From the NCBI GenBank assembly GCA_039196715.1, contig JBCCUP010000009.1, positions 1-64,000 of the forward strand: a stretch of DNA of 64,000 nt, in the 5' to 3' direction. A program made the position numbers and the translations under genes. The notes beneath the pieces were generated by a model that was not told the DNA's origin, did no database searches, and worked only from the letters and a program-made list of their open reading frames with translations. The stretch comes from Pseudomonadota bacterium. GTDB taxonomy: Bacteria > Pseudomonadota > Gammaproteobacteria > CALCKW01. This document shows positions 1-64,000 of the stretch, one piece after another. The number at the start of each line of letters is the position of its first letter. Positions within the stretch are counted from its first letter, which is position 1.

Positions 1-107
1 GCTGGGTCGGGCTGTAGCTCGATCACACAGCACTGCTCGGCAACCGATGTCGCGGAATAGGGCACAAAGCCTACCCAGCTCAGGCCGGGGAACGTAGTAT
101 CGAGCAT
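1..107 (-). CDS. possible partial protein, N-terminus only
   Basis: An open frame runs leftwards off the window from an ATG at 107 for 35 codons without a stop. The residues begin MLDTTFPGLSWVGF and are neither repetitive nor very Arg/Pro-rich, unlike most shadow frames here. It follows the two minus-strand genes at 219-590 and 620-1360 on the same strand and could be the next gene of that transcript. No convincing ribosome binding site precedes the ATG, and an in-frame stop lies about 40 bases upstream. No family is recognised. Confidence 0.3.
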   Translation of the reverse strand, partial: MLDTTFPGLSWVGFVPYSATSVAEQCCVIELQPDP

Positions 108-218
108 GGCGGCGGTCTTTTGGTCGGCTGTTTGGTCGCACTTACAACCTTATGCCAATTGACCGCCTGCCTCTTCCTTCACGCTAATGCGCGATGAACC
201 TTTTTTTTGTGGTCGGGA

Positions 219-590
219 TCAGCGTGACGGCACCGACAATGTGATTTCCTCGCCACCGGCGCCGTCGGGCTTCATGCGCGCCCGCACCCGCACACGGGTC
301 AGGCCGGCGGGAATCGTCAGGCGGTTCAACGAGCGGGTGAACGGCTGCTCGTTTTCATGGGGGTGATGCAGGATGCGCGTGCCCAACACGGTGCCGTCGG
401 GGGCAAGCACTTCGAACCGATCGGCGTAGTAGTCCCAGCCGGTGTCGTTCGAACGGATGGTGGCGTCCACCCGAAAGTGATCGCCCTGTTTGGTGATGGT
501 GGCGTTGATCACGTCGGCTTCGCCGGCAATGCCGGGCAGCATGGCGAGCAGCAGCGCCCCGGTCAGGACGGCGCGAACGGGGTGAAGCAT
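219..590 (-). CDS. small exported protein of unknown function
   Basis: 123 residues. The start at 590 is chosen because GGAGGG lies about seven bases upstream and the first ~22 residues form a signal peptide (MLHPVRAVLTGALLLAMLPG, cleavage near IAGEA). The mature part is a single beta-rich domain of about 100 residues with a His-rich stretch (HHPHENE, about residues 75-81) and a run of basic residues (RVRVRARMK), so it probably acts in the periplasm. The His cluster could bind metal, but nothing else supports that. It lies 29 bases downstream of the racemase-superfamily gene on the same strand, so the two are probably co-transcribed. Family not recognised. Confidence 0.7.
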   Translation of the reverse strand: MLHPVRAVLTGALLLAMLPGIAGEADVINATITKQGDHFRVDATIRSNDTGWDYYADRFEVLAPDGTVLGTRILHHPHENEQPFTRSLNRLTIPAGLTRVRVRARMKPDGAGGEEITLSVPSR

Positions 591-619
591 GGGGGTTCCC
601 TCCGAATCAGGTAATCGGT

Positions 620-1360
620 TCAGCCGGCGAACAGACTGCCCGGGCCGGCGTTTTGCGTGTCGAGGCCGGCGAGCTGCATGAGGTGCCAGCCGAGCACCAG
701 GTTGCTCGACAGCACGGGTACGCCGAGCTGGGCCTCCGCCAACGCGATGATGCGAAAGCTGCGCAGGTTCGTGCAAGACGTAAAAACCGCATCGACGCCG
801 TCGTGGTCGAAGTCGCACAGTGCGTCGAGCACGCTCTGCTCGCGAATACGGGCCACCACGGCCTCGTCCTTCTGCTCGAAAGAGGCAAACTGAACGATGT
901 CGATCCCGTGGGCGATGATGTGCTCGCGCATCGCGGCGCTGACCGATTCGACGTAGGGCGTCAGCAGGCCGAGTCGCCGGATCTGGCGCGCGCGACAGAC
1001 GGTGATCAACGCGGTCATCGGATCGGTACAGGCGGCGGTCGGGTGGTGTGACCGGATCATCTCTGCCACGGTGTCGGGCCCGATCAGCGTGGCACCCGAG
1101 GTGCAACCGTAGGCAATGGCGCGCAACGCGGCGTGGCGTGGCAACAGCGATGCCGCCGTCGGCAAATGGGCCGACATGGTCGCCAGCGTATCGGGAGTGA
1201 CGTCGTCGGCGCTCGGGATCCGGCTGTGGTAGATGGCCACCCCGTCCCCGAGCGCGAGGGTTCGCAGCTCCGGCTCGAGGGACTCGTCGGACTGGAGCAC
1301 GATGACGCCGAGGGCAGCACACGCAGCGGCACCGCCGTCGAGTGAGAATTCAGGCTTCAC
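620..1360 (-). CDS. maleate isomerase / arylmalonate decarboxylase-type enzyme (Asp/Glu racemase superfamily)
   Basis: 246 residues from a GTG at 1360 preceded by GGGGAG. Two cysteine motifs placed pseudo-symmetrically, AYGCTSGATLIG near residue 79 and FTSCTNLRSF near residue 193, mark the superfamily, which uses two cysteines (or a subset) for cofactor-free isomerisation, racemisation or decarboxylation of dicarboxylates. The YGCTSG motif is typical of the maleate cis-trans isomerase and arylmalonate decarboxylase branch. The length fits (about 240-250). The substrate cannot be assigned from sequence; a C4 dicarboxylate is the default. It is cytoplasmic and transcribed away from the desaturase genes, with the small exported protein just downstream. 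Confidence 0.8.
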   Translation of the reverse strand: MKPEFSLDGGAAACAALGVIVLQSDESLEPELRTLALGDGVAIYHSRIPSADDVTPDTLATMSAHLPTAASLLPRHAALRAIAYGCTSGATLIGPDTVAEMIRSHHPTAACTDPMTALITVCRARQIRRLGLLTPYVESVSAAMREHIIAHGIDIVQFASFEQKDEAVVARIREQSVLDALCDFDHDGVDAVFTSCTNLRSFRIIALAEAQLGVPVLSSNLVLGWHLMQLAGLDTQNAGPGSLFAG

Positions 1361-1482
1361 AAGTGCTCCCCGCACCGGCTCGACCGGTCGCGAAAGTCGT
1401 AATTGGGCGAATCGAGGACAGACCGCCGGTTGAATGCACGATAGGCTTGTCTTCCCCTCGTCGACCCGAGTTCGAGCCCAGT

Positions 1483-2394
1483 ATGCCAGCACCCGCGCCC
1501 GCGCCGGATCACAAGGCCGCCATTGCGCGTCTGAGCCCGAGCGAGCGCGAGCGCCTGTTGACCAAATCCGATCGCGCCGGCGCGGTTCAATTGGCCACGC
1601 ACCTCGGCGCGATGGCGGTCATTGCGCCGGGTATCGCGCTGGACACCGCACTCGGCGTCGCCTGCACTTTCGTGTACGGCGTGTTGCTGGTCTTTCTGTT
1701 CACCGCTCAGCACGAGTGCGTGCACTTTACCGCCTTTGCGTCGCGGCGTGCCAACCAGTGGGTAGCCAATGTCGTTGGAGCACTGTTGTTCAACCCGGCG
1801 CACTGGTTTCGTTATTTTCACCTCGCGCATCACCGGTACACGCAGGACCCGGAACGTGACCCGGAGCTGGCCTCGGCGAAGCCGGACACGGCATGGCGTT
1901 ACCTGTGGCACGTGCTCGGCTGGCGGGTGCTGGCGTCGGGCGTGGCCACGGTGCTGCGCAATGCCCGCGACGGTGAACATGCGGACTGGCTACCAGCCAA
2001 CCGACGCGGCACCGTCATCCGTGAGGCCCGCCTGCTGCTGTTGTGTTACGCAACCGTGCTCGGCGCCGCCGCGGCGACCGACGTTGGCTGGTTGTTGAGC
2101 TACTGGTTGGTGCCGCTGTTGCTCGGGCAGCCGGTGCTGAGGTTGTACCTGCTCGCCGAACACGGGCGCTGCCCGTTCGTCGCCAATATGTTCGAGAACA
2201 CGCGCACGACATTCACCAATGCACTCGTTCGGCGACTGGCCTGGAACATGCCCTACCACGCCGAGCACCATGCGTTCCCGAGTGTGCCCTTTCACCGCTT
2301 GCCGGCCTGGCACCGGCACGTCTGTGACGAGCTAAAGTGCACGTCACCCGGCTATGCGCAGTTCCACCGTGCTTACGTGGAGGACTTCCAATGA
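1483..2394 (+). CDS. membrane fatty acid desaturase family protein (first of tandem pair)
   Basis: 303 residues. The three histidine boxes of the membrane di-iron desaturase family are present: HECVH near residue 75, HLAHH near 109 and HAEHH near 264. Hydrophobic segments lie before box 1 and between boxes 2 and 3, so it is an inner-membrane enzyme using O2 and an electron donor to desaturate or hydroxylate a lipid-like substrate. The ATG at 1483 is preferred over upstream in-frame starts because family similarity begins soon after it. Its TGA overlaps the ATG of the next desaturase (ATGA), implying translational coupling and possibly consecutive reactions on one substrate. Substrate unknown. 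Confidence 0.8.
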   Translation: MPAPAPAPDHKAAIARLSPSERERLLTKSDRAGAVQLATHLGAMAVIAPGIALDTALGVACTFVYGVLLVFLFTAQHECVHFTAFASRRANQWVANVVGALLFNPAHWFRYFHLAHHRYTQDPERDPELASAKPDTAWRYLWHVLGWRVLASGVATVLRNARDGEHADWLPANRRGTVIREARLLLLCYATVLGAAAATDVGWLLSYWLVPLLLGQPVLRLYLLAEHGRCPFVANMFENTRTTFTNALVRRLAWNMPYHAEHHAFPSVPFHRLPAWHRHVCDELKCTSPGYAQFHRAYVEDFQ

Positions 2395-3296
2395 CACGAC
2401 CCCACAATCGACTGCCCTTCGAATGGCCGACCTGGCTGGTGTTGTCGGCATGCTATGCCGCCTGGCTTGGCTGCGTGATTGGCTACGCCAGTTGGGGGGC
2501 GTGGGTGATCGTGCCGGCGGTGGTGTGTGTCGCGCTCCATTCGTCGTTGCAACACGAGGCCCTGCACGGTCATCCGACACGCAGCGCCGGCCTGAACGAG
2601 GCGCTGGTGTATCCGGCAATCGGTCTGTTCATACCCTATCGGCGTTACAAGGAAACGCATCTTCGGCACCACAACGACACCCACCTGACCGACCCCTACG
2701 ATGATCCCGAGAGCTTTTACCTGGCTGCGGGCGATTTTGCCGACCAGCCGGCCTGGAAACGCGCACTGCTGCACTGGAACCAAAGTGTGCTGGGCCGCTG
2801 GGTGGTAGGGCCGCCGTTGGCATTGTGTGGTTTCTGGGCCGACGAGCTGAGGCGGCTCCGTGCGGGCGAGTCCCGCGTTCGTGTTGCGTGGTACCACCAC
2901 CTCGCGGGTGTCGCAATTGTGCTGACCGTGCTCTGGAGTAACGGTGTGCCGTTGCTCGGCTATGTGTTTTTGGTCGCCTGGCCCGGGATGTCGCTGATCA
3001 TGACCCGCTCGTTCATCGAACACCGCGCGGCACCGGGTGTGGCCGAGCGCACCGCTGTGGTCGAGGCCGGGCCGGTCATGAGTCTGATCTACCTCAACAA
3101 CAACCTGCACGCGGTTCACCACCGCGATCCGACCTTGGCCTGGTATGCCTTGCCGGCGCGCTGGCGAGACGATCGCGCCGCGGTCCTGGACGGCAACGGT
3201 CACTACCTCGTGTCGGATGGGTACTGGGGCGTGCTGAAGCGGTGGTTTCTGTCACACCGCGAGCCGGTGGTGCACCCCTACCTGCGCAAGGACTGA
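2391..3296 (+). CDS. membrane fatty acid desaturase family protein (second of tandem pair)
   Basis: 301 residues starting in the overlap with the previous gene; GTGGAGG lies upstream. The histidine boxes are HEALH near residue 55, HLRHH near 86 and HAVHH near 241, with membrane segments near residues 13-50 and 165-205. It resembles its neighbour in architecture, but the residues around the boxes differ, so this is an old duplication or two families brought together. It is followed 4 bases later by a hotdog-fold gene, giving a three-gene unit that looks like lipid or acyl-chain modification. No dedicated ferredoxin or reductase gene is adjacent. Confidence 0.8.
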   Translation: MTRPHNRLPFEWPTWLVLSACYAAWLGCVIGYASWGAWVIVPAVVCVALHSSLQHEALHGHPTRSAGLNEALVYPAIGLFIPYRRYKETHLRHHNDTHLTDPYDDPESFYLAAGDFADQPAWKRALLHWNQSVLGRWVVGPPLALCGFWADELRRLRAGESRVRVAWYHHLAGVAIVLTVLWSNGVPLLGYVFLVAWPGMSLIMTRSFIEHRAAPGVAERTAVVEAGPVMSLIYLNNNLHAVHHRDPTLAWYALPARWRDDRAAVLDGNGHYLVSDGYWGVLKRWFLSHREPVVHPYLRKD

Positions 3297-3300
3297 GGCG

Positions 3301-3762
3301 ATGGCCAATCCGGTGTTGGCACTCTGGACCCGCGCGGGCGGGTGGCCGTTCGGGCGCTGGCTGTTCTCGCGGCTCGTGGCGTGGCGGGCGCCGTACTTTC
3401 GCACGGTCACACCCCGAATCCAGGTGCTTGAGCCTGGTCGGTGTGTGGTGTCGATGCGCAAACGGTGGGCGGTGCAGAACCACATCAGGACTGTCCACGT
3501 CATTGCCATTTGCAACCTGTTGGAAATTGCCATGGGCGCGTGCGCCGAGGCGTCGGTGCCGGCCCACCTGCGCTGGATACCCAAGGGCATGTCGGTCGAC
3601 TACGTGGCCAAGGCAACCACCGACATCACGGCCACGGCGGAGATTGACCCCGAAGCCTGGCAGCCAGGTGACCTGGTGGTACAGGTGCGCGCCGAAGACA
3701 CCGCGGGCACCGTGGTTGTGCGCGGTGAGATCCGCCTCTGGATTTCGGAAAAACCCCGCTGA
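3301..3762 (+). CDS. DUF4442 hotdog-fold protein (thioesterase-like)
   Basis: 153 residues, 4 bases after the second desaturase. The pattern fits the PaaI-like hotdog superfamily, DUF4442 branch: N-terminal helix, then VRTVHVIAICNLLEIAMGA as the hot-dog central helix (about residues 63-84) and a C-terminal strand region (LVVQVRAEDTAGTVVVRGEIRLW). Members bind acyl-CoA or acyl chains, but many lack proven thioesterase activity. The neighbouring desaturases suggest that it handles the same acyl substrate. A long GC-rich hairpin follows the gene. Confidence 0.75.
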   Translation: MANPVLALWTRAGGWPFGRWLFSRLVAWRAPYFRTVTPRIQVLEPGRCVVSMRKRWAVQNHIRTVHVIAICNLLEIAMGACAEASVPAHLRWIPKGMSVDYVAKATTDITATAEIDPEAWQPGDLVVQVRAEDTAGTVVVRGEIRLWISEKPR

Positions 3763-3773
3763 GTGCAGGGCAC

Positions 3774-3796
3774 CGGTGGCGCGTGGCGCGCCACCG
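3774..3796 (+). other. GC-rich hairpin after the desaturase/hotdog operon
   Basis: Ten-base-pair perfect stem (GGTGGCGCG at 3775-3783 pairing with CGCGCCACC, plus one outer C-G pair) with a 3-base TGG loop. No T-run follows, so it is not a classic intrinsic terminator; it may protect the 3' end of the mRNA or separate it from the next gene. Confidence 0.5.
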
Positions 3797-3860
3797 TTGG
3801 ACAGCTCCCGTGGCATGTTTCTTGTGTTCGAGAGGCGAGAGATTTCGCTGGAGTCAGCCC

Positions 3861-4238
3861 GTGTCCAACCGCGTCCACTTGTCGGTGTTCCTTGTCGCCA
3901 CTGCGGCGCTTAGCGGGGTGCATCAACCCGTTCTTGCAGACACACTGCAGTCGGCGCACAACGCCCTGTGCATGCGCCTGCAACAGTGTGCGGTGCAATC
4001 GCGCTCTGAGGGAAACACCAACGGCGATGTGCTGAAGCTGTTCACCGAGGCGACCGAAGGTCTGTGCCGTGCACCCGATGCCGAATTCGGTGGCAAGACA
4101 CCCAGCGCAGAGGGCCGGGCGCTGGCGCAGAAGTGCTACCGCTCCGCCGTGTTGCAAGGCTGTGATGCCCTGATTGGCATGGACATGGACACCCCAGCCT
4201 GTGCGGCGTTTCACCAACACCTTCAGTCCCTGAACTGA
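3861..4238 (+). CDS. small periplasmic protein of unknown function
   Basis: 125 residues from a GTG at 3861 with GGAGTC eight bases upstream. Residues 1-25 form a signal peptide (hydrophobic LSVFLVATAALSGV, cleavage near VLA/DT). The mature protein of about 100 residues has six cysteines (C in NALCMRL, QQCAV, GLCRA, KCYR, QGCDAL, PACAAF), consistent with three disulfides in a small helical periplasmic protein. It stands alone between the hotdog gene and the oppositely oriented aldolase gene. Family not recognised. Confidence 0.65.
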   Translation: MSNRVHLSVFLVATAALSGVHQPVLADTLQSAHNALCMRLQQCAVQSRSEGNTNGDVLKLFTEATEGLCRAPDAEFGGKTPSAEGRALAQKCYRSAVLQGCDALIGMDMDTPACAAFHQHLQSLN

Positions 4239-4260
4239 GCGCCGTCGGCGCCACCACGCG

Positions 4261-5019
4261 TCAGTCGCGGTAGTCAGGGTCGGTCGCGTCGAGTTGCGCC
4301 TTGAGGTGCGCGAAGTGCGCATCGCCCATGCCTCGGTAGGCTTCCCAGCCCGCAGCCGTTCGCTCGGCCACCTCGGCCGGCATCACATTCAACGGTTGTC
4401 CCGTGCTGAGCGCGAGAATGTAGGTCTGCGCTGCGCGCTCGAGGTAGTAGAGCGTCTCGAAGGCGTCCGCCACGGTTTCGCCACACACCGACACACCGTG
4501 GTTGCCCATCAACATCACGCGGTTGTTGCCGAAGGCCTCGGCGATCCGTTTCCCTTCGCCCGCGTCGTCTGCGATCCCGCCGAAGCCCAGATCGATGGCG
4601 CAGCGATTGTAGAACCGCGCCGTGTTCTGGTCGATCGGCAACAACGCCGGGTCTGCCAGGGTGCACAGGGCGGTGGCGTAGGGCGGGTGACAGTGCAGCA
4701 GCACACGCGCGCCTGGCGCGTGCGCGTGGACCGCACCGTGAATGCACCAGGCTGACGGGTCGGGCGCGTTTTCCGACTGCATCACCGCCTCGTCGTCGAC
4801 GTGCAGCGCGAGCAGATCAGACGCCCGGACGGTCGAGAAGTGCTGCCAGCGCGGGTTGAGCAGGAAGTGGCGCCCGTCGTCACTGAGCGCAGCACTGAAA
4901 TGGTTGCCAACCGATTCGTGCCAGCCGAATTGCACGGCGAGCCGAAACGCGGCTGCGAGATCCTCCCGCAGCGCCTGCTCGTCATCGGATGGGGTGGGTC
5001 GCACACGCTCGACTGTCAT
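4261..5019 (-). CDS. class II aldolase/adducin family protein
   Basis: 252 residues, start at 5019 after a strong GGAGGAG site. The zinc-site histidines of class II aldolases are visible (HGAVHAHAP near residue 95-102 and LLHCHPPYATAL near 108-119, with NHGVSVCG near 174), together with the N-terminal RLAVQFGWHESVGNHFSA segment that is typical of the family. Members cleave or dehydrate sugar phosphates (fuculose-, ribulose-phosphate) or oxo-acids, and this bacterial branch is often of unknown substrate. It is transcribed singly and divergent from the LD-carboxypeptidase gene. Confidence 0.85.
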   Translation of the reverse strand: MTVERVRPTPSDDEQALREDLAAAFRLAVQFGWHESVGNHFSAALSDDGRHFLLNPRWQHFSTVRASDLLALHVDDEAVMQSENAPDPSAWCIHGAVHAHAPGARVLLHCHPPYATALCTLADPALLPIDQNTARFYNRCAIDLGFGGIADDAGEGKRIAEAFGNNRVMLMGNHGVSVCGETVADAFETLYYLERAAQTYILALSTGQPLNVMPAEVAERTAAGWEAYRGMGDAHFAHLKAQLDATDPDYRD

Positions 5020-5175
5020 GGGTTACTCCTCCTCCGCGATAGGTTTCAAGTGTGCGCAACGCGTGGGTTGCACGCTGGCGAATGCGCGACGGTTGACGTG
5101 CAAAAGCGACGGTGGGTGACACCTGCGCTGCTATGCTTCGAGACCGTTCTTTCGAGTGTGGTCGCCGCGGTGCTG

Positions 5176-6051
5176 ATGCTCAAGCCAGGGGACGGTGTGG
5201 CACTGGTCGCACCGGCGGGACAGGTCCGGACGGTGGATCGTCCGCTGCTGGACGCTGCGGTCGCGTTGCTCGAAGGCTGGGGCCTGCGCGTCCGACTGGG
5301 TGTTGAAACGGATCACCACTTCTACCTTGCCGGCGAAGACCGCAAGCGTGCGGCGCACCTGGTGTCTGCGCTGTCAGACCCCGACGTCCGCGCCGTGTTC
5401 TGCACACGCGGTGGATACGGCAGTGCGCGGCTTTGGCCTGCGTTGCGCAACGCCGGGATCGCCTCGCCGCGCCTGCTGGTCGGCTTCTCTGACATTACAA
5501 GCCTGCATCTTATCGCGCAGCGACGTTGGCCCGGGATTGAATGTGTGCACGGCCCCAACCTCGCGACTGCGCAATTGCACGGTGATCACGCAATCGTGAA
5601 CCGTGACGCCTTGCACCGTGCGCTGTTTGACTGGCAACCGGAGACGGTCACGTTGCAGACGGTCGTGTCCGGGCGAGCACGGGGGCCGCTGGTCGGCGGT
5701 TGTCTCAGCCTGGTCGCAGCGGCGATGGGCACACCCTACCAGCTCGACACCGACAACAGCGTTGTCTTGCTCGAGGACACGGGTGAGGCGCCGTACCGCA
5801 TCGACAGGATGCTCGTGCACCTGTGCAATGGTGGCGTTTTCGACAACGCAGCCGGTGTGGTGCTCGGCACCATGCCTGGCTGCGTGGACCCCTACAATGA
5901 TCTGCTCGAAATTGTCAGTGAGCTGATGACTCCGCTGGGGTTGCCCGTGTTGGCCGGGCTTGCAACTGGCCACGGTGATCGCAACCGCGCGGTGCGCCTG
6001 AACCGTTTCGTCGAGCTCGATGGTGAGCGCGCGACACTGCGTTTTAGTTGA
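5176..6051 (+). CDS. ldcA: LD-carboxypeptidase (peptidase S66, LdcA-like)
   Basis: 291 residues. It begins MLKPGDGVALVAPAG, the usual N-terminus of peptidase S66 enzymes. The nucleophile Ser is in GFSDIT (Ser105), the Glu of the triad in VLLEDTGEAPYRID, and the His in LATGHGDRNRAV. The enzyme removes the terminal D-Ala from the L-Lys/mDAP-D-Ala bond of muropeptide tetrapeptides in the cytoplasm, as part of murein recycling. The ATG has no clear ribosome binding site; a GTG six codons upstream is possible. Divergent from the aldolase gene, with about 155 bases between them. Confidence 0.9.
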   Translation: MLKPGDGVALVAPAGQVRTVDRPLLDAAVALLEGWGLRVRLGVETDHHFYLAGEDRKRAAHLVSALSDPDVRAVFCTRGGYGSARLWPALRNAGIASPRLLVGFSDITSLHLIAQRRWPGIECVHGPNLATAQLHGDHAIVNRDALHRALFDWQPETVTLQTVVSGRARGPLVGGCLSLVAAAMGTPYQLDTDNSVVLLEDTGEAPYRIDRMLVHLCNGGVFDNAAGVVLGTMPGCVDPYNDLLEIVSELMTPLGLPVLAGLATGHGDRNRAVRLNRFVELDGERATLRFS

Positions 6052-6412
6052 TCTGTCAAGCAGATCACGCGCACCAACCGAATGTTAAATGCCAAGCATG
6101 GTTACGTTGCGATACCGGGCGTGGCAGGCCTTGCGCAGGGCGACAGCCGCATAATACGACGTTGTGTGGCAAACACCGTCGACACGCGAACGAAATTGGC
6201 ACCAATGCCTTGACTTTCGTGAAAATAGTGGGTGCCGATGCTACCCATCTTCAGCCGAGCCGTTTACACTGACCCGCACATCTTGGCAATAAGATGTTTG
6301 GCGTACAGGTAGTGGTGCTTGAAAAAACCCGTTTGCCTAGCCGCTGTCGGGAGTTTGTGTGCTTGATTGTCGATGGCCATTTTTCGTTTCAGCACACAGT
6401 TGAGGGTTCTCG
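6052..6412. promoter_or_regulatory. 361-base gap holding the leader of the RRM gene
   Basis: No gene seen. Just after the ldcA stop, TGATCTG (6049-6055) and CAGATCA (6061-6067) can form a weak hairpin without a T-run. Further on, ACATCTT (6278-6284) and AAGATGT (6291-6297) form a perfect 7-bp stem with loop GGCAAT, about 115 bases ahead of the RRM start. TTTACA at 6263-6268 is a possible -35 element. The distance suggests a long 5' untranslated leader, as is common for cold-inducible RNA-binding proteins. Confidence 0.35.
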
Positions 6413-6703
6413 ATGAATATCTATGTGGGTAACCTGCCCTACAGCACGACCGAAGACGAGCTGCGCAGTGCCTTTGCAGCCTACGGTGAGGTGTCACGTG
6501 CCACTGTCATCAGCGACAAGTTCTCTGGTCAGTCCAAAGGCTTCGGGTTCGTGGAAATGCCAAATGCAAGCGAGGCCAACGCCGCGATCGAAGGCTTGAA
6601 TGAGAGCTCGCTCTCCGGGCGCAACATCCGCGTCAACGAGGCGCGCCCGCGCGAAGAGCGTCCGCCGCGCCGCGACGGTGGCGGCGGCCGTCCGCGCTAC
6701 TGA
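6413..6703 (+). CDS. single-RRM RNA-binding protein
   Basis: 96 residues. One RNA recognition motif fills residues 1-80, with RNP2 (IYVGNL, residues 3-8) and RNP1 (KGFGFVEM, about 42-49). A short Arg/Gly/Pro-rich tail (REERPPRRDGGGGRPRY) follows. This is the bacterial Rbp-type arrangement known from cyanobacteria and many proteobacteria, where the proteins bind single-stranded RNA and are often cold-induced. GAGG precedes the ATG. The gene has its own long leader and is closed by a strong intrinsic terminator, so it is monocistronic. Confidence 0.92.
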   Translation: MNIYVGNLPYSTTEDELRSAFAAYGEVSRATVISDKFSGQSKGFGFVEMPNASEANAAIEGLNESSLSGRNIRVNEARPREERPPRRDGGGGRPRY

Positions 6704-6734
6704 GCGGGTACGCTTCACCGCGACTCACACACCC

Positions 6735-6761
6735 AAGCCTGGCCAGTCGCCGGGCTTTTTT
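6735..6761 (+). terminator. intrinsic terminator after the RRM gene
   Basis: Stem AAGCCTGGC (6735-6743) / GCCGGGCTT (6749-6757) with one G-T pair, loop CAGTC, followed by a run of six T ending at 6761. It also lies just outside the 3' end of the convergent crotonase gene. Confidence 0.9.
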
Positions 6762-6772
6762 GTTCCTGCGGC

Positions 6773-7543
6773 TCAGTCGCCTTTGAACTTAGGCTGCGAA
6801 CGGGCGCGCACCGCCGAGAGCCCGCGTTGCAGGTCCTGCGACCGGGCGCAGCGCGTGTCCCACGCTTGCGCGACGGTGTCGTCCCAAGTGCCTTGGGCTG
6901 CCTGGTCGATCAAGGCCTTGCTCGCCCGGGTCGCGAGGGGGGCGAGTGTCGCGAGGTGTTCGGCAAAGGCCTGGGCCGTCTCGGCGAGACCCGCCGCATC
7001 GGCCACTCGATCGAGGTAGCCCAGCGACAACAGGGTGTCCGACGTCAGTGTCTCGCCTGCGAGCAGAATGCGTTTGGCCCCCACCGGGCCCAGACGTTCG
7101 GTGTACCGGCGGATGCCGCGCGGCGGGTAGCACAGCCCGATGCGAGTGGCCGGCACGCGAACGCGCAGCGTGTCGACCGCGAGTCGGAAGTCGCAGGCCA
7201 GCGGCAACTCGGCCCCGCCGCCGTGGCAATCGCCGCTGATTGCGGCCACGGTCGGCAGAGGGCAGGCGGCAACCCGGTCGAGCATGTCGTGGAAGCGGGC
7301 GGGCGTCAGACTGCCGTTGTCGAGCTCGTCCAGCGCGGCGCCGGCACAGAACACGGGTGACGGCGTTGCCTCGAGCACGACCACGCGCACGTCCGGGTGC
7401 GCTGCGGCGGACTTGAACGCCTGTTCCAAGGCGTCGATCGCCTGGTTCCCCAGCGCGTTTCGGCGCGCCGGGCAGTTCAGCCGGACCCGTGCAATGTGTC
7501 CGCGGGTGTGGGCGAGGACGGGTGGCTCGTCGGGCGATGTCAT
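6773..7543 (-). CDS. crotonase-family protein (enoyl-CoA hydratase/isomerase-like)
   Basis: 256 residues, the usual length. The oxyanion-hole and CoA-binding segment is clear (GDCHGGGAELPLACDFRLA, about residues 104-122), and the first catalytic-type Glu is in GGGAEL. The second Glu of true enoyl-CoA hydratases, expected four residues before the G of RIGLCYP, is Ala here. Hydratase activity is therefore doubtful and an isomerase, decarboxylase or other crotonase reaction is as likely. The gene starts 4 bases after dgkA and probably shares its transcript. Confidence 0.8.
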   Translation of the reverse strand: MTSPDEPPVLAHTRGHIARVRLNCPARRNALGNQAIDALEQAFKSAAAHPDVRVVVLEATPSPVFCAGAALDELDNGSLTPARFHDMLDRVAACPLPTVAAISGDCHGGGAELPLACDFRLAVDTLRVRVPATRIGLCYPPRGIRRYTERLGPVGAKRILLAGETLTSDTLLSLGYLDRVADAAGLAETAQAFAEHLATLAPLATRASKALIDQAAQGTWDDTVAQAWDTRCARSQDLQRGLSAVRARSQPKFKGD

Positions 7544-7547
7544 GGGC

Positions 7548-7910
7548 TCAGCCCAGTGCCACGGTCAGCCAGGTCGCGACGACCACCAACACGGTCAACA
7601 GCACCGCCGCCGACCCCTGGTCTTTGGCACGACCCGAGAGCGTGTGGTGTTCCTCGCCAACCCGATCCACCACCGACTCAACCGCCGAGTTGAGCAGCTC
7701 GACTACCATGAGCAGACCGATGGACGCCACGAGCAAGAGGCGTTCGAGTGCGGTGTCGCCCAGCCAGAGTGCACACGGCGTGGCCAGCGCAAGCAACAGG
7801 CACTCCTGGCGGAACGCCGCTTCGTGCCTGAACGTGGCTACCAGGCCCTGCCAGGAAAACCGGGCCGCGTTGACGAGGCGTGTGAGGCCGGTTGCGGTGT
7901 ACTGGGACAT
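7548..7910 (-). CDS. dgkA: diacylglycerol kinase DgkA
   Basis: 120 residues, the standard size. Signature segments are present: RHEAAFRQE (28-36), the active-site helix ELLNSAVESVVDR with Glu71, Asn74 and Glu78, and KDQGSAAV (96-103). Three transmembrane helices span about residues 38-50, 56-72 and 100-118. This trimeric inner-membrane enzyme phosphorylates diacylglycerol, which in Gram-negatives arises mainly from osmoregulated glucan or LPS modification by phospholipid head-group transfer, and returns it to phospholipid synthesis. It lies between a small membrane protein gene and the crotonase on one strand. Confidence 0.95.
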   Translation of the reverse strand: MSQYTATGLTRLVNAARFSWQGLVATFRHEAAFRQECLLLALATPCALWLGDTALERLLLVASIGLLMVVELLNSAVESVVDRVGEEHHTLSGRAKDQGSAAVLLTVLVVVATWLTVALG

Positions 7911-7958
7911 GCGACGCGATCGGGCGAGTGCGAGGCTAACAGTATAGGCGGACCGGAA

Positions 7959-8243
7959 TCAGGCCTGGTGCGAGGGGTGCAACACCGGTCGCATGAGGCG
8001 CCTGAACAGAAAGGCCAGCGCGGGGGCCACCACGAGCGCGGCCAGCGCGCCGACGGTGGCGTGGATGGCGACGAACTCCGGGTTGATCAACCAGGGCGGT
8101 TGCACCATCAGGTAGAGCCGCATGCCGGCCACGTTGCTCGCCAGCGAAATGATGATCGACCACACCGTCATCGAAATCGGACAACTGAAACTGCGTGCGG
8201 CGGTGAATCCCGCGATGGTGTTGACCAACAGGTGTATGGCCAC
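7959..8243 (-). CDS. small membrane protein of unknown function
   Basis: 94 residues from a GTG at 8243 with GGGAGA six bases upstream. Hydrophobic segments lie at about residues 24-40 (MTVWSIIISLASNVAGM) and 60-80 (HATVGALAALVVAPALAFLF), with an RRLMRP basic end that would stay in the cytoplasm. The N-terminal HLLVNTIAGFTAARSFSCP may be a third, weaker segment. First gene of the minus-strand run leading into dgkA. Not recognised. Confidence 0.6.
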   Translation of the reverse strand: MAIHLLVNTIAGFTAARSFSCPISMTVWSIIISLASNVAGMRLYLMVQPPWLINPEFVAIHATVGALAALVVAPALAFLFRRLMRPVLHPSHQA

Positions 8244-8494
8244 GGTTGTCTCCCGGCGAATCGCCTCGTGTGGGTCGCACCCGCAGGGTACGGACACGGC
8301 CGGTGCGCGGGTGTGAACGGCGTCACGTTTGCGCACACCGGGGCTGTGACCTCCGGGCAATCCGCAGTATCGCAGGTCCTGACCTGCCGCCGGGTAGCGG
8401 CGCGTTTTCTTACAGGAATTTCATCTGGGCGAGCCAGCGGGGTGGCGCGGAGGGTGCACTTGTAGGTGTGCGGACACTCTGACAAGGACAGCTA

Positions 8495-8743
8495 ATGTTA
8501 ATTTTGAGTCGCCGTCTGGGAGAAAAAGTGGTTATTGGCCCAGACATCACGGTGGAAGTGGTTTCAATCAAAGGCAGCCAGGTGAAGCTCGGTTTTGCCG
8601 GTCCGAAGGATGTGCCGGTTTACCGGCAGGAAGTCTTCGATCGCAAGCAACGCGAGGCCGCTGCGGCGGCAGCCGCGAATGCGTGTGTCGGGGACGTCGC
8701 CCCCGCGACTGCCGTGCAGACGGGGGCCGACCGGGCAGCCTGA
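8495..8743 (+). CDS. csrA: carbon storage regulator CsrA with extended C-terminal tail
   Basis: 82 residues. The first ~50 follow CsrA closely (MLILSRRLGEKVVIG, KGSQVKLGF, APKDV-type loop as GPKDVPVYRQEV) and keep Leu4 and Arg44, the residues that contact GGA motifs in RNA. The homodimer binds GGA-containing leaders and controls translation and mRNA stability of metabolic, motility and biofilm genes. The tail from about residue 53 is Ala-rich (eight Ala in a row near 55-61) and about 20 residues longer than in the enterobacterial protein. AAGGA precedes the start. It is not next to alaS or tRNA-Ser here, the common gammaproteobacterial setting, and converges on the LacI gene 14 bases away. 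Confidence 0.93.
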   Translation: MLILSRRLGEKVVIGPDITVEVVSIKGSQVKLGFAGPKDVPVYRQEVFDRKQREAAAAAAANACVGDVAPATAVQTGADRAA

Positions 8744-8757
8744 GCGCCCGACAGGTC

Positions 8758-9783
8758 TCAGTCAACGGGCGGGGCCGTTGAGTCCCGCTCGATCCACTCG
8801 AAGGGCACACACTGGCGCATCGGTTCCTTGAACCCGACGTCGCTCGGCAGTGAGACCATGGCGTCGGCGGCCCGACGGCCGATGGTGCGGGCTGGCAAGC
8901 GGACCGTGCTGAGCTGCGGTTCGATCGCGGCCGATCCACGAAAGTCTCCGATCCCCACGACCGACAGCGTTTGCGGCACCGCGATGCCGCGCGCCTGACA
9001 GGCGTAGATCACACCCTGTGCAATCACATCGTTGCCCGCCACGATGGCCGTCGGCGCGTCCGTGGCCAACAGTGAGGCCGCACGCGACTTCGCCTGGTTG
9101 ACATCGTAGGGACACGCCACCAAGCGGGGTGTGATGCCGGCCGCCTCGGTCGCCTCAAACGCGCCGCAGCGGCGGTCACGCGCACGGTCGTTGCCGTCGT
9201 CGGCCGGGAACAGAAAGGCAATGTGTCGGTGGCCTAGGTCGATTACGTGTTGCGCGGCATGGCGGCCGGCCGCGCGGTTGTCCGTGCCGACGCAGGGCAG
9301 GGCGGCGTCCTCCCGGAAATTCCAGATCGACAACACCGGCACCGCTTGGGTGCGCAGCATCCGCAGCGTCACGTCGCTGTGGTCGAAACCCACCAGCGCA
9401 ACACCGTCGATACGCCGCTCGAGCAGCGAACGCACGATCGCCACTTCCTGTTCGAGGTCGTAGTCGTGCGTGGCGATGAGCAAGGTGCGGTCGTGGGCGC
9501 GCAGTCGGTGTGCGAACGCGTCGACCAGTTCGGAGAAGATGGCGTTGTCGATGGTGGGGACCACCAGTCCGACGCTGCCCGAGTCGCGGTTGTGCAGTGT
9601 GCCGGCCGCGCGGTTGCGGATGTAGCCGAGCGCCTCGGCGGCTTGTGCCACCTGCACGCGTGTGTCCGCTTTCACCTGATCCGGCGCGTTGAAGCAGCGC
9701 GACACCGTCGCAGGCGACACACCGGCCCGGCGTGCCACCTCGACGATACCCGGTGCGCCCTTTCGACTGCGTGGCCGTCTCAT
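8758..9783 (-). CDS. LacI-family transcriptional regulator of the sulfoacetate-type cluster
   Basis: 341 residues. The N-terminal helix-turn-helix is VEVARRAGVSPATVSRCFN (about 14-32), followed by the hinge helix with ALGYIRNRAAGTLH. The remainder is a periplasmic-binding-protein-like sensor domain (SVGLVVPTIDNAIFSELVDAF, VSVVGIGDFRGSAAIEPQLSTVRLP). It is divergent from the transporter gene, and a LacI-type palindrome lies between them at 9824-9837. It most likely represses the transport and catabolic genes until the substrate or a CoA or aldehyde intermediate binds. Sulfoacetate clusters described so far use other regulator types, so this pairing is an inference from position. Confidence 0.85.
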   Translation of the reverse strand: MRRPRSRKGAPGIVEVARRAGVSPATVSRCFNAPDQVKADTRVQVAQAAEALGYIRNRAAGTLHNRDSGSVGLVVPTIDNAIFSELVDAFAHRLRAHDRTLLIATHDYDLEQEVAIVRSLLERRIDGVALVGFDHSDVTLRMLRTQAVPVLSIWNFREDAALPCVGTDNRAAGRHAAQHVIDLGHRHIAFLFPADDGNDRARDRRCGAFEATEAAGITPRLVACPYDVNQAKSRAASLLATDAPTAIVAGNDVIAQGVIYACQARGIAVPQTLSVVGIGDFRGSAAIEPQLSTVRLPARTIGRRAADAMVSLPSDVGFKEPMRQCVPFEWIERDSTAPPVD

Positions 9784-9823
9784 GCTGGGCTCCCTTTCAT
9801 CAGAGCGTCAGGCTAGCGAAATA

Positions 9824-9837
9824 TGAAAACGTTTACA
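9824..9837. promoter_or_regulatory. LacI-family operator
   Basis: TGAAAACGTTTACA has a perfect 8-base core palindrome AAACGTTT with the central CG typical of LacI/GalR operators, and matches its own complement at 12 of 14 positions. It sits 41 bases upstream of the LacI-family gene start and about 60 bases upstream of the permease start, where it could control both. Confidence 0.7.
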
Positions 9838-9895
9838 TTTTTATTTTCACAATTACACTCCTGTGCATCCGAGCAGCGAGGGCCGGGCGGCACGC

Positions 9896-11851
9896 ATGGA
9901 GTTCCTGAACCATTTCGGTGGGGTCTTTGAACCGCTGTCACTGGCGCTGCTGATCGGCGGTACCGTCGGCGGGCTGATACTCGGCGCGACGCCGGGGCTG
10001 TCGCCGACCATGGCGGTCGCGCTGCTGATCCCGTTCACCTTTCACCTCGCGCCCACCCAGGGTCTGATTCTGCTCGGTGCTGCCTACACGTCCACCGTGG
10101 CGGGGGGCGCGGTCAGCGCGATTCTGCTCAAGATTCCCGGTGCACCGGCCAACATCGCAACGGCACTGGACGGGCATGCGATGGCCTCGCGCGGGGAGGG
10201 CGCGCGTGCGTTGCAGCTCTCCTTCCTGGCCTCGGGTGTCGGCGGCGTTATCGGCGTACTCCTGTTGATCTTCCTGACCCCGGTGTTGGCGCAGTGGGCG
10301 CTCGCGTTCGGCCCGTCACACTTGTTCTGGCTGGCGATCCTCGGTGTCACCGTGATCGGCTCGCTGGATTCCAACAGCTTCGTCAAGGGCTTGCTGTCCG
10401 GGTGCATCGGGCTCTGGCTCTCGATGATCGGGTACGACGATATCCAGGGCGCGCAGCGCTTCATTTTTCATGATGCGCTGTCTGGCGGCGTCAACATCAT
10501 TGCCGCGTTGATCGGTCTGTTTGCGATACCGCAGGTGCTCGAGATGTTTGCCAAGGGTCGCCGGCACCAGGCGGTGCAAACGGTCGAGGTGCCCAGCCAC
10601 TCGCTGTTGGCATCACTGCGCGAGTTGTTCGCGCGCGCGCGCGCGCTCTCGATCGGCACGGTCGTCGGTTCGATCGTCGGCCTGATTCCCGGCGTCGGCG
10701 GGCAGATTGCCGGGCTTGTCGCCTACGACCAGAGCAAAAAATTCTCGCCCGAAAAAGACCGTTTCGGCCAGGGGCACCCCGAGGGTGTAATCGCCGCGGA
10801 GTCGGCCAACAATGCGATGGTCGGGCCCTCGCTGGTGCCGCTTCTGACGCTCTCCATCCCCGGCAGCCCGACCGCCGCCGTGTTGCTCGGTGGCCTCCTG
10901 ATCCACGGCATCTTCCCGGGCTCCGACCTGTTCGACAACTACCCCGAAGTGGCCTGGACCTTCATCAACTCGATGTTGATCGGCCAGCTCCTGATGGTGG
11001 CGTTCGGCATCTACACCGCGGTGTGGGCGGCGCGGATTGCCCGCGCGCCGGTGCCCATCCTCGCCGCTGCAGTGTTGGTGTTGTCCGTGTTCGGCGCCTA
11101 CTCGGTGCAGCAGTCGATGGGTGACGTGCTGGTGATGTTTTCACTTGGTGTGATGATGTTCGCATTGGTCCGCTTCGGTTTTTCCGCAGCACCGCTGGTG
11201 TTGGGGCTGATACTCGGGCCGATTGCCGAGGCCAACTTCATTCAGGGATCCATGATCGCGAATGCGACCAACGGCCCGGCGGCCTACTTCCTCGGTGGCG
11301 CGCTCAACCTGGTGTTGATCGCCCTTGTGATTGCCTCGGTGCTCTACAGTTTCGTGTCGAACCGCAAGGGTGACACAGCAACCACGCCGACCGGCGCCTC
11401 GCGCGCCCAGCACGGCGTGTCCAGCCTGGTCGTGCTGGCCGTCGCTGCCAGCGTGTGCTGGTTGAGCTTCACGGTTGAACCGGCGGATGCGTTCCTCTTT
11501 CCCCGCCTGATTTCCGGGTTCTTCCTGGGCTTCGCGCTCTGGAATGCCTTTCGCGCGCTCAGCGGACGGGCGCGTGTCGGCGACGGTGTGTCCGCGGCGA
11601 TGCTGCTGACCATCCTGCCCGGCCTGGTGGTTGCGGCCATGCTGGTCTATGTCGCTGCCAAGGCGCTCGGTTTCTACACCGCCGGCGCCCTGGCGTTCTT
11701 CACGGTGTACACGATCTACGACCCGAGCCCGCTGACCGCGGTGTCCGCCTGGCTCCGCCGGCTGCTGGTGACGGCGGTGTTCATGGGGGTGATGTACGCC
11801 CTGTTCATGCTGTTGCTTCAGGTGCAGACACCGCGAGGCGCGTTTATCTGA
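9896..11851 (+). CDS. TctA-TctB fusion, tripartite tricarboxylate-type permease
   Basis: 651 residues. Residues 1-490 are a TctA large permease (GGTVGGLILGATPGLSPTMAVALLIPF near 20, second TctA repeat around GLIPGVGGQIAGLVAYDQSKKFS, then the PSLVPLLTLSIPGSPTAAVLLGGLL segment). After a short linker (about 495-515), the last ~140 residues have four hydrophobic segments matching the small TctB subunit (SFTVEPADAFLFPRLISGFFLGFALW...). The two membrane subunits, usually separate genes, are thus joined. The system takes up carboxylates using a periplasmic TctC receptor, here encoded next. The ATG at 9896 is chosen; a GTG at 9863 is in frame. A run of GC repeats lies at about 10632-10648. Confidence 0.85.
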   Translation: MEFLNHFGGVFEPLSLALLIGGTVGGLILGATPGLSPTMAVALLIPFTFHLAPTQGLILLGAAYTSTVAGGAVSAILLKIPGAPANIATALDGHAMASRGEGARALQLSFLASGVGGVIGVLLLIFLTPVLAQWALAFGPSHLFWLAILGVTVIGSLDSNSFVKGLLSGCIGLWLSMIGYDDIQGAQRFIFHDALSGGVNIIAALIGLFAIPQVLEMFAKGRRHQAVQTVEVPSHSLLASLRELFARARALSIGTVVGSIVGLIPGVGGQIAGLVAYDQSKKFSPEKDRFGQGHPEGVIAAESANNAMVGPSLVPLLTLSIPGSPTAAVLLGGLLIHGIFPGSDLFDNYPEVAWTFINSMLIGQLLMVAFGIYTAVWAARIARAPVPILAAAVLVLSVFGAYSVQQSMGDVLVMFSLGVMMFALVRFGFSAAPLVLGLILGPIAEANFIQGSMIANATNGPAAYFLGGALNLVLIALVIASVLYSFVSNRKGDTATTPTGASRAQHGVSSLVVLAVAASVCWLSFTVEPADAFLFPRLISGFFLGFALWNAFRALSGRARVGDGVSAAMLLTILPGLVVAAMLVYVAAKALGFYTAGALAFFTVYTIYDPSPLTAVSAWLRRLLVTAVFMGVMYALFMLLLQVQTPRGAFI

Positions 11852-11867
11852 CGCTGACTGCGGGGCG

Positions 11868-11889
11868 TGTGGGGCCAGAACACCCCACA
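11868..11889 (+). other. intercistronic hairpin between permease and tctC
   Basis: Stem TGTGGGG (11868-11874) / CCCCACA (11883-11889), 8-base loop, no T-run. Such structures between transporter genes often protect or process the mRNA so that the binding protein is made in excess. Confidence 0.5.
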
Positions 11890-11972
11890 GCCCCCGGAGA
11901 CAGTTCAACGCCGGCGCGGGCGCGCAGCGACCGCGAAGGCACTTTTGGAACCAAGAGAGGGAGAACGAGAAG

Positions 11973-12935
11973 ATGAAAAAACTGATCCAGGCCGTCGCAC
12001 TGACGGCGGCCGCCGTACTGGCGGGTGGCGCGCACGCAGCCGAGTTTCCCGAGCGGCCCATTGGCGTGGCGGTGTCGTACGGCGCAGGCGGGGCAACCGA
12101 TTTCCAGGCGCGCATCGTGACCATGGTTGCGGGCAACGAGGACATGCTCGGGCAGCCCATGTACATCATCAACAAGCCCGGAGCTGGCGGTCGCGTGGGG
12201 TAGAACTGGTTTGCGAGCGAGGCTGACGCGGATGGCTACACGCTCTCGGCCTACAACGTGCCGCATTTCATTGCGCAATCGATCAAGGGGGGTGTGAAGT
12301 ACTCGGTCGACAGTTTTGAGCCGATCGCCAACTGGGGTGCCGATCCGGCCGTTGTCGTGGTCGGTGCGGACAGCCCGTACAACACCATCGGAGAGTTGGT
12401 CGACTTCGCCGCGGCGAACCCCGGCAAGGCCACACTTTCCGGCGCGGGTCTGTTTGTCGGGCACCACATCGCGGCACTGCAGCTCGAGAAATCAACCGGT
12501 GCCAAGTTCGCCTACATCCCGACCAAGGGCGGCGGTGCGGCAGCCATGAAAGCGGTCATCGCCGGCGACGTCATCGGTGGCATCAACAACCTCTCGGATG
12601 CGTTTCGTGCCCGTGAGGCGGGCAACGTGAAAATCCTCGCGGTCGCAGATCTGGAACGCAACGATTTCATGCCCGATGTGCCGACCCTGATGGAGTCCGG
12701 GTACGACGTCGACAACTCCTCGGTCAACTTCCGTGGCCTGATGGTGCCCAAAGGCACCCCGCAAGCGGTGATCCACACGCTCGCGGCGCAGGTGCCGGCG
12801 ATGTTCGGGCACAAGCGCGTGCAGAGTCGTATGCAAGCGGGCGGCTCACCGATGCGTGTGATGAGCCGTGAGGAAGTACAGGCCATGTGGGCAGAGCGCC
12901 AGAGCGCACTGGAGGTGTTGCTCGAGGGCCTGTGA
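11973..12935 (+). pseudogene. tctC-type substrate-binding protein interrupted by an in-frame amber codon
   Basis: The frame reads as one 320-residue TctC/Bug-family receptor except for TAG at codon 77 (12201-12203). Residues 1-23 are a signal peptide (MKKLIQAVALTAAAVLAGGAHAA). EFPERPIGVAVSYGAGGATD and INKPGAGGRVG come before the stop, and NWFASEADADGYTLSAYN and the rest follow in the same frame without any indel. GAGGGAGAACGAGAAG precedes the ATG. Neighbouring codons and composition are normal, so the break is recent, a sequencing error, or is suppressed. Truncated at residue 76 the protein could not fold; restart at the ATG at 12258 would lack the signal peptide. Trp (TGG), Gln (CAG) or Glu (GAG) are one base away from TAG. 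Confidence 0.8.
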
Positions 12936-12953
12936 TCCGTCGGATCCAGCCTG

Positions 12954-12986
12954 GACACGGGCTGCACCGCGCGTGCAGCCCGTGTC
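12954..12986 (+). other. strong intercistronic hairpin between tctC and the dehydrogenase gene
   Basis: Perfect 13-bp stem, GACACGGGCTGCA (12954-12966) with TGCAGCCCGTGTC (12974-12986), 7-base loop CCGCGCG, no T-run. It starts 18 bases after the tctC stop and ends 30 bases before the next start, so it could stabilise the upstream message or attenuate read-through into the catabolic genes. Confidence 0.7.
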
Positions 12987-13016
12987 TGTCGACAGCAATG
13001 GGGTAGGAAACATCAG

Positions 13017-14426
13017 GTGAGCGAACAGCAGGATATCGAGGCGGTTGACGCCATCGTCGCGCGCGCGCGCGCGGCCCAGGCACGCTATGCCGCGACGGCA
13101 AACCAGGACCAACTCCGATTGACCGTGCAGGCGGTGGCCTGGGCGCTGATGGAACCCGCGCGCAACCAGGCGCTGTCCGAACACGCCGTGGCGTCGACCG
13201 GGCTTGGCAATGTCGCGGACAAGGTGCGCAAGAACCACCGCAAGACCCTGGGGCTGATGCGCGATGTGCTCGCGGCAGCCACAACCGGCGTGGTGCGTGA
13301 GGACCCGGCGTCGGGCATCACCGAGATCGCGCGGCCGGTCGGCGTTGTTGGGGCTGTCGTGCCCTCGACCAACCCGGTGGCGACGCCGACCAACAACGTG
13401 ATCAATGCCCTGGCCTGTGGGAACGCGATCGTGCTGTCGCCCTCGCCGCGGGGGGCAGCGGTGTGTGAGCAGCTCATCGCCTACATACACGCCGAATTTG
13501 CCAAGATCGGCGCCGACCCGGATCTCGTGCAGATGGTGCCGGCGCCGTCATCCAAAGTGAAAACCCAGCACCTGATGGAGTCTGTCGATCTCCTGATTGT
13601 GACCGGCAGCCAGGACAACGTCCGCCGCGCCTACGCCTCCGGCACGCCGGCGATCGGCGTCGGTGCGGGAAATGTGTCCGTGATTGTCGACGGCAGCGGG
13701 GACCTCGATGCTGCCGCGGAGAAAATCGCGGCGTCCAAGAGTTTCGACAACGCCACGAGTTGTTCATCCGAGAATGCCCTGATCGTGCTCGATGCCGTCT
13801 ACGACGACATGCTCGCCGCCTTGCACCGTGCGGGTGGCCGTCTGCTGCAGGGTGCTGACGCTGCGGCCTTGCACGGTGCGCTGTTTCAGGCCCAGGGGCT
13901 CAACAAGCACCTGATCGCGCGCGATATCGACGTGCTTATCGCGGGCGTCGGCGTGTCTGTGCCCGACGCTGACACCGCGCGCTTCCTGCTGATCGAAGGC
14001 GACGGGGTCGGGGCGTCGCACCCCGAGTCGGGCGAGAAGCTCTCGCTGGTGACCACGCTCTACCGGGTGCCGGATTTCGATGCGGCGAAACGGCTCGCGA
14101 CGGCGTTGTTCACGCACGTGGGCGCAGGGCACTCGATCGGTCTGCACTCGGCGGACGAGCCGCGAGCACTCGAACTGGCGCGCGAGCTGCCGACGTGCCG
14201 CGTGATCGTCAACCAGGCGCACTGTTTTGCCACGGGCGGTTCCTTTGACAACGGCATGCCATTTTCGCTGTCGATGGGCTGCGGCAGTTGGGGCGGCAAT
14301 TCGATCGACGACAACTTGCACTACAAGCACTTCATGAACATCAGCAAGGTGGTACGCGTCATCCCGCCACGCGAGCCCAGCCTCGACGCGGTGTTCGAGC
14401 ACTACTGGGCCCACGCCGGGCGATGA
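13017..14426 (+). CDS. sauS: CoA-acylating sulfoacetaldehyde dehydrogenase (SauS-like)
   Basis: 469 residues from a GTG with GGTAGGAAA upstream. It belongs to the CoA-acylating aldehyde dehydrogenase branch (EutE/AdhE-N/SauS type): PSTNPVATPTNNVINALACGNA (about 116-137), nucleotide-site VTGSQDNVRRAYASGTPAIGVGAGN, and the catalytic Cys249 in FDNATSCSSENA. In the known pathway SauS reduces sulfoacetyl-CoA to sulfoacetaldehyde with NADPH in the cytoplasm. The assignment rests on coupling to an acyl-CoA ligase (ATGA overlap), to pta and to a carboxylate transporter. Another short acyl-CoA aldehyde is possible. Confidence 0.72.
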   Translation: MSEQQDIEAVDAIVARARAAQARYAATANQDQLRLTVQAVAWALMEPARNQALSEHAVASTGLGNVADKVRKNHRKTLGLMRDVLAAATTGVVREDPASGITEIARPVGVVGAVVPSTNPVATPTNNVINALACGNAIVLSPSPRGAAVCEQLIAYIHAEFAKIGADPDLVQMVPAPSSKVKTQHLMESVDLLIVTGSQDNVRRAYASGTPAIGVGAGNVSVIVDGSGDLDAAAEKIAASKSFDNATSCSSENALIVLDAVYDDMLAALHRAGGRLLQGADAAALHGALFQAQGLNKHLIARDIDVLIAGVGVSVPDADTARFLLIEGDGVGASHPESGEKLSLVTTLYRVPDFDAAKRLATALFTHVGAGHSIGLHSADEPRALELARELPTCRVIVNQAHCFATGGSFDNGMPFSLSMGCGSWGGNSIDDNLHYKHFMNISKVVRVIPPREPSLDAVFEHYWAHAGR

Positions 14427-15961
14427 ACGGCGACAGCGGCTGGACCGCAGCTTGGCTCGATGAGCTCGACGGCCTCTCGATTCACGCGCTGATCGAGCTG
14501 CGTGCGCGCCAGACAGGCGACGCCGTCTGGCTGATCGACCCCGAGGCGGGTACCACCTTGACGTACGCCGAGCTGCTGGCCGCGTGCCGGCGGGTGGCGG
14601 GGTTTCTCGACGCCGAAGGTGTGGCGATCGGTGCGAGCGTGGGCTTCGCGGCAGGCAACAGTGCCGACACAGCCGCGGTCGTGCTCGGGATCGCATTCGC
14701 CGGCCGGCGGGCAACGGCGATCAACCTGGTCGCCGGTGCCGACACCATCGACTACGTCGCGCACCACGCCGGGTGCGCACTGATCCTGCACGACGAGGCC
14801 GGACGCGAGGCGCTGCCGGACACGGTGGTGCAACGCACCCGACTGGCCAGCTGCAGTGATGCGCTCGCGGGCCCGCCGAGTACCGGCAGCGTTTCCGTCC
14901 CGCTGTCCAGCGACGGACTGTTGATGTACACCTCTGGCACCACCGGGCGACCCAAGGGTGTGCGGCTGAGCCATGGCAACTTGCTGGCAGGCGGCTGCAA
15001 CACGGCCGTGGCGCACCAGATCACGGCCGATGACCGTGCGCTTTGCGTGTTGCCCCTCTATCACATCAACGGACTGTGCGTGACGGTGTTTGCGCCACTG
15101 GTGTCCGGTGGCAGTGTGGTGATGCCGCCGCGCTTCTCCGTGAGCGCGTTCTGGAATTGGGTCGCGGCGCACCGCTGCACCTGGTTCTCGGTCGTGCCCA
15201 CTCAGATTTCCTGGTTGGTGCACGCCGAGCAGGGCCGTGTGATTGACGGCACCGATGCCTTGCGTTTCGGTCGCTCGGCTTCAGCGCCACTGTCGCCTGA
15301 CGTGCACCGCGCCTTCGAATCGCGGTTTGGTGTACCCATCATCGAGACCATGGGCTTGACCGAAACCGCGGCTCAGATCCTCTCTAACCCCATGCCACCA
15401 GGAAAATGCAAGCACGGTTCTCCGGGAGTGGCTGTGGGCAACGCGGTCGAGATCGTCGACACGCGCACCGGTGGGCGCTGTGACGTGGGCACGGAGGGGG
15501 AGATTCGCGTACGCGGTGCCAACGTGATGCAGGGCTACCTCGACAACCCGGAGGCCACGGCCGCCGCGCTCGGCAGCGACGGCTGGTTGTGCACCGGTGA
15601 CCTTGGGCGGATGGATGCCGATGGCTACGTGTTCGTCACAGGACGGTTGAAGGAGCTCATCATCAAGGGCGGCGAGAACATCGCGCCACGCGAGATCGAC
15701 GAAGCCCTGCTCACCCACCCTGACGTGATCGAAGCGGCGGCCTTTGCGCGGCCCTGCACGGATTTTGGCCAGCGTGTGGAAGCGGGTGTGGTGCTGCGTC
15801 CGTCTGCCGATTCGACGCCCGAGGCCTTGCGCGAGCACTGTGTCTCGCGGGTCGGTCTGTTCAAATCGCCCGACCGTGTGCACGTCCTTGACACCCTGCC
15901 CAAGGGGCCCTCCGGCAAGGTCCAGCGGCTCAAGTTGGCGGACGCACTCCACAGGCAGTGA
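14423..15961 (+). CDS. sauT: AMP-forming acyl-CoA ligase, probable sulfoacetate-CoA ligase (SauT-like)
   Basis: 512 residues of the ANL adenylating superfamily. The P-loop is [13 protein letters not shown] (about 169-181), A5 is [10 protein letters not shown]7 is [17 protein letters not shown]8 is [20 protein letters not shown], and the catalytic A10 lysine is in [10 protein letters not shown] near the C-terminus. The enzyme would activate a carboxylate with ATP and CoA, handing the thioester to the reductase encoded just upstream with an ATGA overlap. That ligase plus acylating reductase pairing is the SauT/SauS arrangement for sulfoacetate. Substrate inferred from context only. Confidence 0.68.
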
Positions 15962-15974
15962 GTCGCTTCAGGTC

Positions 15975-15991
15975 GGCGCGCTGTGCGCGCC
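15975..15991 (+). other. intercistronic hairpin between sauT and pta
   Basis: Perfect stem GGCGCGC (15975-15981) / GCGCGCC (15985-15991) with a TGT loop and no T-run. Third such structure in this cluster. TACACT at 16013-16018 downstream could be a -10 element for pta, but no good -35 was seen. Confidence 0.5.
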
Positions 15992-16046
15992 CGCGTGTCA
16001 GGCGCAACACGGTACACTGACGCTTTCGACGAGTACCTTGAGCACC

Positions 16047-17045
16047 ATGCCCCTTTTCGATCCCATTCTCGCGACTGCACGTCAGCAGCCCGGCCGCATC
16101 ATCCTGCCCGAAGGTGAAGACCCCCGGGTGATCTCCGCCGCAGCCGCAGCGCGTGATGACGGCACGGCCCTGCCGATCCTGTTGGGCGATGTCGCGGTGA
16201 TCCGCGACACTGCGCATGCTGCCGGTGTGTCACTGGACGGGGTCGATCTGCTGGATCTCGCGAGCGTCGCCGCGCGCGAGGACCTGGTGGACGCCGTGGT
16301 CGACCGCCGCAAGCACAAGGGCATGACGGCAGAGGCGGCCCGTTCGCACTTGTCCGACCCGGTGATCGCTGCGCTCGCGCTGTTGGCGGTCGAGGAAGCC
16401 GACGGCTTTGTCGGCGGTGCCGTGGCGTCCACGGCGCACGTGCTGCGGTGGGCCTTCGGCCTGATCGGGCGGGCAGACGGGGTCAAGCAGGTGTCGAGTT
16501 TCTTCCTGATGCTGCTCGAGCAACCGCACCACACCCCGCACGAGGCCGTCTTGTTCGCCGATTGCGCGCTGGTGATCGAGCCCGACGCGTCCGAGCTCGC
16601 GGGCATTGCCGAGGCCACCGGGCGGAGCGTGACGGCCTTGCTGGGCGACGAGCCGCGCATCGCGATGTTGTCGTTTTCGTCTGCCGGCAGCGCCGACCAC
16701 ACGCGGGTCGACACCGTACGCGAGGCGACAGCACTGGTGCGGGCTGCACAACCGGGGTGGAGCGTGGCCGGTGAGGTGCAGTTCGACGCCGCCTTTGTCC
16801 CCGATATTCTCGCGCGCAAGGCGCCCGACCTCGCACTTGGCGGCCGCGCCAACGTGTTCGTGTTTCCCAACCTCGACGCGGGCAACATCGGCTACAAGCT
16901 CGCCGAACGGCTCGGGGGCTGTGCCGCACTCGGTCCGGTGATTCAGGGCCTGGCGAAACCGGTCAATGACCTCTCTCGGGGGTGCTCAGCGGGCGACATC
17001 GAGGCGGTCATGGCGATCACCAGCGTCCAGGCGGCCGCGGGCTAG
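16047..17045 (+). CDS. pta: phosphate acetyltransferase, short catalytic form
   Basis: 332 residues, the PTA_PTB catalytic domain only, without the long N-terminal regulatory part of enterobacterial Pta. Family motifs include [15 protein letters not shown] (about 19-33), [79 protein letters not shown] and [17 protein letters not shown]. It interconverts acetyl phosphate and acetyl-CoA. This short form is the one that follows sulfoacetaldehyde acetyltransferase (Xsc) in sulfonate catabolism, drawing off acetyl phosphate. No Xsc gene is in the window, so it must be elsewhere or absent. Confidence 0.92.
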
Positions 17046-17105
17046 CGGCCCGACTGGTCTCATCGGCCGGAAAAAACTGCGAACCGGGCCACGGAAACTC
17101 GAAAA

Positions 17106-17149
17106 CTGTGACGCCCGTCACAGAGTCACTGTGACCTTATCGATACATT
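17106..17149 (+). promoter_or_regulatory. promoter-proximal motif of the small LDT-N paralogue
   Basis: CTGTGACG-CC-CGTCACAG (17106-17123) is a perfect inverted repeat. A third half-site CTGTGAC (17129-17135) is followed after 2 bases by TATCGATACATT (17138-17149). The last two elements recur with the same spacing before the L,D-transpeptidase gene at 18052-18072, and in both cases TATCGATACATT ends 28 bases before the GTG start. The TATCGATA part may be a -10-like element or a regulator site. Confidence 0.55.
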
Positions 17150-17176
17150 TCGCTCAACGCTTACGAGGAATGTGTC

Positions 17177-17656
17177 GTGACTCACACAAACAACGCGGTA
17201 CTTCACACGGGTTTTGCGCTCTTTACGCTGCTTACGGTGTCGGTGCTCGAGATTGAACCGGTTGCCGATGCTGGCGTGCCTGACCTGCTGCCGCAGGTGT
17301 GGAGCCTCGATGCGGTGTCTCCCACGCTCGACATCGAGAAGGCCAAGTTCGTGCGGCACACCCGCAACGTCGCCGGCCGGGCCCGGCTCTGGCACGCGCA
17401 CGCCATCACCGCCTTGTTGAACGAGGCGGTCTGGCGCAACGACCCTGACTTGGTGGATCGCGTGCAACGGCATCAGGCCACCCCGCACAGTGCGATGGCA
17501 CAGGACCAGCTGACCGGGGCGGTGGTCGACATCCTGCGTGCAAACGGCTACGGCCTGTTGTATCCGACCGAGGACGCCGAGGCCTTGGTGTTGGCCCTCG
17601 AATCCGGCTCGCTGGCGGGCTTTTTCGATGCGCGAATCCCCCCGCCAACCCTGTAA
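17177..17656 (+). CDS. small exported protein paralogous to the L,D-transpeptidase N-terminal domain
   Basis: 159 residues from a GTG with ACGAGGAATGTGTC upstream, identical to the leader of the L,D-transpeptidase gene at 18100. Residues 8-24 are hydrophobic and probably an export signal. From about residue 50 it aligns with residues 50-155 of that transpeptidase: D..K...H....G..RLW, an NEAVWRND/FEARLRGD block, DQLTGAVVDILRANGY/DRAVTGVVVDFMQRHGF, and an EALVLALESGSLAGFF end. It carries no YkuD or peptidoglycan-binding domain. It may be a regulator, partner or remnant of the transpeptidase. Confidence 0.65.
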   Translation: MTHTNNAVLHTGFALFTLLTVSVLEIEPVADAGVPDLLPQVWSLDAVSPTLDIEKAKFVRHTRNVAGRARLWHAHAITALLNEAVWRNDPDLVDRVQRHQATPHSAMAQDQLTGAVVDILRANGYGLLYPTEDAEALVLALESGSLAGFFDARIPPPTL

Positions 17657-18099
17657 ATCCTTGTTTTAGGGTGTTTTCTGGCAGATGAGGCCGTCACGCG
17701 GTCGCTTGAAGAGACGCTCGATCGGGTGTGGTCAGCCCGCCCTGGAATCCGCTGTTGCTCGCCGCGACGGTACCGCATCTCACTGACGTCCCCCCCCCCC
17801 AGATGCCCTGATTCCGGCGACAGCCGGCGCGCGGCCTTGCCGTGTCGGCGCGGTTGCCGTCGCACCGGAGGCGCACGTGAGATGTATCAGAGGTGAAACA
17901 GATGCGTCGTTTTTGGCCACCTAAGCGTGGTCAGGCGCACGAAATCCCGTCGGCCACCCCTCGAATTGTGTGAACCGGTTCGCAAAACGCTGGGGCATTG
18001 CCGAGTCAATCACGTATCACCGTCAGTTTTGTGAATCGGTCCGCAAAGTGGCTGTGACGGTATCGATACATTCTTCTCACCAGCAACGAGGAATGTGTC
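17657..18099. promoter_or_regulatory. 443-base gap upstream of the L,D-transpeptidase gene
   Basis: A run of 11 C lies at 17790-17800, the longest homopolymer noticed in the window. GTGAACCGGTTCGCAAA (17970-17986) and GTGAATCGGTCCGCAAA (18031-18047) are direct repeats differing at two of 17 positions, 61 bases apart. CTGTGAC plus TATCGATACATT occupies 18052-18072, matching the motif before the paralogous gene. A 23-codon frame starting at 17902 after AGAGGTGAAACAG was noted, but nothing supports it as a gene. Confidence 0.5.
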
Positions 18100-19665
18100 G
18101 TGAAACACAACAACAACAACCGCATCACGTTTTCCGCGATTGCCCTTGCAATCACCACCGGCCTCACACTGGCCGCCCCGTCTCGGGCTGCCACGGCGAT
18201 CGAGAGCCCGGTGCTCACCAGCCCGAGCGCGGCCTGGGTCGACACCGTCGTCGGCGACCTCAACAAGTCCGCGATTCAGGCGCATGTCGACCTGATCAGC
18301 GGCGGCGACCGCTTGTGGGGCATGAGCGTGCTGACGCAGCTCGTCTTCGAAGCGCGCCTGCGCGGCGACCAGACGCTCGAATCCGACCTCGACAACCTGG
18401 TCAGCCAGACCGGTCTCGACAACGTGGACCGCGCGGTCACCGGTGTGGTCGTCGATTTCATGCAACGCCACGGTTTCGAGTCCGGTGACCCGCTGCGCGT
18501 CGGTGAGAACCTGGTCGCGGCGTTGCACGCGGCAACCCTCGATCAGTACTTCGCGGCCGAGCTCGAGGGTCTGGGCTACGAGAAGAACCTGCGGCGTGCA
18601 CTGGCACGCTACAACGCCGTGGCAGACAACGGTGGTTGGGCCCAGGTGGACGTCGCGCTGACCGGCGATGACACCCTGAGTGCGGCGGACATCGCCAACG
18701 ACGACGCGCTCTACGGCGCCATCCAGGCCCGGTTGGCCGCCTCTGGCGATTGGCGCGGCAGCTCGATCCCGAGCGCGCGTCTCGCCAGTGCCAACCTCGA
18801 ATTTGCACTCTCGCGCTTTCAGACGCGCCACCAGCTGCCGGCGACCGGCCAACTCGACGGTGCCACGGTCGCGGCGATGAACGTGAGCGTGTACCAGCGC
18901 ATCGCCACACTGCAGCTGAACCTCGACCGCGCGGTTGCCAACCCGGCGTCGACCCACCGCGACGGCGTCACGGTCAACATCCCGTCTTTCAAAGCCAGCT
19001 ACCTGCGCGACGGCGAGGAAGTGTGGTCGAGCGACGTGATCGTGGGCCGCGACGGGCGGGAAACGCCGCTGGTGGAAAGCGCCATCGACACCGTGGTGCT
19101 GAACCCGAGCTGGTGGGTGCCGCGCCGCATCGCCCGCAACTACATCCTGCCGAAGGTCAAGGCCAAGCCCGGCTACATCCGTTCGCGCGGCTTCCAGGTG
19201 CTCGACGGCGCGGGCCGCCCGGTGTCGCTGAGCGCGGGCAACTGGAACAACGTGGTCGCCACAGCGAAGAGCAACCTGCGTTTCCGCCAGCTGCCGGGAC
19301 CGCAGAACGCACTGGGCGAAGTGAAGTTCCTCTTCCCCAACCGCCACAGTGTCTACCTGCACGACACCAACGCCCGTCACCTCTTCGAGCGCGTGACCCG
19401 GGCCTTCTCCTCAGGCTGCGTGCGGCTTGCGAAGCCGATGGAGCTGGCCCGCGTCATCCTCGAGCAGCAGGGACTCGACGCGGAAGCGGTGAACGCGATC
19501 GACGCGAGCGACAAGACCCACCGGGTGAACCTCGAGCAGTCTGTGCCGGTTCGGACCGTGTACTTCACCGCCGACGTCACGCGCGACGGTTCAGTGCACT
19601 TCTACAACGACATCTACGACCGCGACGGCACCGTCATCGCCAAGGCGCAGGACACGCTCGGCTGA
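18100..19665 (+). CDS. YcbB-type L,D-transpeptidase
   Basis: 521 residues from a GTG with ACGAGGAATG upstream. Residues 1-30 form a signal peptide (ending PSRA/AT). An N-terminal helical scaffold (about 40-170) precedes a peptidoglycan-binding segment (LEFALSRFQTRHQLPATGQLDGATVAAMN, about 230-258). The YkuD catalytic domain ends with HDTNARHLFERVTRAFSSGCVRL, with the catalytic Cys at residue 440. It would form 3-3 cross-links in periplasmic peptidoglycan or attach proteins to it. Gene order, shared leader and sequence make the small gene at 17177 its partial paralogue. A strong terminator follows. Confidence 0.88.
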   Translation: MKHNNNNRITFSAIALAITTGLTLAAPSRAATAIESPVLTSPSAAWVDTVVGDLNKSAIQAHVDLISGGDRLWGMSVLTQLVFEARLRGDQTLESDLDNLVSQTGLDNVDRAVTGVVVDFMQRHGFESGDPLRVGENLVAALHAATLDQYFAAELEGLGYEKNLRRALARYNAVADNGGWAQVDVALTGDDTLSAADIANDDALYGAIQARLAASGDWRGSSIPSARLASANLEFALSRFQTRHQLPATGQLDGATVAAMNVSVYQRIATLQLNLDRAVANPASTHRDGVTVNIPSFKASYLRDGEEVWSSDVIVGRDGRETPLVESAIDTVVLNPSWWVPRRIARNYILPKVKAKPGYIRSRGFQVLDGAGRPVSLSAGNWNNVVATAKSNLRFRQLPGPQNALGEVKFLFPNRHSVYLHDTNARHLFERVTRAFSSGCVRLAKPMELARVILEQQGLDAEAVNAIDASDKTHRVNLEQSVPVRTVYFTADVTRDGSVHFYNDIYDRDGTVIAKAQDTLG

Positions 19666-19692
19666 TCGCGCGCTTCCCACCCTCGCTGCTGG

Positions 19693-19719
19693 AAACCCGC
19701 CGACAGGCGGGTTTTTTTT
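19693..19719 (+). terminator. intrinsic terminator after the L,D-transpeptidase gene
   Basis: Stem AAACCCGCC (19693-19701) / GGCGGGTTT (19706-19714), loop GACA, then T to 19719. Textbook form. Confidence 0.93.
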
Positions 19720-19794
19720 GTCCACGCCACGCCCGGGGGATGCCCGTGTGGCGGGCGGTACACTGCACGGCCAGTCAATCGGAGGATGTGCACA

Positions 19795-20181
19795 ATGCGG
19801 CCCCGCATCGCGACCGTCACATTGGTGGTCAAGGACTACGACGCCGCCATCGCGTGGTTCGTCGGCAAGCTCGGCTTCAACCTGCTCGAAGACGCGGTCA
19901 TCGGTGCAGACAAGCGCTGGGTCCGGGTGGCGCCCGAGGGCGGTGGCGCGGCGCTGCTGCTCGCGCGGGCCGTGGGTGACGCGCAGCGCACGGCGGTCGG
20001 TGCCCAGGCCGGCGGTCGGGTCGCGTTTTTCCTCGAGACCGACGACATCCGCCGCGACCACAGCCGCTTCCAGGCCAACGGCGTCCGCTTTCGTGAGTCC
20101 CCGCGTGAAGAGCCCTACGGCACCGTGGCGGTGTTCGAGGACCTCTGTGGCAACCCTTGGGACCTGATCGAACCGCGGTGA
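19795..20181 (+). CDS. VOC-family (glyoxalase/bleomycin-resistance fold) protein
   Basis: 128 residues. The ATG at 19795 is chosen over that at 19786 because GGAGG (19781-19785) abuts the earlier ATG but lies nine bases before the later one. Two beta-alpha-beta-beta-beta modules are visible: IATVTLVVKDYDAAIAWFVGKLGFNLLED at the start and RVAFFLETDDIRRDHSRFQANGVRF in the middle, ending in the usual FEDLCGNPWDLIEP, where the last acidic residue is a common metal ligand. Substrate unknown. GGTACACT upstream (about 19757-19764) may be part of its promoter. Confidence 0.82.
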   Translation: MRPRIATVTLVVKDYDAAIAWFVGKLGFNLLEDAVIGADKRWVRVAPEGGGAALLLARAVGDAQRTAVGAQAGGRVAFFLETDDIRRDHSRFQANGVRFRESPREEPYGTVAVFEDLCGNPWDLIEPR

Positions 20182-20230
20182 GGCCGCGACGTGAGTGGCG
20201 AGGCTGTTCAGGCCGTGTGTTGTATTCCAG

Positions 20231-21466
20231 TCAGGGCGATTCTGCGTGTGCGCGTCGAGCTGCTTTGACACAGACGAGGAGCCCACAGCCAAACGCGGCG
20301 GCGACCAACAACGTTGCCAGCAGCAAGGGCTTCACGGTATCGACCGAGGCGGCATCGTCGTTTCCGACAAGGGCTGTCAGACCGAACATCAGGACGGCGA
20401 ACGCGAGCCGCTGAGAGAGGCTCATGATCGACAAAAAAACAGCGCGCTCAGCGTTGGGCACGCGCGGCGCGAGGGCGGCGTTCAGGGGCGCGTGAAGCAA
20501 TGACATCGGAAAATTTCGTGTCGCTACCAACGCCAGACCAACCAGTCCTGAACTGAACAGCAGTGCGGTCACGAGGCCGGCTTGCATCGCCGCAGCAACT
20601 GCGAACAGACCGAAAAGACCGAGGTGCTGCCGCCACGGCGAACTGAGGCGAGCCGCGACTGCACCGCCAAACATGGACAGGCAAATCACGGCACCGGACA
20701 ACACACTCTCAGGCAAAGCGGCTACGTTCAGGGTGTCTGCAGCACCTCGCGAATACGCCTGGTACAGCTCGTACACGATGCCCTGAAGCGCATACAAGAC
20801 GATCGTAGCGACAAACAACCATGCCAACAGCGGGTTGCGCAGCCTCGCTGTGGTCTGTGCGAGTGACCGCGCGAAACCGCGGTGTTCTTCGACCCGACGG
20901 TCGGTGTCGGCCATGCGCGTCAGCACGATGAGACTGGCGATTGCGCCAACCCCCGTCAGTGCGTAGGCAAGGCGCAGGTCCACAGCGCCGAGCACGCCGC
21001 CGCACAGGCAGGCAAGTGCCATCGAGGACATGCCTGTCCATTCTGCCTGCGCTTCCCGGCGTTGGTACTCGCACGTCCTGCCCAGAGCATCGAGCGCCTC
21101 ATAATGCAACGCCGTATCACTGCCTGATTGCAGTGCCACGCCTCCGGCCAGTGCGACGTTGGCGAAAACGTACACGCTCCAGGGGCCACCCACCATGAAC
21201 AACACCGCCGAAAGCGCGGTAGACGCCGCGGCACACATCAAGGTCGTGCGCCGACCCAATCGATCCGACAGGTACCCGGAGGGGACTTCGAGCGTGACCA
21301 CAGCGACGTAGTAGATGCCCGAGAGCAGCATCGCCTGCTCGAGTGACCAGTGTGAGGTGAGGTAGAGAAAAAAGACGGGAATCCAGGGCATGAAGCCACT
21401 TGTCGCCCTCAACGCAGGGTACAGACGTACCGTGTCCACCAACGTGGGTCTCTGCGGGTGTTCCAC
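20231..21466 (-). CDS. MFS transporter
   Basis: 411 residues with about 12 hydrophobic segments. The motif A region between helices 2 and 3 reads SGYLSDRLGRRTTL (about residues 63-76), the hallmark of the major facilitator superfamily. It starts at a GTG 15 bases after the rbgA stop and is the last gene of the membrane protein-rbgA-MFS run. Substrate cannot be told; the pattern (VPSGYLSDRLGRR, Asp/Arg pair kept) fits proton-coupled exporters of drugs or metabolites. Confidence 0.82.
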   Translation of the reverse strand: MEHPQRPTLVDTVRLYPALRATSGFMPWIPVFFLYLTSHWSLEQAMLLSGIYYVAVVTLEVPSGYLSDRLGRRTTLMCAAASTALSAVLFMVGGPWSVYVFANVALAGGVALQSGSDTALHYEALDALGRTCEYQRREAQAEWTGMSSMALACLCGGVLGAVDLRLAYALTGVGAIASLIVLTRMADTDRRVEEHRGFARSLAQTTARLRNPLLAWLFVATIVLYALQGIVYELYQAYSRGAADTLNVAALPESVLSGAVICLSMFGGAVAARLSSPWRQHLGLFGLFAVAAAMQAGLVTALLFSSGLVGLALVATRNFPMSLLHAPLNAALAPRVPNAERAVFLSIMSLSQRLAFAVLMFGLTALVGNDDAASVDTVKPLLLATLLVAAAFGCGLLVCVKAARRAHAESP

Positions 21467-21481
21467 TGGCGAGGGATCCGA

Positions 21482-22402
21482 CTACTTGGGTCTCTTTGGT
21501 TTGCGACGCGCCAGCCTTGCCTGACGTTTGGCCTCGCGCTCGGCGTTGCGTTCGGCGGTCTCCTCGCGTTCGCGCGCCAACATCTCGGGCGTTTCGAGGG
21601 TGAGCTGTCCGAGGGCGCCGCTGCGCAGGTCGGCCAGCACCACGCTGGCGGCCCGCTCGAGGTGCACGCCGCCGCCCCGCACCAGGCAGCCCCGTTTGGC
21701 GCCGACGGCTTCGAGCGTCTCCACGGGCGGCGTCGCAGCGGGGTTCAGGCCGTACCGTTCGGCCAATCGCCCGGGGTAGAGGGCGTGCAGGGCCTCGATG
21801 GCGAAGAGCGCCACCTCGGTGTGGTCGATCGCGGTGTTCTTGATCGCCCCGGTCGCCGCCAGGCGGTAGCCGCTGGCGTGGTTGTCAATGTTGCCCCAGA
21901 GCAGACCGGGCGTGTCGAGCAGGCTGAGGCCCGCATTCAGCGTCACGCGTTGCTGCCGTTGTGTCACGGCGGGTTCGTCGCCGGTGCGGGCGATCCGGCG
22001 GCCGGCGAGGTGGTTGATCAGCGTGGATTTACCCACGTTGGGAATGCCCACCATCGCGATCGTGACCGGTACATCGCGACGCCGCTCGCCGAGCAGGGCG
22101 CGCACCCGCTCAGGCAGGGTATCGGCGTTGCGCCGTGTGTCGAGGCCGAGCAGCAGTACCGATTCGCCTCGGTCTTCGCACGCCTGTTGCCACACCGCCG
22201 TCATGGCCGGGTCGGCGAGGTCGGTCTTGGTGAACACCACCAAAACGGGTTTCTCACCGCGCAGATCGGCCAGGCTCGGGTTGCTGCTGCTCGCCGGGAT
22301 TCGGGCGTCGCGCAGTTCGATCAGCACATCGATCCTCGGCAGCACCTCGGCGAGCTGCTTGCGCGCCTTGTGCATGTGGCCCGGGTACCACTGAATGGCC
22401 AT
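21482..22402 (-). CDS. rbgA: ribosome biogenesis GTPase RbgA/YlqF
   Basis: 306 residues starting MAIQWYPGHMHKARK, typical of the family. The GTPase motifs occur in the circularly permuted order: G4 as TKTDLAD (about 59-65), then G1 GIPNVGKSTLINHL (about 118-131), then G3 DTPGLLW (about 158-164). The C-terminal part has the helical RNA-binding domain and a basic end (RLARRKPKRPK). It promotes late assembly of the 50S subunit. The preceding membrane-protein gene ends 3 bases before its start. Confidence 0.92.
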   Translation of the reverse strand: MAIQWYPGHMHKARKQLAEVLPRIDVLIELRDARIPASSSNPSLADLRGEKPVLVVFTKTDLADPAMTAVWQQACEDRGESVLLLGLDTRRNADTLPERVRALLGERRRDVPVTIAMVGIPNVGKSTLINHLAGRRIARTGDEPAVTQRQQRVTLNAGLSLLDTPGLLWGNIDNHASGYRLAATGAIKNTAIDHTEVALFAIEALHALYPGRLAERYGLNPAATPPVETLEAVGAKRGCLVRGGGVHLERAASVVLADLRSGALGQLTLETPEMLAREREETAERNAEREAKRQARLARRKPKRPK

Positions 22403-22405
22403 CTG

Positions 22406-22951
22406 TCAGTCCACTTTGTCCGATTCGAGGAGGGTGCCCTCGACGACCACCGGGGCGGCCTTCTCGGCAACCGACGCTTCGCGCTGCAATCGCTCGTGGC
22501 GTCGCCGCAACAGGTAGCCCGCCACGCCACCCCCGGCCGTGCCGAGTGCGATCCAACCGAGGGTGAACAACTGCGCCAGCATCATCAGCCCGCCGAGAGC
22601 CACCGCGGCGGCGGCGAGGCTGCCGGCGCGGAAATTGGCGCGAGCGGTCTGTGCGGCTGCCTCGCGACTGATGCGGCGCTGCGTCTCGGCGACCAGGTTG
22701 TGTTTTTCCTTCTCCGCTGCGTTGCGGATCTTCTCGCGTTCGAGCGAGAACTCGTCCTTGAGCTTGCCGACGTGGTCGCGGTGCCGGAGATCCGACGCGA
22801 GTGACAACCAGGACGCGTGCACCAGCGCAATGATCACCAAACCGATCGCCACCAGCCACCAGACGTTCTCCGCGGGCGACAGAAACGCGCCGATGGTTGC
22901 GGCGAGCGCGAGGCTTTGGACGAGCACCGAGCTGATGAAGAAGCGAATCAC
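22406..22951 (-). CDS. membrane protein with central coiled coil
   Basis: 181 residues from a GTG. Two hydrophobic helices (about 5-23 and 31-50), a charged coiled-coil stretch (LKDEFSLEREKIRNAAEKEKHNLVAETQRRISREAAA, about 63-100), two further hydrophobic helices (about 108-145), then RRRHERLQREA. The ends and the coiled coil face the same side, probably the cytoplasm. It is upstream of rbgA with only 3 bases between, but no functional tie is known. Not recognised as a named family. Confidence 0.6.
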   Translation of the reverse strand: MIRFFISSVLVQSLALAATIGAFLSPAENVWWLVAIGLVIIALVHASWLSLASDLRHRDHVGKLKDEFSLEREKIRNAAEKEKHNLVAETQRRISREAAAQTARANFRAGSLAAAAVALGGLMMLAQLFTLGWIALGTAGGGVAGYLLRRRHERLQREASVAEKAAPVVVEGTLLESDKVD

Positions 22952-23057
22952 GTGCGCACGCAGATGCGGGGGACACCGGTATTATGGCGTATTGGCTCGG
23001 CCCGGAGGGGGCTCAAGGACCTCCTGGGCGTGCGCCTGACCCGGTTGGAGGCGTGGC

Positions 23058-23702
23058 ATGAAGGTGGAGTTCTGGTTCGATTTCGGCAGCACCTATTCCT
23101 ACCCGGCGGCACTGCGTGTCGAGTCGCTCGCGGCGGCGGCGGGTGTGCCCGTGCTGTGGCGCCCGTTTGTGCTCGGTGCCGTGTTCAAGCGACAGGGTCT
23201 GGCGACGTCGCCGTACAAGCAACACGCGGAAATGGAGCGCTACATGTGGCGGGACGTTGCGCGTGTCTGCAGCGACCTTGGCGTGCCGTTCAATCGGCCC
23301 CGCCGGTTCCCGCAGAACGGCTTGCTCGGCGCGCGTGTCGTGGCGCGGTGCGCCGAGGCGCCGTGGGTGTCGGCGTTTGTGCGTGAGCTCTTCGCCGCCA
23401 ACTTCGAGCACGATCTCGATATCGCCTTGCCGGACACCGTGGCGCACTGCCTGCGCTGTGTGGGCGCAGATGCTGCTGACGTGATCGACAGTGCCACCAC
23501 CGAGCAGGCGAAGTTGGCCTTGCGCGTGCAGACGGATGCGGCGATGGCGCTCGGTGTCTTCGGGGCACCAACGTTGCGCGTCGGAGACGAACTCTTCTGG
23601 GGCAACGACCGTCTCGAACAGGCGCTGCGTTGGGCGGTCGACGTGCGGACCGGAGGCAACGGGCCAGGCCGAGATGGTGAGGACCCTCAACCGCGAGGCT
23701 GA
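23058..23702 (+). CDS. 2-hydroxychromene-2-carboxylate isomerase / DsbA-like (kappa GST) family protein
   Basis: 214 residues with GGAGG before the ATG. The start KVEFWFDFGSTYSYPAA carries the catalytic-type Ser11 of the kappa-class glutathione-transferase/HCCA-isomerase family, and GVFGAPTLRVGDELFWGNDRLEQAL near the C-terminus is the conserved cis-Pro and substrate loop. Enzymes of this family use glutathione in aromatic degradation, but many members sit outside such pathways, as here, where the next gene is an M20 amidohydrolase. Exact reaction unknown. Confidence 0.85.
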   Translation: MKVEFWFDFGSTYSYPAALRVESLAAAAGVPVLWRPFVLGAVFKRQGLATSPYKQHAEMERYMWRDVARVCSDLGVPFNRPRRFPQNGLLGARVVARCAEAPWVSAFVRELFAANFEHDLDIALPDTVAHCLRCVGADAADVIDSATTEQAKLALRVQTDAAMALGVFGAPTLRVGDELFWGNDRLEQALRWAVDVRTGGNGPGRDGEDPQPRG

Positions 23703-23791
23703 CGCGGCCGCGTGCTGGTGTGGATTGAAGGCGGCAACAGCGATCGCGTAGGATGGCGTCGGCGCCTTCCAACCCACCGCCGGAGTGTCCC

Positions 23792-24958
23792 GTGATCCCC
23801 TCGGATGTGCTTGATGCGATGCGCACGTGGCGTCGCCACCTGCATCAACACCCGGAATTCGGCTTCGAGGAAGTCGGCACTGCGCAGTTCGTGGTCGACC
23901 GGCTGCGTGAGTTCGGCTTCACCGACATCGAAACCGGTGTGGGCGGCACCGGGGTGGTGGCGTCCTTGCGCCGCGGGCAGAGCGACAGGGTGATTGCCTT
24001 GCGCGCTGACATGGATTGCCTGCGCATCAGCGAAACCACCAACCTGCCGTACGCCTCGACCCACCCTGGCTTGATGCACGCCTGCGGACACGACGGTCAC
24101 ACAGCCACCCTGCTCGGGGCGGCGGCCACGCTGGCGTCCTCCGAGCTTTTCGATGGCACCGTGCGGTTTGTCTTTCAGCCCGCCGAGGAGTGGGGGCAGG
24201 GTATGAAGGCGATGATCCGTGACGGCCTTGGAACGCGCCTGCATTTCGATGAGGTGTACGGCTTGCATAACAAGCCTGGCCTGCCTGTGGGCCACTTCGA
24301 AATCCGGCCTGGTGCCTACATGGGTGCCGAGGACGGGTTTCGGATTCACGTGAGCGGCGAGGGCGGACACGCCTCGCGTCCTCACGATTGCCAGGACGCG
24401 ATCGTCTGTGCCTGCGCTATCGTCGGCGAGCTGCAAACCGTGGTCTCCCGCACCCTCGACCCCGCCCAATTGGCGGTGGTATCCGTCACGGCGATCCACG
24501 GGGAGAACGTCAAGAACGCGATCTCCGGTGACGCGGTGATCGAGGGCGATTGCCGGCATTTCGATGACGCCGTGAGTCGACAGATCGAGGCGTCGATGCG
24601 CCGTATTGCAAGCGGTGTCGCGGCGGCGCACGGTTGCCGTGTCGAGGTGTCCTACGAGCGCGTGTTCGTGCCCTTGGTGAATGATCCCGTTGCAACCGAA
24701 CACGGGCTCGACGCTGCTCGTGCGGTGTTTGGGGCCGACCGTGTCAGTGACGAAGCACCCCGGATGGGGGCGTCGGAGGATTTTGCCCAAGCGCTTGCTC
24801 TGGCGCCCGGCGCCTTCGGCAACATTGGCAACGGCGACAGCGCACCGCTGCACAACCCGGGGTACAACTTCAACGACGACGCTCTCGAACCCGGCGCCCG
24901 TTGGTTCGTCGACCTCGTGCACAGGCGGCTTCCGGTGGCGTCGGGCGCAACGCCGTGA
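23792..24958 (+). CDS. M20 family amidohydrolase (hippurate hydrolase-like)
   Basis: 388 residues from a GTG at 23792 with GGAG seven bases upstream; an ATG at 23753 would add 13 residues but lacks a site. Motifs: RRHLHQHPEFGFEE at the start, HACGHDGHTATLLGAA (Cys and His metal ligands), QPAEEWGQGMKAMI (catalytic Glu pair), LHNKPGLPVGHF, dimerisation domain around residues 180-290, and MGASEDFAQAL with the last ligand region. These cytoplasmic enzymes remove acyl groups from N-acyl amino acids; the substrate range cannot be predicted. Confidence 0.88.
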   Translation: MIPSDVLDAMRTWRRHLHQHPEFGFEEVGTAQFVVDRLREFGFTDIETGVGGTGVVASLRRGQSDRVIALRADMDCLRISETTNLPYASTHPGLMHACGHDGHTATLLGAAATLASSELFDGTVRFVFQPAEEWGQGMKAMIRDGLGTRLHFDEVYGLHNKPGLPVGHFEIRPGAYMGAEDGFRIHVSGEGGHASRPHDCQDAIVCACAIVGELQTVVSRTLDPAQLAVVSVTAIHGENVKNAISGDAVIEGDCRHFDDAVSRQIEASMRRIASGVAAAHGCRVEVSYERVFVPLVNDPVATEHGLDAARAVFGADRVSDEAPRMGASEDFAQALALAPGAFGNIGNGDSAPLHNPGYNFNDDALEPGARWFVDLVHRRLPVASGATP

Positions 24959-24992
24959 CGACACAGAAGCCCCACCCGCGCGGCTGAAGGCC

Positions 24993-25382
24993 ATGGTTCA
25001 TCTTGACGGCGTACACCACGCGGCGATCATCTGCTCGAACTACGCGCGCACCAAGGCGTTTTATGTCGAGACACTCGGGTTGTCAGTGGTCGCCGAGCAC
25101 TATCGGGCGGATCGGCAATCTCACAAACTCGACCTGGCGCTGCCGGACGGCAGCCAGCTCGAGGTGTTCTCGTTCCCGGACCCACCACCGCGAGCGAGCG
25201 GGCCCGAGGCCTGCGGCTTGCGCCACCTCGCCTTCGTGGTCGATTCGGTGGCGAGCGTGGCCGACAGTCTCACGGCGCGCGGCGTCGAGGTCGAACCGAT
25301 TCGGATCGACGAATTCACCGGCAAGGCTTTCACGTTCTTCACCGACCCCGACGGCTTGCCACTCGAACTCTACGAGCGCTGA
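24993..25382 (+). CDS. VOC-family protein, YaeR/glyoxalase-like
   Basis: 129 residues. DGVHHAAIICSNYARTKAFYVETLGLSVVAEHYR begins the first module (metal ligand His near residue 7), GLRHLAFVVDSVASVADSLTARGVEVEPIR the second, and it ends FTDPDGLPLELYER with the terminal Glu ligand. It matches the small YaeR-type glyoxalase relatives. It lies 34 bases after the amidohydrolase gene and overlaps the 3' end of the convergent membrane-protein gene by 13 bases. Confidence 0.85.
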   Translation: MVHLDGVHHAAIICSNYARTKAFYVETLGLSVVAEHYRADRQSHKLDLALPDGSQLEVFSFPDPPPRASGPEACGLRHLAFVVDSVASVADSLTARGVEVEPIRIDEFTGKAFTFFTDPDGLPLELYER

Positions 25383-26914
25383 CACCCGGGTGGCGTGATC
25401 CGCAACAGCCCGCCCGGGACTGCCTGTGCGCGCTCGGCCCACGCGATGACGCTGGCGTCGACGCGTGCCGTATCGAGCGGGCGAACGGGCGCGTTGATGA
25501 CCAGCGGTGTGTTGCAGTCCAGCGCGAGGCGGTCGATGAAGTCTGACCAGGATTCCTTTTGTGCCGCATAAGGCAGGGTGTAGGGCCTGCGGTTGTGCAG
25601 GTGCGGAAACAGGTAGTTCAGGTGCACCGGGCCGAACACGACGATGCTGCCGTCGGGCAAATCATCAAAACGGGCTCTCACCGCGGCAACCGTGTCGGCG
25701 TACTGTGGTGTGTGCCAGTGACGCAGCACGCCGCGCGGTGTGGTCAAGACGAACGAGAGCACCAACACGGCCGACACGGTCCACACGACAACAGCCCGGG
25801 GTCGGCCCTCTGCCCGGTCACGGAACGTCACGCACAGGGCCGTGAACACCAAAACCGTGGCCGGCGTAAAAAACCGGAACCCGATGTTGTCGAAGTGCGT
25901 GATAGAACGGAGTACCAGGATGGCGGTCGCGTACACGCCCGCGGTCGCGATCAGCACACCAGCCAGGCCGGCCGATCGGCTGTCGAGTGTACGGGTATGC
26001 CGCCGTCGGTACGCAACCGCCACCAGTGTCACGACGATCACCGTCATGGCGGCGCCGAGTACCGCGTTTCGGGGTGAGGAATAGAGGGCGAAGGGGACGG
26101 CCTCGACGAGGACCGCCAGGCTGAACATCGCAGCGAGCGCGGCGGGACTTTCCGGTGCGGCAATGCGTTCTATGCCGGTAAGGTGTCCGGTTTCGCGCAC
26201 GTTGTTGAGCAGATACGCCACCGAGAACACGGCGCTGGCTGCGGTCGCCGTTAGAAGACGAAACGCGTCCCGGCGACGCGATTTCTGGACCAGAAGCAGC
26301 AGGGCCGCCAGGCCCATGATCCCGAGCGAGACCGCGCCGACATACCGCAGCAGAAAAAGCGATACTGCGAGGAGCGCAAGCACGAGACACCGTGCCGGCT
26401 TGGTGTCCGTCAACGCGTCGTGGAGCGTCAAGGTGAAGTGGAGGAACAGCAACGCAAACAGCAGGTCGCTGCTCGAGTAGCTCGCGAGTGTGATCAGGCT
26501 CGCGAACAGGAAGACAGAGGCCACGTGGTGCGCGTCGTCAAACCGCCGTCGCAACGCGAGCAGGCTCAGGCCGATGGCGACGAGGTTGAGCGCCTTGGAG
26601 GCCCAGAAGACCCCGAGGCCCGACACGGCGCTGGCCAGGTAGACTGCGGTCGGGTAGCCCACGGGCCAGGTGGCGAACAGCACATCGGCGTGTCCAGCTT
26701 GCCCGGTGGCGTCGTAGACCGGTGCACGGTAGCCACGCCCGTCGAGCAGCTGTTGCGCCAGGCGCAGGTAGTTCGCGTGGTCACGCGACACCTGCCCGTC
26801 TGGGTCGAATGTCGACAGCAGCAGGACCGACGTCACCACGGCGAGAAAGGTCAGCAGCATCCAGAGGTCCCGTCGGACAGCGGCGTTGTGTATGACAGGC
26901 GATGCGGGGGTCAT
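25370..26914 (-). CDS. polytopic GT-C-type glycosyltransferase, candidate arabinosyltransferase
   Basis: 514 residues with about ten to twelve hydrophobic segments. The first extracytoplasmic loop holds FDPDGQVSRDHANYLRLAQQLLDGRGYR (about 35-60), with acidic residues where GT-C enzymes bind the polyprenyl-phosphate donor. A soluble C-terminal domain (about 400-514) follows. GT-C enzymes transfer sugars from polyprenyl-phosphate donors on the periplasmic face. It is the last gene of the HAD-UbiA/GtrA/DprE1/DprE2 operon, 15 bases after the SDR gene, so it probably uses the arabinose donor made by the others. The acceptor is unknown. No clear Pfam name can be given by eye. Confidence 0.65.
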   Translation of the reverse strand: MTPASPVIHNAAVRRDLWMLLTFLAVVTSVLLLSTFDPDGQVSRDHANYLRLAQQLLDGRGYRAPVYDATGQAGHADVLFATWPVGYPTAVYLASAVSGLGVFWASKALNLVAIGLSLLALRRRFDDAHHVASVFLFASLITLASYSSSDLLFALLFLHFTLTLHDALTDTKPARCLVLALLAVSLFLLRYVGAVSLGIMGLAALLLLVQKSRRRDAFRLLTATAASAVFSVAYLLNNVRETGHLTGIERIAAPESPAALAAMFSLAVLVEAVPFALYSSPRNAVLGAAMTVIVVTLVAVAYRRRHTRTLDSRSAGLAGVLIATAGVYATAILVLRSITHFDNIGFRFFTPATVLVFTALCVTFRDRAEGRPRAVVVWTVSAVLVLSFVLTTPRGVLRHWHTPQYADTVAAVRARFDDLPDGSIVVFGPVHLNYLFPHLHNRRPYTLPYAAQKESWSDFIDRLALDCNTPLVINAPVRPLDTARVDASVIAWAERAQAVPGGLLRITPPGCQRS

Positions 26915-26929
26915 CGGACAGCGGCCGTA

Positions 26930-27667
26930 TCAGAGCGACAAGCGCTTGAACACCGGTTCGGGAATAGCGCGAATCACCAGCATGATCAGCCGCCACACGG
27001 GCAGGGTGTAGAGCGTGTTGCGTTGCTTCGTGACCCCCGTGTAGACCGCTTCGGCCACCTGCGAAGCGTGGGCAGTGAGCGCTGCGGGCAGGTCGAGGTG
27101 CGCGGTCATACGGGTGGCGACGAAGCCAGGCAACACCGTCATCACGTGCACACCGTGCGCGTGCAAGCGGTTCCGCAGGCCCGACAGATAGGCGGTGAAA
27201 CCCGCCTTGGCCGAGCCGTAGATGTAATTCGAGGCGCGCCCGCGCAACCCCGCAACCGAACTCACACCGACCAGCGTGCCGGTGCCCCGCTCGGCGAAAC
27301 GGGACCCGAGCGCTTCCATCAGACGTGCTGGCCCTTCGAAGTTGCTGCGCAGGACGGCTGTGGCAAGGTGTGGATCACGCTCGCTTGAGGCCTGCTCGGG
27401 CATGAAGCCGATCACGCAGACGGCGACATCCGGCAGTGTGGTCAGCCCCTCGAGCAGCTGCACTGGCGCCTCCGGGTTCGTGGCATCACAGTCGAGTAGG
27501 GTGGCCTCGGTGTTGTGGCGAATGGCGAGGTCGGCCGCCGCGGCCTCGAGGCGGGCGGATTTCCGCGCGGCGAGGGTGATCGAATACCCGCGGCTGGCAA
27601 AGGCGTGTGCAATGGCCTGGCCCATGTCCGAGGCGCCCCCCAGGATCAAGACGTTTGGTGTGCTCAC
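26930..27667 (-). CDS. dprE2: SDR oxidoreductase, DprE2-like (2'-keto reductase)
   Basis: 245 residues from a GTG that overlaps the dprE1 stop (GTGA). The nucleotide motif is LGGASDMGQAIAHAFASRGY (about 8-28), the active-site YIYGSAKAG has Tyr and Lys, and GVSSVAGLRG carries the Ser. The C-terminal IMLVIRAIPEPVFKRLSL is hydrophobic with basic residues, as in DprE2, and may hold it at the membrane. With DprE1 it would reduce the 2'-keto form of polyprenyl-phospho-ribose to the arabinose epimer using NADH. Assignment rests on the pairing. Confidence 0.78.
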   Translation of the reverse strand: MSTPNVLILGGASDMGQAIAHAFASRGYSITLAARKSARLEAAAADLAIRHNTEATLLDCDATNPEAPVQLLEGLTTLPDVAVCVIGFMPEQASSERDPHLATAVLRSNFEGPARLMEALGSRFAERGTGTLVGVSSVAGLRGRASNYIYGSAKAGFTAYLSGLRNRLHAHGVHVMTVLPGFVATRMTAHLDLPAALTAHASQVAEAVYTGVTKQRNTLYTLPVWRLIMLVIRAIPEPVFKRLSL

Positions 27668-29007
27668 AACGACAGTCTCTCCGATTGCAAGGATTGGAAA
27701 TGCGCACCGCCACCGCTCGCCCGGCGTCGTGCCTTGAACGCGGCAACCCGCGGGTCCATTGCCTCGAGCTCCGGCGCAGTCAGCAGCGCGTCCTTGGCGA
27801 GGTATACACGGCCCTCGTGTTGCTGCGTGAGGCGATGCAACCGCGCCACCAAGGCGATCGTTTTCGGTGTGGCCGGAAAGTCGAGCGCGAGTGTGTACCC
27901 GGCCATCGGAAAGGCGATGCCCTCGGCTCGCCCGTGGCCCATGCGTTTCAACACCGCCAGGAAGGACGCCGCGCGGGACGCGGCGATGGTGTGCAGCAGT
28001 TCGGCCATCCCGCGCTCGGCCATGTGCAAGGGCAGAACGGCCTGAAACTGCACGAATCCCTGTTTGCCGTACAGGCGGTTCCATCCGCGCACCGCGTCTA
28101 GGGGGTAGAAGTACGCATCCCACCCGGCCAGCCGTGGCGCGGTGTCGCGTTTGCCGCGGTGGAAGTACAGGTGATTGAACGCTGCGATGGAGAGTGGGTT
28201 GAGCAGAGAGACCGGCGGTGTCACGGGAACGTGCAAGCGCCAACGCGGTGACAGGGCGTAGCGGTCCCGCTGTTGCGCCGGTGACAGCGCCGACAGCGGC
28301 GCATGCTCCCCAAAGTACACCAGCGAGCGGCCAAGGGCGTTGCCGGAGCGCACGCAATCGATCCACGCCACGGAATAGGGTGCAGAGGCGTTGGACTCGA
28401 AGGCATCGAATGCGGCCCGGAAGTGTGGTGCGACCACGGTGCGTGTGCGTATCCAACCTGTCTCGACGGCTCGCAGCGCGACGCTGGCCCGCAGGATGAT
28501 ACCCGTGAGGCCCATGCCACCGACCGTGTCGTGGAAGAGCGTGCTGTTCTCGTGGTGCGAGCAACGCACCGTTTCGCCGGTGGGCAGCAGGAGGTCCAAC
28601 CAGTGCACACAGTCGACCATGCTGCCGTCGACGTGGTGGTTCTTGCCGTGCACGTCGGCGGCCAGCATGCCGCCGAGCGTCACGTGTTTGGTCCCCGGCG
28701 TGACCCTCGGGAACCACCCGCGCGGTAGACAGGTCGCGATAATATCTGCAAGACTGACCCCAGCCTCTGCGACCAGCTCGCCGGTGTGGACATCGAAGGC
28801 GATGAATTTGTTCAACCCCGCCGTCAGCAGCGTCTGCTCGGCCGACACGGCGCTGTCACCGTAGGACCGTCCCAGACCGCGTGCGATCAAGGGTCCGGAG
28901 GCGAGCCGGGACGCCGCCTCCGCGGCGGAGGCGCACCGCTGCAGCGTGGTCTTTGCGCCGCCAAACCGCCCCCAACCTTGCAGCTTTGCATCGGCTGGCC
29001 GGCTCAT
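27664..29007 (-). CDS. dprE1: FAD-linked decaprenylphosphoryl-ribose 2'-oxidase homologue DprE1
   Basis: 447 residues. The FAD-binding half has ARGLGRSYGDSAV (42-54) and PGTKHVTLGGMLAADVHGKNHHVDGS (104-129), and the substrate half has GFVQFQAVLP and GIAFPMAGYTLALDFPATP, all characteristic of DprE1 rather than of generic VAO-type oxidases. It oxidises the 2'-OH of polyprenyl-phospho-beta-D-ribofuranose, the first half of the epimerisation to the D-arabinose donor. ATGA overlap with gtrA upstream and GTGA overlap with the SDR downstream indicate tight coupling. In mycobacteria this protein is essential; here it is part of a compact accessory operon. Confidence 0.88.
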   Translation of the reverse strand: MSRPADAKLQGWGRFGGAKTTLQRCASAAEAASRLASGPLIARGLGRSYGDSAVSAEQTLLTAGLNKFIAFDVHTGELVAEAGVSLADIIATCLPRGWFPRVTPGTKHVTLGGMLAADVHGKNHHVDGSMVDCVHWLDLLLPTGETVRCSHHENSTLFHDTVGGMGLTGIILRASVALRAVETGWIRTRTVVAPHFRAAFDAFESNASAPYSVAWIDCVRSGNALGRSLVYFGEHAPLSALSPAQQRDRYALSPRWRLHVPVTPPVSLLNPLSIAAFNHLYFHRGKRDTAPRLAGWDAYFYPLDAVRGWNRLYGKQGFVQFQAVLPLHMAERGMAELLHTIAASRAASFLAVLKRMGHGRAEGIAFPMAGYTLALDFPATPKTIALVARLHRLTQQHEGRVYLAKDALLTAPELEAMDPRVAAFKARRRASGGGAHFQSLQSERLSL

Positions 29008-29438
29008 GTCAACGGCCCGGAGAACACCCAGCGTTTGTCGAGCTGGTACTTGACCACGTAGCCGATCGACAAACCGATGATGGCGCCGAGCTCGCGCATG
29101 GCGTGGTCGTGTGTGCCAAACCAGAAAACCGATTCCGTAGCCCAGAAGATCAGGGTGGTGAAGACACCGGTCAGCGAGTACAACGAAAAGCGGCCCGCAT
29201 GGTGTTGCGGTGTGCGCTCGACCACCTGGAACACCCACCGCGCGTCGAGCGCGTACTTGATCAGGAGGCCCGTGGCCGTGCCGACGACCAGCGCAGTCGT
29301 GAACCACGCGGGCGTGGTGTCCACCGCGAGCACCGCGTTTTGGGCCAACAGGTTGCAGGCAGAGGCGAGTGCGGCAAACACGGTGTAGCGCACCAGTATC
29401 TGGGTCTTGCTCAGCGGCTTACTGGGTTGCATAGACAA
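29004..29438 (-). CDS. GtrA-family membrane protein, candidate lipid-sugar flippase
   Basis: 144 residues (start MSMQPSK; the inner ATG at 29432 also possible). Four hydrophobic helices at about 15-35, 45-62, 82-102 and 115-133, with the GtrA end pattern IGYVVKYQLDKRWVF. GtrA proteins are thought to move polyprenyl-phospho-sugars across the inner membrane. A GtrA homologue is also part of the mycobacterial arabinan locus. It overlaps the stop of the HAD-UbiA gene and the start of dprE1, so all are translated together. Confidence 0.85.
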   Translation of the reverse strand: MSMQPSKPLSKTQILVRYTVFAALASACNLLAQNAVLAVDTTPAWFTTALVVGTATGLLIKYALDARWVFQVVERTPQHHAGRFSLYSLTGVFTTLIFWATESVFWFGTHDHAMRELGAIIGLSIGYVVKYQLDKRWVFSGPLT

Positions 29439-30867
29439 ACAACACCGCGATGAGGGCGAGGCACAGGTAGCTGGTTCGGTCGCGTGCAGAGAACACGATC
29501 GGGTCGTCGTGCATCATCCCGCGGTGGGTCGCCATGATCATGCGCAGCAACCAGTAGAGCAGCACCACACAGGCACCGAGCAGGATGCTCGGTTGCTCGT
29601 AGCGCACGACCACCTCTGGCGATTTCAGGTACAGCGCCATCACCAGAATCGACAGCAAGCCGGAGGTGACGGCGAACTGCGCGATGACCTGCAAGTCCTT
29701 GGTGATGTACCCACGGCCGACGGTGTGTTGTGTGCCACGCTCCTCCGAGTCGAGCAGCTCAGCCTGCCGCTTGATGGCCGCGAGAGACAGAAAAAAGAAG
29801 AGCGAAAAAATCAGTAGCCATTCCGACAAGGGCGTCATGGTTGCGATGCCGCCAGCCAACAACCGTGTGGTGTAGAGCAGCGCCAGCACGATGATGTCCA
29901 CCATCACCATCTTCTTGAGCGACAGCGAGTAGTAGGTCGTCAACGCCAGGTAGAACACGATGATGACCACGAAGGGCCAGTTGATCGTCAGCGCAAGCAG
30001 CAAGCCGATGCCGAGGGCCCCGGCGGACAGGATCGACCCCCGCAGGATGGGCAGCTCGCCGGAGGCGAGCGGGCGGAACCGCTTGCGTGGGTGTGCGCGG
30101 TCGTTGCCGAGGTCGAACAAGTCGTTGATGATGTAGATGCCCGAGGCGATTAGCGAGAACGAGACAAAGGCGAGCACAGCCTCAATCGCGGCAGCGCTCT
30201 CGAATTTGTGTGCCGCCAGAACAGGCACGAAGATCAGCGCGTTCTTCAACCACTGGTGAGGGCGCAACGCCAACAGGGTGCTCTTGAGATCGACGCCGTC
30301 CCCTTCGCTGAGGTGGGTCTTCTCGATGCCGAGCGAATCGACCTGAGCACGCAGCTTGCGCGGTGCGTTGACGGTAATGGCGTGTTCAGAGGCTTGCCAC
30401 ACTTGCAAATCAGGTTTGCTGTCCCCGGCGTAGGCGAAACCGTGTGGAAAGCGGTCGAGGAGAAAGCGCGCCTTGTGTTCCCCTTTGAGGTTGACCGCAT
30501 CCGTCGTGCCCTGCACGTGGTCGAAGAGGCCGAGGTGGGTGGCGATGCGCCTGGCCAGCGTGTCGTGGGTGGCGGTCACCAGCGCGACCTCACCGCCACG
30601 CGACCGCCAGTCCCGGATCAGTTGGAGTACACAGGGGTTGTACGGCAGGGTCGCCACGTCTACCGACGAGCGTTCACCCAGGTAGCGTTTCAAGGCGCTC
30701 TTGCCTGAGAGCAACGCCCGCAGGGCCGCAAGCAGATTCAGGCAGCCGGTTGCCGCGGCGTTCCAAAAGGTCTCGTACAGCATGTCGGACTTGAGCAGCG
30801 TGCCGTCGAGATCGACGACCAGTGTGCGGGGTCCGGACCCGACGCCGAAAGGGGTTGAATTGCGCAT
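29419..30867 (-). CDS. HAD phosphatase-UbiA prenyltransferase fusion (phosphoribosyl-polyprenyl-phosphate synthase)
   Basis: 482 residues. Residues 14-190 are a HAD hydrolase (DLDGTLLKSD at 19-28, VTATHD, KGEHKARFLLDR, AYAGDSKPDL). Residues 200-482 are a UbiA-type integral membrane transferase with seven to nine helices and the acidic motif NDLFDLGNDRAHPRKRF, continued by RPLASGEL. UbiA homologues of this branch attach phosphoribose from PRPP to polyprenyl phosphate. The fused HAD domain could then remove the 5'-phosphate, giving the substrate of DprE1. First gene of the operon, preceded by an AT-rich leader. Confidence 0.86.
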   Translation of the reverse strand: MRNSTPFGVGSGPRTLVVDLDGTLLKSDMLYETFWNAAATGCLNLLAALRALLSGKSALKRYLGERSSVDVATLPYNPCVLQLIRDWRSRGGEVALVTATHDTLARRIATHLGLFDHVQGTTDAVNLKGEHKARFLLDRFPHGFAYAGDSKPDLQVWQASEHAITVNAPRKLRAQVDSLGIEKTHLSEGDGVDLKSTLLALRPHQWLKNALIFVPVLAAHKFESAAAIEAVLAFVSFSLIASGIYIINDLFDLGNDRAHPRKRFRPLASGELPILRGSILSAGALGIGLLLALTINWPFVVIIVFYLALTTYYSLSLKKMVMVDIIVLALLYTTRLLAGGIATMTPLSEWLLIFSLFFFLSLAAIKRQAELLDSEERGTQHTVGRGYITKDLQVIAQFAVTSGLLSILVMALYLKSPEVVVRYEQPSILLGACVVLLYWLLRMIMATHRGMMHDDPIVFSARDRTSYLCLALIAVLFVYATQ

Positions 30868-31172
30868 ATCGCATCCGCTCCAGAAACCGTTTCAGAACAG
30901 TCGCTGTGATGCGCATCCTTGCGATTAGTGGTACAAAAACACCAAAACCTAACGAAACAGGCCCTAAAAACACTGCTGGTTGTTTTCTTTTTGAAACAGG
31001 CAAATTTCGTAAATAACTGTATTATATAAAAATATCGGCTAGTCGAAACAGGTATACACGTCCAGTACACGAAAAACCGTTTCTTCACCAAAAATAACAG
31101 TTGGACTATTGTAATAATTCGTTTGAACGACGACTTACAGATACTGCGCAATTAATGTCGTGAGACGCGCAA
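30868..31172. promoter_or_regulatory. 305-base AT-rich region upstream of the arabinose-donor operon
   Basis: Much lower GC than anything around it, with TATATAAAAATAT near 31022-31035. GAAACAGG occurs three times on the + strand (30954-30961, 30993-31000, 31045-31052) and AAACCGTTTC twice (30884-30893, 31074-31083), the first as the small palindrome GAAAC-C-GTTTC. No gene seen. It separates the AraC-type regulator gene from the operon and presumably holds the operon promoter and binding sites for a regulator or nucleoid protein. Confidence 0.55.
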
Positions 31173-31961
31173 TCAAGGCCGATGCCTGATGTCCCTCGGT
31201 CGGATCCCGAATCGCGAGCGGAACGCGTCGGCAAAATGCGATGGCGTCTTGAAACCGCACCGCTCGGCAATCTCGGAAACCGGCAGGGCGGTGGTGTGCA
31301 GCATCGACAGGCTGTGCTCGAGTTTGGTGCTCAGGAGGATCTTCGCGAAGCCGGTCCCGCGTTGTGCGAGGGTGCGCCGCATGGTTGAGGCGCTCACGTT
31401 CAGGTGCGCTGCGACGGCGTCGGCACGCCAGTCGGCTCGCAGATCGGTTTCGATGATCTGCCGCACTCGCACGATCGGGTCGTTCTCGCTCGGCAACGCG
31501 ATGTGGTATCCGGCTTCGCGCAACCAGATCAGCGGTTCGACGACGCGGCGTGCGTGCAGCGCCGGTGGCAGGTCCGCTCGGGACAGGGTGTCCTGAATCA
31601 GCGGCAAAAGCGTGTGCGGGCGAAGCGGCGTGTTGCGCACGATCTGGATGTCCTGGGCGGTCCGGTTCGACCCGGCGTCCCCGAATGTCGTTGCGACAAG
31701 GTCGTCGGCATAACTCAAGCCCACGGCTCGGTATTGCGCATCGCTGTCCGGTCGGTTCTCCATCGACACCAGCAGGCGCGGCGGAAACACCAACAGGTCA
31801 CCGGCGGAGGCGAGCAGCTCGGCACGCGCTGACTGCACCCGCTTCGTGCCCTGCAGCACGAAGAACAGCGAGGTCTGGCGCACGTAGAGCGCCGAAAAGG
31901 TCGCTGAGGTGGCCTGGGAGATCTCGAAGAGTCTGACGCTGTCGTCGTTGGGGTCACTCAT
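31173..31961 (-). CDS. AraC-family transcriptional regulator
   Basis: 262 residues from the ATG at 31961 (a GTG three codons earlier is possible). The C-terminal ~100 residues hold two helix-turn-helices: RADAVAAHLNVSASTMRRTLAQRGTGF and VSEIAERCGFKTPSHFADAFRSRFGIRPRDIR. The N-terminal ~160 residues are a cupin-like sensor (SLFFVLQGTKRVQSARAELLASAGDLLVFPPRL). It precedes the arabinose-donor operon on the same strand across the AT-rich gap and may control it, although many AraC proteins act on distant targets. Confidence 0.88.
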   Translation of the reverse strand: MSDPNDDSVRLFEISQATSATFSALYVRQTSLFFVLQGTKRVQSARAELLASAGDLLVFPPRLLVSMENRPDSDAQYRAVGLSYADDLVATTFGDAGSNRTAQDIQIVRNTPLRPHTLLPLIQDTLSRADLPPALHARRVVEPLIWLREAGYHIALPSENDPIVRVRQIIETDLRADWRADAVAAHLNVSASTMRRTLAQRGTGFAKILLSTKLEHSLSMLHTTALPVSEIAERCGFKTPSHFADAFRSRFGIRPRDIRHRP

Positions 31962-32163
31962 CGCGCACACGTCTGGGCTTGCGGTCCGGCCGCTGCAGGG
32001 AGTCTAGTGCACCGGAGGGATCGACCGCGTCGCGTCCGCCGAGCGGGTCGCCACCCGATCGTGGCCGAGCCTTGGCCCTCCCCGGTTGCCTGTGCGGGTG
32101 CTATGGTGCAGGGTCGGGACGCGCAACCGGACGCCGTGCGATCATAGCCCCGAGGAGGCAAGT

Positions 32164-32283
32164 GTGCACATCGGCTTGATTGGCGGGATCGGACCTGCCG
32201 CGATCGACTGTCACGACCGAGGCGTGATCGCAGCTGCGCTGGGCAACTTCGACGCCCAAGCACACCCACGGGAGAACCCATGA
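32164..32283 (+). pseudogene. truncated Asp/Glu racemase remnant or leader peptide
   Basis: 39 codons from a GTG with an excellent GAGGAGG site. The first 24 residues, VHIGLIGGIGPAAIDCHDRG and VIAA, match the N-terminus of aspartate/glutamate racemases (consensus-like IGLIGGIGPAAT, then a YY-RG segment). The similarity then stops and the frame ends in a TGA overlapping the ATG of the next gene (ATGA). This looks like a racemase gene cut down by deletion, whose start now leads translation into the small membrane protein. No downstream half of the racemase is present. Confidence 0.55.
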
Positions 32284-32558
32284 AACGCCTGTTGAGGTCG
32301 CTCTTTTCCCCTCTGTTGACGTTGCTTGAGCGCGGCGATGGGCCGTACACCTACCGCGAGTCGTACCGCAAGATCCTGGTCGCGGTCGGCAGCCTGTTCT
32401 TCCTGCTCGCGGCGGCGCTGGTCGCAGTCGGTGTGACAACCGGCCAGGCCGGTGTTGCCATACCCGGCGTGGTGTTCTGTGCCGTCGGTACCACGGCCTA
32501 CGTGGTCGCATTCCTCGGCTCGGACCGCGCAGTCGCAACCTTGTGGGGAGGGCGCTGA
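32280..32558 (+). CDS. small two-helix membrane protein of unknown function
   Basis: 92 residues from an ATG with GGGAGAA upstream. Two hydrophobic helices at about 32-52 (ILVAVGSLFFLLAAALVAVGV) and 56-76 (AGVAIPGVVFCAVGTTAYVVAFL), a basic N-terminus (MKRLLRSLF) and a short C-terminus GSDRAVATLWGGR. Its start overlaps the stop of the racemase remnant. Not recognised. Confidence 0.6.
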   Translation: MKRLLRSLFSPLLTLLERGDGPYTYRESYRKILVAVGSLFFLLAAALVAVGVTTGQAGVAIPGVVFCAVGTTAYVVAFLGSDRAVATLWGGR

Positions 32559-32665
32559 CGCCCGCCGGGCCGCTGGGCAGTTCCTTGGGTCGTCACAGGC
32601 GCGTTCACGGCGCACAGCGACATCACCGCCGCTCGACGCGAACACCGAAACGCCGACTGCGAGTC

Positions 32666-33643
32666 CTATGGTGCACCCTCTGGCTGCGTGTCAATCGCTG
32701 CCTGTCCGACGTCGCCCATCAACTGGACTATGTGATGCGCAAGGGTGCGGCGGGCCAGCGCTGCCACGGCCTCAGGCAGCTGACCGAGTACGCCCCCGCG
32801 CGCCACCACGGTGAGTGTCCGAGACAAGCCTGTCACCGGTAGCGGTACGACGCGCAGGCGCATGTGCTCGACCAGGCCGTCAATCAGCAGGGTGGGTGTC
32901 AGAAGGCTGAAGCCCATCCCGTTTGAAACGCACGCTGTCACCATGCTTGATCGGTCCGCTTGTACCACGCGTTTTGGGACGAAAGTCAGCCGCCTGAGAT
33001 GCTGTGTCGTTTGTTTTCCGACTTGCGTGCTGTCGGAAAACCGGATCAGGGGCAGCTTGGCCTGAATCGCCTCCAAACTGTCGGTTCGTCCACGGTAGTC
33101 AGAGGGCAGGACCAACAGAAAGGCCTCTTGCAGCACCGCATGCCGCTCTAGGCCGTCGAGGTCGTAGATCGGATTGGAGGTGATCGCCAGATCTGCCTGT
33201 TTTGTCCGAAGCAAGCGCTCGTGGTCACCGCTCTGGCCGGCATGCAGACTGACGTCCTGCACGCCGAATTCGGATCTTGCGAGTGCAACCAGGCCAGGGG
33301 TGAGTGTGGTCGCGATGGATGCTTGCAGACCGACTCGTAGCACATTGATCGGACGCGGCCCAAGCCTGCGCATTTCCGATTCCATGGTGGCCAAGGCGTC
33401 AATGACGCTCGTCGCCTGGGCGTGCAGGCGCGCGCCGGCCTGGGTGAGCCGCACCGGTCGTGTCGCGCGGTCAAGCAGCTCGACGCCGTAGGCCTTCTCC
33501 AGGCGGGCGATGTGTTGGGAGGCGGCGGGTTGGGTGAGCCCGAGCAACGAGGCGCCGGCGCGCATCTGTCCGGTTTCTGCAACGGCCACCAGGACTTCGA
33601 GGGAACGCAATAACCCCGGACTGAATTGACGTGACCTTGGCAT
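32666..33643 (-). CDS. LysR-family regulator divergent from the demethylation operon
   Basis: 325 residues. The helix-turn-helix is AGASLLGLTQPAASQHIARLEKAYGVELLDR (about 28-58), slightly degenerate at its start (ETGQMRAGAS). The effector domain (from about 95) begins NVLRVGLQASIATTLTPGLVALARS and has VSNGMGFSLLTPTLL near residue 240. It is transcribed away from the methyltransferase operon with 97 bases between, the classic LysR arrangement, so it most likely activates that operon in response to the substrate or a demethylated product. Confidence 0.88.
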   Translation of the reverse strand: MPRSRQFSPGLLRSLEVLVAVAETGQMRAGASLLGLTQPAASQHIARLEKAYGVELLDRATRPVRLTQAGARLHAQATSVIDALATMESEMRRLGPRPINVLRVGLQASIATTLTPGLVALARSEFGVQDVSLHAGQSGDHERLLRTKQADLAITSNPIYDLDGLERHAVLQEAFLLVLPSDYRGRTDSLEAIQAKLPLIRFSDSTQVGKQTTQHLRRLTFVPKRVVQADRSSMVTACVSNGMGFSLLTPTLLIDGLVEHMRLRVVPLPVTGLSRTLTVVARGGVLGQLPEAVAALARRTLAHHIVQLMGDVGQAAIDTQPEGAP

Positions 33644-33668
33644 AACCGCCTGCAGCGACAGAGTATAA

Positions 33669-33695
33669 ATAATTCTGATACTACGTGATTGTTAT
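33669..33695. promoter_or_regulatory. possible LysR binding site
   Basis: ATAATTCTGA (33669-33678) and TGATTGTTAT (33686-33695) are inverted arms matching at 6 of 10 positions, with the outer ATAA/TTAT exact, in the gap between lysR and the methyltransferase gene. TATAAAT at 33664-33670 on the same spot may be a -10 element. Plausible position, weak symmetry. Confidence 0.3.
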
Positions 33696-33740
33696 TGCAG
33701 CTGCCGGACTTCGCTGCCAGTCTGGTGTAAGGAGGGCAGC

Positions 33741-35270
33741 GTGGTCGAAAAACCGGCAAAGCGACGGCGAAGGAAGGTGAGTGACAGGCCTGTGCTCGGG
33801 ACGAGGGCACCCTATCTGATGCGCGGCCTGACGCCACAGAACGCGCTCAGTGAGGAAGGCCTGGCCACCATCGAGCACAACGCCGACACCATCCTGGCCG
33901 AAATCGGAATGGACTTTGTCGACGACCCGGAGGTTTTGACGACGTTTGCCAACGCCGGTTGCGAGGTTGACGGCACGCGTGTGCGGTTCGAACCGGGTTT
34001 TTGCCGTCGCACGATCTCGGCGACGGCGCCAAAGCAGTTTGTCCAACACGCACGCAACCCCGCAAATTCGGTGCAGATGGGGGGCAACGCGACGGTGCTG
34101 TGTCCGTCTTGGGGGCCGCCGTTCGTGCACGATATCGAGCGGGGTAGACGCTATGCTTCCCTCGCAGATTTCGACACGCTGGTGAAGTTGCACCACAGTT
34201 TGCCGTGGCTGCACCACTCCGGCGGGGTGGTATGTGAACCGGTGGATCTGCCGGCGAACAAGCGCCACCTCGACATGCTCTACAGCCATATCCGTTTCTC
34301 GGATCGGGCCTTCATGGGTGCGTTCATTGGCGCCGAGCGCGCCGGGCACGCGATCGACATGGCGAGAATCGTGTTCGGCGAGGCTTACGTCCAGGACAAT
34401 GCGGTCTTGTATTGTGTCTCGAACACCAATGCGCCGCTGGTTATGGACGCCAACATGTCCGGGGCGCTGAAGACCTACGCCAGGGCGAATCAGCCCGTGG
34501 CGTGTACGCCCTGGGTGCTGACCGGTGCGATGAGCCCGTGCACGGTTGCAGGCACATTGGCTCAAGTGCTGGCGGAAGCGCTCGCGTGTCTCAGCCTGGT
34601 GCAGCTGATCAAACCGGGTGCGCCGTGCCTGATGGGGTCGTTCGCATCCACCCTCTCGATGCAAACGGGTGCGCCCACCTTCGGCAGTCCTGAAGCCGGG
34701 TTGATGGTGCTGGCGGCCGGTCAGTTGGCGAGGCGCCTCGGCGTGCCGTTGCACACGGTCGGGACCCTGACATCGTCCAAGTTGCCTGATGCACAGAGCC
34801 AGCAAGAAGGGACCTGGGGGCTGCTGATGGCGCTGTCTGCCGGGGCGAATGTGGTGAACCACGCGACAGGGTGGCTCGAGGGCGGCTTGGTGACGTCGTT
34901 CGAGAAAACCCTGCTGGACCACGATCTGTGCGGCAAGTTGTGCCGGTTTTTCGAGGGCATCGATCTCAGTGAAAACGCCCAGGCCATGGATGCGATTTCA
35001 GCCACTGGACCGGGCCAGCATTTTCTCGGTTCCGAGCACACCCAGGCCAACTTCATGGACGCGTTGTTTCGGCCGCTTGCCGCTGACGACACCGCCTACG
35101 AACACTGGCTGGATGCGGGCGCCGAAGACGCCGCCACGCGTGCGGGTGGGCTGTGGCGAACGCAACTGGCGTCGTACCGCGACCCCGGCCTGGATGCGGA
35201 TGTCGACGCGGCGTTGCAGGCCTACATCACCAGGCGAAAATCAGAACAACCGGACAGGAACTACTTCTGA
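33741..35270 (+). CDS. MttB-family (trimethylamine methyltransferase-like) protein without pyrrolysine
   Basis: 509 residues from a GTG with GGAGGG upstream. The MttB fold is recognisable (PFVHDIERGRRYASLADFDTLVKL, HSGGVVCEPVDLPANKRHLDMLYSHI, TPWVLTGAMSPCTVAGTLAQVLAEALACLSLVQLIKPGAPC). The reading frame has no internal TAG, so it belongs to the large non-pyrrolysine group that includes glycine-betaine methyltransferase. Such enzymes transfer a methyl group from a quaternary or tertiary amine to a cob(I)alamin protein. No corrinoid-protein gene is adjacent. First gene of the operon; its TGA overlaps the next ATG. Confidence 0.88.
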   Translation: MVEKPAKRRRRKVSDRPVLGTRAPYLMRGLTPQNALSEEGLATIEHNADTILAEIGMDFVDDPEVLTTFANAGCEVDGTRVRFEPGFCRRTISATAPKQFVQHARNPANSVQMGGNATVLCPSWGPPFVHDIERGRRYASLADFDTLVKLHHSLPWLHHSGGVVCEPVDLPANKRHLDMLYSHIRFSDRAFMGAFIGAERAGHAIDMARIVFGEAYVQDNAVLYCVSNTNAPLVMDANMSGALKTYARANQPVACTPWVLTGAMSPCTVAGTLAQVLAEALACLSLVQLIKPGAPCLMGSFASTLSMQTGAPTFGSPEAGLMVLAAGQLARRLGVPLHTVGTLTSSKLPDAQSQQEGTWGLLMALSAGANVVNHATGWLEGGLVTSFEKTLLDHDLCGKLCRFFEGIDLSENAQAMDAISATGPGQHFLGSEHTQANFMDALFRPLAADDTAYEHWLDAGAEDAATRAGGLWRTQLASYRDPGLDADVDAALQAYITRRKSEQPDRNYF

Positions 35271-37654
35271 TGCGCGTGATTGTGGTCGGCGGTGGTGCGG
35301 TGGGGTTGAGTGTGGCCTACCACCTCGCGCTTCGCGGCGGCTGCGATGTGACCCTGCTCGAACGGAACCAACTCAGCTCCGGCACGTCGTGGCACGCGGC
35401 GGGCATTGTGGGGCCCTTGCGTGCGACGCCCGGGATGACGACGTTGGCCAACTACGCGCGTGCCCTCTTTCCGAGACTGGAACGGGAAACGGGGCTCGCG
35501 ACGGGGTACCGTCAGACGGGTGGCTACTGGCTGGCGCGTCATCCGGCTCGGCTCGACGAGCTGCACCGGATTGCCAGTGTGGGACGGGTGTCGGGCTTGT
35601 TGTCACGGGTGGTCGATTGCGAGGAGATCGCCATAGCGGGGCTCGAGCTGTCCGATCACCTGGGTGCGTTGCATGTGCCGGAAGACGGCAACGTGAACCC
35701 GGTGGACTTGTGTCAAGCCTACGCACGCGCCGCGGTGCAACGCGGCGTCAGTGTGCGTGAACACTGTGGTGTGGCGGGGCTCTGCGTCGCTGGCGGGCGC
35801 GTTGTCGGTGTCGAGCTGCTCGACGGCAGTCGGCTCGAGGCCGATGCCGTCGCACTGTGCACCGGCGCGTGGACACGCGAACTTGCCGCATCCTGTGGGG
35901 TTGCTGTGCCACTGCAGGCTGTCGAACACATGTACGTCGTGACCGAGCCCATCGCGGGGCTGCCTGACCCCTTCCCCGTGGTGCGGGACCTGGATTCGGG
36001 CATCTACCTCAAAGGGGATGCGGGCCGACTCGTTCTCGGTGGCTTCGAGCCGAATGCCATTTGTTGGGATCCGTACGGTGCGGCCGGCGACACGCCGTTT
36101 CTTGAACTGCCCGATAACTGGACGCAATTCGAACCTTTTATGGAGGCCGCCCTCGCACTGATGCCGACGTTGGCCGACGTCGGCATTCAGCGATTCATGA
36201 ACGGTCCTGAGAGCTTCACGGCCGATTCGCGGCCCTTGATTGGCCAGTGCAACGAACTCGATCAGCTGTTCGTGGCTGCCGGTATGAATTCCGTGGGCGT
36301 GATGAGCTCGGCCGGTGTGGGGCGCTTGCTCGCAAACTGGATCCTTGACGGGCGCGCCGACACCGATGCCTGGGACGTGGATGTCGCGCGCGTGGACCCG
36401 CTCGTGGCCTCGACGGCGCACATGGCGACGCGCATGCAGGAAGCGGTTGCGGACGTGTTTGCGCTGCATTGGCCTTACAAACAGCCCTCTGCCGGCCGTG
36501 ACCTCAGGCGCTCGGCCCTGCACACACGGTGGGCAGACGCCGGCGCGGTGTTCGGCCTGACTGGCGGTTGGGAGCGGGGATTGTGGTATGCAAAGGTGCC
36601 CGCAGAGCGGCGACTGCCCTACAGCGTGTCGGCTCAGCCCTGGCAAGGTATCGCCGCGCGCGAGGCGGCCGAGTTGTCCACCGGGACAGCGCTGCTGGAT
36701 CTTTCGCCGTTTTGCAAACTGGCGCTGTCGGGTTCAGGCGTGCTCGAGGGGCTCAATTGGCTCTCCTGCGCCGAGCTCGATGTGGCCGTGGGCTGTTCGG
36801 TGTACACGCAATTGCTCAACCGCGAAGGCGGCATCGAGATGGACGTGACCGTCACGCGACGGGGCGGGAATCGCTTCGATATCACCTCGGGCGCGGCGAC
36901 CCGCTGGCGCGACCGTGCCTGGTTGCGGCGTCAGTTGCCCGCGTCGGTCCGCATCGATGATGTCAGCGACGCCTATTGCGTGATCGGCGTCATGGGTGCC
37001 GGCAGTCGAGTGCTGCTTGGCAGCCTGTCGAGCGATTGGCAGCCGGGCGCCTTTGGCAGCGTCTCGGACGCCACGGTCGCCGGTGTGCGGTGCCGCGTGA
37101 CACGGCGCAGTTTCGTCGGGTCGCTCGGCTGGGAGGTGAGCGTGGCAGTGGAAGACGCTGTCACGGTCTTCGACGCGTTGGTGGCCGGCGGGGCGCAGGC
37201 AATGGGCCACTACGCCGTAGACGCGTGCCGAATCGAGAAGGGCTTCAAACACTGGGGGCACGACCTGGGCCCGACACTCACGCCGCTCGAAGCGGATCTT
37301 GGATTCTGTGTTGATTGGCAATCCGACTTTCAGGGCAAGACGGTCCTGGAGGCGCAACGCGACAGTGGCCTCACGCGCCGACTGCAACTGATGGCGGTGG
37401 AGGGTGCGCCGCTGTTGTTGCACGACGAGCCGATCTTCGAGTCCGGCACTTGGGTCGGCGTGTCCACGTCAGGTGCTATCGGTGCGCGTACCGGACTGGC
37501 TCTGTGTTTCGCGTTGCTCGATGTGGCCCCGGGAGAGTCGCGTCGTGACACGGTCCGGCGTCGATTCGAGATTGAGGTGGCCGGTGCGCGCTACGCCGCT
37601 CGCGCCTTGGCCCGCCCACCGTTTGATCCACGTGGTTTGGAGATGCGCGCATGA
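35270..37654 (+). CDS. FAD/GcvT demethylating dehydrogenase 1 (dimethylglycine/sarcosine dehydrogenase type)
   Basis: 794 residues. Residues 1-380 are a DAO-type FAD domain (VIVVGGGAVGLSVAYHLA at 3-20, SGTSWHAAGIVGP near 37-50). The latter motif contains the His that carries covalent FAD in mitochondrial dimethylglycine dehydrogenase. The middle FAO_M-type segment includes FALHWPYKQPSAGRDLRRSAL and GGWERGLWY, and the C-terminal ~380 residues are a GcvT tetrahydrofolate aminomethyltransferase domain (DVTVTRRGGNRFDITSGA, YAVDACRIEKGFKHWGHDL, GARTGLALCFALLDV). It oxidises an N-methyl amine and passes the C1 unit to folate. Coupled at both ends by start-stop overlap. Confidence 0.88.
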   Translation: MRVIVVGGGAVGLSVAYHLALRGGCDVTLLERNQLSSGTSWHAAGIVGPLRATPGMTTLANYARALFPRLERETGLATGYRQTGGYWLARHPARLDELHRIASVGRVSGLLSRVVDCEEIAIAGLELSDHLGALHVPEDGNVNPVDLCQAYARAAVQRGVSVREHCGVAGLCVAGGRVVGVELLDGSRLEADAVALCTGAWTRELAASCGVAVPLQAVEHMYVVTEPIAGLPDPFPVVRDLDSGIYLKGDAGRLVLGGFEPNAICWDPYGAAGDTPFLELPDNWTQFEPFMEAALALMPTLADVGIQRFMNGPESFTADSRPLIGQCNELDQLFVAAGMNSVGVMSSAGVGRLLANWILDGRADTDAWDVDVARVDPLVASTAHMATRMQEAVADVFALHWPYKQPSAGRDLRRSALHTRWADAGAVFGLTGGWERGLWYAKVPAERRLPYSVSAQPWQGIAAREAAELSTGTALLDLSPFCKLALSGSGVLEGLNWLSCAELDVAVGCSVYTQLLNREGGIEMDVTVTRRGGNRFDITSGAATRWRDRAWLRRQLPASVRIDDVSDAYCVIGVMGAGSRVLLGSLSSDWQPGAFGSVSDATVAGVRCRVTRRSFVGSLGWEVSVAVEDAVTVFDALVAGGAQAMGHYAVDACRIEKGFKHWGHDLGPTLTPLEADLGFCVDWQSDFQGKTVLEAQRDSGLTRRLQLMAVEGAPLLLHDEPIFESGTWVGVSTSGAIGARTGLALCFALLDVAPGESRRDTVRRRFEIEVAGARYAARALARPPFDPRGLEMRA

Positions 37655-40053
37655 ACAGGGCACAGGTCGTTGTCATCGGGGGCGGTGCGATGGGTGTGTC
37701 GCTGATCTACCACCTGGTCAAGATGGGCTGGTCCGATGTCGTGCTGGCCGAGAAGAATGACCTCACGCACGGCTCGACCTGGCATGCCGCGGGTCTGTGT
37801 ACCCACTTTGCCCACAACGCCACGATCCAGGCCCTGCGCGCGACTTCGGTACGCCTGTACCGCGACACCTTGCCTGAGGAGACGGGCCAGAGTTGCGGAT
37901 TTCATGCCTGCGGTGCGATGCGCGTGACCACAAACTCGGATCGACTCGACGAGTTTGCCCATGTTGCTGGTCTCTCCGCGTTCACAGGTCACCCACTCGA
38001 GCTTCTGACCCCGGATCGCATCGCCGAGCTCCACCCCCTGGCGCGGCTGGACGGTCTGCTTGGCGGGATACACGAGCCCGATGACGGTCACGTCGACCCC
38101 ACGCTCGCGACCACGGCCATGGCCACAGTTGCCGCGTCCGGCGGGGCGAGCATTCAACGGCAAAACGCGGTGCACGCCATCGTGCGGGAGTCCGGCAAGT
38201 GGCGCGTTGAGACGGAGCGGGGAACCATTGAAACGCGGCATGTGGTCAACGCCGCTGGCACGTGGGGATGGGAAGTCGGCCACATGATGGGTCTCAACAT
38301 TCCGTCGGTGCCGGTATTGCATCAATACCTCGTGACCGAGCGCGTCGACGCCGTTTCAGAGCGTCAAGCGGCTGGGCTGGATGAACTGCCTATCATCCGT
38401 GACCCCGAGGAGAGCTGGTACGTCCGCCAGGAACGCGATGGGCTGATTCTCGGTCCCTACGAGACAGCGGCCCAGGTCTGGTCGGTTGACGGCTGCCCGC
38501 CCGACTTCGGCGCCGATTTGCTGCCGCCCGAACTCGATCGGGTTGAGCACATCATCGACGCAGCGCTGGCCCGGATTCCGGCCCTGGGCACGGCGGGTGT
38601 TCGGACGGTGATCAACGGGCCAATCACCTTCACACCCGATGCGAACCCGCTGATCGGCCCGGCCCATGGTCTTGAGAACGCGTGGCTGCTGACCGGGTCG
38701 TCCATGGGTGTGATGGAAGGCGGTGGTGCGGGCTGGTTTCTCGCGCACTGGATGACCCACGGTGCGCCGCCGATGGACGCCCTCGCCGTCGACAGTCGCC
38801 GATTCGGGGCCTGGGCGGACCGAGACTACCGTGTGGCCAAGGCGATCGAGTGCTTCGGCTTGCAATTTGGGGTGCACTATCCCTACGAGGAGCGACCTGC
38901 CGCGCGCGATCGGCGACTGACACCGCTGCATGCAGCCATGAAGGCACGCGGCGCGGTCATGGGCTGTGTGCACGGTTGGGAACGCCCGAACGGGTTCACG
39001 GCAGGCGGCGTGGATCCGTATCGGCCGCACTTTCGCGACCGGGGCTGGCGTGCCGTGGTCGCGCGCGAGGCCGAGGCGGTGTCCGAACGGGTTGCGCTGG
39101 CTGACGTGTCGGTCTTCGCCAAGTTCGAGGTTAGCGGCGTAGAAACAGAGGCCTTTCTCGATGAGTTGGGCGCCAATGCCCCCCCGCGGCCAGGGCGCGT
39201 CGGGCTGATTCACGCACTGACACCGGCCGGTGGGGTCGCGTCTGAATTCACCGTCGCGCGCCTGACGCCAGACCTGGCCTACCTCACCGCTGCTGCAGCG
39301 GCCGAGGAACACGACGCGGATCGGTTGATGGCGCATGCCAGCACCCGCACTGTCGAGTTGCGGAACGTCACCGTCGAGTGGGCCGTGATCGGTGTCATGG
39401 GGCCCTTGTCGCGCAGGCTGATCGCACGGCTCACCGACGTGGACCTCGAAACCGGCTTTCCGTGGTTGACCGTGCAGTGCATCGCGGTGGCGGACATCCC
39501 GGTGCGTGCGCTTCGGGTGTCGTACCTCGGCGAACTGGGCTGGGAGCTGCACGTGCGCGCCGACGAGGCCGAGCGGCTGTTGCGGGCGCTCGAGCGCGCG
39601 GGGGAGGGGCTCGGGCTAGGCTACTACGGTGCACACGCCGCCAATGCACTGCGGCTCGAGAAGGGCTACCGAGCGTGGGGCGCGGACCTGACAACGGAGC
39701 GAACACCGCTTGAAGCGGGATTGCAGCGTTTCGTGAAAGTCGACGGTCGTGGGTTTGTCGGGCGTGAGGCGATGCTCTCGCGTGTCGACCCCTGGGACAT
39801 GGTCTTGTTGGAGATCGACATCAGCGACACCGAGCCCTTTTACACCCACACGGTCTGGCAGCACGGGACACCCGTGGGCGTGATCACCTCCGCGGCGCAC
39901 GGCCCCCGTACAGGGAAAACGCTGGCACTCGCCTATCTGCGCGAACCTTCCGCCCGGGCTGGACTGAGCGTGGATGTGCTCGGCGCACGCTATGCCGCGC
40001 GCGTGCTCGACCAGGTGCCGTACGACCCCGCCAACCACCGACTCACGGGATAG
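37651..40053 (+). CDS. FAD/GcvT demethylating dehydrogenase 2, paralogue of the preceding gene
   Basis: 800 residues with the same architecture: FAD motif VVIGGGAMGVSLIYHLVKMG (about 6-25), THGSTWHAAGLCTH with the covalent-FAD-type His, HYPYEERPAARDRRLTPLH and HGWERPNGF in the middle, and the GcvT domain ending YGAHAANALRLEKGYRAWGADLTTERTPLEAG. It diverges strongly from its neighbour outside these motifs, as expected if the two act on different substrates, for example dimethyl and monomethyl amines. ATGA overlap with the preceding gene and 6 bases before the aminotransferase gene. Confidence 0.88.
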   Translation: MNRAQVVVIGGGAMGVSLIYHLVKMGWSDVVLAEKNDLTHGSTWHAAGLCTHFAHNATIQALRATSVRLYRDTLPEETGQSCGFHACGAMRVTTNSDRLDEFAHVAGLSAFTGHPLELLTPDRIAELHPLARLDGLLGGIHEPDDGHVDPTLATTAMATVAASGGASIQRQNAVHAIVRESGKWRVETERGTIETRHVVNAAGTWGWEVGHMMGLNIPSVPVLHQYLVTERVDAVSERQAAGLDELPIIRDPEESWYVRQERDGLILGPYETAAQVWSVDGCPPDFGADLLPPELDRVEHIIDAALARIPALGTAGVRTVINGPITFTPDANPLIGPAHGLENAWLLTGSSMGVMEGGGAGWFLAHWMTHGAPPMDALAVDSRRFGAWADRDYRVAKAIECFGLQFGVHYPYEERPAARDRRLTPLHAAMKARGAVMGCVHGWERPNGFTAGGVDPYRPHFRDRGWRAVVAREAEAVSERVALADVSVFAKFEVSGVETEAFLDELGANAPPRPGRVGLIHALTPAGGVASEFTVARLTPDLAYLTAAAAAEEHDADRLMAHASTRTVELRNVTVEWAVIGVMGPLSRRLIARLTDVDLETGFPWLTVQCIAVADIPVRALRVSYLGELGWELHVRADEAERLLRALERAGEGLGLGYYGAHAANALRLEKGYRAWGADLTTERTPLEAGLQRFVKVDGRGFVGREAMLSRVDPWDMVLLEIDISDTEPFYTHTVWQHGTPVGVITSAAHGPRTGKTLALAYLREPSARAGLSVDVLGARYAARVLDQVPYDPANHRLTG

Positions 40054-40059
40054 AACAGG

Positions 40060-41367
40060 ATGAACGACGCAACGCCAGAACTGGATTGGTCACTCTCGGG
40101 CACGGCGGCGCGGCGCGAACGCTACTACGCGTCCAGCCAGCGCAAGTTCGTTCCCTTTGCCGACCCCCTGGTGTTTCAACGTGGCCAGGGGCAGTACCTC
40201 TGGGACAACGAAGACGCGCGGTACACCGACCTGCTCGGTATGAACGTGTGCATCTCGGTGGGACACTCGCACCCGCGCGTGGTCGGGGCTGCGATGCAAC
40301 AAGCGCAAGACCTGACCCATTGCACCACCATGTTCTATCACCCCGCGCCGGCCCACCTGGCTGAAGAGTTGGCTGCGCGCATGCCGGTCGGGCACGAGTG
40401 GGTCGTGCACTTCACCAACTCCGGCGCCGAGGCGATTGACCTCGCTATGACCATGGCACGCACGTACACCGGCCACCTCGACCTGCTGGCGCTGCGCACG
40501 GCTTACCACGGCCCGACCGCGGCGGCGCAATCGGTCACCGGCATTGCTTCGTGGCGTCACCCGGGGATGCCGGGTCACGTGAGTTTTGTTGCCGACCCCA
40601 ATCAATACCGCGGCGTGTTCGGTGCGACAACGGAGCCGTACCTCGATGAGATCGAGCGCGCCATCGCCACGTCCACGCAAGGCCAGGTCGCCGGCATGCT
40701 CATCGAAAGCGTGCAGGGTTACGGTGGCATCGTCGAGATGCCACCGGGTTACCTCTCCGGTGCTGCCGAGCGGGTGCGCGCGGCGGGAGGACTCTACATC
40801 GCCGATGAAGTGCAATCGGGTTTCGGGCGCACCGGGGACCACTTCTGGGGATTCCAGGCCGATGGGGTGGTGCCTGACATCGTGGTCATGGCCAAGGGCC
40901 TCGGCAACGGCTTCCCGATCGGCGCCGTGGTCGCGCGCAAGGCCATTGCCGCACCCATGGCCGAGAAGTTTCTGTTTCACACCTACGGCGCCAACCCGAC
41001 CAGCTGCGCGGCGGCACGCGCCGTGTTGCAGGTGCTCGACGACGAGGGCTTGCAAGCCAACGCGCGGACCGTCGGGTCGGCGTTGCTTGCTCGGCTTCAT
41101 GAGCTCAAGGCGCGTCACGCCGCGATCGGCGACGTGCGGGGACGGGGGTTGATGCTAGCGATTGAGATCGTGTCGGACCGGGAGACCAAAGCCCCCGATC
41201 CCGCTGCCACGGCCAGGGTGTTCGAGCGCTGCCGGGAGCACCGCATCATCCTGTCGAAATCCGGGCCGACGCAATCGGTGTTGAGAATGGTGCCGCCCTT
41301 GTGTTTGACGCTGGACGACGTGGATGCTGTCGCTGACGCGCTGGATCGGGCCTTCTCCGAGACGTGA
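40060..41367 (+). CDS. class III (omega-type) aminotransferase
   Basis: 435 residues, PLP-dependent fold type I, AGXT2/omega-aminotransferase group. GVHFTN-type motif as VVHFTNSGAEAIDLAM (about 113-128), YIADEVQSGFGRTGDHFWGF with the PLP-ring Asp (about 247-266), the Schiff-base Lys in VVMAKGLGNGFPIGAVV (about 276-292), and HTYGANPTSCAAARAVL. These enzymes act on a primary amine far from, or in place of, the alpha position: beta-alanine, GABA, 3-aminoisobutyrate, or the alanine/glyoxylate pair. Last gene of the demethylation operon, where it would receive the fully demethylated amine. Confidence 0.88.
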   Translation: MNDATPELDWSLSGTAARRERYYASSQRKFVPFADPLVFQRGQGQYLWDNEDARYTDLLGMNVCISVGHSHPRVVGAAMQQAQDLTHCTTMFYHPAPAHLAEELAARMPVGHEWVVHFTNSGAEAIDLAMTMARTYTGHLDLLALRTAYHGPTAAAQSVTGIASWRHPGMPGHVSFVADPNQYRGVFGATTEPYLDEIERAIATSTQGQVAGMLIESVQGYGGIVEMPPGYLSGAAERVRAAGGLYIADEVQSGFGRTGDHFWGFQADGVVPDIVVMAKGLGNGFPIGAVVARKAIAAPMAEKFLFHTYGANPTSCAAARAVLQVLDDEGLQANARTVGSALLARLHELKARHAAIGDVRGRGLMLAIEIVSDRETKAPDPAATARVFERCREHRIILSKSGPTQSVLRMVPPLCLTLDDVDAVADALDRAFSET

Positions 41368-41458
41368 CCTCCACGCGCCCAATCTGGTCAGCGTTGCCCA
41401 CCTGATCAGTCCGCGGTTTGGTGAGCCTGCCGTCGGACGGGCGTGCGACCGACGGGTC

Positions 41459-42265
41459 TCAGCGCTCGCGTAGTGCTGCCATTTCTGCGCGCAGCGCCTT
41501 GATCTCCGCCATCAAGGCGCGGTTGTCGATGTCGGCTTCGATGCCGGCAGCCCGGTCCGCCTCGGCCTTCGCACGTGCCTGCTCCTGGTCGAGCACGTTG
41601 ACGACGATGCCGATCACCATGTTGAGGAAGGCGAACGCGGTGAAGAAAATGAAACTCAGGTAGAACACCCAACTCAACGGGTAGACCGCCTGGGTCTCGT
41701 ACATCACGTCGGTCCAGTCCTCGAATGTCATCACCCGGAAGAGGGTGAGCAGCGAGCGAGCGATATCCCCCCAGAGCACCGGATTGATGCGCTCGAACAG
41801 GGTGCTGCCGATGGCCGCGTAGATGTAGAAAATGATGAACATCAACAGCAGCACATAGGCCAACTGTGGCAGCGCCTTGATCAGCGAGTTCAGCAGAACG
41901 CGCAGTTCCGGGATGATCGAGACCATGCGGAGCACGCGAAACACGCGAATCAATCGCGCGACCAGCACCTGGTCGCTGCCGCCGCCCGGAATCAGACTGA
42001 CGGCGACAATGACGGTGTCGAAGAGGTTCCAGCCGTTGGCGAAGAATCGGCGCTTGCTCGGCGCCGCGGCGAAACGCAGCCCGATCTCGCAGACGAAGAA
42101 CACCGTGATCGCGAGGTCGAAGAGTTCGAGCAAGGTCGCGGTGCGTGGGCTGAGTTCGAACGTCTTGGCACCGAGCAGCAGCGCCGAAGCGATGATCACG
42201 CTGACGGCTGTCCACTCGAACAGACGGTTGTTGGCGATGGCTTCGAGGCGTTGGGTCAGGGTCAT
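41459..42265 (-). CDS. NaChBac-type six-helix voltage-gated cation channel
   Basis: 268 residues from the ATG at 42265 (a GTG at 42292 is in frame). Six membrane segments: S1 about 17-33, S2 48-64, S3 78-93, S4 102-122 with Arg at 104, 107, 110 and 113, S5 132-157 and S6 198-224. The pore-loop filter is TFEDWTD (180-186), where the sodium channels NaChBac and NavAb have TLESW and calcium-selective designs carry extra Asp. The C-terminal 225-268 is a charged coiled coil (MAEIKALRAEMAALRER) for tetramer assembly. Monocistronic. Confidence 0.88.
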   Translation of the reverse strand: MTLTQRLEAIANNRLFEWTAVSVIIASALLLGAKTFELSPRTATLLELFDLAITVFFVCEIGLRFAAAPSKRRFFANGWNLFDTVIVAVSLIPGGGSDQVLVARLIRVFRVLRMVSIIPELRVLLNSLIKALPQLAYVLLLMFIIFYIYAAIGSTLFERINPVLWGDIARSLLTLFRVMTFEDWTDVMYETQAVYPLSWVFYLSFIFFTAFAFLNMVIGIVVNVLDQEQARAKAEADRAAGIEADIDNRALMAEIKALRAEMAALRER

Positions 42266-42616
42266 GGGTTTGAAACGGGCTGACGGGTTCACGGTGTGTG
42301 TGCTACTCCCCTGGTGGTTGCGAAAACCAACCCGTCAGGGCACCTGAACCCGGTCGGCCGCGTCAGGCTGTGCACAGCACCCCTTTTTCTGTAGGGGGTG
42401 TTTGGCGATTCCACAAGGTGGGCTGCACTGATCCCTGTGCGCAGTGCCGGCGCGGGTGGTCGCCGACGCGCAGGCTCGTGCGGAGCCTGGACACCGCCGA
42501 AATGCTCCCCGACGTTTCGGGGACGCGTACAATGCAACACTCTCGGCGCGCCCGACCGGGTTCGTGCGGCGGCAACGCGCGACCCTCGACCCCGGCGCCC
42601 TGATGCCACCCACCCG
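42266..42616. other. gap between channel and DMT-transporter genes
   Basis: No gene supported. TCCCCGA (42506-42512) and TCGGGGA (42517-42523) form a perfect 7-bp stem with a CGTT loop; CGTACAAT (42525-42532) follows and could be a -10 element for the transporter gene. CACCCC (42378-42383) and GGGGTG (42395-42400) can pair across an 11-base loop. Confidence 0.35.
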
Positions 42617-43537
42617 ATGGATACCCTGCGCATGATTGCCGACCCCAACCTGCGGGGCATTGCCTTGATGGTCATGGCCATGGGGGCCTTTGCCCTGGCC
42701 GACACGTTTGTGAAGGTCTCCGCAAGCACGCTGTCGCCGGCGCAGGTGTTGTTTTTCCTCATCGGCGGGGCGCTGGTGCTGTTTGGGGGCATCGCAGTCG
42801 CGCAGGGCGAATCGCTGATGGACCGACGGGCGCTTTCACCGGTGCTGTGGCTGCGCTACGTCGCCGAGGTGGCCGGGATGGTCGGCATGGTGACGGCCCT
42901 GGCGCTCGTGCCGATATCCACGGTGGGGGCGATCACCCAGGCCGCGCCGCTGCTCGCGGTGGTCGGTGCGGTGGTGTTTCTGCAGGAGCAGATCGGATGG
43001 CGCCGGTGGGTGTCCATCGCCTGCGGGTTCATCGGCGTGCTGCTGATCGTGCAACCCGGCGCCATCGCCTTCGATGTGTCGGTGCTCTGGGCCGTGCTGG
43101 CGCTCGTCGCGCTCTCGGTGCGCGACCTGACGACGCGTCTGGTGCCCGCTGACATGCCGTCGATCAGCCTCGCGACCTACACCATGGTTGCCGCGGCGCC
43201 GTTTGCCGTGGGCTGGGTGGTGTTGCGCGGCGAGGCACTGATCCCGGCGCACGCAAACTGGTGGGTCATCGTGCCCATGGTGGTGCTCGGTGCGCTTGGC
43301 TACATGCTGCTGATCGCGTCGCTTCGCAGTGCTGAGGTGTCCGTTGTGATGCCGTACCGGTACACCCGAATCGTGTTTCTGATCGGGCTTGGGATCGCTG
43401 TGTTCGGCGAGCGGCCCGACCGCTGGATGCTGGCTGGCGCGGCGCTGATTGTGGTGTCCGGCACCTACATGATGTGGCGAGAGCAGCGGGTGAAGCAGGC
43501 ACAGCTGACGTCAAGTGATACAGGCGCGGCACCGTGA
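42617..43537 (+). CDS. EamA-family (DMT superfamily) transporter
   Basis: 306 residues with ten hydrophobic helices arranged as two five-helix EamA repeats (about 12-140 and 155-292). Characteristic pieces are LALVPISTVGAITQAAPLLAVVGAVVFLQEQIGWRRW in repeat 1 and LRSAEVSVVMPYRYTRIVFLIGLGIAVFGERPD in repeat 2. It is an inner-membrane exporter or importer of small metabolites such as amino acids, nucleosides or their analogues. Its TGA overlaps the GTG of the GFA gene. Confidence 0.88.
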   Translation: MDTLRMIADPNLRGIALMVMAMGAFALADTFVKVSASTLSPAQVLFFLIGGALVLFGGIAVAQGESLMDRRALSPVLWLRYVAEVAGMVGMVTALALVPISTVGAITQAAPLLAVVGAVVFLQEQIGWRRWVSIACGFIGVLLIVQPGAIAFDVSVLWAVLALVALSVRDLTTRLVPADMPSISLATYTMVAAAPFAVGWVVLRGEALIPAHANWWVIVPMVVLGALGYMLLIASLRSAEVSVVMPYRYTRIVFLIGLGIAVFGERPDRWMLAGAALIVVSGTYMMWREQRVKQAQLTSSDTGAAP

Positions 43538-43947
43538 AAGTCGAGGGGGCATGCCTCTGCGGTGCGGTTCGCTACCGCGTGAAGGGTGGAGTAGGGGCTA
43601 CAGACCACTGCCACTGTTCAATGTGCCGTCGTCAGCACGGGGCTGCGTTTGCAAGTTACGCGGATTGCGACCCCAGCGCGTTCTCGTGGGTGGCAGGCGC
43701 TGAGCAGGTGGCCGTTTATGCGCTCGACAGCGGCGCCGGTTGGGCGTTTTGCCAGCGTTGCGGGTCGACGCTTGCGGGCACCACCGACGGCGCGGTCACG
43801 TCGATCGCCCTCGGCACGGTGTCGGGCGACCCCGGTGTGCGTCCGGGCTGCCACATTTTCGTTGGCTCGAAAGCGGTGTGGTACGACATCGCCGATGCGC
43901 TGCCACAGCACGCAACACGCCCTGAATCGGACCCGGACGGTGACTGA
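43534..43947 (+). CDS. GFA/CENP-V-domain zinc protein
   Basis: 137 residues from a GTG overlapping the transporter stop. The zinc-binding cysteines of the GFA fold are all present: CLCGAVRY (8-15), CHCSMCRRQHGAAF (about 26-39) and FCQRCGSTL (about 73-81). The founding member was proposed to speed formaldehyde capture by glutathione, but most relatives have no proven activity. Nothing in this neighbourhood decides it, although formaldehyde or C1 units are made by the demethylases a few kilobases upstream. Confidence 0.9.
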   Translation: MKVEGACLCGAVRYRVKGGVGATDHCHCSMCRRQHGAAFASYADCDPSAFSWVAGAEQVAVYALDSGAGWAFCQRCGSTLAGTTDGAVTSIALGTVSGDPGVRPGCHIFVGSKAVWYDIADALPQHATRPESDPDGD

Positions 43948-44007
43948 GCCGCTGCACCTTGGACACACGGCCGGTTGCATGCCCGCGGGTGGCACCGGGG
44001 TGTGGGC

Positions 44008-44631
44008 GTGAGCTTGTCCGCGTTTCTCGTTGCCGCGGTGCTGCTGGCCATCACGCCCGGTCCCGGCATCGCCTATGTGGTGGCGCGCACGGTGGCCGGC
44101 GGCCGTGTCGAGGGCTTTGCCTCGGCCATCGGCACGAGCCTCGGCGGCCTGGTGCACGTCTTCGCGGCTGCTGTGGGCGTGTCGGTGATCCTGGCCCAGT
44201 CGGCGGTGGCGTTCAGTGTCGTCAAGTACCTCGGCGCGGCGTACCTCGTGTTTCTCGGCCTGCGCCTGTTGTTCGCAGGTCAGCGCGTGTCAGCGTCGGC
44301 GACGCCGGCCGCGCGCGGTGCCCTCCGTGCGTTGGCCGAAGGTGTGCTCGTCGAGGTGTTCAACGTGAAAACGGCCCTGTTCTTCCTCGCTTTCCTGCCG
44401 CAGTTCGTGACACCGGACGGTGCCGTTGCGGCGCAGCTGGTGGCCTTGGGGTGCATCTGCGTCGCACTCAACACGGGGGTCGATGTGTTTGCCGTGCTCT
44501 CGGCCGACCGTCTGGTGCGCTCAGCGCCGGGCCGGGCAGTGCGCGCACGCGTCCTCAACGCCGTGTCCGGCAGCACGCTGGTGGGACTCGGGGTGTATCT
44601 CGCGTTGACGGAGCGCGTGGATGCGTCCTGA
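44008..44631 (+). CDS. LysE/RhtB-family amino acid exporter
   Basis: 207 residues from a GTG. Six hydrophobic helices; the N-terminal LVAAVLLAITPGPGIAYVVARTVAGGRVEGFASAIGTSLGGLVH (about 6-49) and KYLGAAYLVFLGLRLLF are typical of LysE/RhtB proteins, as is the mid-protein FNVKTALFFLAFLPQFV. It would export a small amino acid or homoserine lactone-like compound. Follows the GFA gene by about 60 bases on the same strand. Confidence 0.88.
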   Translation: MSLSAFLVAAVLLAITPGPGIAYVVARTVAGGRVEGFASAIGTSLGGLVHVFAAAVGVSVILAQSAVAFSVVKYLGAAYLVFLGLRLLFAGQRVSASATPAARGALRALAEGVLVEVFNVKTALFFLAFLPQFVTPDGAVAAQLVALGCICVALNTGVDVFAVLSADRLVRSAPGRAVRARVLNAVSGSTLVGLGVYLALTERVDAS

Positions 44632-44768
44632 GCGCGAGGATGACCGAGCGCCGTTGGTGTGTGCGGCGCCGTGACGCGGTTGCACGCCCCGCGGCCTGTG
44701 CGCATCGCCGGCTTGCCACGCCTGTGCTGGCGGTTCCGGGGCTCGTCGGCGGGTAAGCGAGGTGTGCG

Positions 44769-45347
44769 GTGAAGCGGGCGATCACGGCATACCACACCGA
44801 CGACGACGGGCACTGGGTGGCTGAACTCGCGTGCGGCCACTACCAGCACGTCCGGCACGATCCACCGTTCGTCAACCGGCCCTGGGTGACGAGCGCGTCG
44901 GGTCGCAACGCGATGCTCGGTCGCCAGCTCGACTGTCGGAAGTGCGCGCGGGGTGAGCCACGCGACATTCCCGTGCGGGGCCTCGACGCGCGCGGCAAGG
45001 CTGGCTGGTGCCGGGTGCTGGAGGCGCGTCAGTCGCGCAGTGACAGCGTGTCACACGCCGCAACGGCTCCCATGCCGCCGTCGACGACAATGTCCTGCCC
45101 CTTGATCCAACGGCTTTCGGGCGAGGCCAGAAAGACGATCACGTCGGCAACTTCGTCCGCGTCACCCGGTCGGCCGACGCGCGCGATGTTCTTGGCCACA
45201 CGCTCACCGAAGGCGGTCACGAAGTCCTGCAGAATGCCGGTGTTGACCGCGGCAGGGCTCACGCTGTTGACCCGGATGTCGCGCGCGATCAACGGCTCGG
45301 TCAAGGTCTGGGTCAGCACGATAACCGCCTCCTTGGACAGGTTGTAG
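44769..45347 (+). CDS. DUF3565 protein whose frame runs on past its usual end
   Basis: The first ~67 residues, from a GTG with GAGG upstream, match DUF3565: MKRAITAYHTDDDGHWVAELACGHYQHVRHDPP, WVTSASGRNAMLGRQLDCRKCARGE. The Cys and His residues (ACGH, H, H, DCRKC) suggest a zinc-bound fold. Known members end soon after this, but here the frame stays open to 45347 for 192 residues, its last ~106 codons lying antisense over the 3' part of the SDR gene (45029-45814). The tail is low-complexity and probably non-native: a lost stop, a frameshift, or a real convergent overlap. Confidence 0.65.
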   Translation: MKRAITAYHTDDDGHWVAELACGHYQHVRHDPPFVNRPWVTSASGRNAMLGRQLDCRKCARGEPRDIPVRGLDARGKAGWCRVLEARQSRSDSVSHAATAPMPPSTTMSCPLIQRLSGEARKTITSATSSASPGRPTRAMFLATRSPKAVTKSCRMPVLTAAGLTLLTRMSRAINGSVKVWVSTITASLDRL

Positions 45348-45814
45348 GCACGCGTGCCGTCGATGCCGTGCGCTTGGATGAAGGCATCGAGCGTGTCGAC
45401 GTTGTCGCCCGGGTGGCCGAGGGCCATCAGGGACTTCACCTGGGGCAGGTTCTCACGCCACATCGCCCCGGCGCGCGAGGCCGTGTTGACAATGGCAGCC
45501 TTCGGCGCGAGCGCGTCGAGCAGGCCCTCCGTGAACAACCTCAATCCGAAGAAGTTGACTTGCAGGATCGTGGTTTCCAACCCGGGCCGTGGTGGCAACC
45601 CGGCGTTGTTGATCAGCGCATCGAAAGGGCCTTCGGCGCGCGACAGCGCCGCGCGGATCGAGTTGCCATCGGCGAAATCGGCCTGGATCCACCGGTCCAC
45701 GTTGGCAGTCGGTTCGGCAATGTCGAACGCAATCACCGTGTGACCGGCGGCGCTCAGCCGTGCCGCGACCTCGGCACCGATTCCGGATGCTGCACCGGTC
45801 AGGGCTACGCGCAT
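45029..45814 (-). CDS. SDR-family dehydrogenase (hydroxysteroid/coniferyl alcohol type)
   Basis: 261 residues with GAGG upstream. MRVALTGAASGIGAEVAARLSAAGH gives the nucleotide site (TGxxxGIG), LINNAG the structural motif, YNLSKEAVI the active-site Tyr and Lys, and RVNSVSPAAVNTGIL the classical NxVSPG region. The early YNLSK spacing and an Asp-rich start (FDIAEPTANVDRW) match the 3-alpha-hydroxysteroid/coniferyl-alcohol dehydrogenase subgroup. Substrate unknown. It lies 70 bases after an aldehyde dehydrogenase gene on the same strand, so an alcohol to aldehyde to acid sequence is possible. Confidence 0.85.
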   Translation of the reverse strand: MRVALTGAASGIGAEVAARLSAAGHTVIAFDIAEPTANVDRWIQADFADGNSIRAALSRAEGPFDALINNAGLPPRPGLETTILQVNFFGLRLFTEGLLDALAPKAAIVNTASRAGAMWRENLPQVKSLMALGHPGDNVDTLDAFIQAHGIDGTRAYNLSKEAVIVLTQTLTEPLIARDIRVNSVSPAAVNTGILQDFVTAFGERVAKNIARVGRPGDADEVADVIVFLASPESRWIKGQDIVVDGGMGAVAACDTLSLRD

Positions 45815-45884
45815 GGTCTCAGCCTCGCACTGGGGTAGGTGCCAACGTGTCGTGATCGCCGTGCGCGGGCGTGCGCGGGGGGTA

Positions 45885-47372
45885 TCACAGCAGGAAACCC
45901 GCGGGCGCCGAAATGGAGTGCGGCTCGGCAAAAGCCAGGACGCCGTCGTAGCCCAGGTTCCGGCCGACGCCTGAATGCTTGAACCCGCCAAAGGGACCAC
46001 GCCCGTCCTGGGCCATGGGTCCGTGCCCGTTGAGGTAGGTGTAACCGGCCTCCAACTGGCGTGCCATCCTGACCGCGCGCTCCGCGTCAGTGGACCACAC
46101 CGACGAACACAAGCCGTAGTCGCTGTCGTTGGCGCGTGCAACCACATCGTCGTCGTCACGGAACGACATGATCGGCAAGGCTGGACCGAACTGTTCCTCG
46201 CGCACGATCGAAAGACTCGGGTCGGCGTCGTAGACCAGCGTGGGGCGTTGAAAATAGCCGCCGCCGGCGTACAGCTCGGGGTCCGGCACCTGGCCACACT
46301 CGCGCACATCGGCACCCGCGGCCCGTGCTTCGGCGATCATGCCGGTCACGACCGCGAGCTGACGTGCGTTGTTCACCGGTCCCATGGTGGTGTCGGGCAA
46401 CAGACCGTCGCCGATGACAGCACGGTCGCAGGCGGCGGTGAGCCCGTCGACCACCTCGTCGTAGCGGCGCTCGTGGACGTAGAGGCGCTTGATCGCCATG
46501 CAGATCTGGCCGGACGAGCCGAAGGCGCCCCAGTACAGTCGGTCAAACACCGCGTCATCGAGTTCGGCATCCTCGAGCACGATTGCCGGGTCGTTCCCAC
46601 CGAGCTCGAGCGTCACCGGTGTCAGGTTGTTTGCCGCCGATTTCATCACGCGTTTACCGACCTTCACCGAGCCGGTGAAATTGACTCGCCGCACCAGCGG
46701 GTGGCTGGTGAGCGGGTCACCGATGCGCACCCCGTCGCCCGTGATCACGTTGACCACACCCGGCGGGAGGAGCGCGGCCAGTTTGCTCAGTGTCAGAGTC
46801 GGGGCGAGCGCGGCGAACTCCGAGACCTTGACGACGACCGTGTTACCGGTGACCAGCGCTTGCGGCAGCTTGGCACCGAGGATCGACAGCGGCCAGTTCC
46901 AGGGCACGATCAGGGCGGCGACGCCGGCGGCCTGGCGGGTCACCACGGTGTCGAAGGGTGGGCCCTTGATTTCCTCGTCGATGGCGATGCGGTCGCCGTA
47001 GTCAGCTACCTGGCGGAAACGGTCGCCAAGCCGCGTCATCTCGAGCAGGGTCTCGCGGGCGATCTTGCCATGCTCGCGCGTGAACAGCCGTGATCGGTTC
47101 GCAACGTCGTCCGCGTCTGCCGCGAGGGCCTCGGCAACCTGCCGCAGCCGCTCTGCGCGCTCACCATGCGACAGTCGCGACCAAGCCGGAAACGCAGCGT
47201 GCGCAGCGCGCACTGCGTCGTCGACATCCTCTGCACTGGCATCTGCGGCGTACCCGACGAGTTCGGTCGGTCGCGCCGGGTTGTGGATTGCGTAGGACGC
47301 GTTCCCGTGTGCCGGGCGTCGGCCGCCGTTGATGAACAACCCGGTCGTCGTGGTCTCGGCTGACTGTGTCAT
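45885..47372 (-). CDS. aldehyde dehydrogenase
   Basis: 495 residues, standard size. PWNWP (157-161) has the catalytic Asn, ELGGNDP (256-262) the general base Glu257, and GQICMAIKR (288-296) the nucleophile Cys291. REEQFGPALPIMSF and PFGGFKHSGVGRNLG are also in place. It oxidises an aldehyde to the acid with NAD(P)+. The close sequence type is the broad aliphatic/aromatic group, and the partner SDR downstream on the same strand suggests a shared substrate. Confidence 0.9.
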   Translation of the reverse strand: MTQSAETTTTGLFINGGRRPAHGNASYAIHNPARPTELVGYAADASAEDVDDAVRAAHAAFPAWSRLSHGERAERLRQVAEALAADADDVANRSRLFTREHGKIARETLLEMTRLGDRFRQVADYGDRIAIDEEIKGPPFDTVVTRQAAGVAALIVPWNWPLSILGAKLPQALVTGNTVVVKVSEFAALAPTLTLSKLAALLPPGVVNVITGDGVRIGDPLTSHPLVRRVNFTGSVKVGKRVMKSAANNLTPVTLELGGNDPAIVLEDAELDDAVFDRLYWGAFGSSGQICMAIKRLYVHERRYDEVVDGLTAACDRAVIGDGLLPDTTMGPVNNARQLAVVTGMIAEARAAGADVRECGQVPDPELYAGGGYFQRPTLVYDADPSLSIVREEQFGPALPIMSFRDDDDVVARANDSDYGLCSSVWSTDAERAVRMARQLEAGYTYLNGHGPMAQDGRGPFGGFKHSGVGRNLGYDGVLAFAEPHSISAPAGFLL

Positions 47373-47582
47373 TCAGATTCTCGGCCTGGTAACGCGCGTC
47401 TTGCAAAACGGATCGATGCTGATTCGCAGCGTGCGCGCTTCCGCCCCATTGTGCGCTGTCTGGTGTCCCTTTGGCCAGTACGGCACCGCAGTGTCCTGGT
47501 GTGGTTCAACGGCGGCGGGTTCACCTGGCACAGTCGGCTTCGGGTGTGGTCGAATGCTCGGCAAACCGCACCGAGTCACCCC

Positions 47583-48077
47583 ATGGGCCGCTGGCGTCCG
47601 CCCTCAGAACCGTCTTCACCCTACGTCACGGCGGAGGGCTACGCGGCGTTGGAAGCGGAGGCGTCGTCGCTCTGGGCCCGACGGCGCGACACGGTTGTGG
47701 CCTTGTCTGCGGCAGCCGCGGAAGGGGACCGCTCCGAGAATGCCGAGTACATTTACCGCAAGAAGGAGTTGCGCGAGATCGACAGGCGTATTCGCTACCT
47801 TCAGACACGCATGCCCCGCCTGAAGGTGGTCACGGCCGTGGGCGACCGGACCCGGGTGTATTTTGGCGCGTGGGTCACACTGCTCGGTGAGGACGGTGTC
47901 GAGGTCACCTACCGAATCGTCGGCGCCGACGAGCTCGATCCGGCCAAGGGCACCATCAGCCTGGATGCCCCGCTGGCCAAGCGCCTGCTCAAAGCCGAGG
48001 TGGGCGACGAGATCGCCCACCGTGTCGGCGACGCGGTGCGGCACTTCGAGGTCACCGCGATCCGCTACGCCGAGTGA
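47583..48077 (+). CDS. greB: transcript cleavage factor GreB
   Basis: 164 residues. The N-terminal coiled coil (about 10-80) carries the acidic tip GDRSENAEYIYRKKELREIDRRI, with Asp and Glu that enter the RNA polymerase secondary channel to stimulate cleavage of backtracked RNA. The C-terminal domain (GDRTRVYFGAWVTLLGEDGVEVTYRIVGADE...) is FKBP-like. The basic character and length suit GreB rather than GreA. It runs convergent to the SGNH lipoprotein gene with 8 bases between stops. Confidence 0.9.
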   Translation: MGRWRPPSEPSSPYVTAEGYAALEAEASSLWARRRDTVVALSAAAAEGDRSENAEYIYRKKELREIDRRIRYLQTRMPRLKVVTAVGDRTRVYFGAWVTLLGEDGVEVTYRIVGADELDPAKGTISLDAPLAKRLLKAEVGDEIAHRVGDAVRHFEVTAIRYAE

Positions 48078-48085
48078 AGGCGGAC

Positions 48086-49135
48086 TCAGCCGCAGCGCTG
48101 AACCTTGTCGTTGCTCGTCAATGCCGTGTACCACGCGTCAGCCATCTTCGTGTACCCAGAGGTGTTCGGGTGCAGGCCGGTCGTGTCGGTCGGCGACGGC
48201 GTCATGTCCGTGACGGCATTCAGTGCGCTGTTCATGTCGACGACGGTGAGGTCGCTCCAGCTGTTGGCCATGAGGACGTCGAGATTGGCATTGAAGGCGT
48301 CAATGTTGCCGTCCTTGGTGGCATTGGGCGATGGGACGATGCGCGCCACAAGTGTGTCCACCGTCGGGTTGGCCGGAGAGATCGTCCAGTTTCTGATTGC
48401 GGTCAACAGGTTGTTTACGGGTGTCACTGTAGCCATCGTCCCCAGCGTGTTGACATCGTTGGTGCCTGCGTGCAGCAAAACGATGTCTGTTGCATTGGTG
48501 TTTAACGCGGTGTTTACCCGTGCCGTCATGTCCGAGGCAGTGTCACCTGGAATACCCTCATGGTCAGTATCAGCCAACCCGGCGTTGGCTCCTGATGACT
48601 GTGACCCGACGAAGTCCACTTGGTAGCCGTCGTTGGCCAGGCGCTCTTGCAGTCTCTGGCGGTAGCCAACGGCATCGGCCGAAACCGGCAGGTCCGTCGC
48701 AGCGGAACCCTGACTCGAGGTCACGCCGAAGGTGATCGAATCGCCCAGTGGCATGATCCGCACCGCGCCGAAGATGATTTCGAAGGTCGCGGTGCCGAGT
48801 AGGTTGTCATCGCTGGTGATTTCGGCGACGAAACTGTCACGGTAGCCGCGCGACGGCGTCGTTGGCGTGTAGGTGTAACTGCCTGTGGTCTGATCGTAGG
48901 ACAGGGACCCGCGTGTCGGGTTGACCGTGACGTTGTACCGAATCGGTATACCGGCAGTGATTGCAGAGCTCATGGCGCCCGTATAATTGGCGGCGGTCGG
49001 TGCGGTAATGCATTGATTGGCAAGCGTAAAGAGTTTTGGGGTGGTGCTGTCACTGTCGCACCCGGCGGCGATCAGCACGAGCGCAGCCAACCCTGCTAAG
49101 GGCGAGGGGGACAGGCGAGGCAAACTGTCGAACAT
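48086..49135 (-). CDS. SGNH/GDSL-hydrolase lipoprotein
   Basis: 349 residues. Lipobox LIAAGC (Cys26) after a hydrophobic leader makes it a lipoprotein. Residues 55-122 form a beta-rich Ig/cadherin-like domain (IRYNVTVNPTRGSLSYDQTTGSYTYTP). The SGNH domain follows with block I GDSITFG (Ser133), block III AGTNDVN (about 217-223) and block V DTTGLHPN (about 321-328) carrying Asp and His. It probably deacylates an exported ester or surface polysaccharide. Its start is 92 bases from that of DNA polymerase II, oppositely oriented. Confidence 0.85.
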   Translation of the reverse strand: MFDSLPRLSPSPLAGLAALVLIAAGCDSDSTTPKLFTLANQCITAPTAANYTGAMSSAITAGIPIRYNVTVNPTRGSLSYDQTTGSYTYTPTTPSRGYRDSFVAEITSDDNLLGTATFEIIFGAVRIMPLGDSITFGVTSSQGSAATDLPVSADAVGYRQRLQERLANDGYQVDFVGSQSSGANAGLADTDHEGIPGDTASDMTARVNTALNTNATDIVLLHAGTNDVNTLGTMATVTPVNNLLTAIRNWTISPANPTVDTLVARIVPSPNATKDGNIDAFNANLDVLMANSWSDLTVVDMNSALNAVTDMTPSPTDTTGLHPNTSGYTKMADAWYTALTSNDKVQRCG

Positions 49136-49227
49136 TGTGAAATACCTTGAATGTGAGCCAGGACGAGCGCTGACGTATACCTATGGACGAACACGGGTGA
49201 TTTTGCACCCGACAGCGGGGCTTTTCT

Positions 49228-51573
49228 TTGCAGTCTGTCACTGAATCGATACACGCTGAGGACACGGAGCTTACAGGTGTTCTGCTCACGAGACAGTGGC
49301 GTGACACGGCCAACGGGTTGCAGCTGCGTTACTGGCTGGCCACCGAGCGCGGCCCGGCCCAACTGACAGTCCACCATGAACGCGCCGTGTGCTTTGTGCC
49401 TCGGGACTTTGACGGCCTTGCGGACGCGGCGGTGGAGCGGCGCTCACTCGCTCTTGAGTCGATGACTGGCGGTCCGGTCGACGGCCTCTACTTCCGCGCT
49501 CAGCGGGACCTCCAGCAGTGGTTGCAAAGCGCTCCGGAGCACCGGTTGAACGCGTTTGAGGCAGACATCAAACCGAGCGACCGGTTCCTGATGGAGCGCT
49601 TCGTCACGCTCGGCGTCACCGCGTCGGGCAGCTGGCACCGAGCGGGTGGTGTCTGGTCCGTCGACAACCCGAAGGTCACGCCTTCAGACGCGGTGGTCCC
49701 GCTCAGACTGGCGTCGCTCGACATCGAGACCGGGGGTGGGGCGGGGGCGCCGCTCTACAGCATCGGCGTCGCGCTCGACGGGCGTTCCACCGTCTTCATG
49801 GTGGGCTCGCCAGTCGGCGCGGTTCGCGAGGACACCGTCGACGTGCGGTTCTGCGGCGACGAGGCCACAACGCTCAGGCGGTTCTTTAGCTGGTGGTCAG
49901 AGGCCGATCCCGACGGCATTGTCGGTTGGAATCTGGTCGACTTCGACCTCGCGTTTTTGCACCGCAAGTGTGAGTCGCTCGGCGTGGCCTTCGCCTTCGG
50001 CCGCGGGGACGAACCCGCGACGGTGTTGGCGCCGAATCGGTCGGATCAGCCCCGGGTGGCGCGCATTCCGGGACGCGTGGTGCTCGACGGCGTCGACCTC
50101 CTGCGCGCCGCGTTCTGGCAGTTCGAGAGTTTTTCACTCGATGCAGTAGCACAAGCGTTGTTGGGTGAGCGCAAGCTGATCACCGACAGTGGGCTCGACA
50201 AACTTGACGAGATCAAGCGGCAATACCGCGAGGCACCGCTCGAACTGGCCCGCTACAACGCGCGTGATTGCGAGTTGGTGCTCAAGATCTTTGAACGCGC
50301 GGACCTGCTCGCCTTTGCGCTCGAACGGGCGCGCCTGACCGGGCTCCCGATCGACCGGCTTGGCGGTTCGTCCGCCGCGTTTGACAATTTGTACCTGCCC
50401 CGATTGCACCGGCGCGGTCGGGTGGCGTTGAGTTTGTCGCAAGTGGTGCCGGGTGAAAACAGCCCGGGTGGCTACGTCATGGATTCTATTCCGGGCCTGT
50501 ACAAGAATGTGTTGGTGCTGGATTTCAAGAGCCTGTATCCGAGCATCATCCGCACCTTCGCGATCGACCCGCTGGGCCTGGTTGAGCCGGGTGACGACCC
50601 GGTGCCGGGATACCGTGGCGCCCGATTTGGCCGCGACGATCCGATTCTGCCGGCATTGATTGCAGACCTCTGGAGCGCGCGTGACGGCGCCAAGGCGGCG
50701 AGCAACGCACCGCTGTCCCAGGCGATCAAGATCATCATGAACTCGTTCTACGGGGTACTCGGCTCGAGCGGGTGCCGCTTCCACGACGCACGTCTTGCCA
50801 GCAGCATCACGCTGCGAGGCCACGACATCATCACCCGGAGCCAGAACTGGATCGAGGCCGACGGGGTCAAGGTGATCTACGGCGACACCGACTCGCTGTT
50901 CGTGTGGTTGGGCAACGACGTGCGCGAGGCGGACGCGCGGGCCCGTGGGGCAGCCCTCGCCGAGGGCTTGAACGCGTGGTGGCGCGATGAACTGAACACG
51001 GCCTTCGCCGTTGAGAGCCACCTCGAGATCGAGTTCGAGACCCATTACCTGCATTTTCTCATGCCGACCTTGCGCGGCAGCGCAGGCGGTTCGAAGAAGC
51101 GCTACGCGGGGCTGGTGCGCGACGGTGAGGCAGGGGAGAAGCTGGTGTTCAAGGGGCTCGAGGCGGCGCGCACCGACTGGACGCCGCTGGCGCGTGGCTT
51201 CCAGCGAGAACTCTACCGGCGGGTATTTGCCGGCGAGGCAGTCGACGCCTATTGCCAGGGCGTTGTGACGGCCTTGTATCAAGGTGAGTGCGATGATCAG
51301 TTGGTGTACCGCAAGCGGTTGCGGCGCAAGGTCGACGAGTACCAGAAAAACGTCCCGCCGCACGTGCAGGCGGCACGGCAACTCGAGCGGCCGGGTCGGT
51401 GGATCGAATACCGAATGACCGTGGACGGGCCGGAGCCGGTGCAGTTGGCGCGTGCGGCCATCGATTACGACCACTACCGAGAGCGGCAACTCGCGCCGGC
51501 AGCTGACGGCATCTTGCATTTCCTCGGGACCAGCCTTGCGGATATCTGTGACGATCAGATGCGTCTGTTCTGA
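49228..51573 (+). CDS. polB: DNA polymerase II (family B)
   Basis: 781 residues from a TTG, the only usable start before the conserved N-terminus LLTRQWRDTANG. Proofreading motifs ExoI LDIETGG (164-170), ExoII NLVDFD (about 233) and ExoIII YNARD (about 345) are complete, as are polymerase motifs DFKSLYPSI (432-440), KIIMNSFYG (about 500-508) and YGDTDS (551-556). It performs translesion and restart synthesis in Gram-negative bacteria. In E. coli it is part of the SOS regulon, but no CTG-N10-CAG LexA box was found in the 92-base upstream gap. Everything suggests an active enzyme. Confidence 0.95.
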   Translation: MQSVTESIHAEDTELTGVLLTRQWRDTANGLQLRYWLATERGPAQLTVHHERAVCFVPRDFDGLADAAVERRSLALESMTGGPVDGLYFRAQRDLQQWLQSAPEHRLNAFEADIKPSDRFLMERFVTLGVTASGSWHRAGGVWSVDNPKVTPSDAVVPLRLASLDIETGGGAGAPLYSIGVALDGRSTVFMVGSPVGAVREDTVDVRFCGDEATTLRRFFSWWSEADPDGIVGWNLVDFDLAFLHRKCESLGVAFAFGRGDEPATVLAPNRSDQPRVARIPGRVVLDGVDLLRAAFWQFESFSLDAVAQALLGERKLITDSGLDKLDEIKRQYREAPLELARYNARDCELVLKIFERADLLAFALERARLTGLPIDRLGGSSAAFDNLYLPRLHRRGRVALSLSQVVPGENSPGGYVMDSIPGLYKNVLVLDFKSLYPSIIRTFAIDPLGLVEPGDDPVPGYRGARFGRDDPILPALIADLWSARDGAKAASNAPLSQAIKIIMNSFYGVLGSSGCRFHDARLASSITLRGHDIITRSQNWIEADGVKVIYGDTDSLFVWLGNDVREADARARGAALAEGLNAWWRDELNTAFAVESHLEIEFETHYLHFLMPTLRGSAGGSKKRYAGLVRDGEAGEKLVFKGLEAARTDWTPLARGFQRELYRRVFAGEAVDAYCQGVVTALYQGECDDQLVYRKRLRRKVDEYQKNVPPHVQAARQLERPGRWIEYRMTVDGPEPVQLARAAIDYDHYRERQLAPAADGILHFLGTSLADICDDQMRLF

Positions 51574-51816
51574 CGCACTGCGCCCCGCCAGCCAATCGCC
51601 TTACTTTATCACAGGCACGGCCCCGTTACGGTATACCGACGTGATCAATTTGAATCTCGCTGTTCCAGACCTGATTGAGTTATAACGAAGCGCATTTTTT
51701 AAATTGTCAAGTCTTGAATCTCATAAATGAGCCGGCATTTCTGTATACAAGTCTAACTGGAGGTCAGCTGTCAGAGAAAACCCGAATAAAATCATTCATA
51801 CAAGAAGGACAAGCCC

Positions 51817-52740
51817 ATGCAAAACCTCGTTTTCGCTGTTTTATTCATAGCGGTTGGCACGGCACTGATTCGCTTCCCGCCTGCAACATGGCACCGCTCG
51901 GTCCGACTGGGTGGGGTTGCGAGTCTTGTCGCCGGAGCCGGGTTATTGGTGACCACCGTCGTCATGACTGTCCCGGCGGGGCACGTTAAGGTAGCCACCT
52001 TGTTCGGTGAGGTGCAGGACAACAGCTACGGAGAAGGCTTGCACATCGTCAACCCACTGCTCGACTTCACCTCGTTCGATTTGCGCCAGAAAACCCACAA
52101 GGAACAGGCGGGCATTCCGGCCGAAGACAAGCTCATCACCACCATGGACGTCTCGGTGCAGTACCGCACCATAGGTGACATGGCGCCGGACATCTTGCGC
52201 AACACCGGCACCACAGACGCACTCATCCAGGTGCACATGATCCCGAAGCTGCGCTCCATCCTGCGCGAGCAGGGCAAGGGCGTGTTGCGGTCGCAGGATT
52301 TCTTCCGCGAGTCGGTGCAACGTCAGCTGCAGCAGACGCTCCAGGAGGGTTTGTCCGAGTTTCTCGTCGTCAAGGGCCTGCAGGTCGAAACCGTGCTGAT
52401 CCGCGACATCCAACTGCCGGATGTGATTCGCACGGCGATCACGGAAACCAAGAAACGCGAGCAGGAAGTCCTGAAGCAGCAAGCCGAGCTCGAGCGCTTT
52501 GCGACCGAGCAGGACCAGAAGGTCAAGCAGGCCGAGTCCGAGCTCAAGGCGGCGAAGCTCGAAGCCGAGAAGATCAAGGAGCTCGCGGACGCCGAGGCCT
52601 ACAAGATCAGTGTTATCAACGAGACGTTGGCCGAGTCGCCCAACTACATCGAGCTCAAGCGCGTGGAGCAGTGGAACGGCGTGCTGCCCGTGTACGCCGG
52701 TGGCGACAGCATTCCGATGATCGACCTGCGGCGCCCGTAG
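51817..52740 (+). CDS. SPFH/prohibitin-family membrane protein
   Basis: 307 residues. Two hydrophobic segments (about 3-18 and 30-51) precede the SPFH/Band 7 domain: VPAGHVKVATLFGEVQDNSYGEGLHIVNPLLDFTSFDLRQKT through RDIQLPDVIRTAITETKKREQE (about 52-215). A long coiled coil follows (KQQAELERFATEQDQKVKQAESELKAAKLEAEKIKEL). Such proteins form large membrane rings that act in membrane organisation and protease control. The 243-base upstream gap is AT-rich with CTCAT-AA-ATGAG at 51720-51731. AAGGA precedes the ATG. Confidence 0.9.
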   Translation: MQNLVFAVLFIAVGTALIRFPPATWHRSVRLGGVASLVAGAGLLVTTVVMTVPAGHVKVATLFGEVQDNSYGEGLHIVNPLLDFTSFDLRQKTHKEQAGIPAEDKLITTMDVSVQYRTIGDMAPDILRNTGTTDALIQVHMIPKLRSILREQGKGVLRSQDFFRESVQRQLQQTLQEGLSEFLVVKGLQVETVLIRDIQLPDVIRTAITETKKREQEVLKQQAELERFATEQDQKVKQAESELKAAKLEAEKIKELADAEAYKISVINETLAESPNYIELKRVEQWNGVLPVYAGGDSIPMIDLRRP

Positions 52741-52761
52741 TCGCCCTGCGACCGGGCCGAT

Positions 52762-54198
52762 TCAGGTCCGGTTACCCGGAAGTACCTTGCCGGGGTTCAT
52801 GAGGTTCGCGGGGTCGAGCGCGGCCTTGACACTGGCCATCACGTCGAGCGCGACCGGGTTCTTCAAGCGGCGCATCGACGGCAGCTTGGAGACGCCGATA
52901 CCGTGCTCGGCACTGAAACTGCCGCCGTACTCGGTTACACGGTGTTCGACGGCTTGCATCAGGCGGTCCTTGAGGTCTGGATCGTCCGGGCAGTCGGTTT
53001 GATCAAGCCAGATGACGAAATGCAGGTTGCCGTCGCCGAGGTGGCTGACGGTTTCGGACTCGGCGCCCGGGGCCAGCGTGGGCAGGGCCGCTGCCATGTC
53101 ATCGAGGTAGCGCGCGACCTTGTCGAGCGGCAGGCAGATGTCGCAATTGAGGTATGGCCTGCGGTGCTGGGAGACCTCGTACGCCGATTCGCGGATGGCC
53201 CACATGGTGGCGCGTTGCGCCGCGTTCTGGGCGATCACCGCGTCGACCAGGTCGCCACGCTCAAGTGCGTTCCCCAGCGTGTCTTCGAACACGGCGGCCA
53301 GCCGGGGCGCCCCGTTGCCGCCGGTAGCGCCCTCGGCCACCTCCAACAGCACGTTCACGGGCGACGGGGCGTCGAAGGGGTGTGCCAGATCCGGTTTCAC
53401 GGTCGCCAGGGCGTCGAAGTAGTTGGGCGACATGTACTCGAACGCCTCCACCGCGCCACCCGTTGCGCGCTGCAGCGTGTTCAGCAGCGCCAGGGCGTCG
53501 GTGAGGTTGTCGAAACCGAGGAAGGCGGTGTGGTACTCGGCCGGCCTGGGAAAGAGCTTCACGCAGGCTGCGGTGATCACACCCAAGGTACCCTCGGCAC
53601 CGATGAAGAGGTCTTTCAGGGCGTAGCCCGTGTTGTCCTTGTGAAGCTCGGTCAGGATGTCAAGCACGCGGCCGTCTGCCAGCACGACCTCCAGGCCCAG
53701 ACACAGCGCACGCGTGTTGCCGTAGCGCACCACGTTCGAACCGCCGGCGTTGGTCGAGAGGTTGCCGCCGATCGTGCAACTTCCGCGGGCCCCGAACAAC
53801 AACGGAAAGACCAGGTCGTGTTCGGCCACGGCCTCGTGCAGCGATTGCAGGACAACGCCAGCCTCGACGATAGCGACGCGCGCGGCGGGTTTGATGTCGC
53901 GGATGCGGGTCAGGCGTTCGAGTGACAAGCCAAGCGTGGTGCCTTCCGTACCCATCCAGGTGCCACCCGACAGCCCGGTGTTGCCGCCGACAGGCACCAC
54001 CGGCACGCCGTGACGCTGCGCAATGGCCAGCGTCTCGGACACCTCCTGGGTGTTGGCCGGGCGGGCCACCGCGAGGGTGCGCCCCGGGTACACGCCGGTC
54101 TGGTCGAGCTCGTAGCGCGCGCGGTCTGCCTCGCCGTGCAGCACGTGCGAGTCGCCCAGGGCGTGGCTGAGGTCGGTGAGAAAGGCGCGCTGGTCCAT
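52762..54198 (-). CDS. FAD-binding oxidoreductase, D-lactate / D-2-hydroxyglutarate dehydrogenase type
   Basis: 478 residues. The PCMH FAD domain has VPVVPVGGNTGLSGG (about 66-80), PLLFGARGSCTIGGNLSTNAGG and RYGNTRALCLGLEVVLADG. The FAD_oxidase_C half ends with SHLGDGNLHF (metal/substrate His) and SAEHGIGVSKLPSMRRLKNPVALDVMASVKAALDPANLMNPGKV. These enzymes oxidise D-2-hydroxy acids and pass electrons to quinone, cytochrome or ETF. The D-2-hydroxyglutarate and D-lactate branches cannot be told apart by eye. Divergent from kefG. Confidence 0.9.
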   Translation of the reverse strand: MDQRAFLTDLSHALGDSHVLHGEADRARYELDQTGVYPGRTLAVARPANTQEVSETLAIAQRHGVPVVPVGGNTGLSGGTWMGTEGTTLGLSLERLTRIRDIKPAARVAIVEAGVVLQSLHEAVAEHDLVFPLLFGARGSCTIGGNLSTNAGGSNVVRYGNTRALCLGLEVVLADGRVLDILTELHKDNTGYALKDLFIGAEGTLGVITAACVKLFPRPAEYHTAFLGFDNLTDALALLNTLQRATGGAVEAFEYMSPNYFDALATVKPDLAHPFDAPSPVNVLLEVAEGATGGNGAPRLAAVFEDTLGNALERGDLVDAVIAQNAAQRATMWAIRESAYEVSQHRRPYLNCDICLPLDKVARYLDDMAAALPTLAPGAESETVSHLGDGNLHFVIWLDQTDCPDDPDLKDRLMQAVEHRVTEYGGSFSAEHGIGVSKLPSMRRLKNPVALDVMASVKAALDPANLMNPGKVLPGNRT

Positions 54199-54337
54199 GG
54201 TCGTGGTGCCGATGCGGTAGTGGCCTGTATGGTACCCGCAGGCGCTGGCGGTGGCGATTCGCGGGTGTCGATTGGGTCTGTGCCGAACTGCTGCTAGGCT
54301 GGCGGCTTGTGTTGCCACTCTGCCGGGCCCGTAGACA

Positions 54338-54949
54338 ATGCCTTCCGACGTGCTGTTGCTCTTCGCACACCCCAGACCCGACCTCTCTGCCTGCAACGTG
54401 TCCTTGTTCGAAGCGGCAGCAGACGCCGAGGTCACGCGGGTCGATCTCTACGGCGAGTACCCGCGCCACGATATCGACGTCGACCGGGAGCAGCAGCGCC
54501 TGCGCGACCACCACACCGTCGTGCTGCAGTTTCCGGTGTACTGGTATTCGACCCCGCCGCTGATGAAGGAGTGGATCGACCTGGTCCTCGAATACGGGTT
54601 TGCCTACGGAGTGGGCGGTGACGCGCTGGCGGGCAAGCGGCTCGTGTGTGCGGTCACCACCGGCGCGCAGGCGAACGCGTACAGTGCCGAAGGCATGCAC
54701 GGCCACAGTCTGCGCGAACTCCTGAGACCGCTCGAGCGCACCGCCGTGCTGTGTCAGATGACCTACCTGCCACCGTTTGCCTTGTTCAGCGCGCAGCGCG
54801 CCGCGGCCGAGGGCGTATTCGACGCCCACGCCGCCAATTGGCGCGCGTTGTTGCAACGCCTGAAGGACCCGCGGCCTTTCTCCGACGCGGTACTTGGCGC
54901 AGACGCACTGAACCCCGATGGGCGATTGATGATCGAGGAGGGCGCCTAG
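54338..54949 (+). CDS. kefG: KefG/KefF-type NAD(P)H quinone oxidoreductase, antiporter ancillary protein
   Basis: 203 residues, flavodoxin-like fold: LLLFAHPRPDLSACN at the FMN phosphate site, VLQFPVYWYSTPPLMKEWIDLVLEYGFAYG (about 62-91), TGAQANAYSAEGMHGHSL. This is the KefF/KefG pattern. The protein sits on the cytoplasmic side of the Kef antiporter and is needed for full activity. Its TAG is directly followed by the ATG of the antiporter gene, and the end of its coding region supplies the ribosome binding site GAGGAGGG. Confidence 0.88.
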   Translation: MPSDVLLLFAHPRPDLSACNVSLFEAAADAEVTRVDLYGEYPRHDIDVDREQQRLRDHHTVVLQFPVYWYSTPPLMKEWIDLVLEYGFAYGVGGDALAGKRLVCAVTTGAQANAYSAEGMHGHSLRELLRPLERTAVLCQMTYLPPFALFSAQRAAAEGVFDAHAANWRALLQRLKDPRPFSDAVLGADALNPDGRLMIEEGA

Positions 54950-56842
54950 ATGGACGGATTGCTCGGCCAGGCGTGCCTGTTTCTGGGCGCGGCGTTGATC
55001 ACAGTCCCGATCGCCAAGCGTTGCGGGCTGGGGTCCGTGTTGGGTTACCTGATTGCAGGCGTGGTGATCGGGCCGGTGTTCGGGCTGGTTGGCGGCGACG
55101 TGACCGACATTCAGCATTTTGCCGAGTTTGGCGTGGTGATGATGCTGTTCCTGGTCGGTCTGGAGCTCGAACCGCGCATGCTCTGGGAGATGCGTACCAA
55201 GCTGCTCGGGCTCGGTGGCCTTCAGGTGGTTGGCACCACGGCCTTGGTGACGGTCTGCGCCATGTGGTTCGGCCAACCGTGGCAGATCGCGCTCGCGATC
55301 GGTTTGATCCTGGCGTTGTCGTCCACGGCGATCGTTGTACAGACCCTGAATGAAAAGGGGCTGATGCAGACGCCGGGCGGCAAGTCGAGTTTTTCGGTGC
55401 TGCTGTTTCAGGACATCGCCGTGATCCCGATGTTGGCCCTGATGCCGCTGCTGGCGCTGCCGGAGCTCGCGTCGACCGGCGGCCACGACGACCACCACGG
55501 CAGCACCAGCCTGGTGTCCGGCCTCTCACCCTGGCTCCAGGCCCTGATCACCGCCGGCGCCATCGGCGTGGTGGTCCTGAGCGGACGCTACGTCGTCAAC
55601 CCGGTGCTGCACTACATCGCACGCGCGCGTTTGCGCGAGATGTTCACGGCCGTGGCGCTGTTTATCGTCATCGGCATCGCGATGCTCATGAGCCTGGTCG
55701 GCCTGTCCCCGGCACTCGGCACCTTCCTCGCGGGTGTGGTGCTGGCCAACAGCGAGTTCCGGCACGAACTCGAGTCCGATCTCGAACCGTTCAAGGGCCT
55801 GTTGCTGGGCCTTTTCTTCATCACCGTCGGCGCGGCGATCGACACGGACGTGCTGTTCAACAACACGCTGCTGGTGGTGGCGCTGACGCTCGGCATCATG
55901 GCGGTCAAGGGCGGGATTCTGGCGTTGCTGGCATGGACGTTCCGCATCCGCGGGCGCGATGCCTGGCTGTTCGCCCTGTCGCTGGCCCAAGCCGGCGAGT
56001 TCGGGTTCGTGTTGTTGAGTTTCGCGACGCAGAACGCCGTACTGCCCGGTGATATCGGCGCGCTCCTGTCGCTGGTGGTGGCCTTTTCGATGTTTCTCAC
56101 GCCGATGCTGTTCATTGCCTATGAGCAGTTGGTGCAGCCGCGCTTCGAAGCCGAGGACAAGCGGCAGGCGGACGAGATCGACGAGACCGGCACCGTGCTG
56201 ATCGCCGGCATGGGGCGGTTTGGCATGATCATCAACCGCATGCTGGTGTCGATGGGGCACAAGACAGTCGTGCTCGATCACCAAAGTGAGCAGGTCGCTC
56301 GCCTGGCCAAGTTCGGCGTGAAGACATTCTTTGGTGATGCCTCGCGACCGGACCTGCTGGTGTCGGCCGGTATCGCCGAGGCCAGGGTGTTGGTGGTTGC
56401 GATCGAAGACATGGAGCGTTCGCTCGACATCGTGCGCTTTGCGCGTCGGGAGTACCCGAAGCTGCACATCGTGGCACGCGCCGCGGGTCGCATGGACGTG
56501 TACCGGCTTTACTACGCGGGTGCGGATGACATCATCCGCGAAACCTTCGACTCGGCCGTGCGCGCCGGGCGGTGTGCCTACGAGGCGCTCGGCATGCACC
56601 CCTACCTGGCTCACAAGTCGGCGCAGGCTTTCGTCCAATTCGACCGCGAGCTGATGATTCGGATGGCCGCGTACTGGGACGACGAGGTGGCCCCCGAAGA
56701 CAACCCCGCGTACATCGAAGAGGGCAAGCGTCAGGCCGCGATGCTGGACACCGCCATGCGTGGCGGGCGGGGCAGCTTGCTCGACGCCAGCGAGCGCGGC
56801 TGGATTCCGCCCGGCAGCGTGCCGCAGGCCGAGGGGGACTAG
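54950..56842 (+). CDS. kefB: glutathione-gated K+/H+ antiporter KefB/KefC
   Basis: 630 residues. Residues 1-390 are a CPA2 Na+/H+-exchanger-type membrane domain with about 12 helices (LVGLELEPRMLWEMR, SSTAIVVQTLNEKGLM, LLFQDIAVIPMLAL). A RCK/TrkA-N domain starts near residue 412 (GTVLIAGMGRFGMIINRMLVSMG, dinucleotide site) and extends to about 530, followed by a polar tail. A His-rich loop (HDDHHG) lies in an exposed loop near 182-187. Electrophile stress, sensed through glutathione adducts, opens it to lose K+ and acidify the cytoplasm. Paired with kefG. Confidence 0.93.
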   Translation: MDGLLGQACLFLGAALITVPIAKRCGLGSVLGYLIAGVVIGPVFGLVGGDVTDIQHFAEFGVVMMLFLVGLELEPRMLWEMRTKLLGLGGLQVVGTTALVTVCAMWFGQPWQIALAIGLILALSSTAIVVQTLNEKGLMQTPGGKSSFSVLLFQDIAVIPMLALMPLLALPELASTGGHDDHHGSTSLVSGLSPWLQALITAGAIGVVVLSGRYVVNPVLHYIARARLREMFTAVALFIVIGIAMLMSLVGLSPALGTFLAGVVLANSEFRHELESDLEPFKGLLLGLFFITVGAAIDTDVLFNNTLLVVALTLGIMAVKGGILALLAWTFRIRGRDAWLFALSLAQAGEFGFVLLSFATQNAVLPGDIGALLSLVVAFSMFLTPMLFIAYEQLVQPRFEAEDKRQADEIDETGTVLIAGMGRFGMIINRMLVSMGHKTVVLDHQSEQVARLAKFGVKTFFGDASRPDLLVSAGIAEARVLVVAIEDMERSLDIVRFARREYPKLHIVARAAGRMDVYRLYYAGADDIIRETFDSAVRAGRCAYEALGMHPYLAHKSAQAFVQFDRELMIRMAAYWDDEVAPEDNPAYIEEGKRQAAMLDTAMRGGRGSLLDASERGWIPPGSVPQAEGD

Positions 56843-56844
56843 GT

Positions 56845-57183
56845 GTGCCGGGGCCCGAGGTGACGTTGCACAGCCTCTTTGATCTGAACCCGGGTTGCAC
56901 CGAAACGGGTTTCAAAGCCGCCTACGACGCGTTCGCGGCTCACCTGCGGGACGCGGGCTTCGTGGTGAGCTGGTGCACGCGGCGGCGGTTGCCGCACGCG
57001 GGCTACGACACCGACCCGCCCGCCACCGGTTTTGCTGCCGACCTGGTGTTTGCCGACCGGGCGGCGATGCTGTTGGCCTGGGATCACGTCGAGGCCGACG
57101 GGCCGGGAGTTCAGGGCGTCCACCACGCCGTCAACCGGCAAGTGTGCAAAGCGCAATTCTTCCTCACCGAGGTCGTGGACTGA
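56845..57183 (+). CDS. small protein of unknown function downstream of kefB
   Basis: 112 residues from a GTG two bases after the kefB stop, with GAGGGGG upstream. It begins with a beta strand (EVTLHSLFDLNPGCTETGFKAAYDAFAAHLRDAGFVVSW), has CTRRRLPHAGYDTDPP in the middle and ends CKAQFFLTEVVD; the pattern strand-helix-strand suggests a small ferredoxin-like or dimeric alpha-beta barrel protein. Co-transcribed with kefGB by spacing. Family name uncertain. Confidence 0.65.
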   Translation: MPGPEVTLHSLFDLNPGCTETGFKAAYDAFAAHLRDAGFVVSWCTRRRLPHAGYDTDPPATGFAADLVFADRAAMLLAWDHVEADGPGVQGVHHAVNRQVCKAQFFLTEVVD

Positions 57184-57253
57184 GCGGCCCACCGTGCGCC
57201 GGTGAGCCAACTTGGCTAGGCTAGCGGCATCCGTTGTTCAGAGAGAGTCGGTC

Positions 57254-58096
57254 ATGGCCACCCTGGAGCCCGTTGATTTCACTGCGCCCGACGCGCCCGA
57301 ACGTTTTGCCCGGTCTCTGCGTGAGACCGGTTTCGGGGTGCTCACCAACCACCCGCTCGACCCCGCTCAAGTCAGTTCGATCTACGCCAATTGGCAGGGC
57401 TTTTTCGACGGCGACGACAAGCACGATTTCGTCTACACCGTCGGCCCCCAGGACGGTTTCTTTCCGGCCGAAATGGCCGAATCGGCCAAGGGCCAGAGCG
57501 TCAAGGACATCAAGGAGTATTTCCACTTCTACCCCTGGGGCAAATGCCCGGCGGCACTGCGTGACGAGTTGCTCGACTACTACTCCGGCGCGGGCGCTCT
57601 CGCCCAGACACTGCTGGGCTGGGTCGAAGCGCACACCCCGGCGACGGTGTCCGAGCGTTTCTCAGAGCCCCTCTCGGCGATGATGGACGGCAGCGAGCAA
57701 TCCCTGTTGCGCATTCTGCACTACCCGCCGCTGACCGGTGGCGAGGAGCCCAGCGCCATCCGCGCAGCGGCGCACGAGGACATCAACCTCCTGACCATAC
57801 TGCCAGCCTCGAACGAGCCGGGCTTGCAAGTGTTGGCCAAGGATGGCTCGTGGATCGACGTGCCGTGTGAGTTCGGCAATCTGATTGTCAACATCGGTGA
57901 CATGTTGCAGGAGGCGACGGACGCCTACTATCCGTCCACCATGCACCGCGTGATCAACCCCGAGGGTGCGCGCAAGGACAAATCGCGCATTTCGCTGCCG
58001 TTGTTTCTGCACCCGCGACCTGACGTACGGTTGTCGGAACGCTACACAGCGGATGAGTACCTCAAACAGCGGTTGCGCGAGCTCGGGGTGATCTGA
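57254..58096 (+). CDS. 2-oxoglutarate/Fe(II) oxygenase of the isopenicillin N synthase type
   Basis: 280 residues. The iron ligands are His174 and Asp176 in HEDINLLTIL and His231 in MHRVINP, and the 2-oxoglutarate-binding pair is Arg245-x-Ser247 in SRISLPLF. The N-terminus RFARSLRETGFGVLTNHPL is the DIOX_N region. It is shorter than plant and fungal relatives (about 300-350), as usual in bacteria. It would hydroxylate or desaturate a small molecule. It is convergent with the lone ectoine synthase gene 9 bases away. It is not the PhyH-type ectoine hydroxylase EctD. Confidence 0.87.
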   Translation: MATLEPVDFTAPDAPERFARSLRETGFGVLTNHPLDPAQVSSIYANWQGFFDGDDKHDFVYTVGPQDGFFPAEMAESAKGQSVKDIKEYFHFYPWGKCPAALRDELLDYYSGAGALAQTLLGWVEAHTPATVSERFSEPLSAMMDGSEQSLLRILHYPPLTGGEEPSAIRAAAHEDINLLTILPASNEPGLQVLAKDGSWIDVPCEFGNLIVNIGDMLQEATDAYYPSTMHRVINPEGARKDKSRISLPLFLHPRPDVRLSERYTADEYLKQRLRELGVI

Positions 58097-58105
58097 TTCG
58101 GCGCG

Positions 58106-58492
58106 TCAGTCCGCGGGCGCGTAGCTGCCGTCCTCGCGGTGCACCTCCGCGCCCGTCAGCGGCGGGTTGAACACACTCACAAGGCGCATGTCTCCGTCAA
58201 TCGCGCGGACGCGGTGGCGGTCGTTCCTGTCCAGGGCGTACAGGGTGCCGGGGGACAGGCTGTGCGTTTCGCCGGTGGCGAGGTCAGTCAGCTCGCCACG
58301 CCCGGAGATGCAGTAGCACGCCTCGAGGTGGTGTTTGTACTCCAGGGTCAACTCGGCACCGGCGGCAATCACGGTGTCGTTCAGGGTGAATCCCATGCAG
58401 TCTGTTGCGAGCAGCAGGCGGCGGCTTTGCCAGCCGGGCCCGGTGACATCGCGTTCACCGCCGAGGATTTCGTCGAGCTTCCGTACGATCAT
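58106..58492 (-). CDS. ectC: ectoine synthase EctC, stand-alone
   Basis: 128 residues, the normal EctC size. Cupin fold with the iron ligands known from characterised EctC at the same numbers: Glu57 (HHLEACY), Tyr85 (GTLYALD) and His93 (DRHRV). The N-terminal MIVRKLDEILG and WQSRRLLLA motifs are also typical. EctC closes N-gamma-acetyl-diaminobutyrate into the compatible solute ectoine. No ectA, ectB, ectD or ask gene is nearby; the gene precedes a methyltransferase gene on the same strand only in the sense that both are minus (22 bases apart, ectC downstream). Confidence 0.93.
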   Translation of the reverse strand: MIVRKLDEILGGERDVTGPGWQSRRLLLATDCMGFTLNDTVIAAGAELTLEYKHHLEACYCISGRGELTDLATGETHSLSPGTLYALDRNDRHRVRAIDGDMRLVSVFNPPLTGAEVHREDGSYAPAD

Positions 58493-58513
58493 CAGAGTTC
58501 CTCTCGAGTCGCG

Positions 58514-59137
58514 TTAGCGCTTGCGCAGGCTGATGACCCAGCCGCGCAGGTCGATGCCGGGGATATGCTCCCCGGCTTCGTCGCCGAGGTGGTCGATGAC
58601 ACCCGCGTCATCGAGTGCTGCCACGTGGCGTGTGAGCGACCCCTCCTGGTAGAAGTGGTCGTTGAGGCCGATGACGACAGGCGCGTCGGTTTTGCAGACG
58701 CGCAAAATGTCGTCGAGTGCGTCCGCGCGCACGTGGCCGAAAGAGAAGACACCGACCACGGTGGCTGCGTCGTAGTGGGCATCGGGTACCGCCATTGGCG
58801 GCGTGTTCAGGTCGGCGTTGAACAGCCGGCGGTACAGGCCGAGGGCGCGGGCCTTGTCCAACATGCCCTCGGAAAAATCACAGCCGTCGATGCATTGGTA
58901 GCCGACTTCGTAGAGCGCGACGCCAGCGAGTCCGGTGCCGCAACCCACGTCGAGGATGGCGATGTCGCGCGCCGGTGCCAGCGCCAGCAAGGTGTCGCGG
59001 CAGCGCGCAGGTTGCTGGTAGCCGTTCTCGTCGAACACCTCGCTGTCGTAGGTCGCCGCCCAGCGGTCGTACATCTGCCGGGTCTCGGCATCGGATCGTG
59101 TGTCGTAGGCCTTGTCGAGAAATCCGCCGTTGCTCAT
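58514..59137 (-). CDS. class I SAM-dependent methyltransferase
   Basis: 207 residues from the ATG at 59137. The SAM-binding motif I is ILDVGCGTGLAGVAL (about 60-74), acidic end of strand 2 as GCDFSEGMLDKAR (about 83-95), and motif II around YDAATVVGVFSFGHV. It lies upstream of ectC on the same strand with only 21 bases between, so the two are probably one transcript. Substrate unknown; the N-terminal AYDTRSDAETRQMYDRWAATYDSEV resembles the Williams-Beuren/UbiE-like small-molecule methyltransferases. Confidence 0.85.
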   Translation of the reverse strand: MSNGGFLDKAYDTRSDAETRQMYDRWAATYDSEVFDENGYQQPARCRDTLLALAPARDIAILDVGCGTGLAGVALYEVGYQCIDGCDFSEGMLDKARALGLYRRLFNADLNTPPMAVPDAHYDAATVVGVFSFGHVRADALDDILRVCKTDAPVVIGLNDHFYQEGSLTRHVAALDDAGVIDHLGDEAGEHIPGIDLRGWVISLRKR

Positions 59138-59270
59138 GCCGCCCGCCCTCATCGTCACTGCACGTGTGCAGGCTCGCACACGTCGGTTCGCTTCTGCAAA
59201 CCGCGACGCCGCGGCCCGACCGCGACGGGAGGGTTGGTATACTCGCAGACCACGAACAGGAGAACGCGTC

Positions 59271-60584
59271 ATGGGGTGCCAGTATTTCGATCCGTGCCAG
59301 GGCGGCGCAGACAGTTTCAGTGTGGTGGTGCCCAGGGTGACGTTCGGTCGTGGATGCCTCTCGGAGGTCGGGCAGCGTGCAGCCTGGCTCGGGTACCGGC
59401 GCGTGGCGGTTTTCACCGACCCCGGCTTGCGCGACGGCCCCTACGTCGACACCGTGTTACGCGCCTTGGCTGAAAAGGGCATCGACGCGGCAGTCTTCGA
59501 CGCGCTGCGCATTGAACCCGATGACACCACCACCGAGGACGGTGGGCGATTTCTCGCCGACGGTCGCTTCGACGCCATCGTTTCCGTGGGCGGGGGGTCG
59601 GTTATCGACACCGCAAAGGGCGCGGCCATCCTGGCGGAGCACGGCGGCACTCTCGAAGACTACTTTGCGCCGCCGATCGGACGGGGCAGTCCGGTGCCCG
59701 GACCCGTGTTGCCGCACATCGCTTGCCCGACCACCTCGGGGACCGGATCCGAGTGCACGTCGATCACGGTGATCCGATTCAACAAGCTCGATTGCAAGTT
59801 TGTGCTGTCGAGCCCGTACCTGTTGCCGATCGAAGCCCTGGTGGACCCGGCCTGCATTGACACCGTGCCCGCCAACGTCGTCGCCAGCACCGGCTTCGAC
59901 CTGCTGAGTCACGCGCTGGAGTGTTACACCGCGCGGGCATACACCCGCTGGGACAAGGTCACGGAGTCGGCAGCGCGCCCACTGCTGCAGGGCGCCAACC
60001 CGTGGTCGGATCTCGCCGCGCGCGAGGCGCTCGACATCGCCGGTACCTACATCGAACGTGGCGTCGCCGACAGTGCGGACACCGAGGCGCGAGACAAACT
60101 CGCCTGGGGCGCGACCCTCGCCGGGATGGCTTTTGGCAACTCCGGCACACACCTGCCACACGCCATGTCCTACGGCGTCACGCATTACATGAACGAGATC
60201 AGCGACCTGCGCACCGATGGCTACAGTGTCGACACGCCCTTCGTGCCGCACGGGATCAGTGTCATCGTCAACGCGCCCGCGATCTTTCGCTACTGCGCCG
60301 CGGGCGCGCCGGAACGGCATCTCGAGGCGGCTGCCCACCTGCACGCCGACCGTCGCGGCGCGGGCCCGGATGACGCGGGAGAGGTGCTGTCCAACCGGCT
60401 GATCGAATTGATGCGCGCAACCGGCATGCCGAACGGACTGCGTGCGCTCGGCTTCGATGACGCACACTGTCAGCCCATGGCGGTCTCGAGCGTGCGGCAG
60501 ACACGCGCGATCGGGAACGCGCCGCGCGAATCGAATGTGGTCGACATGGAAAACATGTACCGCGACGCGCTCGCCTATTGGTGA
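59271..60584 (+). CDS. iron-containing alcohol dehydrogenase, hydroxyacid-oxoacid transhydrogenase type
   Basis: 437 residues with AGGAGA before the ATG. SVGGGSVIDTAKGAA (about 105-119) is the NAD-site motif of family III alcohol dehydrogenases and CPTTSGTGSECTSITVI (about 153-169) the signature 1 region. Metal ligands come from DLLSHALECYTA (His) and GTHLPHAMSYGVTH, and VPHGISVIVNAPAIF follows. The N-terminus QYFDPCQGGADSFSVVVPRVTFG and full length resemble ADHFE1-type hydroxyacid-oxoacid transhydrogenase, which couples 4-hydroxybutyrate oxidation to 2-oxoglutarate reduction. Reaction not proven here. Confidence 0.82.
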   Translation: MGCQYFDPCQGGADSFSVVVPRVTFGRGCLSEVGQRAAWLGYRRVAVFTDPGLRDGPYVDTVLRALAEKGIDAAVFDALRIEPDDTTTEDGGRFLADGRFDAIVSVGGGSVIDTAKGAAILAEHGGTLEDYFAPPIGRGSPVPGPVLPHIACPTTSGTGSECTSITVIRFNKLDCKFVLSSPYLLPIEALVDPACIDTVPANVVASTGFDLLSHALECYTARAYTRWDKVTESAARPLLQGANPWSDLAAREALDIAGTYIERGVADSADTEARDKLAWGATLAGMAFGNSGTHLPHAMSYGVTHYMNEISDLRTDGYSVDTPFVPHGISVIVNAPAIFRYCAAGAPERHLEAAAHLHADRRGAGPDDAGEVLSNRLIELMRATGMPNGLRALGFDDAHCQPMAVSSVRQTRAIGNAPRESNVVDMENMYRDALAYW

Positions 60585-60627
60585 GACGCCCCGGTACCGA
60601 TGGCACGGAAGCCGCTACGTTCGGTGG

Positions 60628-61281
60628 ATGTTCTGGTACCTGCTTTTTGCCGGTGTGGCAGCGTGGTTGATCGGCCGTGAGATTCGGCGACCCGTGCCCT
60701 TCGATGCGCCGCGCGGCAGTTTTTCCTACGGGTACATGGCGACGTTGTCGCTGTGCCTGTTGGTGTGCCTGGGGTTGGCCCTGAGTCACTTGCGCTTCGA
60801 GGCGATGCTGACCGAACACGCCCGGGCCGTGTCGGGCAACCCTGACGCCGACGTGCACTGCCAGTCGTTGCTCGAAACCATGCTGGACCCCTTGCCGATG
60901 GCGGTGGCACACGCTCGCCCGGACACCGGCCAGATCGAATTCAAGGCCACCTGGTGTTCACACCTGGCGGACCACCTCGCGGACCCAGGCAAAGCGCAGG
61001 CCGAAGCCCTCTGGGCCATGCACGTCTTCACGCACGAAGTCATGCACATTCGCGGCGAGATGAATGAGCAGAAGACCGACTGTCAGGCCTACCAGCGCAA
61101 CCAGGCCATGGCCGAACGCTTCGGGATTCCAGCTGACATCGCCGCCCGCAATGCGGCGGCGATCTACGAAAACCGCTCCCGCCACAAAACCTACTATTCG
61201 CCGCAGTGCCGGCCCGGCGGTGTACTGGACGAGCAGCTTCCGTTCCCGCCGTGGGGCGCAACCGCAGTTGTACGTCGCTGA
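60628..61281 (+). CDS. membrane-anchored protein with HExxH metal motif
   Basis: 217 residues. Two N-terminal hydrophobic segments (about 2-17 and 35-53) are followed by a soluble domain. HEVMH (136-140) within THEVMHIRGEMNEQKTDCQAY is a zincin-type HExxH motif, with Glu144, Glu147 and Asp151 as possible third ligands. Cys78, Cys110, Cys152 and Cys194 may form disulfides if the domain is periplasmic. No known peptidase family was recognised. It follows the alcohol dehydrogenase gene by 43 bases and converges on hutU. Confidence 0.6.
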   Translation: MFWYLLFAGVAAWLIGREIRRPVPFDAPRGSFSYGYMATLSLCLLVCLGLALSHLRFEAMLTEHARAVSGNPDADVHCQSLLETMLDPLPMAVAHARPDTGQIEFKATWCSHLADHLADPGKAQAEALWAMHVFTHEVMHIRGEMNEQKTDCQAYQRNQAMAERFGIPADIAARNAAAIYENRSRHKTYYSPQCRPGGVLDEQLPFPPWGATAVVRR

Positions 61282-61318
61282 CGCGCCGGCGGGGAGACCC
61301 GTGGCTCGTCGACAACGG

Positions 61319-62989
61319 TCAGCGCGTCAGACTGGGTAAATTCAACTGGTGCGCCTGCGCACAGGTGATGGCGTCCTCGTACCCGGCGTCCGCGTGGCGC
61401 ATCACGCCGGTCGCTGGGTCGTTCCAGAGCACGCGCGCGATACGCGCGTCGGCGGCTTCGCTGCCGTCGCAGCAGATCACCATGCCGGCGTGCTGCGAGT
61501 AACCCATGCCCACGCCCCCGCCGTGGTGGATCGACACCCAGGTCGCACCCGAGGCGCAATTGAGCAGGGCGTTGAGCAACGGCCAGTCCGACACGGCGTC
61601 CGACCCGTCCTGCATGGCCTCGGTCTCGCGGTTCGGCGAGGCGACCGAACCGGAGTCGAGGTGGTCCCGTCCGATCACGACCGGTGCCGACAACTCGCCG
61701 TTGCGCACCATCTCGTTGAAGGCCAGCCCCAGGCGGTCGCGTTGGCCCAATCCCACCCAGCAGATCCGCGCTGGCAGGCCCTGGAATGCAATACGCTCGC
61801 GTGCCATGTCGAGCCAGCGGTGCAGGTGCGCGTCGTCCGGAATGAGTTCCTTGACCTTCGCGTCGGTCTTGTAGATGTCCTCGGGGTCGCCTGACAACGC
61901 GGCCCAGCGAAACGGGCCGATACCGCGGCAGAACAGCGGTCGGATGTACGCCGGCACAAACCCCGGGAAACTGAAGGCCTCGGTGAAGCCGGCGTCATCG
62001 GCGACCTGGCGGATGTTGTTGCCGTAGTCGAAGGTCGGGACGCCGGCGGCCTTGAACGCCGCCATGGCCTCGACGTGGGTGCGCATCGAGGCGGTGGCCG
62101 CAGCGACCACCGACGCCGGGTCCCGTTCACGGGCGTCGCGCCACGCCGCGAGGCTCCAACCCTGGGGCAGGTACCCGTTGGCCGGATCGTGGGCAGAGGT
62201 TTGATCGGTCAGCAGATCCGGTCGCACGCCGCGCGCAAGCAGTTCGGGCAGCACGTCTGCGGCGTTGCCCAGCAAACCGATGGATTTGGCTTCGCCCGCG
62301 GCGGTCCAGCGCGCGATGGTGTCGAGTGCATGGTCGAGTGAGTCGGTGCGCTCGTCGAGGTAGCGCGTCTTGAGGCGTGCGTCGATCCGGCTGCTGTCGC
62401 ATTCGACCGCGAGGCAACACGCGCCGGCCATCACGGCGGCGAGTGGCTGGGCGCCGCCCATGCCACCGAGGCCTGCGGTCAACACCCACCGGCCTTGCAA
62501 ATCGCCTCCGTAGTGCTGGCGGCCGGCCTCGACAAAGGTCTCGTACGTGCCCTGAACGATGCCCTGCGTGCCGATGTAGATCCACGACCCGGCCGTCATC
62601 TGGCCGTACATCGCCAGGCCCTTGCGATCGAGTTCGTTGAAGTGATCCCAGGTGGCCCAGTGCGGCACGAGGTTGGAGTTGGCGATCAGCACGCGCGGCG
62701 CATCGACGTGGGTGCGAAACACGCCCACGGGTTTGCCCGATTGCACCAGCAGGGTTTCGTCGTCGTCGAGGTGAGTGAGCGTCTCGACAATGCGGTCGAA
62801 GGCCGGCCAGTCGCGCGCGGCGCGGCCGATGCCACCGTAGACCACCAGGTCCTCGGGGTGCTCGGCGACCTCCGGGTGCAGGTTGTTCATCAGCATGCGA
62901 AGCGGGGCTTCGGTCGACCACGACCGGGCGGTGAGTGCGCTGCCGGTCGGCGGTATGACGGTGCGGAGGTTATGGCGGGAATCGGTCAT
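61319..62989 (-). CDS. hutU: urocanate hydratase
   Basis: 556 residues, standard length. The family blocks are clear: [75 protein letters not shown] (tight NAD+ binding), [50 protein letters not shown] and [23 protein letters not shown]. It hydrates urocanate to imidazolone propionate, step 2 of histidine breakdown in the cytoplasm. It overlaps the hutH stop by 4 bases (ATGA). Confidence 0.97.
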
Positions 62990-64000
62990 GGATGTGGGTC
63001 CAGGGACAGGTCGGTGAGCTCGGCGGCCTTGGCGGCAGCGCCAGAGCGGATCAGGTCGGCGGCGAGCTCGAGGTCGTTCGCCATGTAGCGGTCGTGGCCG
63101 AGCGCCGGTACACGCGCGCGCAGGCTGGCGATGACCGCTTGCAAGGGCGCGCTGGTGCTCAGTGGCGCACGGTACTCGACACCTTGCGCGGCGCACAGCC
63201 ACTCGACGGCCAGGATGCGGCCAAGGTTGTCGGTCATCCGCGACAGTCGTCGCGCCGCGTGCGCTGCCATTGAGACGTGGTCTTCCTGGTTCGCGCTGGT
63301 CGGGGTCGAGTCGGTCGAGCAGGGGTTTGCCAGATGTTTGTTCTCGCTCATGAGCGCGGCCGTCGTGATCTCGGCGACCATGAAGCCGGAGTTCAACCCC
63401 GGGTCCGGCGAGAGGAAGGGCGGCAGGTCGTATGACAAGGCCGGGTCGACCATCAGCGCGACGCGCCGCTGAGCAATCGCACCGATTTCCGACAGGGCCA
63501 GCGCGATCTGATCCGCCGCGAAGGCCACTGGCTGCGCGTGGAAATTGCCGCCGGACACGATTGCGCCCTCGTCTACCAGCACCAGGGGGTTGTCGGTGAC
63601 CGCGTTGGCTTCAACGGTCAGGGTCTGCCCCGCATGCCGAAGCAGGTCGACGCACGCGCCGGTGACCTGGGGTTGGCAGCGGATGCAGTAGGGGTCCTGC
63701 ACGCGCGTGTCGTGCTCGCGGTGCGACTCGCGTATCGCCGACCCGGCCATGGTCCGGCGCATGGCGGCGGCGACATCGATCTGGCCGCGCTGGCCGCGCA
63801 GCGCGTGTATCGCCGGGTGCAGCGGCGCCGTGGACCCCATGATCGCGTCGGTCGACAGCGCGCTGACCACGACCGCCTCTCGTGCGAGTGTCCAGGCGTC
63901 GAACAACGCCACCAGCGCACACGCGGTGGAAAACTGCGTGCCGTTGATCAGCGCCAGGCCTTCCTTGGCTGCGAGTTCGATCGGCGCAATGCCTGCCGCC
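62986..64000 (-). CDS. hutH: histidine ammonia-lyase, N-terminus outside window
   Basis: The last ~338 codons are present and the frame continues past the right edge. It reads [30 protein letters not shown] at the edge, then [63 protein letters not shown] and [16 protein letters not shown], all typical of the MIO-dependent lyase family and of HutH. The MIO-forming Ala-Ser-Gly lies upstream, beyond the window. The enzyme deaminates histidine to urocanate, the substrate of the adjoining hutU product. Confidence 0.96.

Follow-up and report, generated by a model that had tools for sequence, protein, structure and literature searches.

The window, by which we mean the whole 64,000-nucleotide stretch of DNA analysed here, contains five intact genes that run along the minus strand from 30867 to 25370 and overlap or nearly touch one another. 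In that direction, they encode a HAD-UbiA fusion of 482 amino acids (29419..30867), with an N-terminal HAD phosphatase joined to a polyprenyl-phosphate 5-phosphoribosyltransferase; a small GtrA-family membrane protein, the proposed flippase for a lipid-linked sugar (29004..29432); a DprE1-like FAD-dependent polyprenylphosphoryl-ribose 2'-oxidase (27664..29007); a DprE2-like SDR reductase with a GTG start (26930..27667); and a GT-C-fold membrane glycosyltransferase of 514 amino acids, the proposed D-arabinofuranosyltransferase (25370..26914). None of the five reading frames has an internal stop. Successive genes overlap by 14, 4 and 4 nt, and a 15-nt gap separates the DprE2-like SDR from the GT-C gene. 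This extent (25370-30867), the gene identities and the tight packing had been put forward in an earlier note made from the sequence alone, and the frames and spacing, together with the family and PDB matches below, bear them out.

Upstream of the operon lies an AT-rich leader of 40% GC (30868..31172, minus strand), a likely promoter or regulatory region that includes the lowest-GC 300-bp stretch of the whole window. A promoter scan of this leader found no sigma-70 consensus, and its terminator-like sites were no more numerous than in shuffles. The leader is followed on the same strand by a gene for an AraC-family regulator (31173..31970; PF12833, 62.5 bits), whose link to the operon is putative. 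The other neighbours are a VOC protein and genes of methylamine-type metabolism.

Enzymes of donor synthesis

The HAD-UbiA protein scored 591 bits against the NCBIfam model PRK08238 (cut-off 351), was also matched by the Pfam UbiA and HAD models, and in a phmmer search of PDB sequences matched the Mtb DPPR synthase 8j8j, the mycobacterial decaprenyl-phosphate phosphoribosyltransferase (E 2.9e-31). Its motifs comprise DLDGT-19 (the HAD nucleophile), VTA-97, K-128, GDSKPD-148 and NDLFDLGNDRAHPRKRFRP-248. All four HAD motifs are kept in the domain fused to UbiA, as expected of a predicted 5'-phosphatase, and the UbiA box NDxxDxxxDxxHPxKxxRP is kept as in UbiA-type PRPP:polyprenyl-phosphate phosphoribosyltransferases. 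The GtrA protein matched Pfam GtrA PF04138 with 38 bits (cut-off 26.1) and NF037976 with 147 bits.

The DprE1-like protein, which has the FAD domain and the active-site Lys405, matched the PDB DprE1 4aut in a sequence search (E 5.5e-65). Its score of 361 bits against NF053785, the NCBIfam DprE1 equivalog, lies under the cut-off of 500 and makes it a homologue only. The adjoining DprE2-type SDR scored 315 bits against PRK07102 (cut-off 267) and carries the glycine motif GGASDMG-10, Ser136/137 and the YxxxK motif YGSAK-150; likewise, its 200 bits against NF053786, the NCBIfam DprE2 equivalog, fall under the cut-off of 250 and mark it as a homologue only. Both equivalogs are named for the decaprenyl enzymes. 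Since the two scores are below the equivalog cut-offs, we assigned the product by way of the noe operon described below and not through the curated models.

The GT-C protein at the operon tail

Pfam and PDB sequence searches with the tail protein (25370-26914) gave no match, not even to the Emb/Aft enzymes of known structure, and the sequence searches turned up no relative that has been characterised. Its fold was modelled by AlphaFold2 from a six-sequence alignment, with moderate confidence (pTM 0.71, pLDDT 66). When the model was searched against PDB folds, the top 22 matches were all GT-C enzymes (ArnT, OST, Pmt, EmbA/EmbB, AftA and PglB), and the confident fold matches were GT-C glycosyltransferases only. 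Six distant relatives share, among other invariant residues, D45, Y49, W83-P84, R190-Y191 and R347, and the early Asp sits where GT-C enzymes have the proposed catalytic base. The modelled GT-C fold, with a conserved Asp after TM helix 1, thus points to a GT-C glycosyltransferase. The earlier claim of a complete arabinose-donor operon with a GT-C-type membrane protein thereby holds at the level of genes, through the motifs, the family matches and the GT-C fold of this moderate model.

In the class and phylum samples, the only strong match to the tail protein came from one congener (genome G003), besides four weak LA_3751-like matches, and a search of viral contigs returned nothing. An hhalign profile comparison with NoeP detected no sequence relation (probability 0.2%), and we rejected NoeP homology on this value. 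The tail GT-C protein is the new element here, with a close relative in a single congener among the genomes sampled.

Related cassettes and their distribution

The closest experimentally studied relative of the operon is noeCNHOP of Sesbania symbionts, not the mycobacterial set, as judged by sequence, and it is the firmer functional anchor. In plasmid searches, this cassette also turned up on symbiosis plasmids of bacteria that nodulate Sesbania: in Agrobacterium pusense (Rhizobium sp.) IRBG74, the order UbiA-GtrA-DprE1-DprE2-hypothetical, followed by nodAB, is the noeCNHOP operon. The order UbiA-GtrA-DprE1-DprE2-membrane transferase is the same in the window as in noeCNHOP (Azorhizobium caulinodans noeCHOP; IRBG74), and identities to IRBG74 are 51% for the UbiA domain, 43% for GtrA/NoeN, 52% for DprE1 at the noeH position and 56% for DprE2 at the noeO position. 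Nod-factor arabinosylation is lost when noeP is deleted and lowered when noeN is deleted (PMC5080398). However, the symbiosis-plasmid NoeC has no HAD domain, whereas the window protein keeps it, and the window operon is without nod genes. Because its tail protein does not belong to the NoeP family, we do not file it as a Nod-factor operon.

The parallel with mycobacteria drawn in the earlier note stands in part: UbiA, DprE1 and DprE2 are homologous, but the closest relatives are alphaproteobacterial and Nod-factor cassettes. The mycobacterial DPA pathway (Rv3806c, Rv3807c, Rv3789, DprE1, DprE2, AftA/Emb) also shares a small GtrA-type exporter, and the GtrA-DprE1-DprE2-GT-C order of the window is, we presume, also that of Rv3789-Rv3792. 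It differs in using Rv3807c where the window has the HAD phosphatase, and the window genes form a single operon. HAD-UbiA makes polyprenyl-P-ribofuranose in Citrobacter, and DprE1/E2 homologues occur with Araf-containing glycans (Kelly et al. 2024, PMC11127046). The three-component pentofuranose systems of Citrobacter youngae O1/O2 (PMC11127046) share with the window the N-terminal HAD-UbiA fusion, an exporter and a GT-C transferase, and Araf versions of such systems have DprE1/E2, as does the window; however, C. youngae uses a MATE exporter in place of GtrA, and the window operon lies outside an O-antigen cluster. The Pseudomonas aeruginosa PA7 pilin pathway shares PPPRS, donor synthesis of the DprE1/E2 type and D-Araf transfer outside the cytoplasm, but its phosphatase is a separate protein, without a HAD fusion (PMC11127046), and no pilin link was found in the window context. 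With a lipid-donor synthase, a putative exporter (GtrA) and a GT-C transferase all in one operon, the window represents the DprE1/E2 (Araf) branch of the three-component pentofuranose systems, noeCNHOP-like, with the HAD phosphatase retained and another GT-C protein.

Cassettes of this kind are common, since genome contigs hold at least 584 DprE1 relatives and about 68 of the 369 sampled Gammaproteobacteria genomes have a strong DprE1 homologue (E below 1e-50, counted by eye). The sampled class is identified as Gammaproteobacteria by one of its genomes, G193, whose DprE1 is identical to that of Thiomicrorhabdus sp. 6S3-12. We surveyed 80 named loci from many taxa among these relatives, in which gene lengths are approximate because overlong ORFs were chosen in GC-rich loci. 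The fused HAD-UbiA was present in 53 of the 80 named loci listed, GtrA in 58 and adjacent DprE1-DprE2 in 72; the exact order HAD-UbiA-GtrA-DprE1-DprE2 was found in 40, and its recurrence across many taxa argues that the arrangement is not due to chance. In a DprE1 tree of 95 rows, whose bootstrap is not fully settled, the window sequence pairs with congener G003 (100/98), and the two fall inside a 42-row clade (99/92) made up mostly of alphaproteobacterial sequences, apart from Pseudomonas, Thiothrix and the majority of the remaining gammaproteobacteria. G003 has the same five-gene order elsewhere in its genome and shares no flanking genes with the window; in two further congeners sampled, of which one is only 79% complete, the searches yielded neither the GT-C protein nor a DprE1 of comparable strength. 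Because the window DprE1 falls within an alphaproteobacterial group and the cassette sits at another site in a congener, the operon was probably acquired laterally, which is the simplest reading.

Proposed pathway, alternatives and variable tails

In the pathway that we propose, the UbiA domain would transfer 5-phosphoribose from PRPP to polyprenyl phosphate (undecaprenyl phosphate is expected), and the fused HAD domain would remove the 5'-phosphate. The DprE1-like enzyme would oxidise C2' and the DprE2-like enzyme would then perform the reduction, yielding polyprenyl-phospho-D-arabinofuranose, which GtrA may carry to the periplasmic face, where the GT-C protein may pass D-arabinofuranose to an envelope glycan or a secreted molecule. 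Each step from PRPP to D-arabinofuranose transfer has a candidate with motifs intact in the sequence, and since these motifs and the GT-C fold matches provide candidates for all of the steps, the gene set is predicted to span the whole route. We infer the enzyme activities, the flippase role, the acceptor, the linkage and D-arabinose as the product. As a prediction, the polyprenyl-phospho-D-arabinofuranose route with a GT-C transferase has good support from the catalytic motifs and family matches, from the order of the genes and from homology to noeCNHOP. The operon is real and probably functional, and we consider it very likely to be a self-contained D-arabinofuranosylation cassette, from donor synthesis through transfer.

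Among the named loci, a polytopic ORF directly follows DprE2 in 22 of 69, versus 22 of 576 control positions, a crude control of overlapping six-frame ORFs for which the p-value is only indicative. About 60 polytopic neighbours of cassettes fell into 32 sequence clusters without detectable similarity between clusters; three of ten sampled neighbours matched GT87 or PMT_2, and seven had no Pfam match. The tail genes differ between cassettes, and many cassettes have no tail. We tentatively suggest that the window GT-C protein founds a new D-arabinofuranosyltransferase family, unrelated in sequence to NoeP and the mycobacterial enzymes, and more generally that a conserved, travelling donor cassette (HAD-UbiA, GtrA, DprE1, DprE2) pairs with GT-C tails that are interchangeable, unrelated to one another and decisive for the acceptor; we consider this possible but somewhat less likely than not, and the general rule is a hypothesis drawn from one sample of listed loci.

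The same variety of tails, with the tail-less cassettes and the lack of a sequence relation between the GT-C protein and NoeP, would also suit a different arrangement, in which the donor half makes polyprenyl-P-D-Araf, the GT-C protein moves something else or is a chance neighbour, and the true arabinosyltransferase is encoded elsewhere in the genome, much as TfpW lies next to pilA in Pseudomonas. The 15-nt gap on the same strand, the GT-C fold, the five-gene order kept by G003 at a different genome site and the enrichment of polytopic ORFs directly after DprE2 all speak against this arrangement, and we regard it as improbable. Still less probable, to the point that we give it very little weight, is a pathway yielding another pentofuranose (ribofuranose or xylofuranose) through an oxidoreductase pair that acts unlike DprE1/E2. 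Ribose and xylose three-component systems do share the HAD-UbiA entry point (Kelly et al., PMC11127046), and the scores under the DprE1/E2 equivalog cut-offs would fit such a pathway; however, the DprE1 and DprE2 homologues are adjacent and share, as given above, 52% and 56% identity with their counterparts in a D-arabinosylation operon, and 94 of the 95 aligned cassette DprE1 homologues keep the active-site Lys.

As for the acceptor, the earlier note had pointed to pilin. A type IV pilin acceptor, as in P. aeruginosa D-Araf strains, is compatible with the D-arabinofuranosylation cassette and would only name its target. D-Araf on P. aeruginosa pilin is established (PMC10115798), and the present genome has five pilin-domain genes. 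However, all five are on other contigs and none is near the operon, and the best-scoring one adjoins a different glycan cluster (L144), which encodes a GtrA of its own together with a GT2 and a polytopic protein of 767 aa. We rejected the pilin link on this context and consider such an acceptor unlikely.

Covalent DprE1 inhibitors act via Cys387, and Ser or Ala at this position leads to resistance (PMC4608729). The equivalent of this BTZ cysteine is Ala374 in the window protein, and among the 95 aligned cassette DprE1 sequences it is Ala in 91, Thr in four and Cys in none. By sequence, covalent inhibitors should not act on the window DprE1 through the usual mechanism. Because the residue is Ala, benzothiazinone insensitivity would say nothing on function, and an inhibitor test would be uninformative.

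D-Arabinofuranose is often taken as a hallmark of mycobacteria, and DprE1 as a drug target in them. Gram-negative lipid-linked D-arabinose cassettes are already described and common, and the present operon is a further example; with its relatives, it points to a donor pathway that is widespread in Gram-negatives, in a compact one-operon form and with a DprE1 that has no drug-reactive cysteine. Only the variety of tails could be new: if the tail GT-C protein is an arabinosyltransferase, it would represent a new sequence family of transferases, and the differing tails would provide a list of candidate acceptor-specific enzymes.

NoeN and the phosphatase of the Nod-factor pathway

The role of DPPR 5'-phosphatase has been put forward for NoeN (PMC5080398). 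In the noeCNHOP operon on the sym plasmid of Rhizobium sp. IRBG74, we recognized NoeN by its position as the second gene (L046:5579-6001), and Pfam assigns it to the GtrA family of membrane proteins, which makes a flippase the more likely role. NoeC of the same plasmid (L046:4419-5582) lacks the HAD domain, whereas the window operon and most of the cassettes have it. Given both features, the phosphatase of the Nod-factor pathway seems yet to be found.

Placements in the DprE1 tree

Proteobacterial-type cassettes occur in Nocardioides marinus, an Actinobacteria MAG and Thermosynechococcus (L081, L052 and L074, respectively). Because their DprE1 sequences are nested in a mostly alphaproteobacterial clade, the placement suggests either cross-phylum transfer or binning errors. 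A long-branched DprE1, on a contig labelled as a Klebsiella pneumoniae MAG (L125), groups with an uncultured Pseudomonadales sequence; this bin is possibly mislabelled or contaminated.

Surroundings of the window operon and a second glycan cluster

The 305-bp operon leader (30868-31172) has a GC content of 40%, versus 65% for the window, and harbors the 300-bp GC minimum of the whole 64 kb. It contains three CGAAACAGG-like repeats, at 30953, 30992 and 31044, and two copies of AAACCGTTTC, all possible regulator sites. The run of genes at 33741-41367 looks like one for methylamine or quaternary amine catabolism: it encodes a methyltransferase of the MttB family, a class III aminotransferase and two dehydrogenases that are DAO-GcvT fusions.

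Elsewhere in this genome, a distinct glycan cluster (contig 12, 66000-79204) encodes GtrA, GT2, a 767-a.a. polytopic protein and a DegT-type aminotransferase, with a type IV pilin gene a few kb away. For glycosylation of pilin, this cluster would be a stronger candidate than the operon of the window.

Follow-up and report, generated by a model that had tools for sequence, protein, structure and literature searches.

An apparently undescribed four-gene operon that may strip and transaminate a betaine other than glycine betaine

A four-gene unit and its distribution

The window – the stretch of 64,000 nucleotides analysed here – lies on contig 9 of a host assembly of 4.95 Mb (169 pieces, 96% complete). 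Within it, genes for an MttB-family methyltransferase, two FAD-dependent dehydrogenases (FAD1 and FAD2) and a class III PLP enzyme (AT) follow one another on one strand, opposite a LysR-type regulator (Table 1). That these form an operon under a divergent LysR had been predicted from the letters of the DNA, and the coordinates and Pfam families of all five genes agree. The junctions agree in part: the 6-base gap between FAD2 and AT stands, as does the ATGA overlap (4 bases) between FAD1 and FAD2, whereas MttB and FAD1 meet not at an ATGA but at TGATG, a 1-base overlap. FAD1 and FAD2 each carry the Pfam domains DAO, FAO_M, GCV_T and GCV_T_C. Among the matches listed, no NCBIfam model cut-off is reached by any of the four enzymes; no tRNA genes were found in the window.

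Table 1. Genes and features at the locus (positions counted from the first base of the window)
Feature	Position	Strand	Basis
LysR-family regulator	32666-33643	minus, divergent from operon	PF00126/PF03466 (HTH and substrate domain)
Operator-like inverted repeat of LysR type, AGTAT-N11-ATACT	33662-33682	unstranded	sequence match; recurs in relatives
MttB-superfamily quaternary-amine:corrinoid methyltransferase, non-pyrrolysine	33741-35270	plus	GTG start; PF06253 633 bits; monophyletic clade; His338
FAD1, covalent-FAD/GcvT-type N-methyl dehydrogenase of the MABO-containing clade	35270-37654	plus	Pfam, tree, catalytic residues
FAD2, dimethylglycine-dehydrogenase-like covalent-FAD/GcvT enzyme	37651-40053	plus	632 bits to rat DMGDH, tree, catalytic residues
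AT, class III PLP aminotransferase	40060-41367	plus	Aminotran_3 PF00202 289 bits; K279 and R409 invariant; without phospholyase motifs

A neighbourhood survey for the four-gene order had been set as a test of the original prediction. A scan of genome contigs with MttB gave at least 575 confirmed relatives, the best 80 of which were analysed; order was tabulated by comparing the open reading frames at each locus with the proteins of the window, a partner being counted at 40% identity or more. Among these best 80, 36 loci encode an MttB at least 72% identical to ours, and the order MttB-FAD1-FAD2-AT is kept on one strand in all 31 that have at least 6.3 kb of DNA downstream; the remaining five have less and are cut short. 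Of the 36 loci from the same 80 in which the overlap between FAD1 and FAD2 was measured, 30 have one of exactly 4 bases. Loci with the full order come from several Ruegeria, Roseovarius and Nioella, and also from Granulosicoccaceae, Chromatiales MAGs and Aestuariivirga; many are close kin, and they do not therefore count as 31 independent events.

Arrangements are mixed in the ten loci of the best 80 whose MttB is 58-71% identical. AT diverges from MttB-FAD1-FAD2 in two (L056, L058) and from MttB-FAD1 at a contig end in a third (L059); two have FAD1-FAD2-MttB (L048, L052), one has MttB-FAD1 (L060), and in four (L051, L053, L055, L061) no partner enzyme adjoins MttB. No AT was found in five of the ten (those four and L052), although each offers 6.3 kb or more of DNA to one or both sides. 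Two further cases, a Mesorhizobium plasmid with an AT 64% identical and genome G214 with one 67% identical, have AT diverging from FAD1-FAD2-MttB. Further out, the full set occurs in none of the 34 loci among the best 80 with an MttB of 50-55% identity, 22 of which have at least 6.3 kb downstream: here a single gene reaches the 40% set for a partner, an FAD2-like one on the minus strand in L074 (43%), and more distant FAD or AT matches (26-43%, L074 included) are found in 15 of the 34, one of these being L093 with its distant MttB-FAD-FAD group. The four-gene set is a conserved module, beyond chance, and is kept in two rearranged versions. It is also patchy, since an AT orthologue turned up in only two of the 321 genomes sampled from the class, the source genome of the window and G214; none was found in the three genus mates listed within that sample, and one of two genomes in a family sample around G214 has it.

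The regulator is a recurrent neighbour. In the window, and likewise in 28 of the 46 clade loci (36 plus ten, from the best 80 of at least 575), a LysR-like N-terminus diverges from MttB at a distance of no more than 700 bases. The inverted repeat of Table 1 matches once in the window and not at all in 100 shuffles. Across 29 LysR/MttB gaps it is exact in 12 and matches at 8 or more of its 10 letters in 20; mononucleotide shuffles of the gaps reach 8 of 10 letters in 3.9% of cases and 10 of 10 in 1 of 5800, although the gaps, which come from related genomes, are not independent. Spacing of this kind is usual for LysR sites. The repeat is likely to be the operator through which the divergent LysR would regulate the operon.

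A transporter is a less constant companion. No betaine transporter was recognised by Pfam among 37 window proteins scanned, where the carriers are EamA, LysE, MFS and TctA/TctC. From 31 of the 46 clade loci we picked 134 flanking proteins and scanned 120: no conserved transporter emerged from these 120, one of which is a BCCT. The commonest flanking families were Sulfotransfer_5 (nine) and ABC_tran (five), the others numbering at most three each (best 25 of 153 families). In individual cases a carrier does stand close by: an OpuAC binding protein and an ABC ATPase beside the genes in L048, and a betaine ABC transporter beside the four-gene set on the Mesorhizobium plasmid. Some relatives carry a further gene in the interval from MttB to FAD1. 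Considered as a possible corrinoid protein, it is actually a minus-strand Sulfotransfer_5; such a gene occurs in 13 of the 46 clade loci (best 80 of at least 575) and has no place in the scheme proposed below.

The methyltransferase, its pocket and its partners

The prediction of a non-pyrrolysine MttB is borne out. The protein far exceeds the PF06253 cut-off of 25 bits and falls below that of the equivalog for pyrrolysine-type TMA enzymes (TIGR02369, 244 against 525); its gene is a plain open frame with no in-frame amber codon and ends in TGA, so that no pyrrolysine codon is read through. The host genome contains ten MttB genes. The clade of the window MttB is monophyletic, fully supported by SH-aLRT and set on a long stem; next to it in the tree stands the group that holds SmMttB and the host's own copy C7.

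A methyltransferase of this kind with no corrinoid protein in its operon calls for partners elsewhere. B12-binding_2 (PF02607) has a single match in the host assembly (96% complete), and it falls in a hub on contig C15 (65.5-71.2 kb), where the corrinoid protein, a DUF1638 protein, a Pterin_bind methyltransferase and a RamA-type protein (RACo_C_ter) are encoded within 6 kb; a serine dehydratase gene adjoins the hub. With all four components of an mtgC/mtgD hub present in the genome, the partners missing from the operon would be supplied by this shared hub. There is a precedent in R. pomeroyi: according to the accessible text of a 2025 PNAS paper, glycine-betaine demethylation is served there by a single corrinoid protein, MtgC, together with the pterin methyltransferase MtgD, RamA and DUF1638 proteins are more abundant, and the MttB-like genes, which number up to seven, may have a diversity of compounds as substrates (PMC12478193).

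A central question is what the methyltransferase demethylates. Docking of glycine betaine to DhMtgB predicted contacts with Y94, N199, R309 and H345, R309 being assigned to the carboxylate (PMC6855144, accessible part). We placed these contacts in 2qne by a constant offset of 19, the residue type fitting at all five positions examined, and compared 93 aligned rows, 48 of them from the clade (the 36 and ten loci of the best 80 of at least 575, the Mesorhizobium plasmid and the window). Of the four contacts, whose roles come from docking, the window MttB keeps N199 and H345 and replaces Y94 with Trp and R309 with His (His338). All 48 clade rows have His at R309, including the loci without partner enzymes (L051, L053, L055, L061), and 44 have Trp at Y94. 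Arg is found at R309 in all 34 rows with an MttB of 50-55% identity, in SmMttB, in DhMtgB and in seven of the host's nine other copies, C7 among them; C2 and C44 carry Gly. The change of R309 to His across the clade argues for a betaine other than glycine betaine as substrate, without the pocket naming which.

The dehydrogenases and the class III enzyme

Two diverged folate-linked dehydrogenases had been predicted, and two were found: they fall in separate clades with their catalytic residues intact. FAD2 lies inside the DMGDH clade with support 100 (a quick tree of 45 rows, SARDH not among them). FAD1 scores 324 bits to DMGO and 302 to human DMGDH, and groups with the host's own C14, C20 and C21 and with MABO from an Arthrobacter plasmid (SH-aLRT 95 in 18 rows, with no firm order inside the group and no SARDH row); MABO and DMGO form long branches in the 45-row tree, and FAD1 may alternatively be SARDH-like. 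The MABO row is a plasmid gene of Arthrobacter ZXY-2 identified from its surroundings, where purU, folD, gabD, a gene for an amine oxidase and one for a regulator named PmfR occur; we take this to be the layout of the nicotine plasmid pAO1. The domains, the covalent-flavin His, the His225/Tyr259 dyad and the folate-site acid of DMGDH-type enzymes are present in FAD1 and FAD2 alike. His and dyad are intact in every one of the 15 rows chosen for FAD1 and of the 15 for FAD2, while the acid, at a position that presumably has a folate role in DMGDH-type enzymes, is Asp in 13 and Glu in two FAD1 rows and Glu in all 15 FAD2 rows, as in rat DMGDH. The structure 3gsi is an Ala mutant of this acid.

This placement does not sustain the idea that the genes follow one another in the order of the reactions. 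MABO acts on a monomethyl substrate, and DMGDH, with which FAD2 groups, on a dimethyl one; with FAD1 beside MABO and FAD2 beside DMGDH the steps would run 1-3-2-4, that is, probably MttB, FAD2, FAD1 and aminotransferase. It bears also on a different account, namely that the locus is a second glycine-betaine operon, in which MttB would yield dimethylglycine, the dehydrogenases sarcosine and then glycine, and the class III protein would be an alanine/glyoxylate-type transaminase. The nearness of FAD2 to DMGDH (632 bits) fits that account, and glycine betaine is a demethylation substrate in R. pomeroyi (PMC12478193, accessible text). The grouping of FAD1 with MABO does not fit, nor does the His that replaces the predicted carboxylate Arg in 48 of 48 clade rows while C7 and all 34 rows of 50-55% identity keep Arg. 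We consider a second glycine-betaine operon quite unlikely, the more so as we know of no requirement for a transaminase in glycine breakdown.

AT carries PF00202 and, invariant in 21 aligned rows, K279 and R409, which we take to be the catalytic Lys and the acceptor-carboxylate Arg of class III aminotransferases. Its nearest solved sequences are of mixed function: ETNPPL (297 bits), the phospholyase A1RDF1 (232), racemases and epimerases (198-220) and GABA transaminases (about 195). On this ranking one might suppose that phosphocholine loses its three methyls in turn and that AT works as an ethanolamine-phosphate phospho-lyase, releasing acetaldehyde, ammonia and phosphate. Human ETNPPL is indeed the best solved match (297 bits; Z 40.6), and an MttB homologue of Eubacterium limosum, MthB, demethylates phosphocholine (PMC12155760, accessible text). 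The motifs say otherwise. ETNPPL, A1RDF1 and the host's paralogue C20 share NNVxHVGH, GKPMGNGHP and LK, three motifs that appear to define phospholyase activity; the window enzyme has MNVCISVGH, AKGLGNGFP and LR, its Arg409 replacing the Lys of LK in 21 of 21 rows. The class III enzyme thus lacks the phospholyase motifs, and a phospholyase reading is disfavoured. Fold comparison does not restore it: in the AlphaFold model (mean pLDDT 74; low in 26-65, 148-156, 163-171 and 306-309) ETNPPL and the GABA transaminases are tied (Z 40.6 against 39.9), so that the structure model decides nothing on activity. With these differences and an invariant R409, we regard the phosphocholine route as very unlikely.

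AT scores 244 bits against the GABA transaminase equivalog TIGR00700, below the cut-off of 506.65, and has Pro or Ala at what we take to be the position of GabT Arg141, the Arg that grips GABA. AGXT2-type transaminases share the motif AKGxGNGFP. Racemases and epimerases of the AT fold among its nearest solved relatives (198-220 bits) would accord with a trimethylated alpha-amino acid – lysine, alanine or homoserine betaine – as substrate, AT being then an alpha-amine transaminase or a racemase; R409 would suit the alpha-carboxylate. To our knowledge, however, R409 is to be expected in any transaminase with a 2-oxoacid acceptor, and among the neighbouring genes seen none points to an alpha-amino acid. 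We judge an alpha-amino-acid betaine unlikely.

A proposed pathway and its relation to known systems

The reading that we prefer, with a probability of roughly 0.6, is an aerobic catabolic operon under LysR control, whose substrate is an N,N,N-trimethylated amine but not glycine betaine and whose last step is a transamination. We infer the reaction order, the transamination, the LysR regulation and the substrate of the pathway as follows. MttB would pass the first methyl to the single MtgC-type corrinoid protein found in the genome, from which an MtgD-type enzyme would transfer it to tetrahydrofolate; the DMGDH-like FAD2 would oxidise the resulting dimethylamine and the MABO-like FAD1 the monomethylamine, each yielding methylene-tetrahydrofolate; and the primary amine left at the end would be transaminated by the class III enzyme, giving an aldehyde or a keto acid. 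An aldehyde dehydrogenase gene in the window (45885-47372) was considered for the semialdehyde step; it has no match in the locus DNA of L018-L063 and is therefore left out of the scheme. Against the scheme stand the five loci of 58-71% MttB identity in which no AT was found, the four clade loci that share the His but have no partner enzyme, the absence of a conserved transporter from the 120 flanking proteins scanned, the recurrent Sulfotransfer_5 gene and the surroundings of C71 described below.

As to the substrate, a betaine of an omega-amino acid is plausible. MABO acts on an omega-N-methylamino acid, and the kinship of FAD1 with it weakly favours such a betaine. An easy reading in these terms is opposed by the failure of AT to reach TIGR00700, by its Pro or Ala at the GabT Arg position and by the surroundings of the nearest own paralogue of FAD2, C71 (support 87), which belongs to a Rieske/MR_MLE cluster with the look of proline-betaine breakdown rather than omega-amino-acid use. 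We consider gamma-butyrobetaine most likely, followed in falling order by beta-alanine betaine, delta-valerobetaine and another betaine.

The fuller claim is of a complete aerobic marine pathway whose substrate is a betaine, though not glycine betaine: cobalamin-dependent methyl transfer, two oxidations linked to folate and a transamination would be brought into one LysR-controlled unit, with a re-tooled carboxylate site in MttB and a shared corrinoid protein. In our view this claim stands at even odds. No operon of this set is described in the open-licence literature searched, mainly titles and abstracts, in keeping with the original prediction that the set lacks a prior description; the four-gene route looks undescribed, MttB-corrinoid demethylation itself being already known.

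The many MttB copies without an assigned substrate in marine bacteria are raised in the Discussion of PMC12478193 (accessible text). With this operon one such MttB acquires a full set of enzymes for the later steps, together with a regulator, the likely operator of that regulator and a residue signature, which makes it feasible to look for its substrate in Ruegeria and Roseovarius strains in culture. If the reading is true, the operon would constitute an additional marine route by which nitrogen is released from an osmolyte.

The closest parallel is the R. pomeroyi MtgBCD system which, in its accessible description, likewise combines an MttB-family enzyme with one shared corrinoid protein, DUF1638, a pterin methyltransferase and RamA, and leaves the later methyls to be passed to folate by other enzymes (PMC12478193). 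The window MttB differs in its clade and in having His where an Arg is predicted to position the carboxylate, and its operon adds a dedicated pair of dehydrogenases and an aminotransferase. MtyB, MtcB and MthB of Eubacterium limosum are also MttB-superfamily members acting on other quaternary amines, but they serve an anaerobic acetogen by single-methyl transfer, and the accessible texts mention no aminotransferase (PMC8604678, PMC12155760). The MABO branch of nicotine breakdown in Arthrobacter shares with the operon a DMGDH-type enzyme from the clade of FAD1, named gamma-N-methylaminobutyrate oxidase (PMC10590968, accessible text); it differs in starting from nicotine, with gabD and an amine oxidase nearby, and the stretch of that cluster examined has neither an MttB nor a second dehydrogenase. 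Finally PbfC and PbfD, likened here by description only, occur next to the AEP transaminase PhnW; these FAD enzymes give N-methylated amines access to a pathway that a transaminase otherwise serves, but they act on phosphonates, make the aldehyde directly and, in the accessible text, are mentioned with no MttB (PMC10590968).

MttB and dehydrogenase pairs across the genome

The genome that holds the window has 13 DMGDH-type FAO_M genes and 10 genes for MttB, the corrinoid methyltransferase family; 6 of these 10 (on contigs C2, C9, C10, C32, C44 and C57) have such an FAO_M gene less than 2 kb away, and modules that combine MttB with a dehydrogenase are thus a recurring theme in this genome. The copies on C2 and C44 are very distant, and are devoid of any of the contacts to glycine betaine predicted by docking to DhMtgB: glycine stands in place of R309, the predicted carboxylate contact, and glutamate in place of H345.

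Coordinates of gene clusters in the window, elsewhere in its genome and on the Mesorhizobium plasmid
Feature	Location	Content
Distant MttB copy, C2	L016 4980-6557	Adjoins DMGDH-like gene
Distant MttB copy, C44	L017 7552-9084	Adjoins DMGDH-like gene
C20 cluster	L108 6819-15346	MABO-like FAD/GcvT gene, TctA transporter gene, PuuC-like ALDH, class III protein, APH kinase
C14 cluster	L104 4993-9493	FAD/GcvT gene, then BKACE gene and class III aminotransferase
C71 cluster	L107 86-10081	Rieske oxygenase, RpiR regulator, DMGDH-like FAD gene, Zn-ADH, MR_MLE enzyme
Carrier and enzyme series	window 8758-17045	LacI-type regulator, TctA and TctC carrier genes, Aldedh, AMP-binding enzyme, PTA_PTB gene, in series
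Urocanase and aromatic amino acid lyase gene (histidine ammonia-lyase-like)	window 61319-63912	Adjoining, at end of window
Mesorhizobium plasmid	L099 5957-9537	Amidohydro_2 and small Rieske protein, upstream of betaine ABC transporter genes

A sulfotransferase-family gene beside the operon

Among the 46 relatives whose MttB is at least 58% identical to that of the window, 13 carry a gene of about 250 aa, forming a single sequence cluster, inside or next to the operon (L022, L023, L025, L029, L032, L037, L039, L040, L041, L042, L043, L047 and L058); in eight of these it sits between MttB and FAD1 on the opposite strand. Pfam places this recurrent gene in Sulfotransfer_5, a family to which nine flanking proteins were also assigned. 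A further Sulfotransfer_5 gene, which shares 35% identity with these operon-associated genes of relatives, is found at the contig end of C71.

Other gene clusters

Within the window, the series headed by the LacI-type regulator looks like a further catabolic cluster. The Mesorhizobium plasmid also carries, with the Amidohydro_2 and small Rieske pair, a LysR gene that is divergent and an oxidoreductase of the hybrid-cluster type. Phospholyase motifs are present in the class III protein of the C20 cluster, for which a kinase/phospholyase route, with an N-methylated hydroxyamine as substrate, is possible. The gene set of the C71 cluster is one that we take to resemble proline-betaine catabolism.
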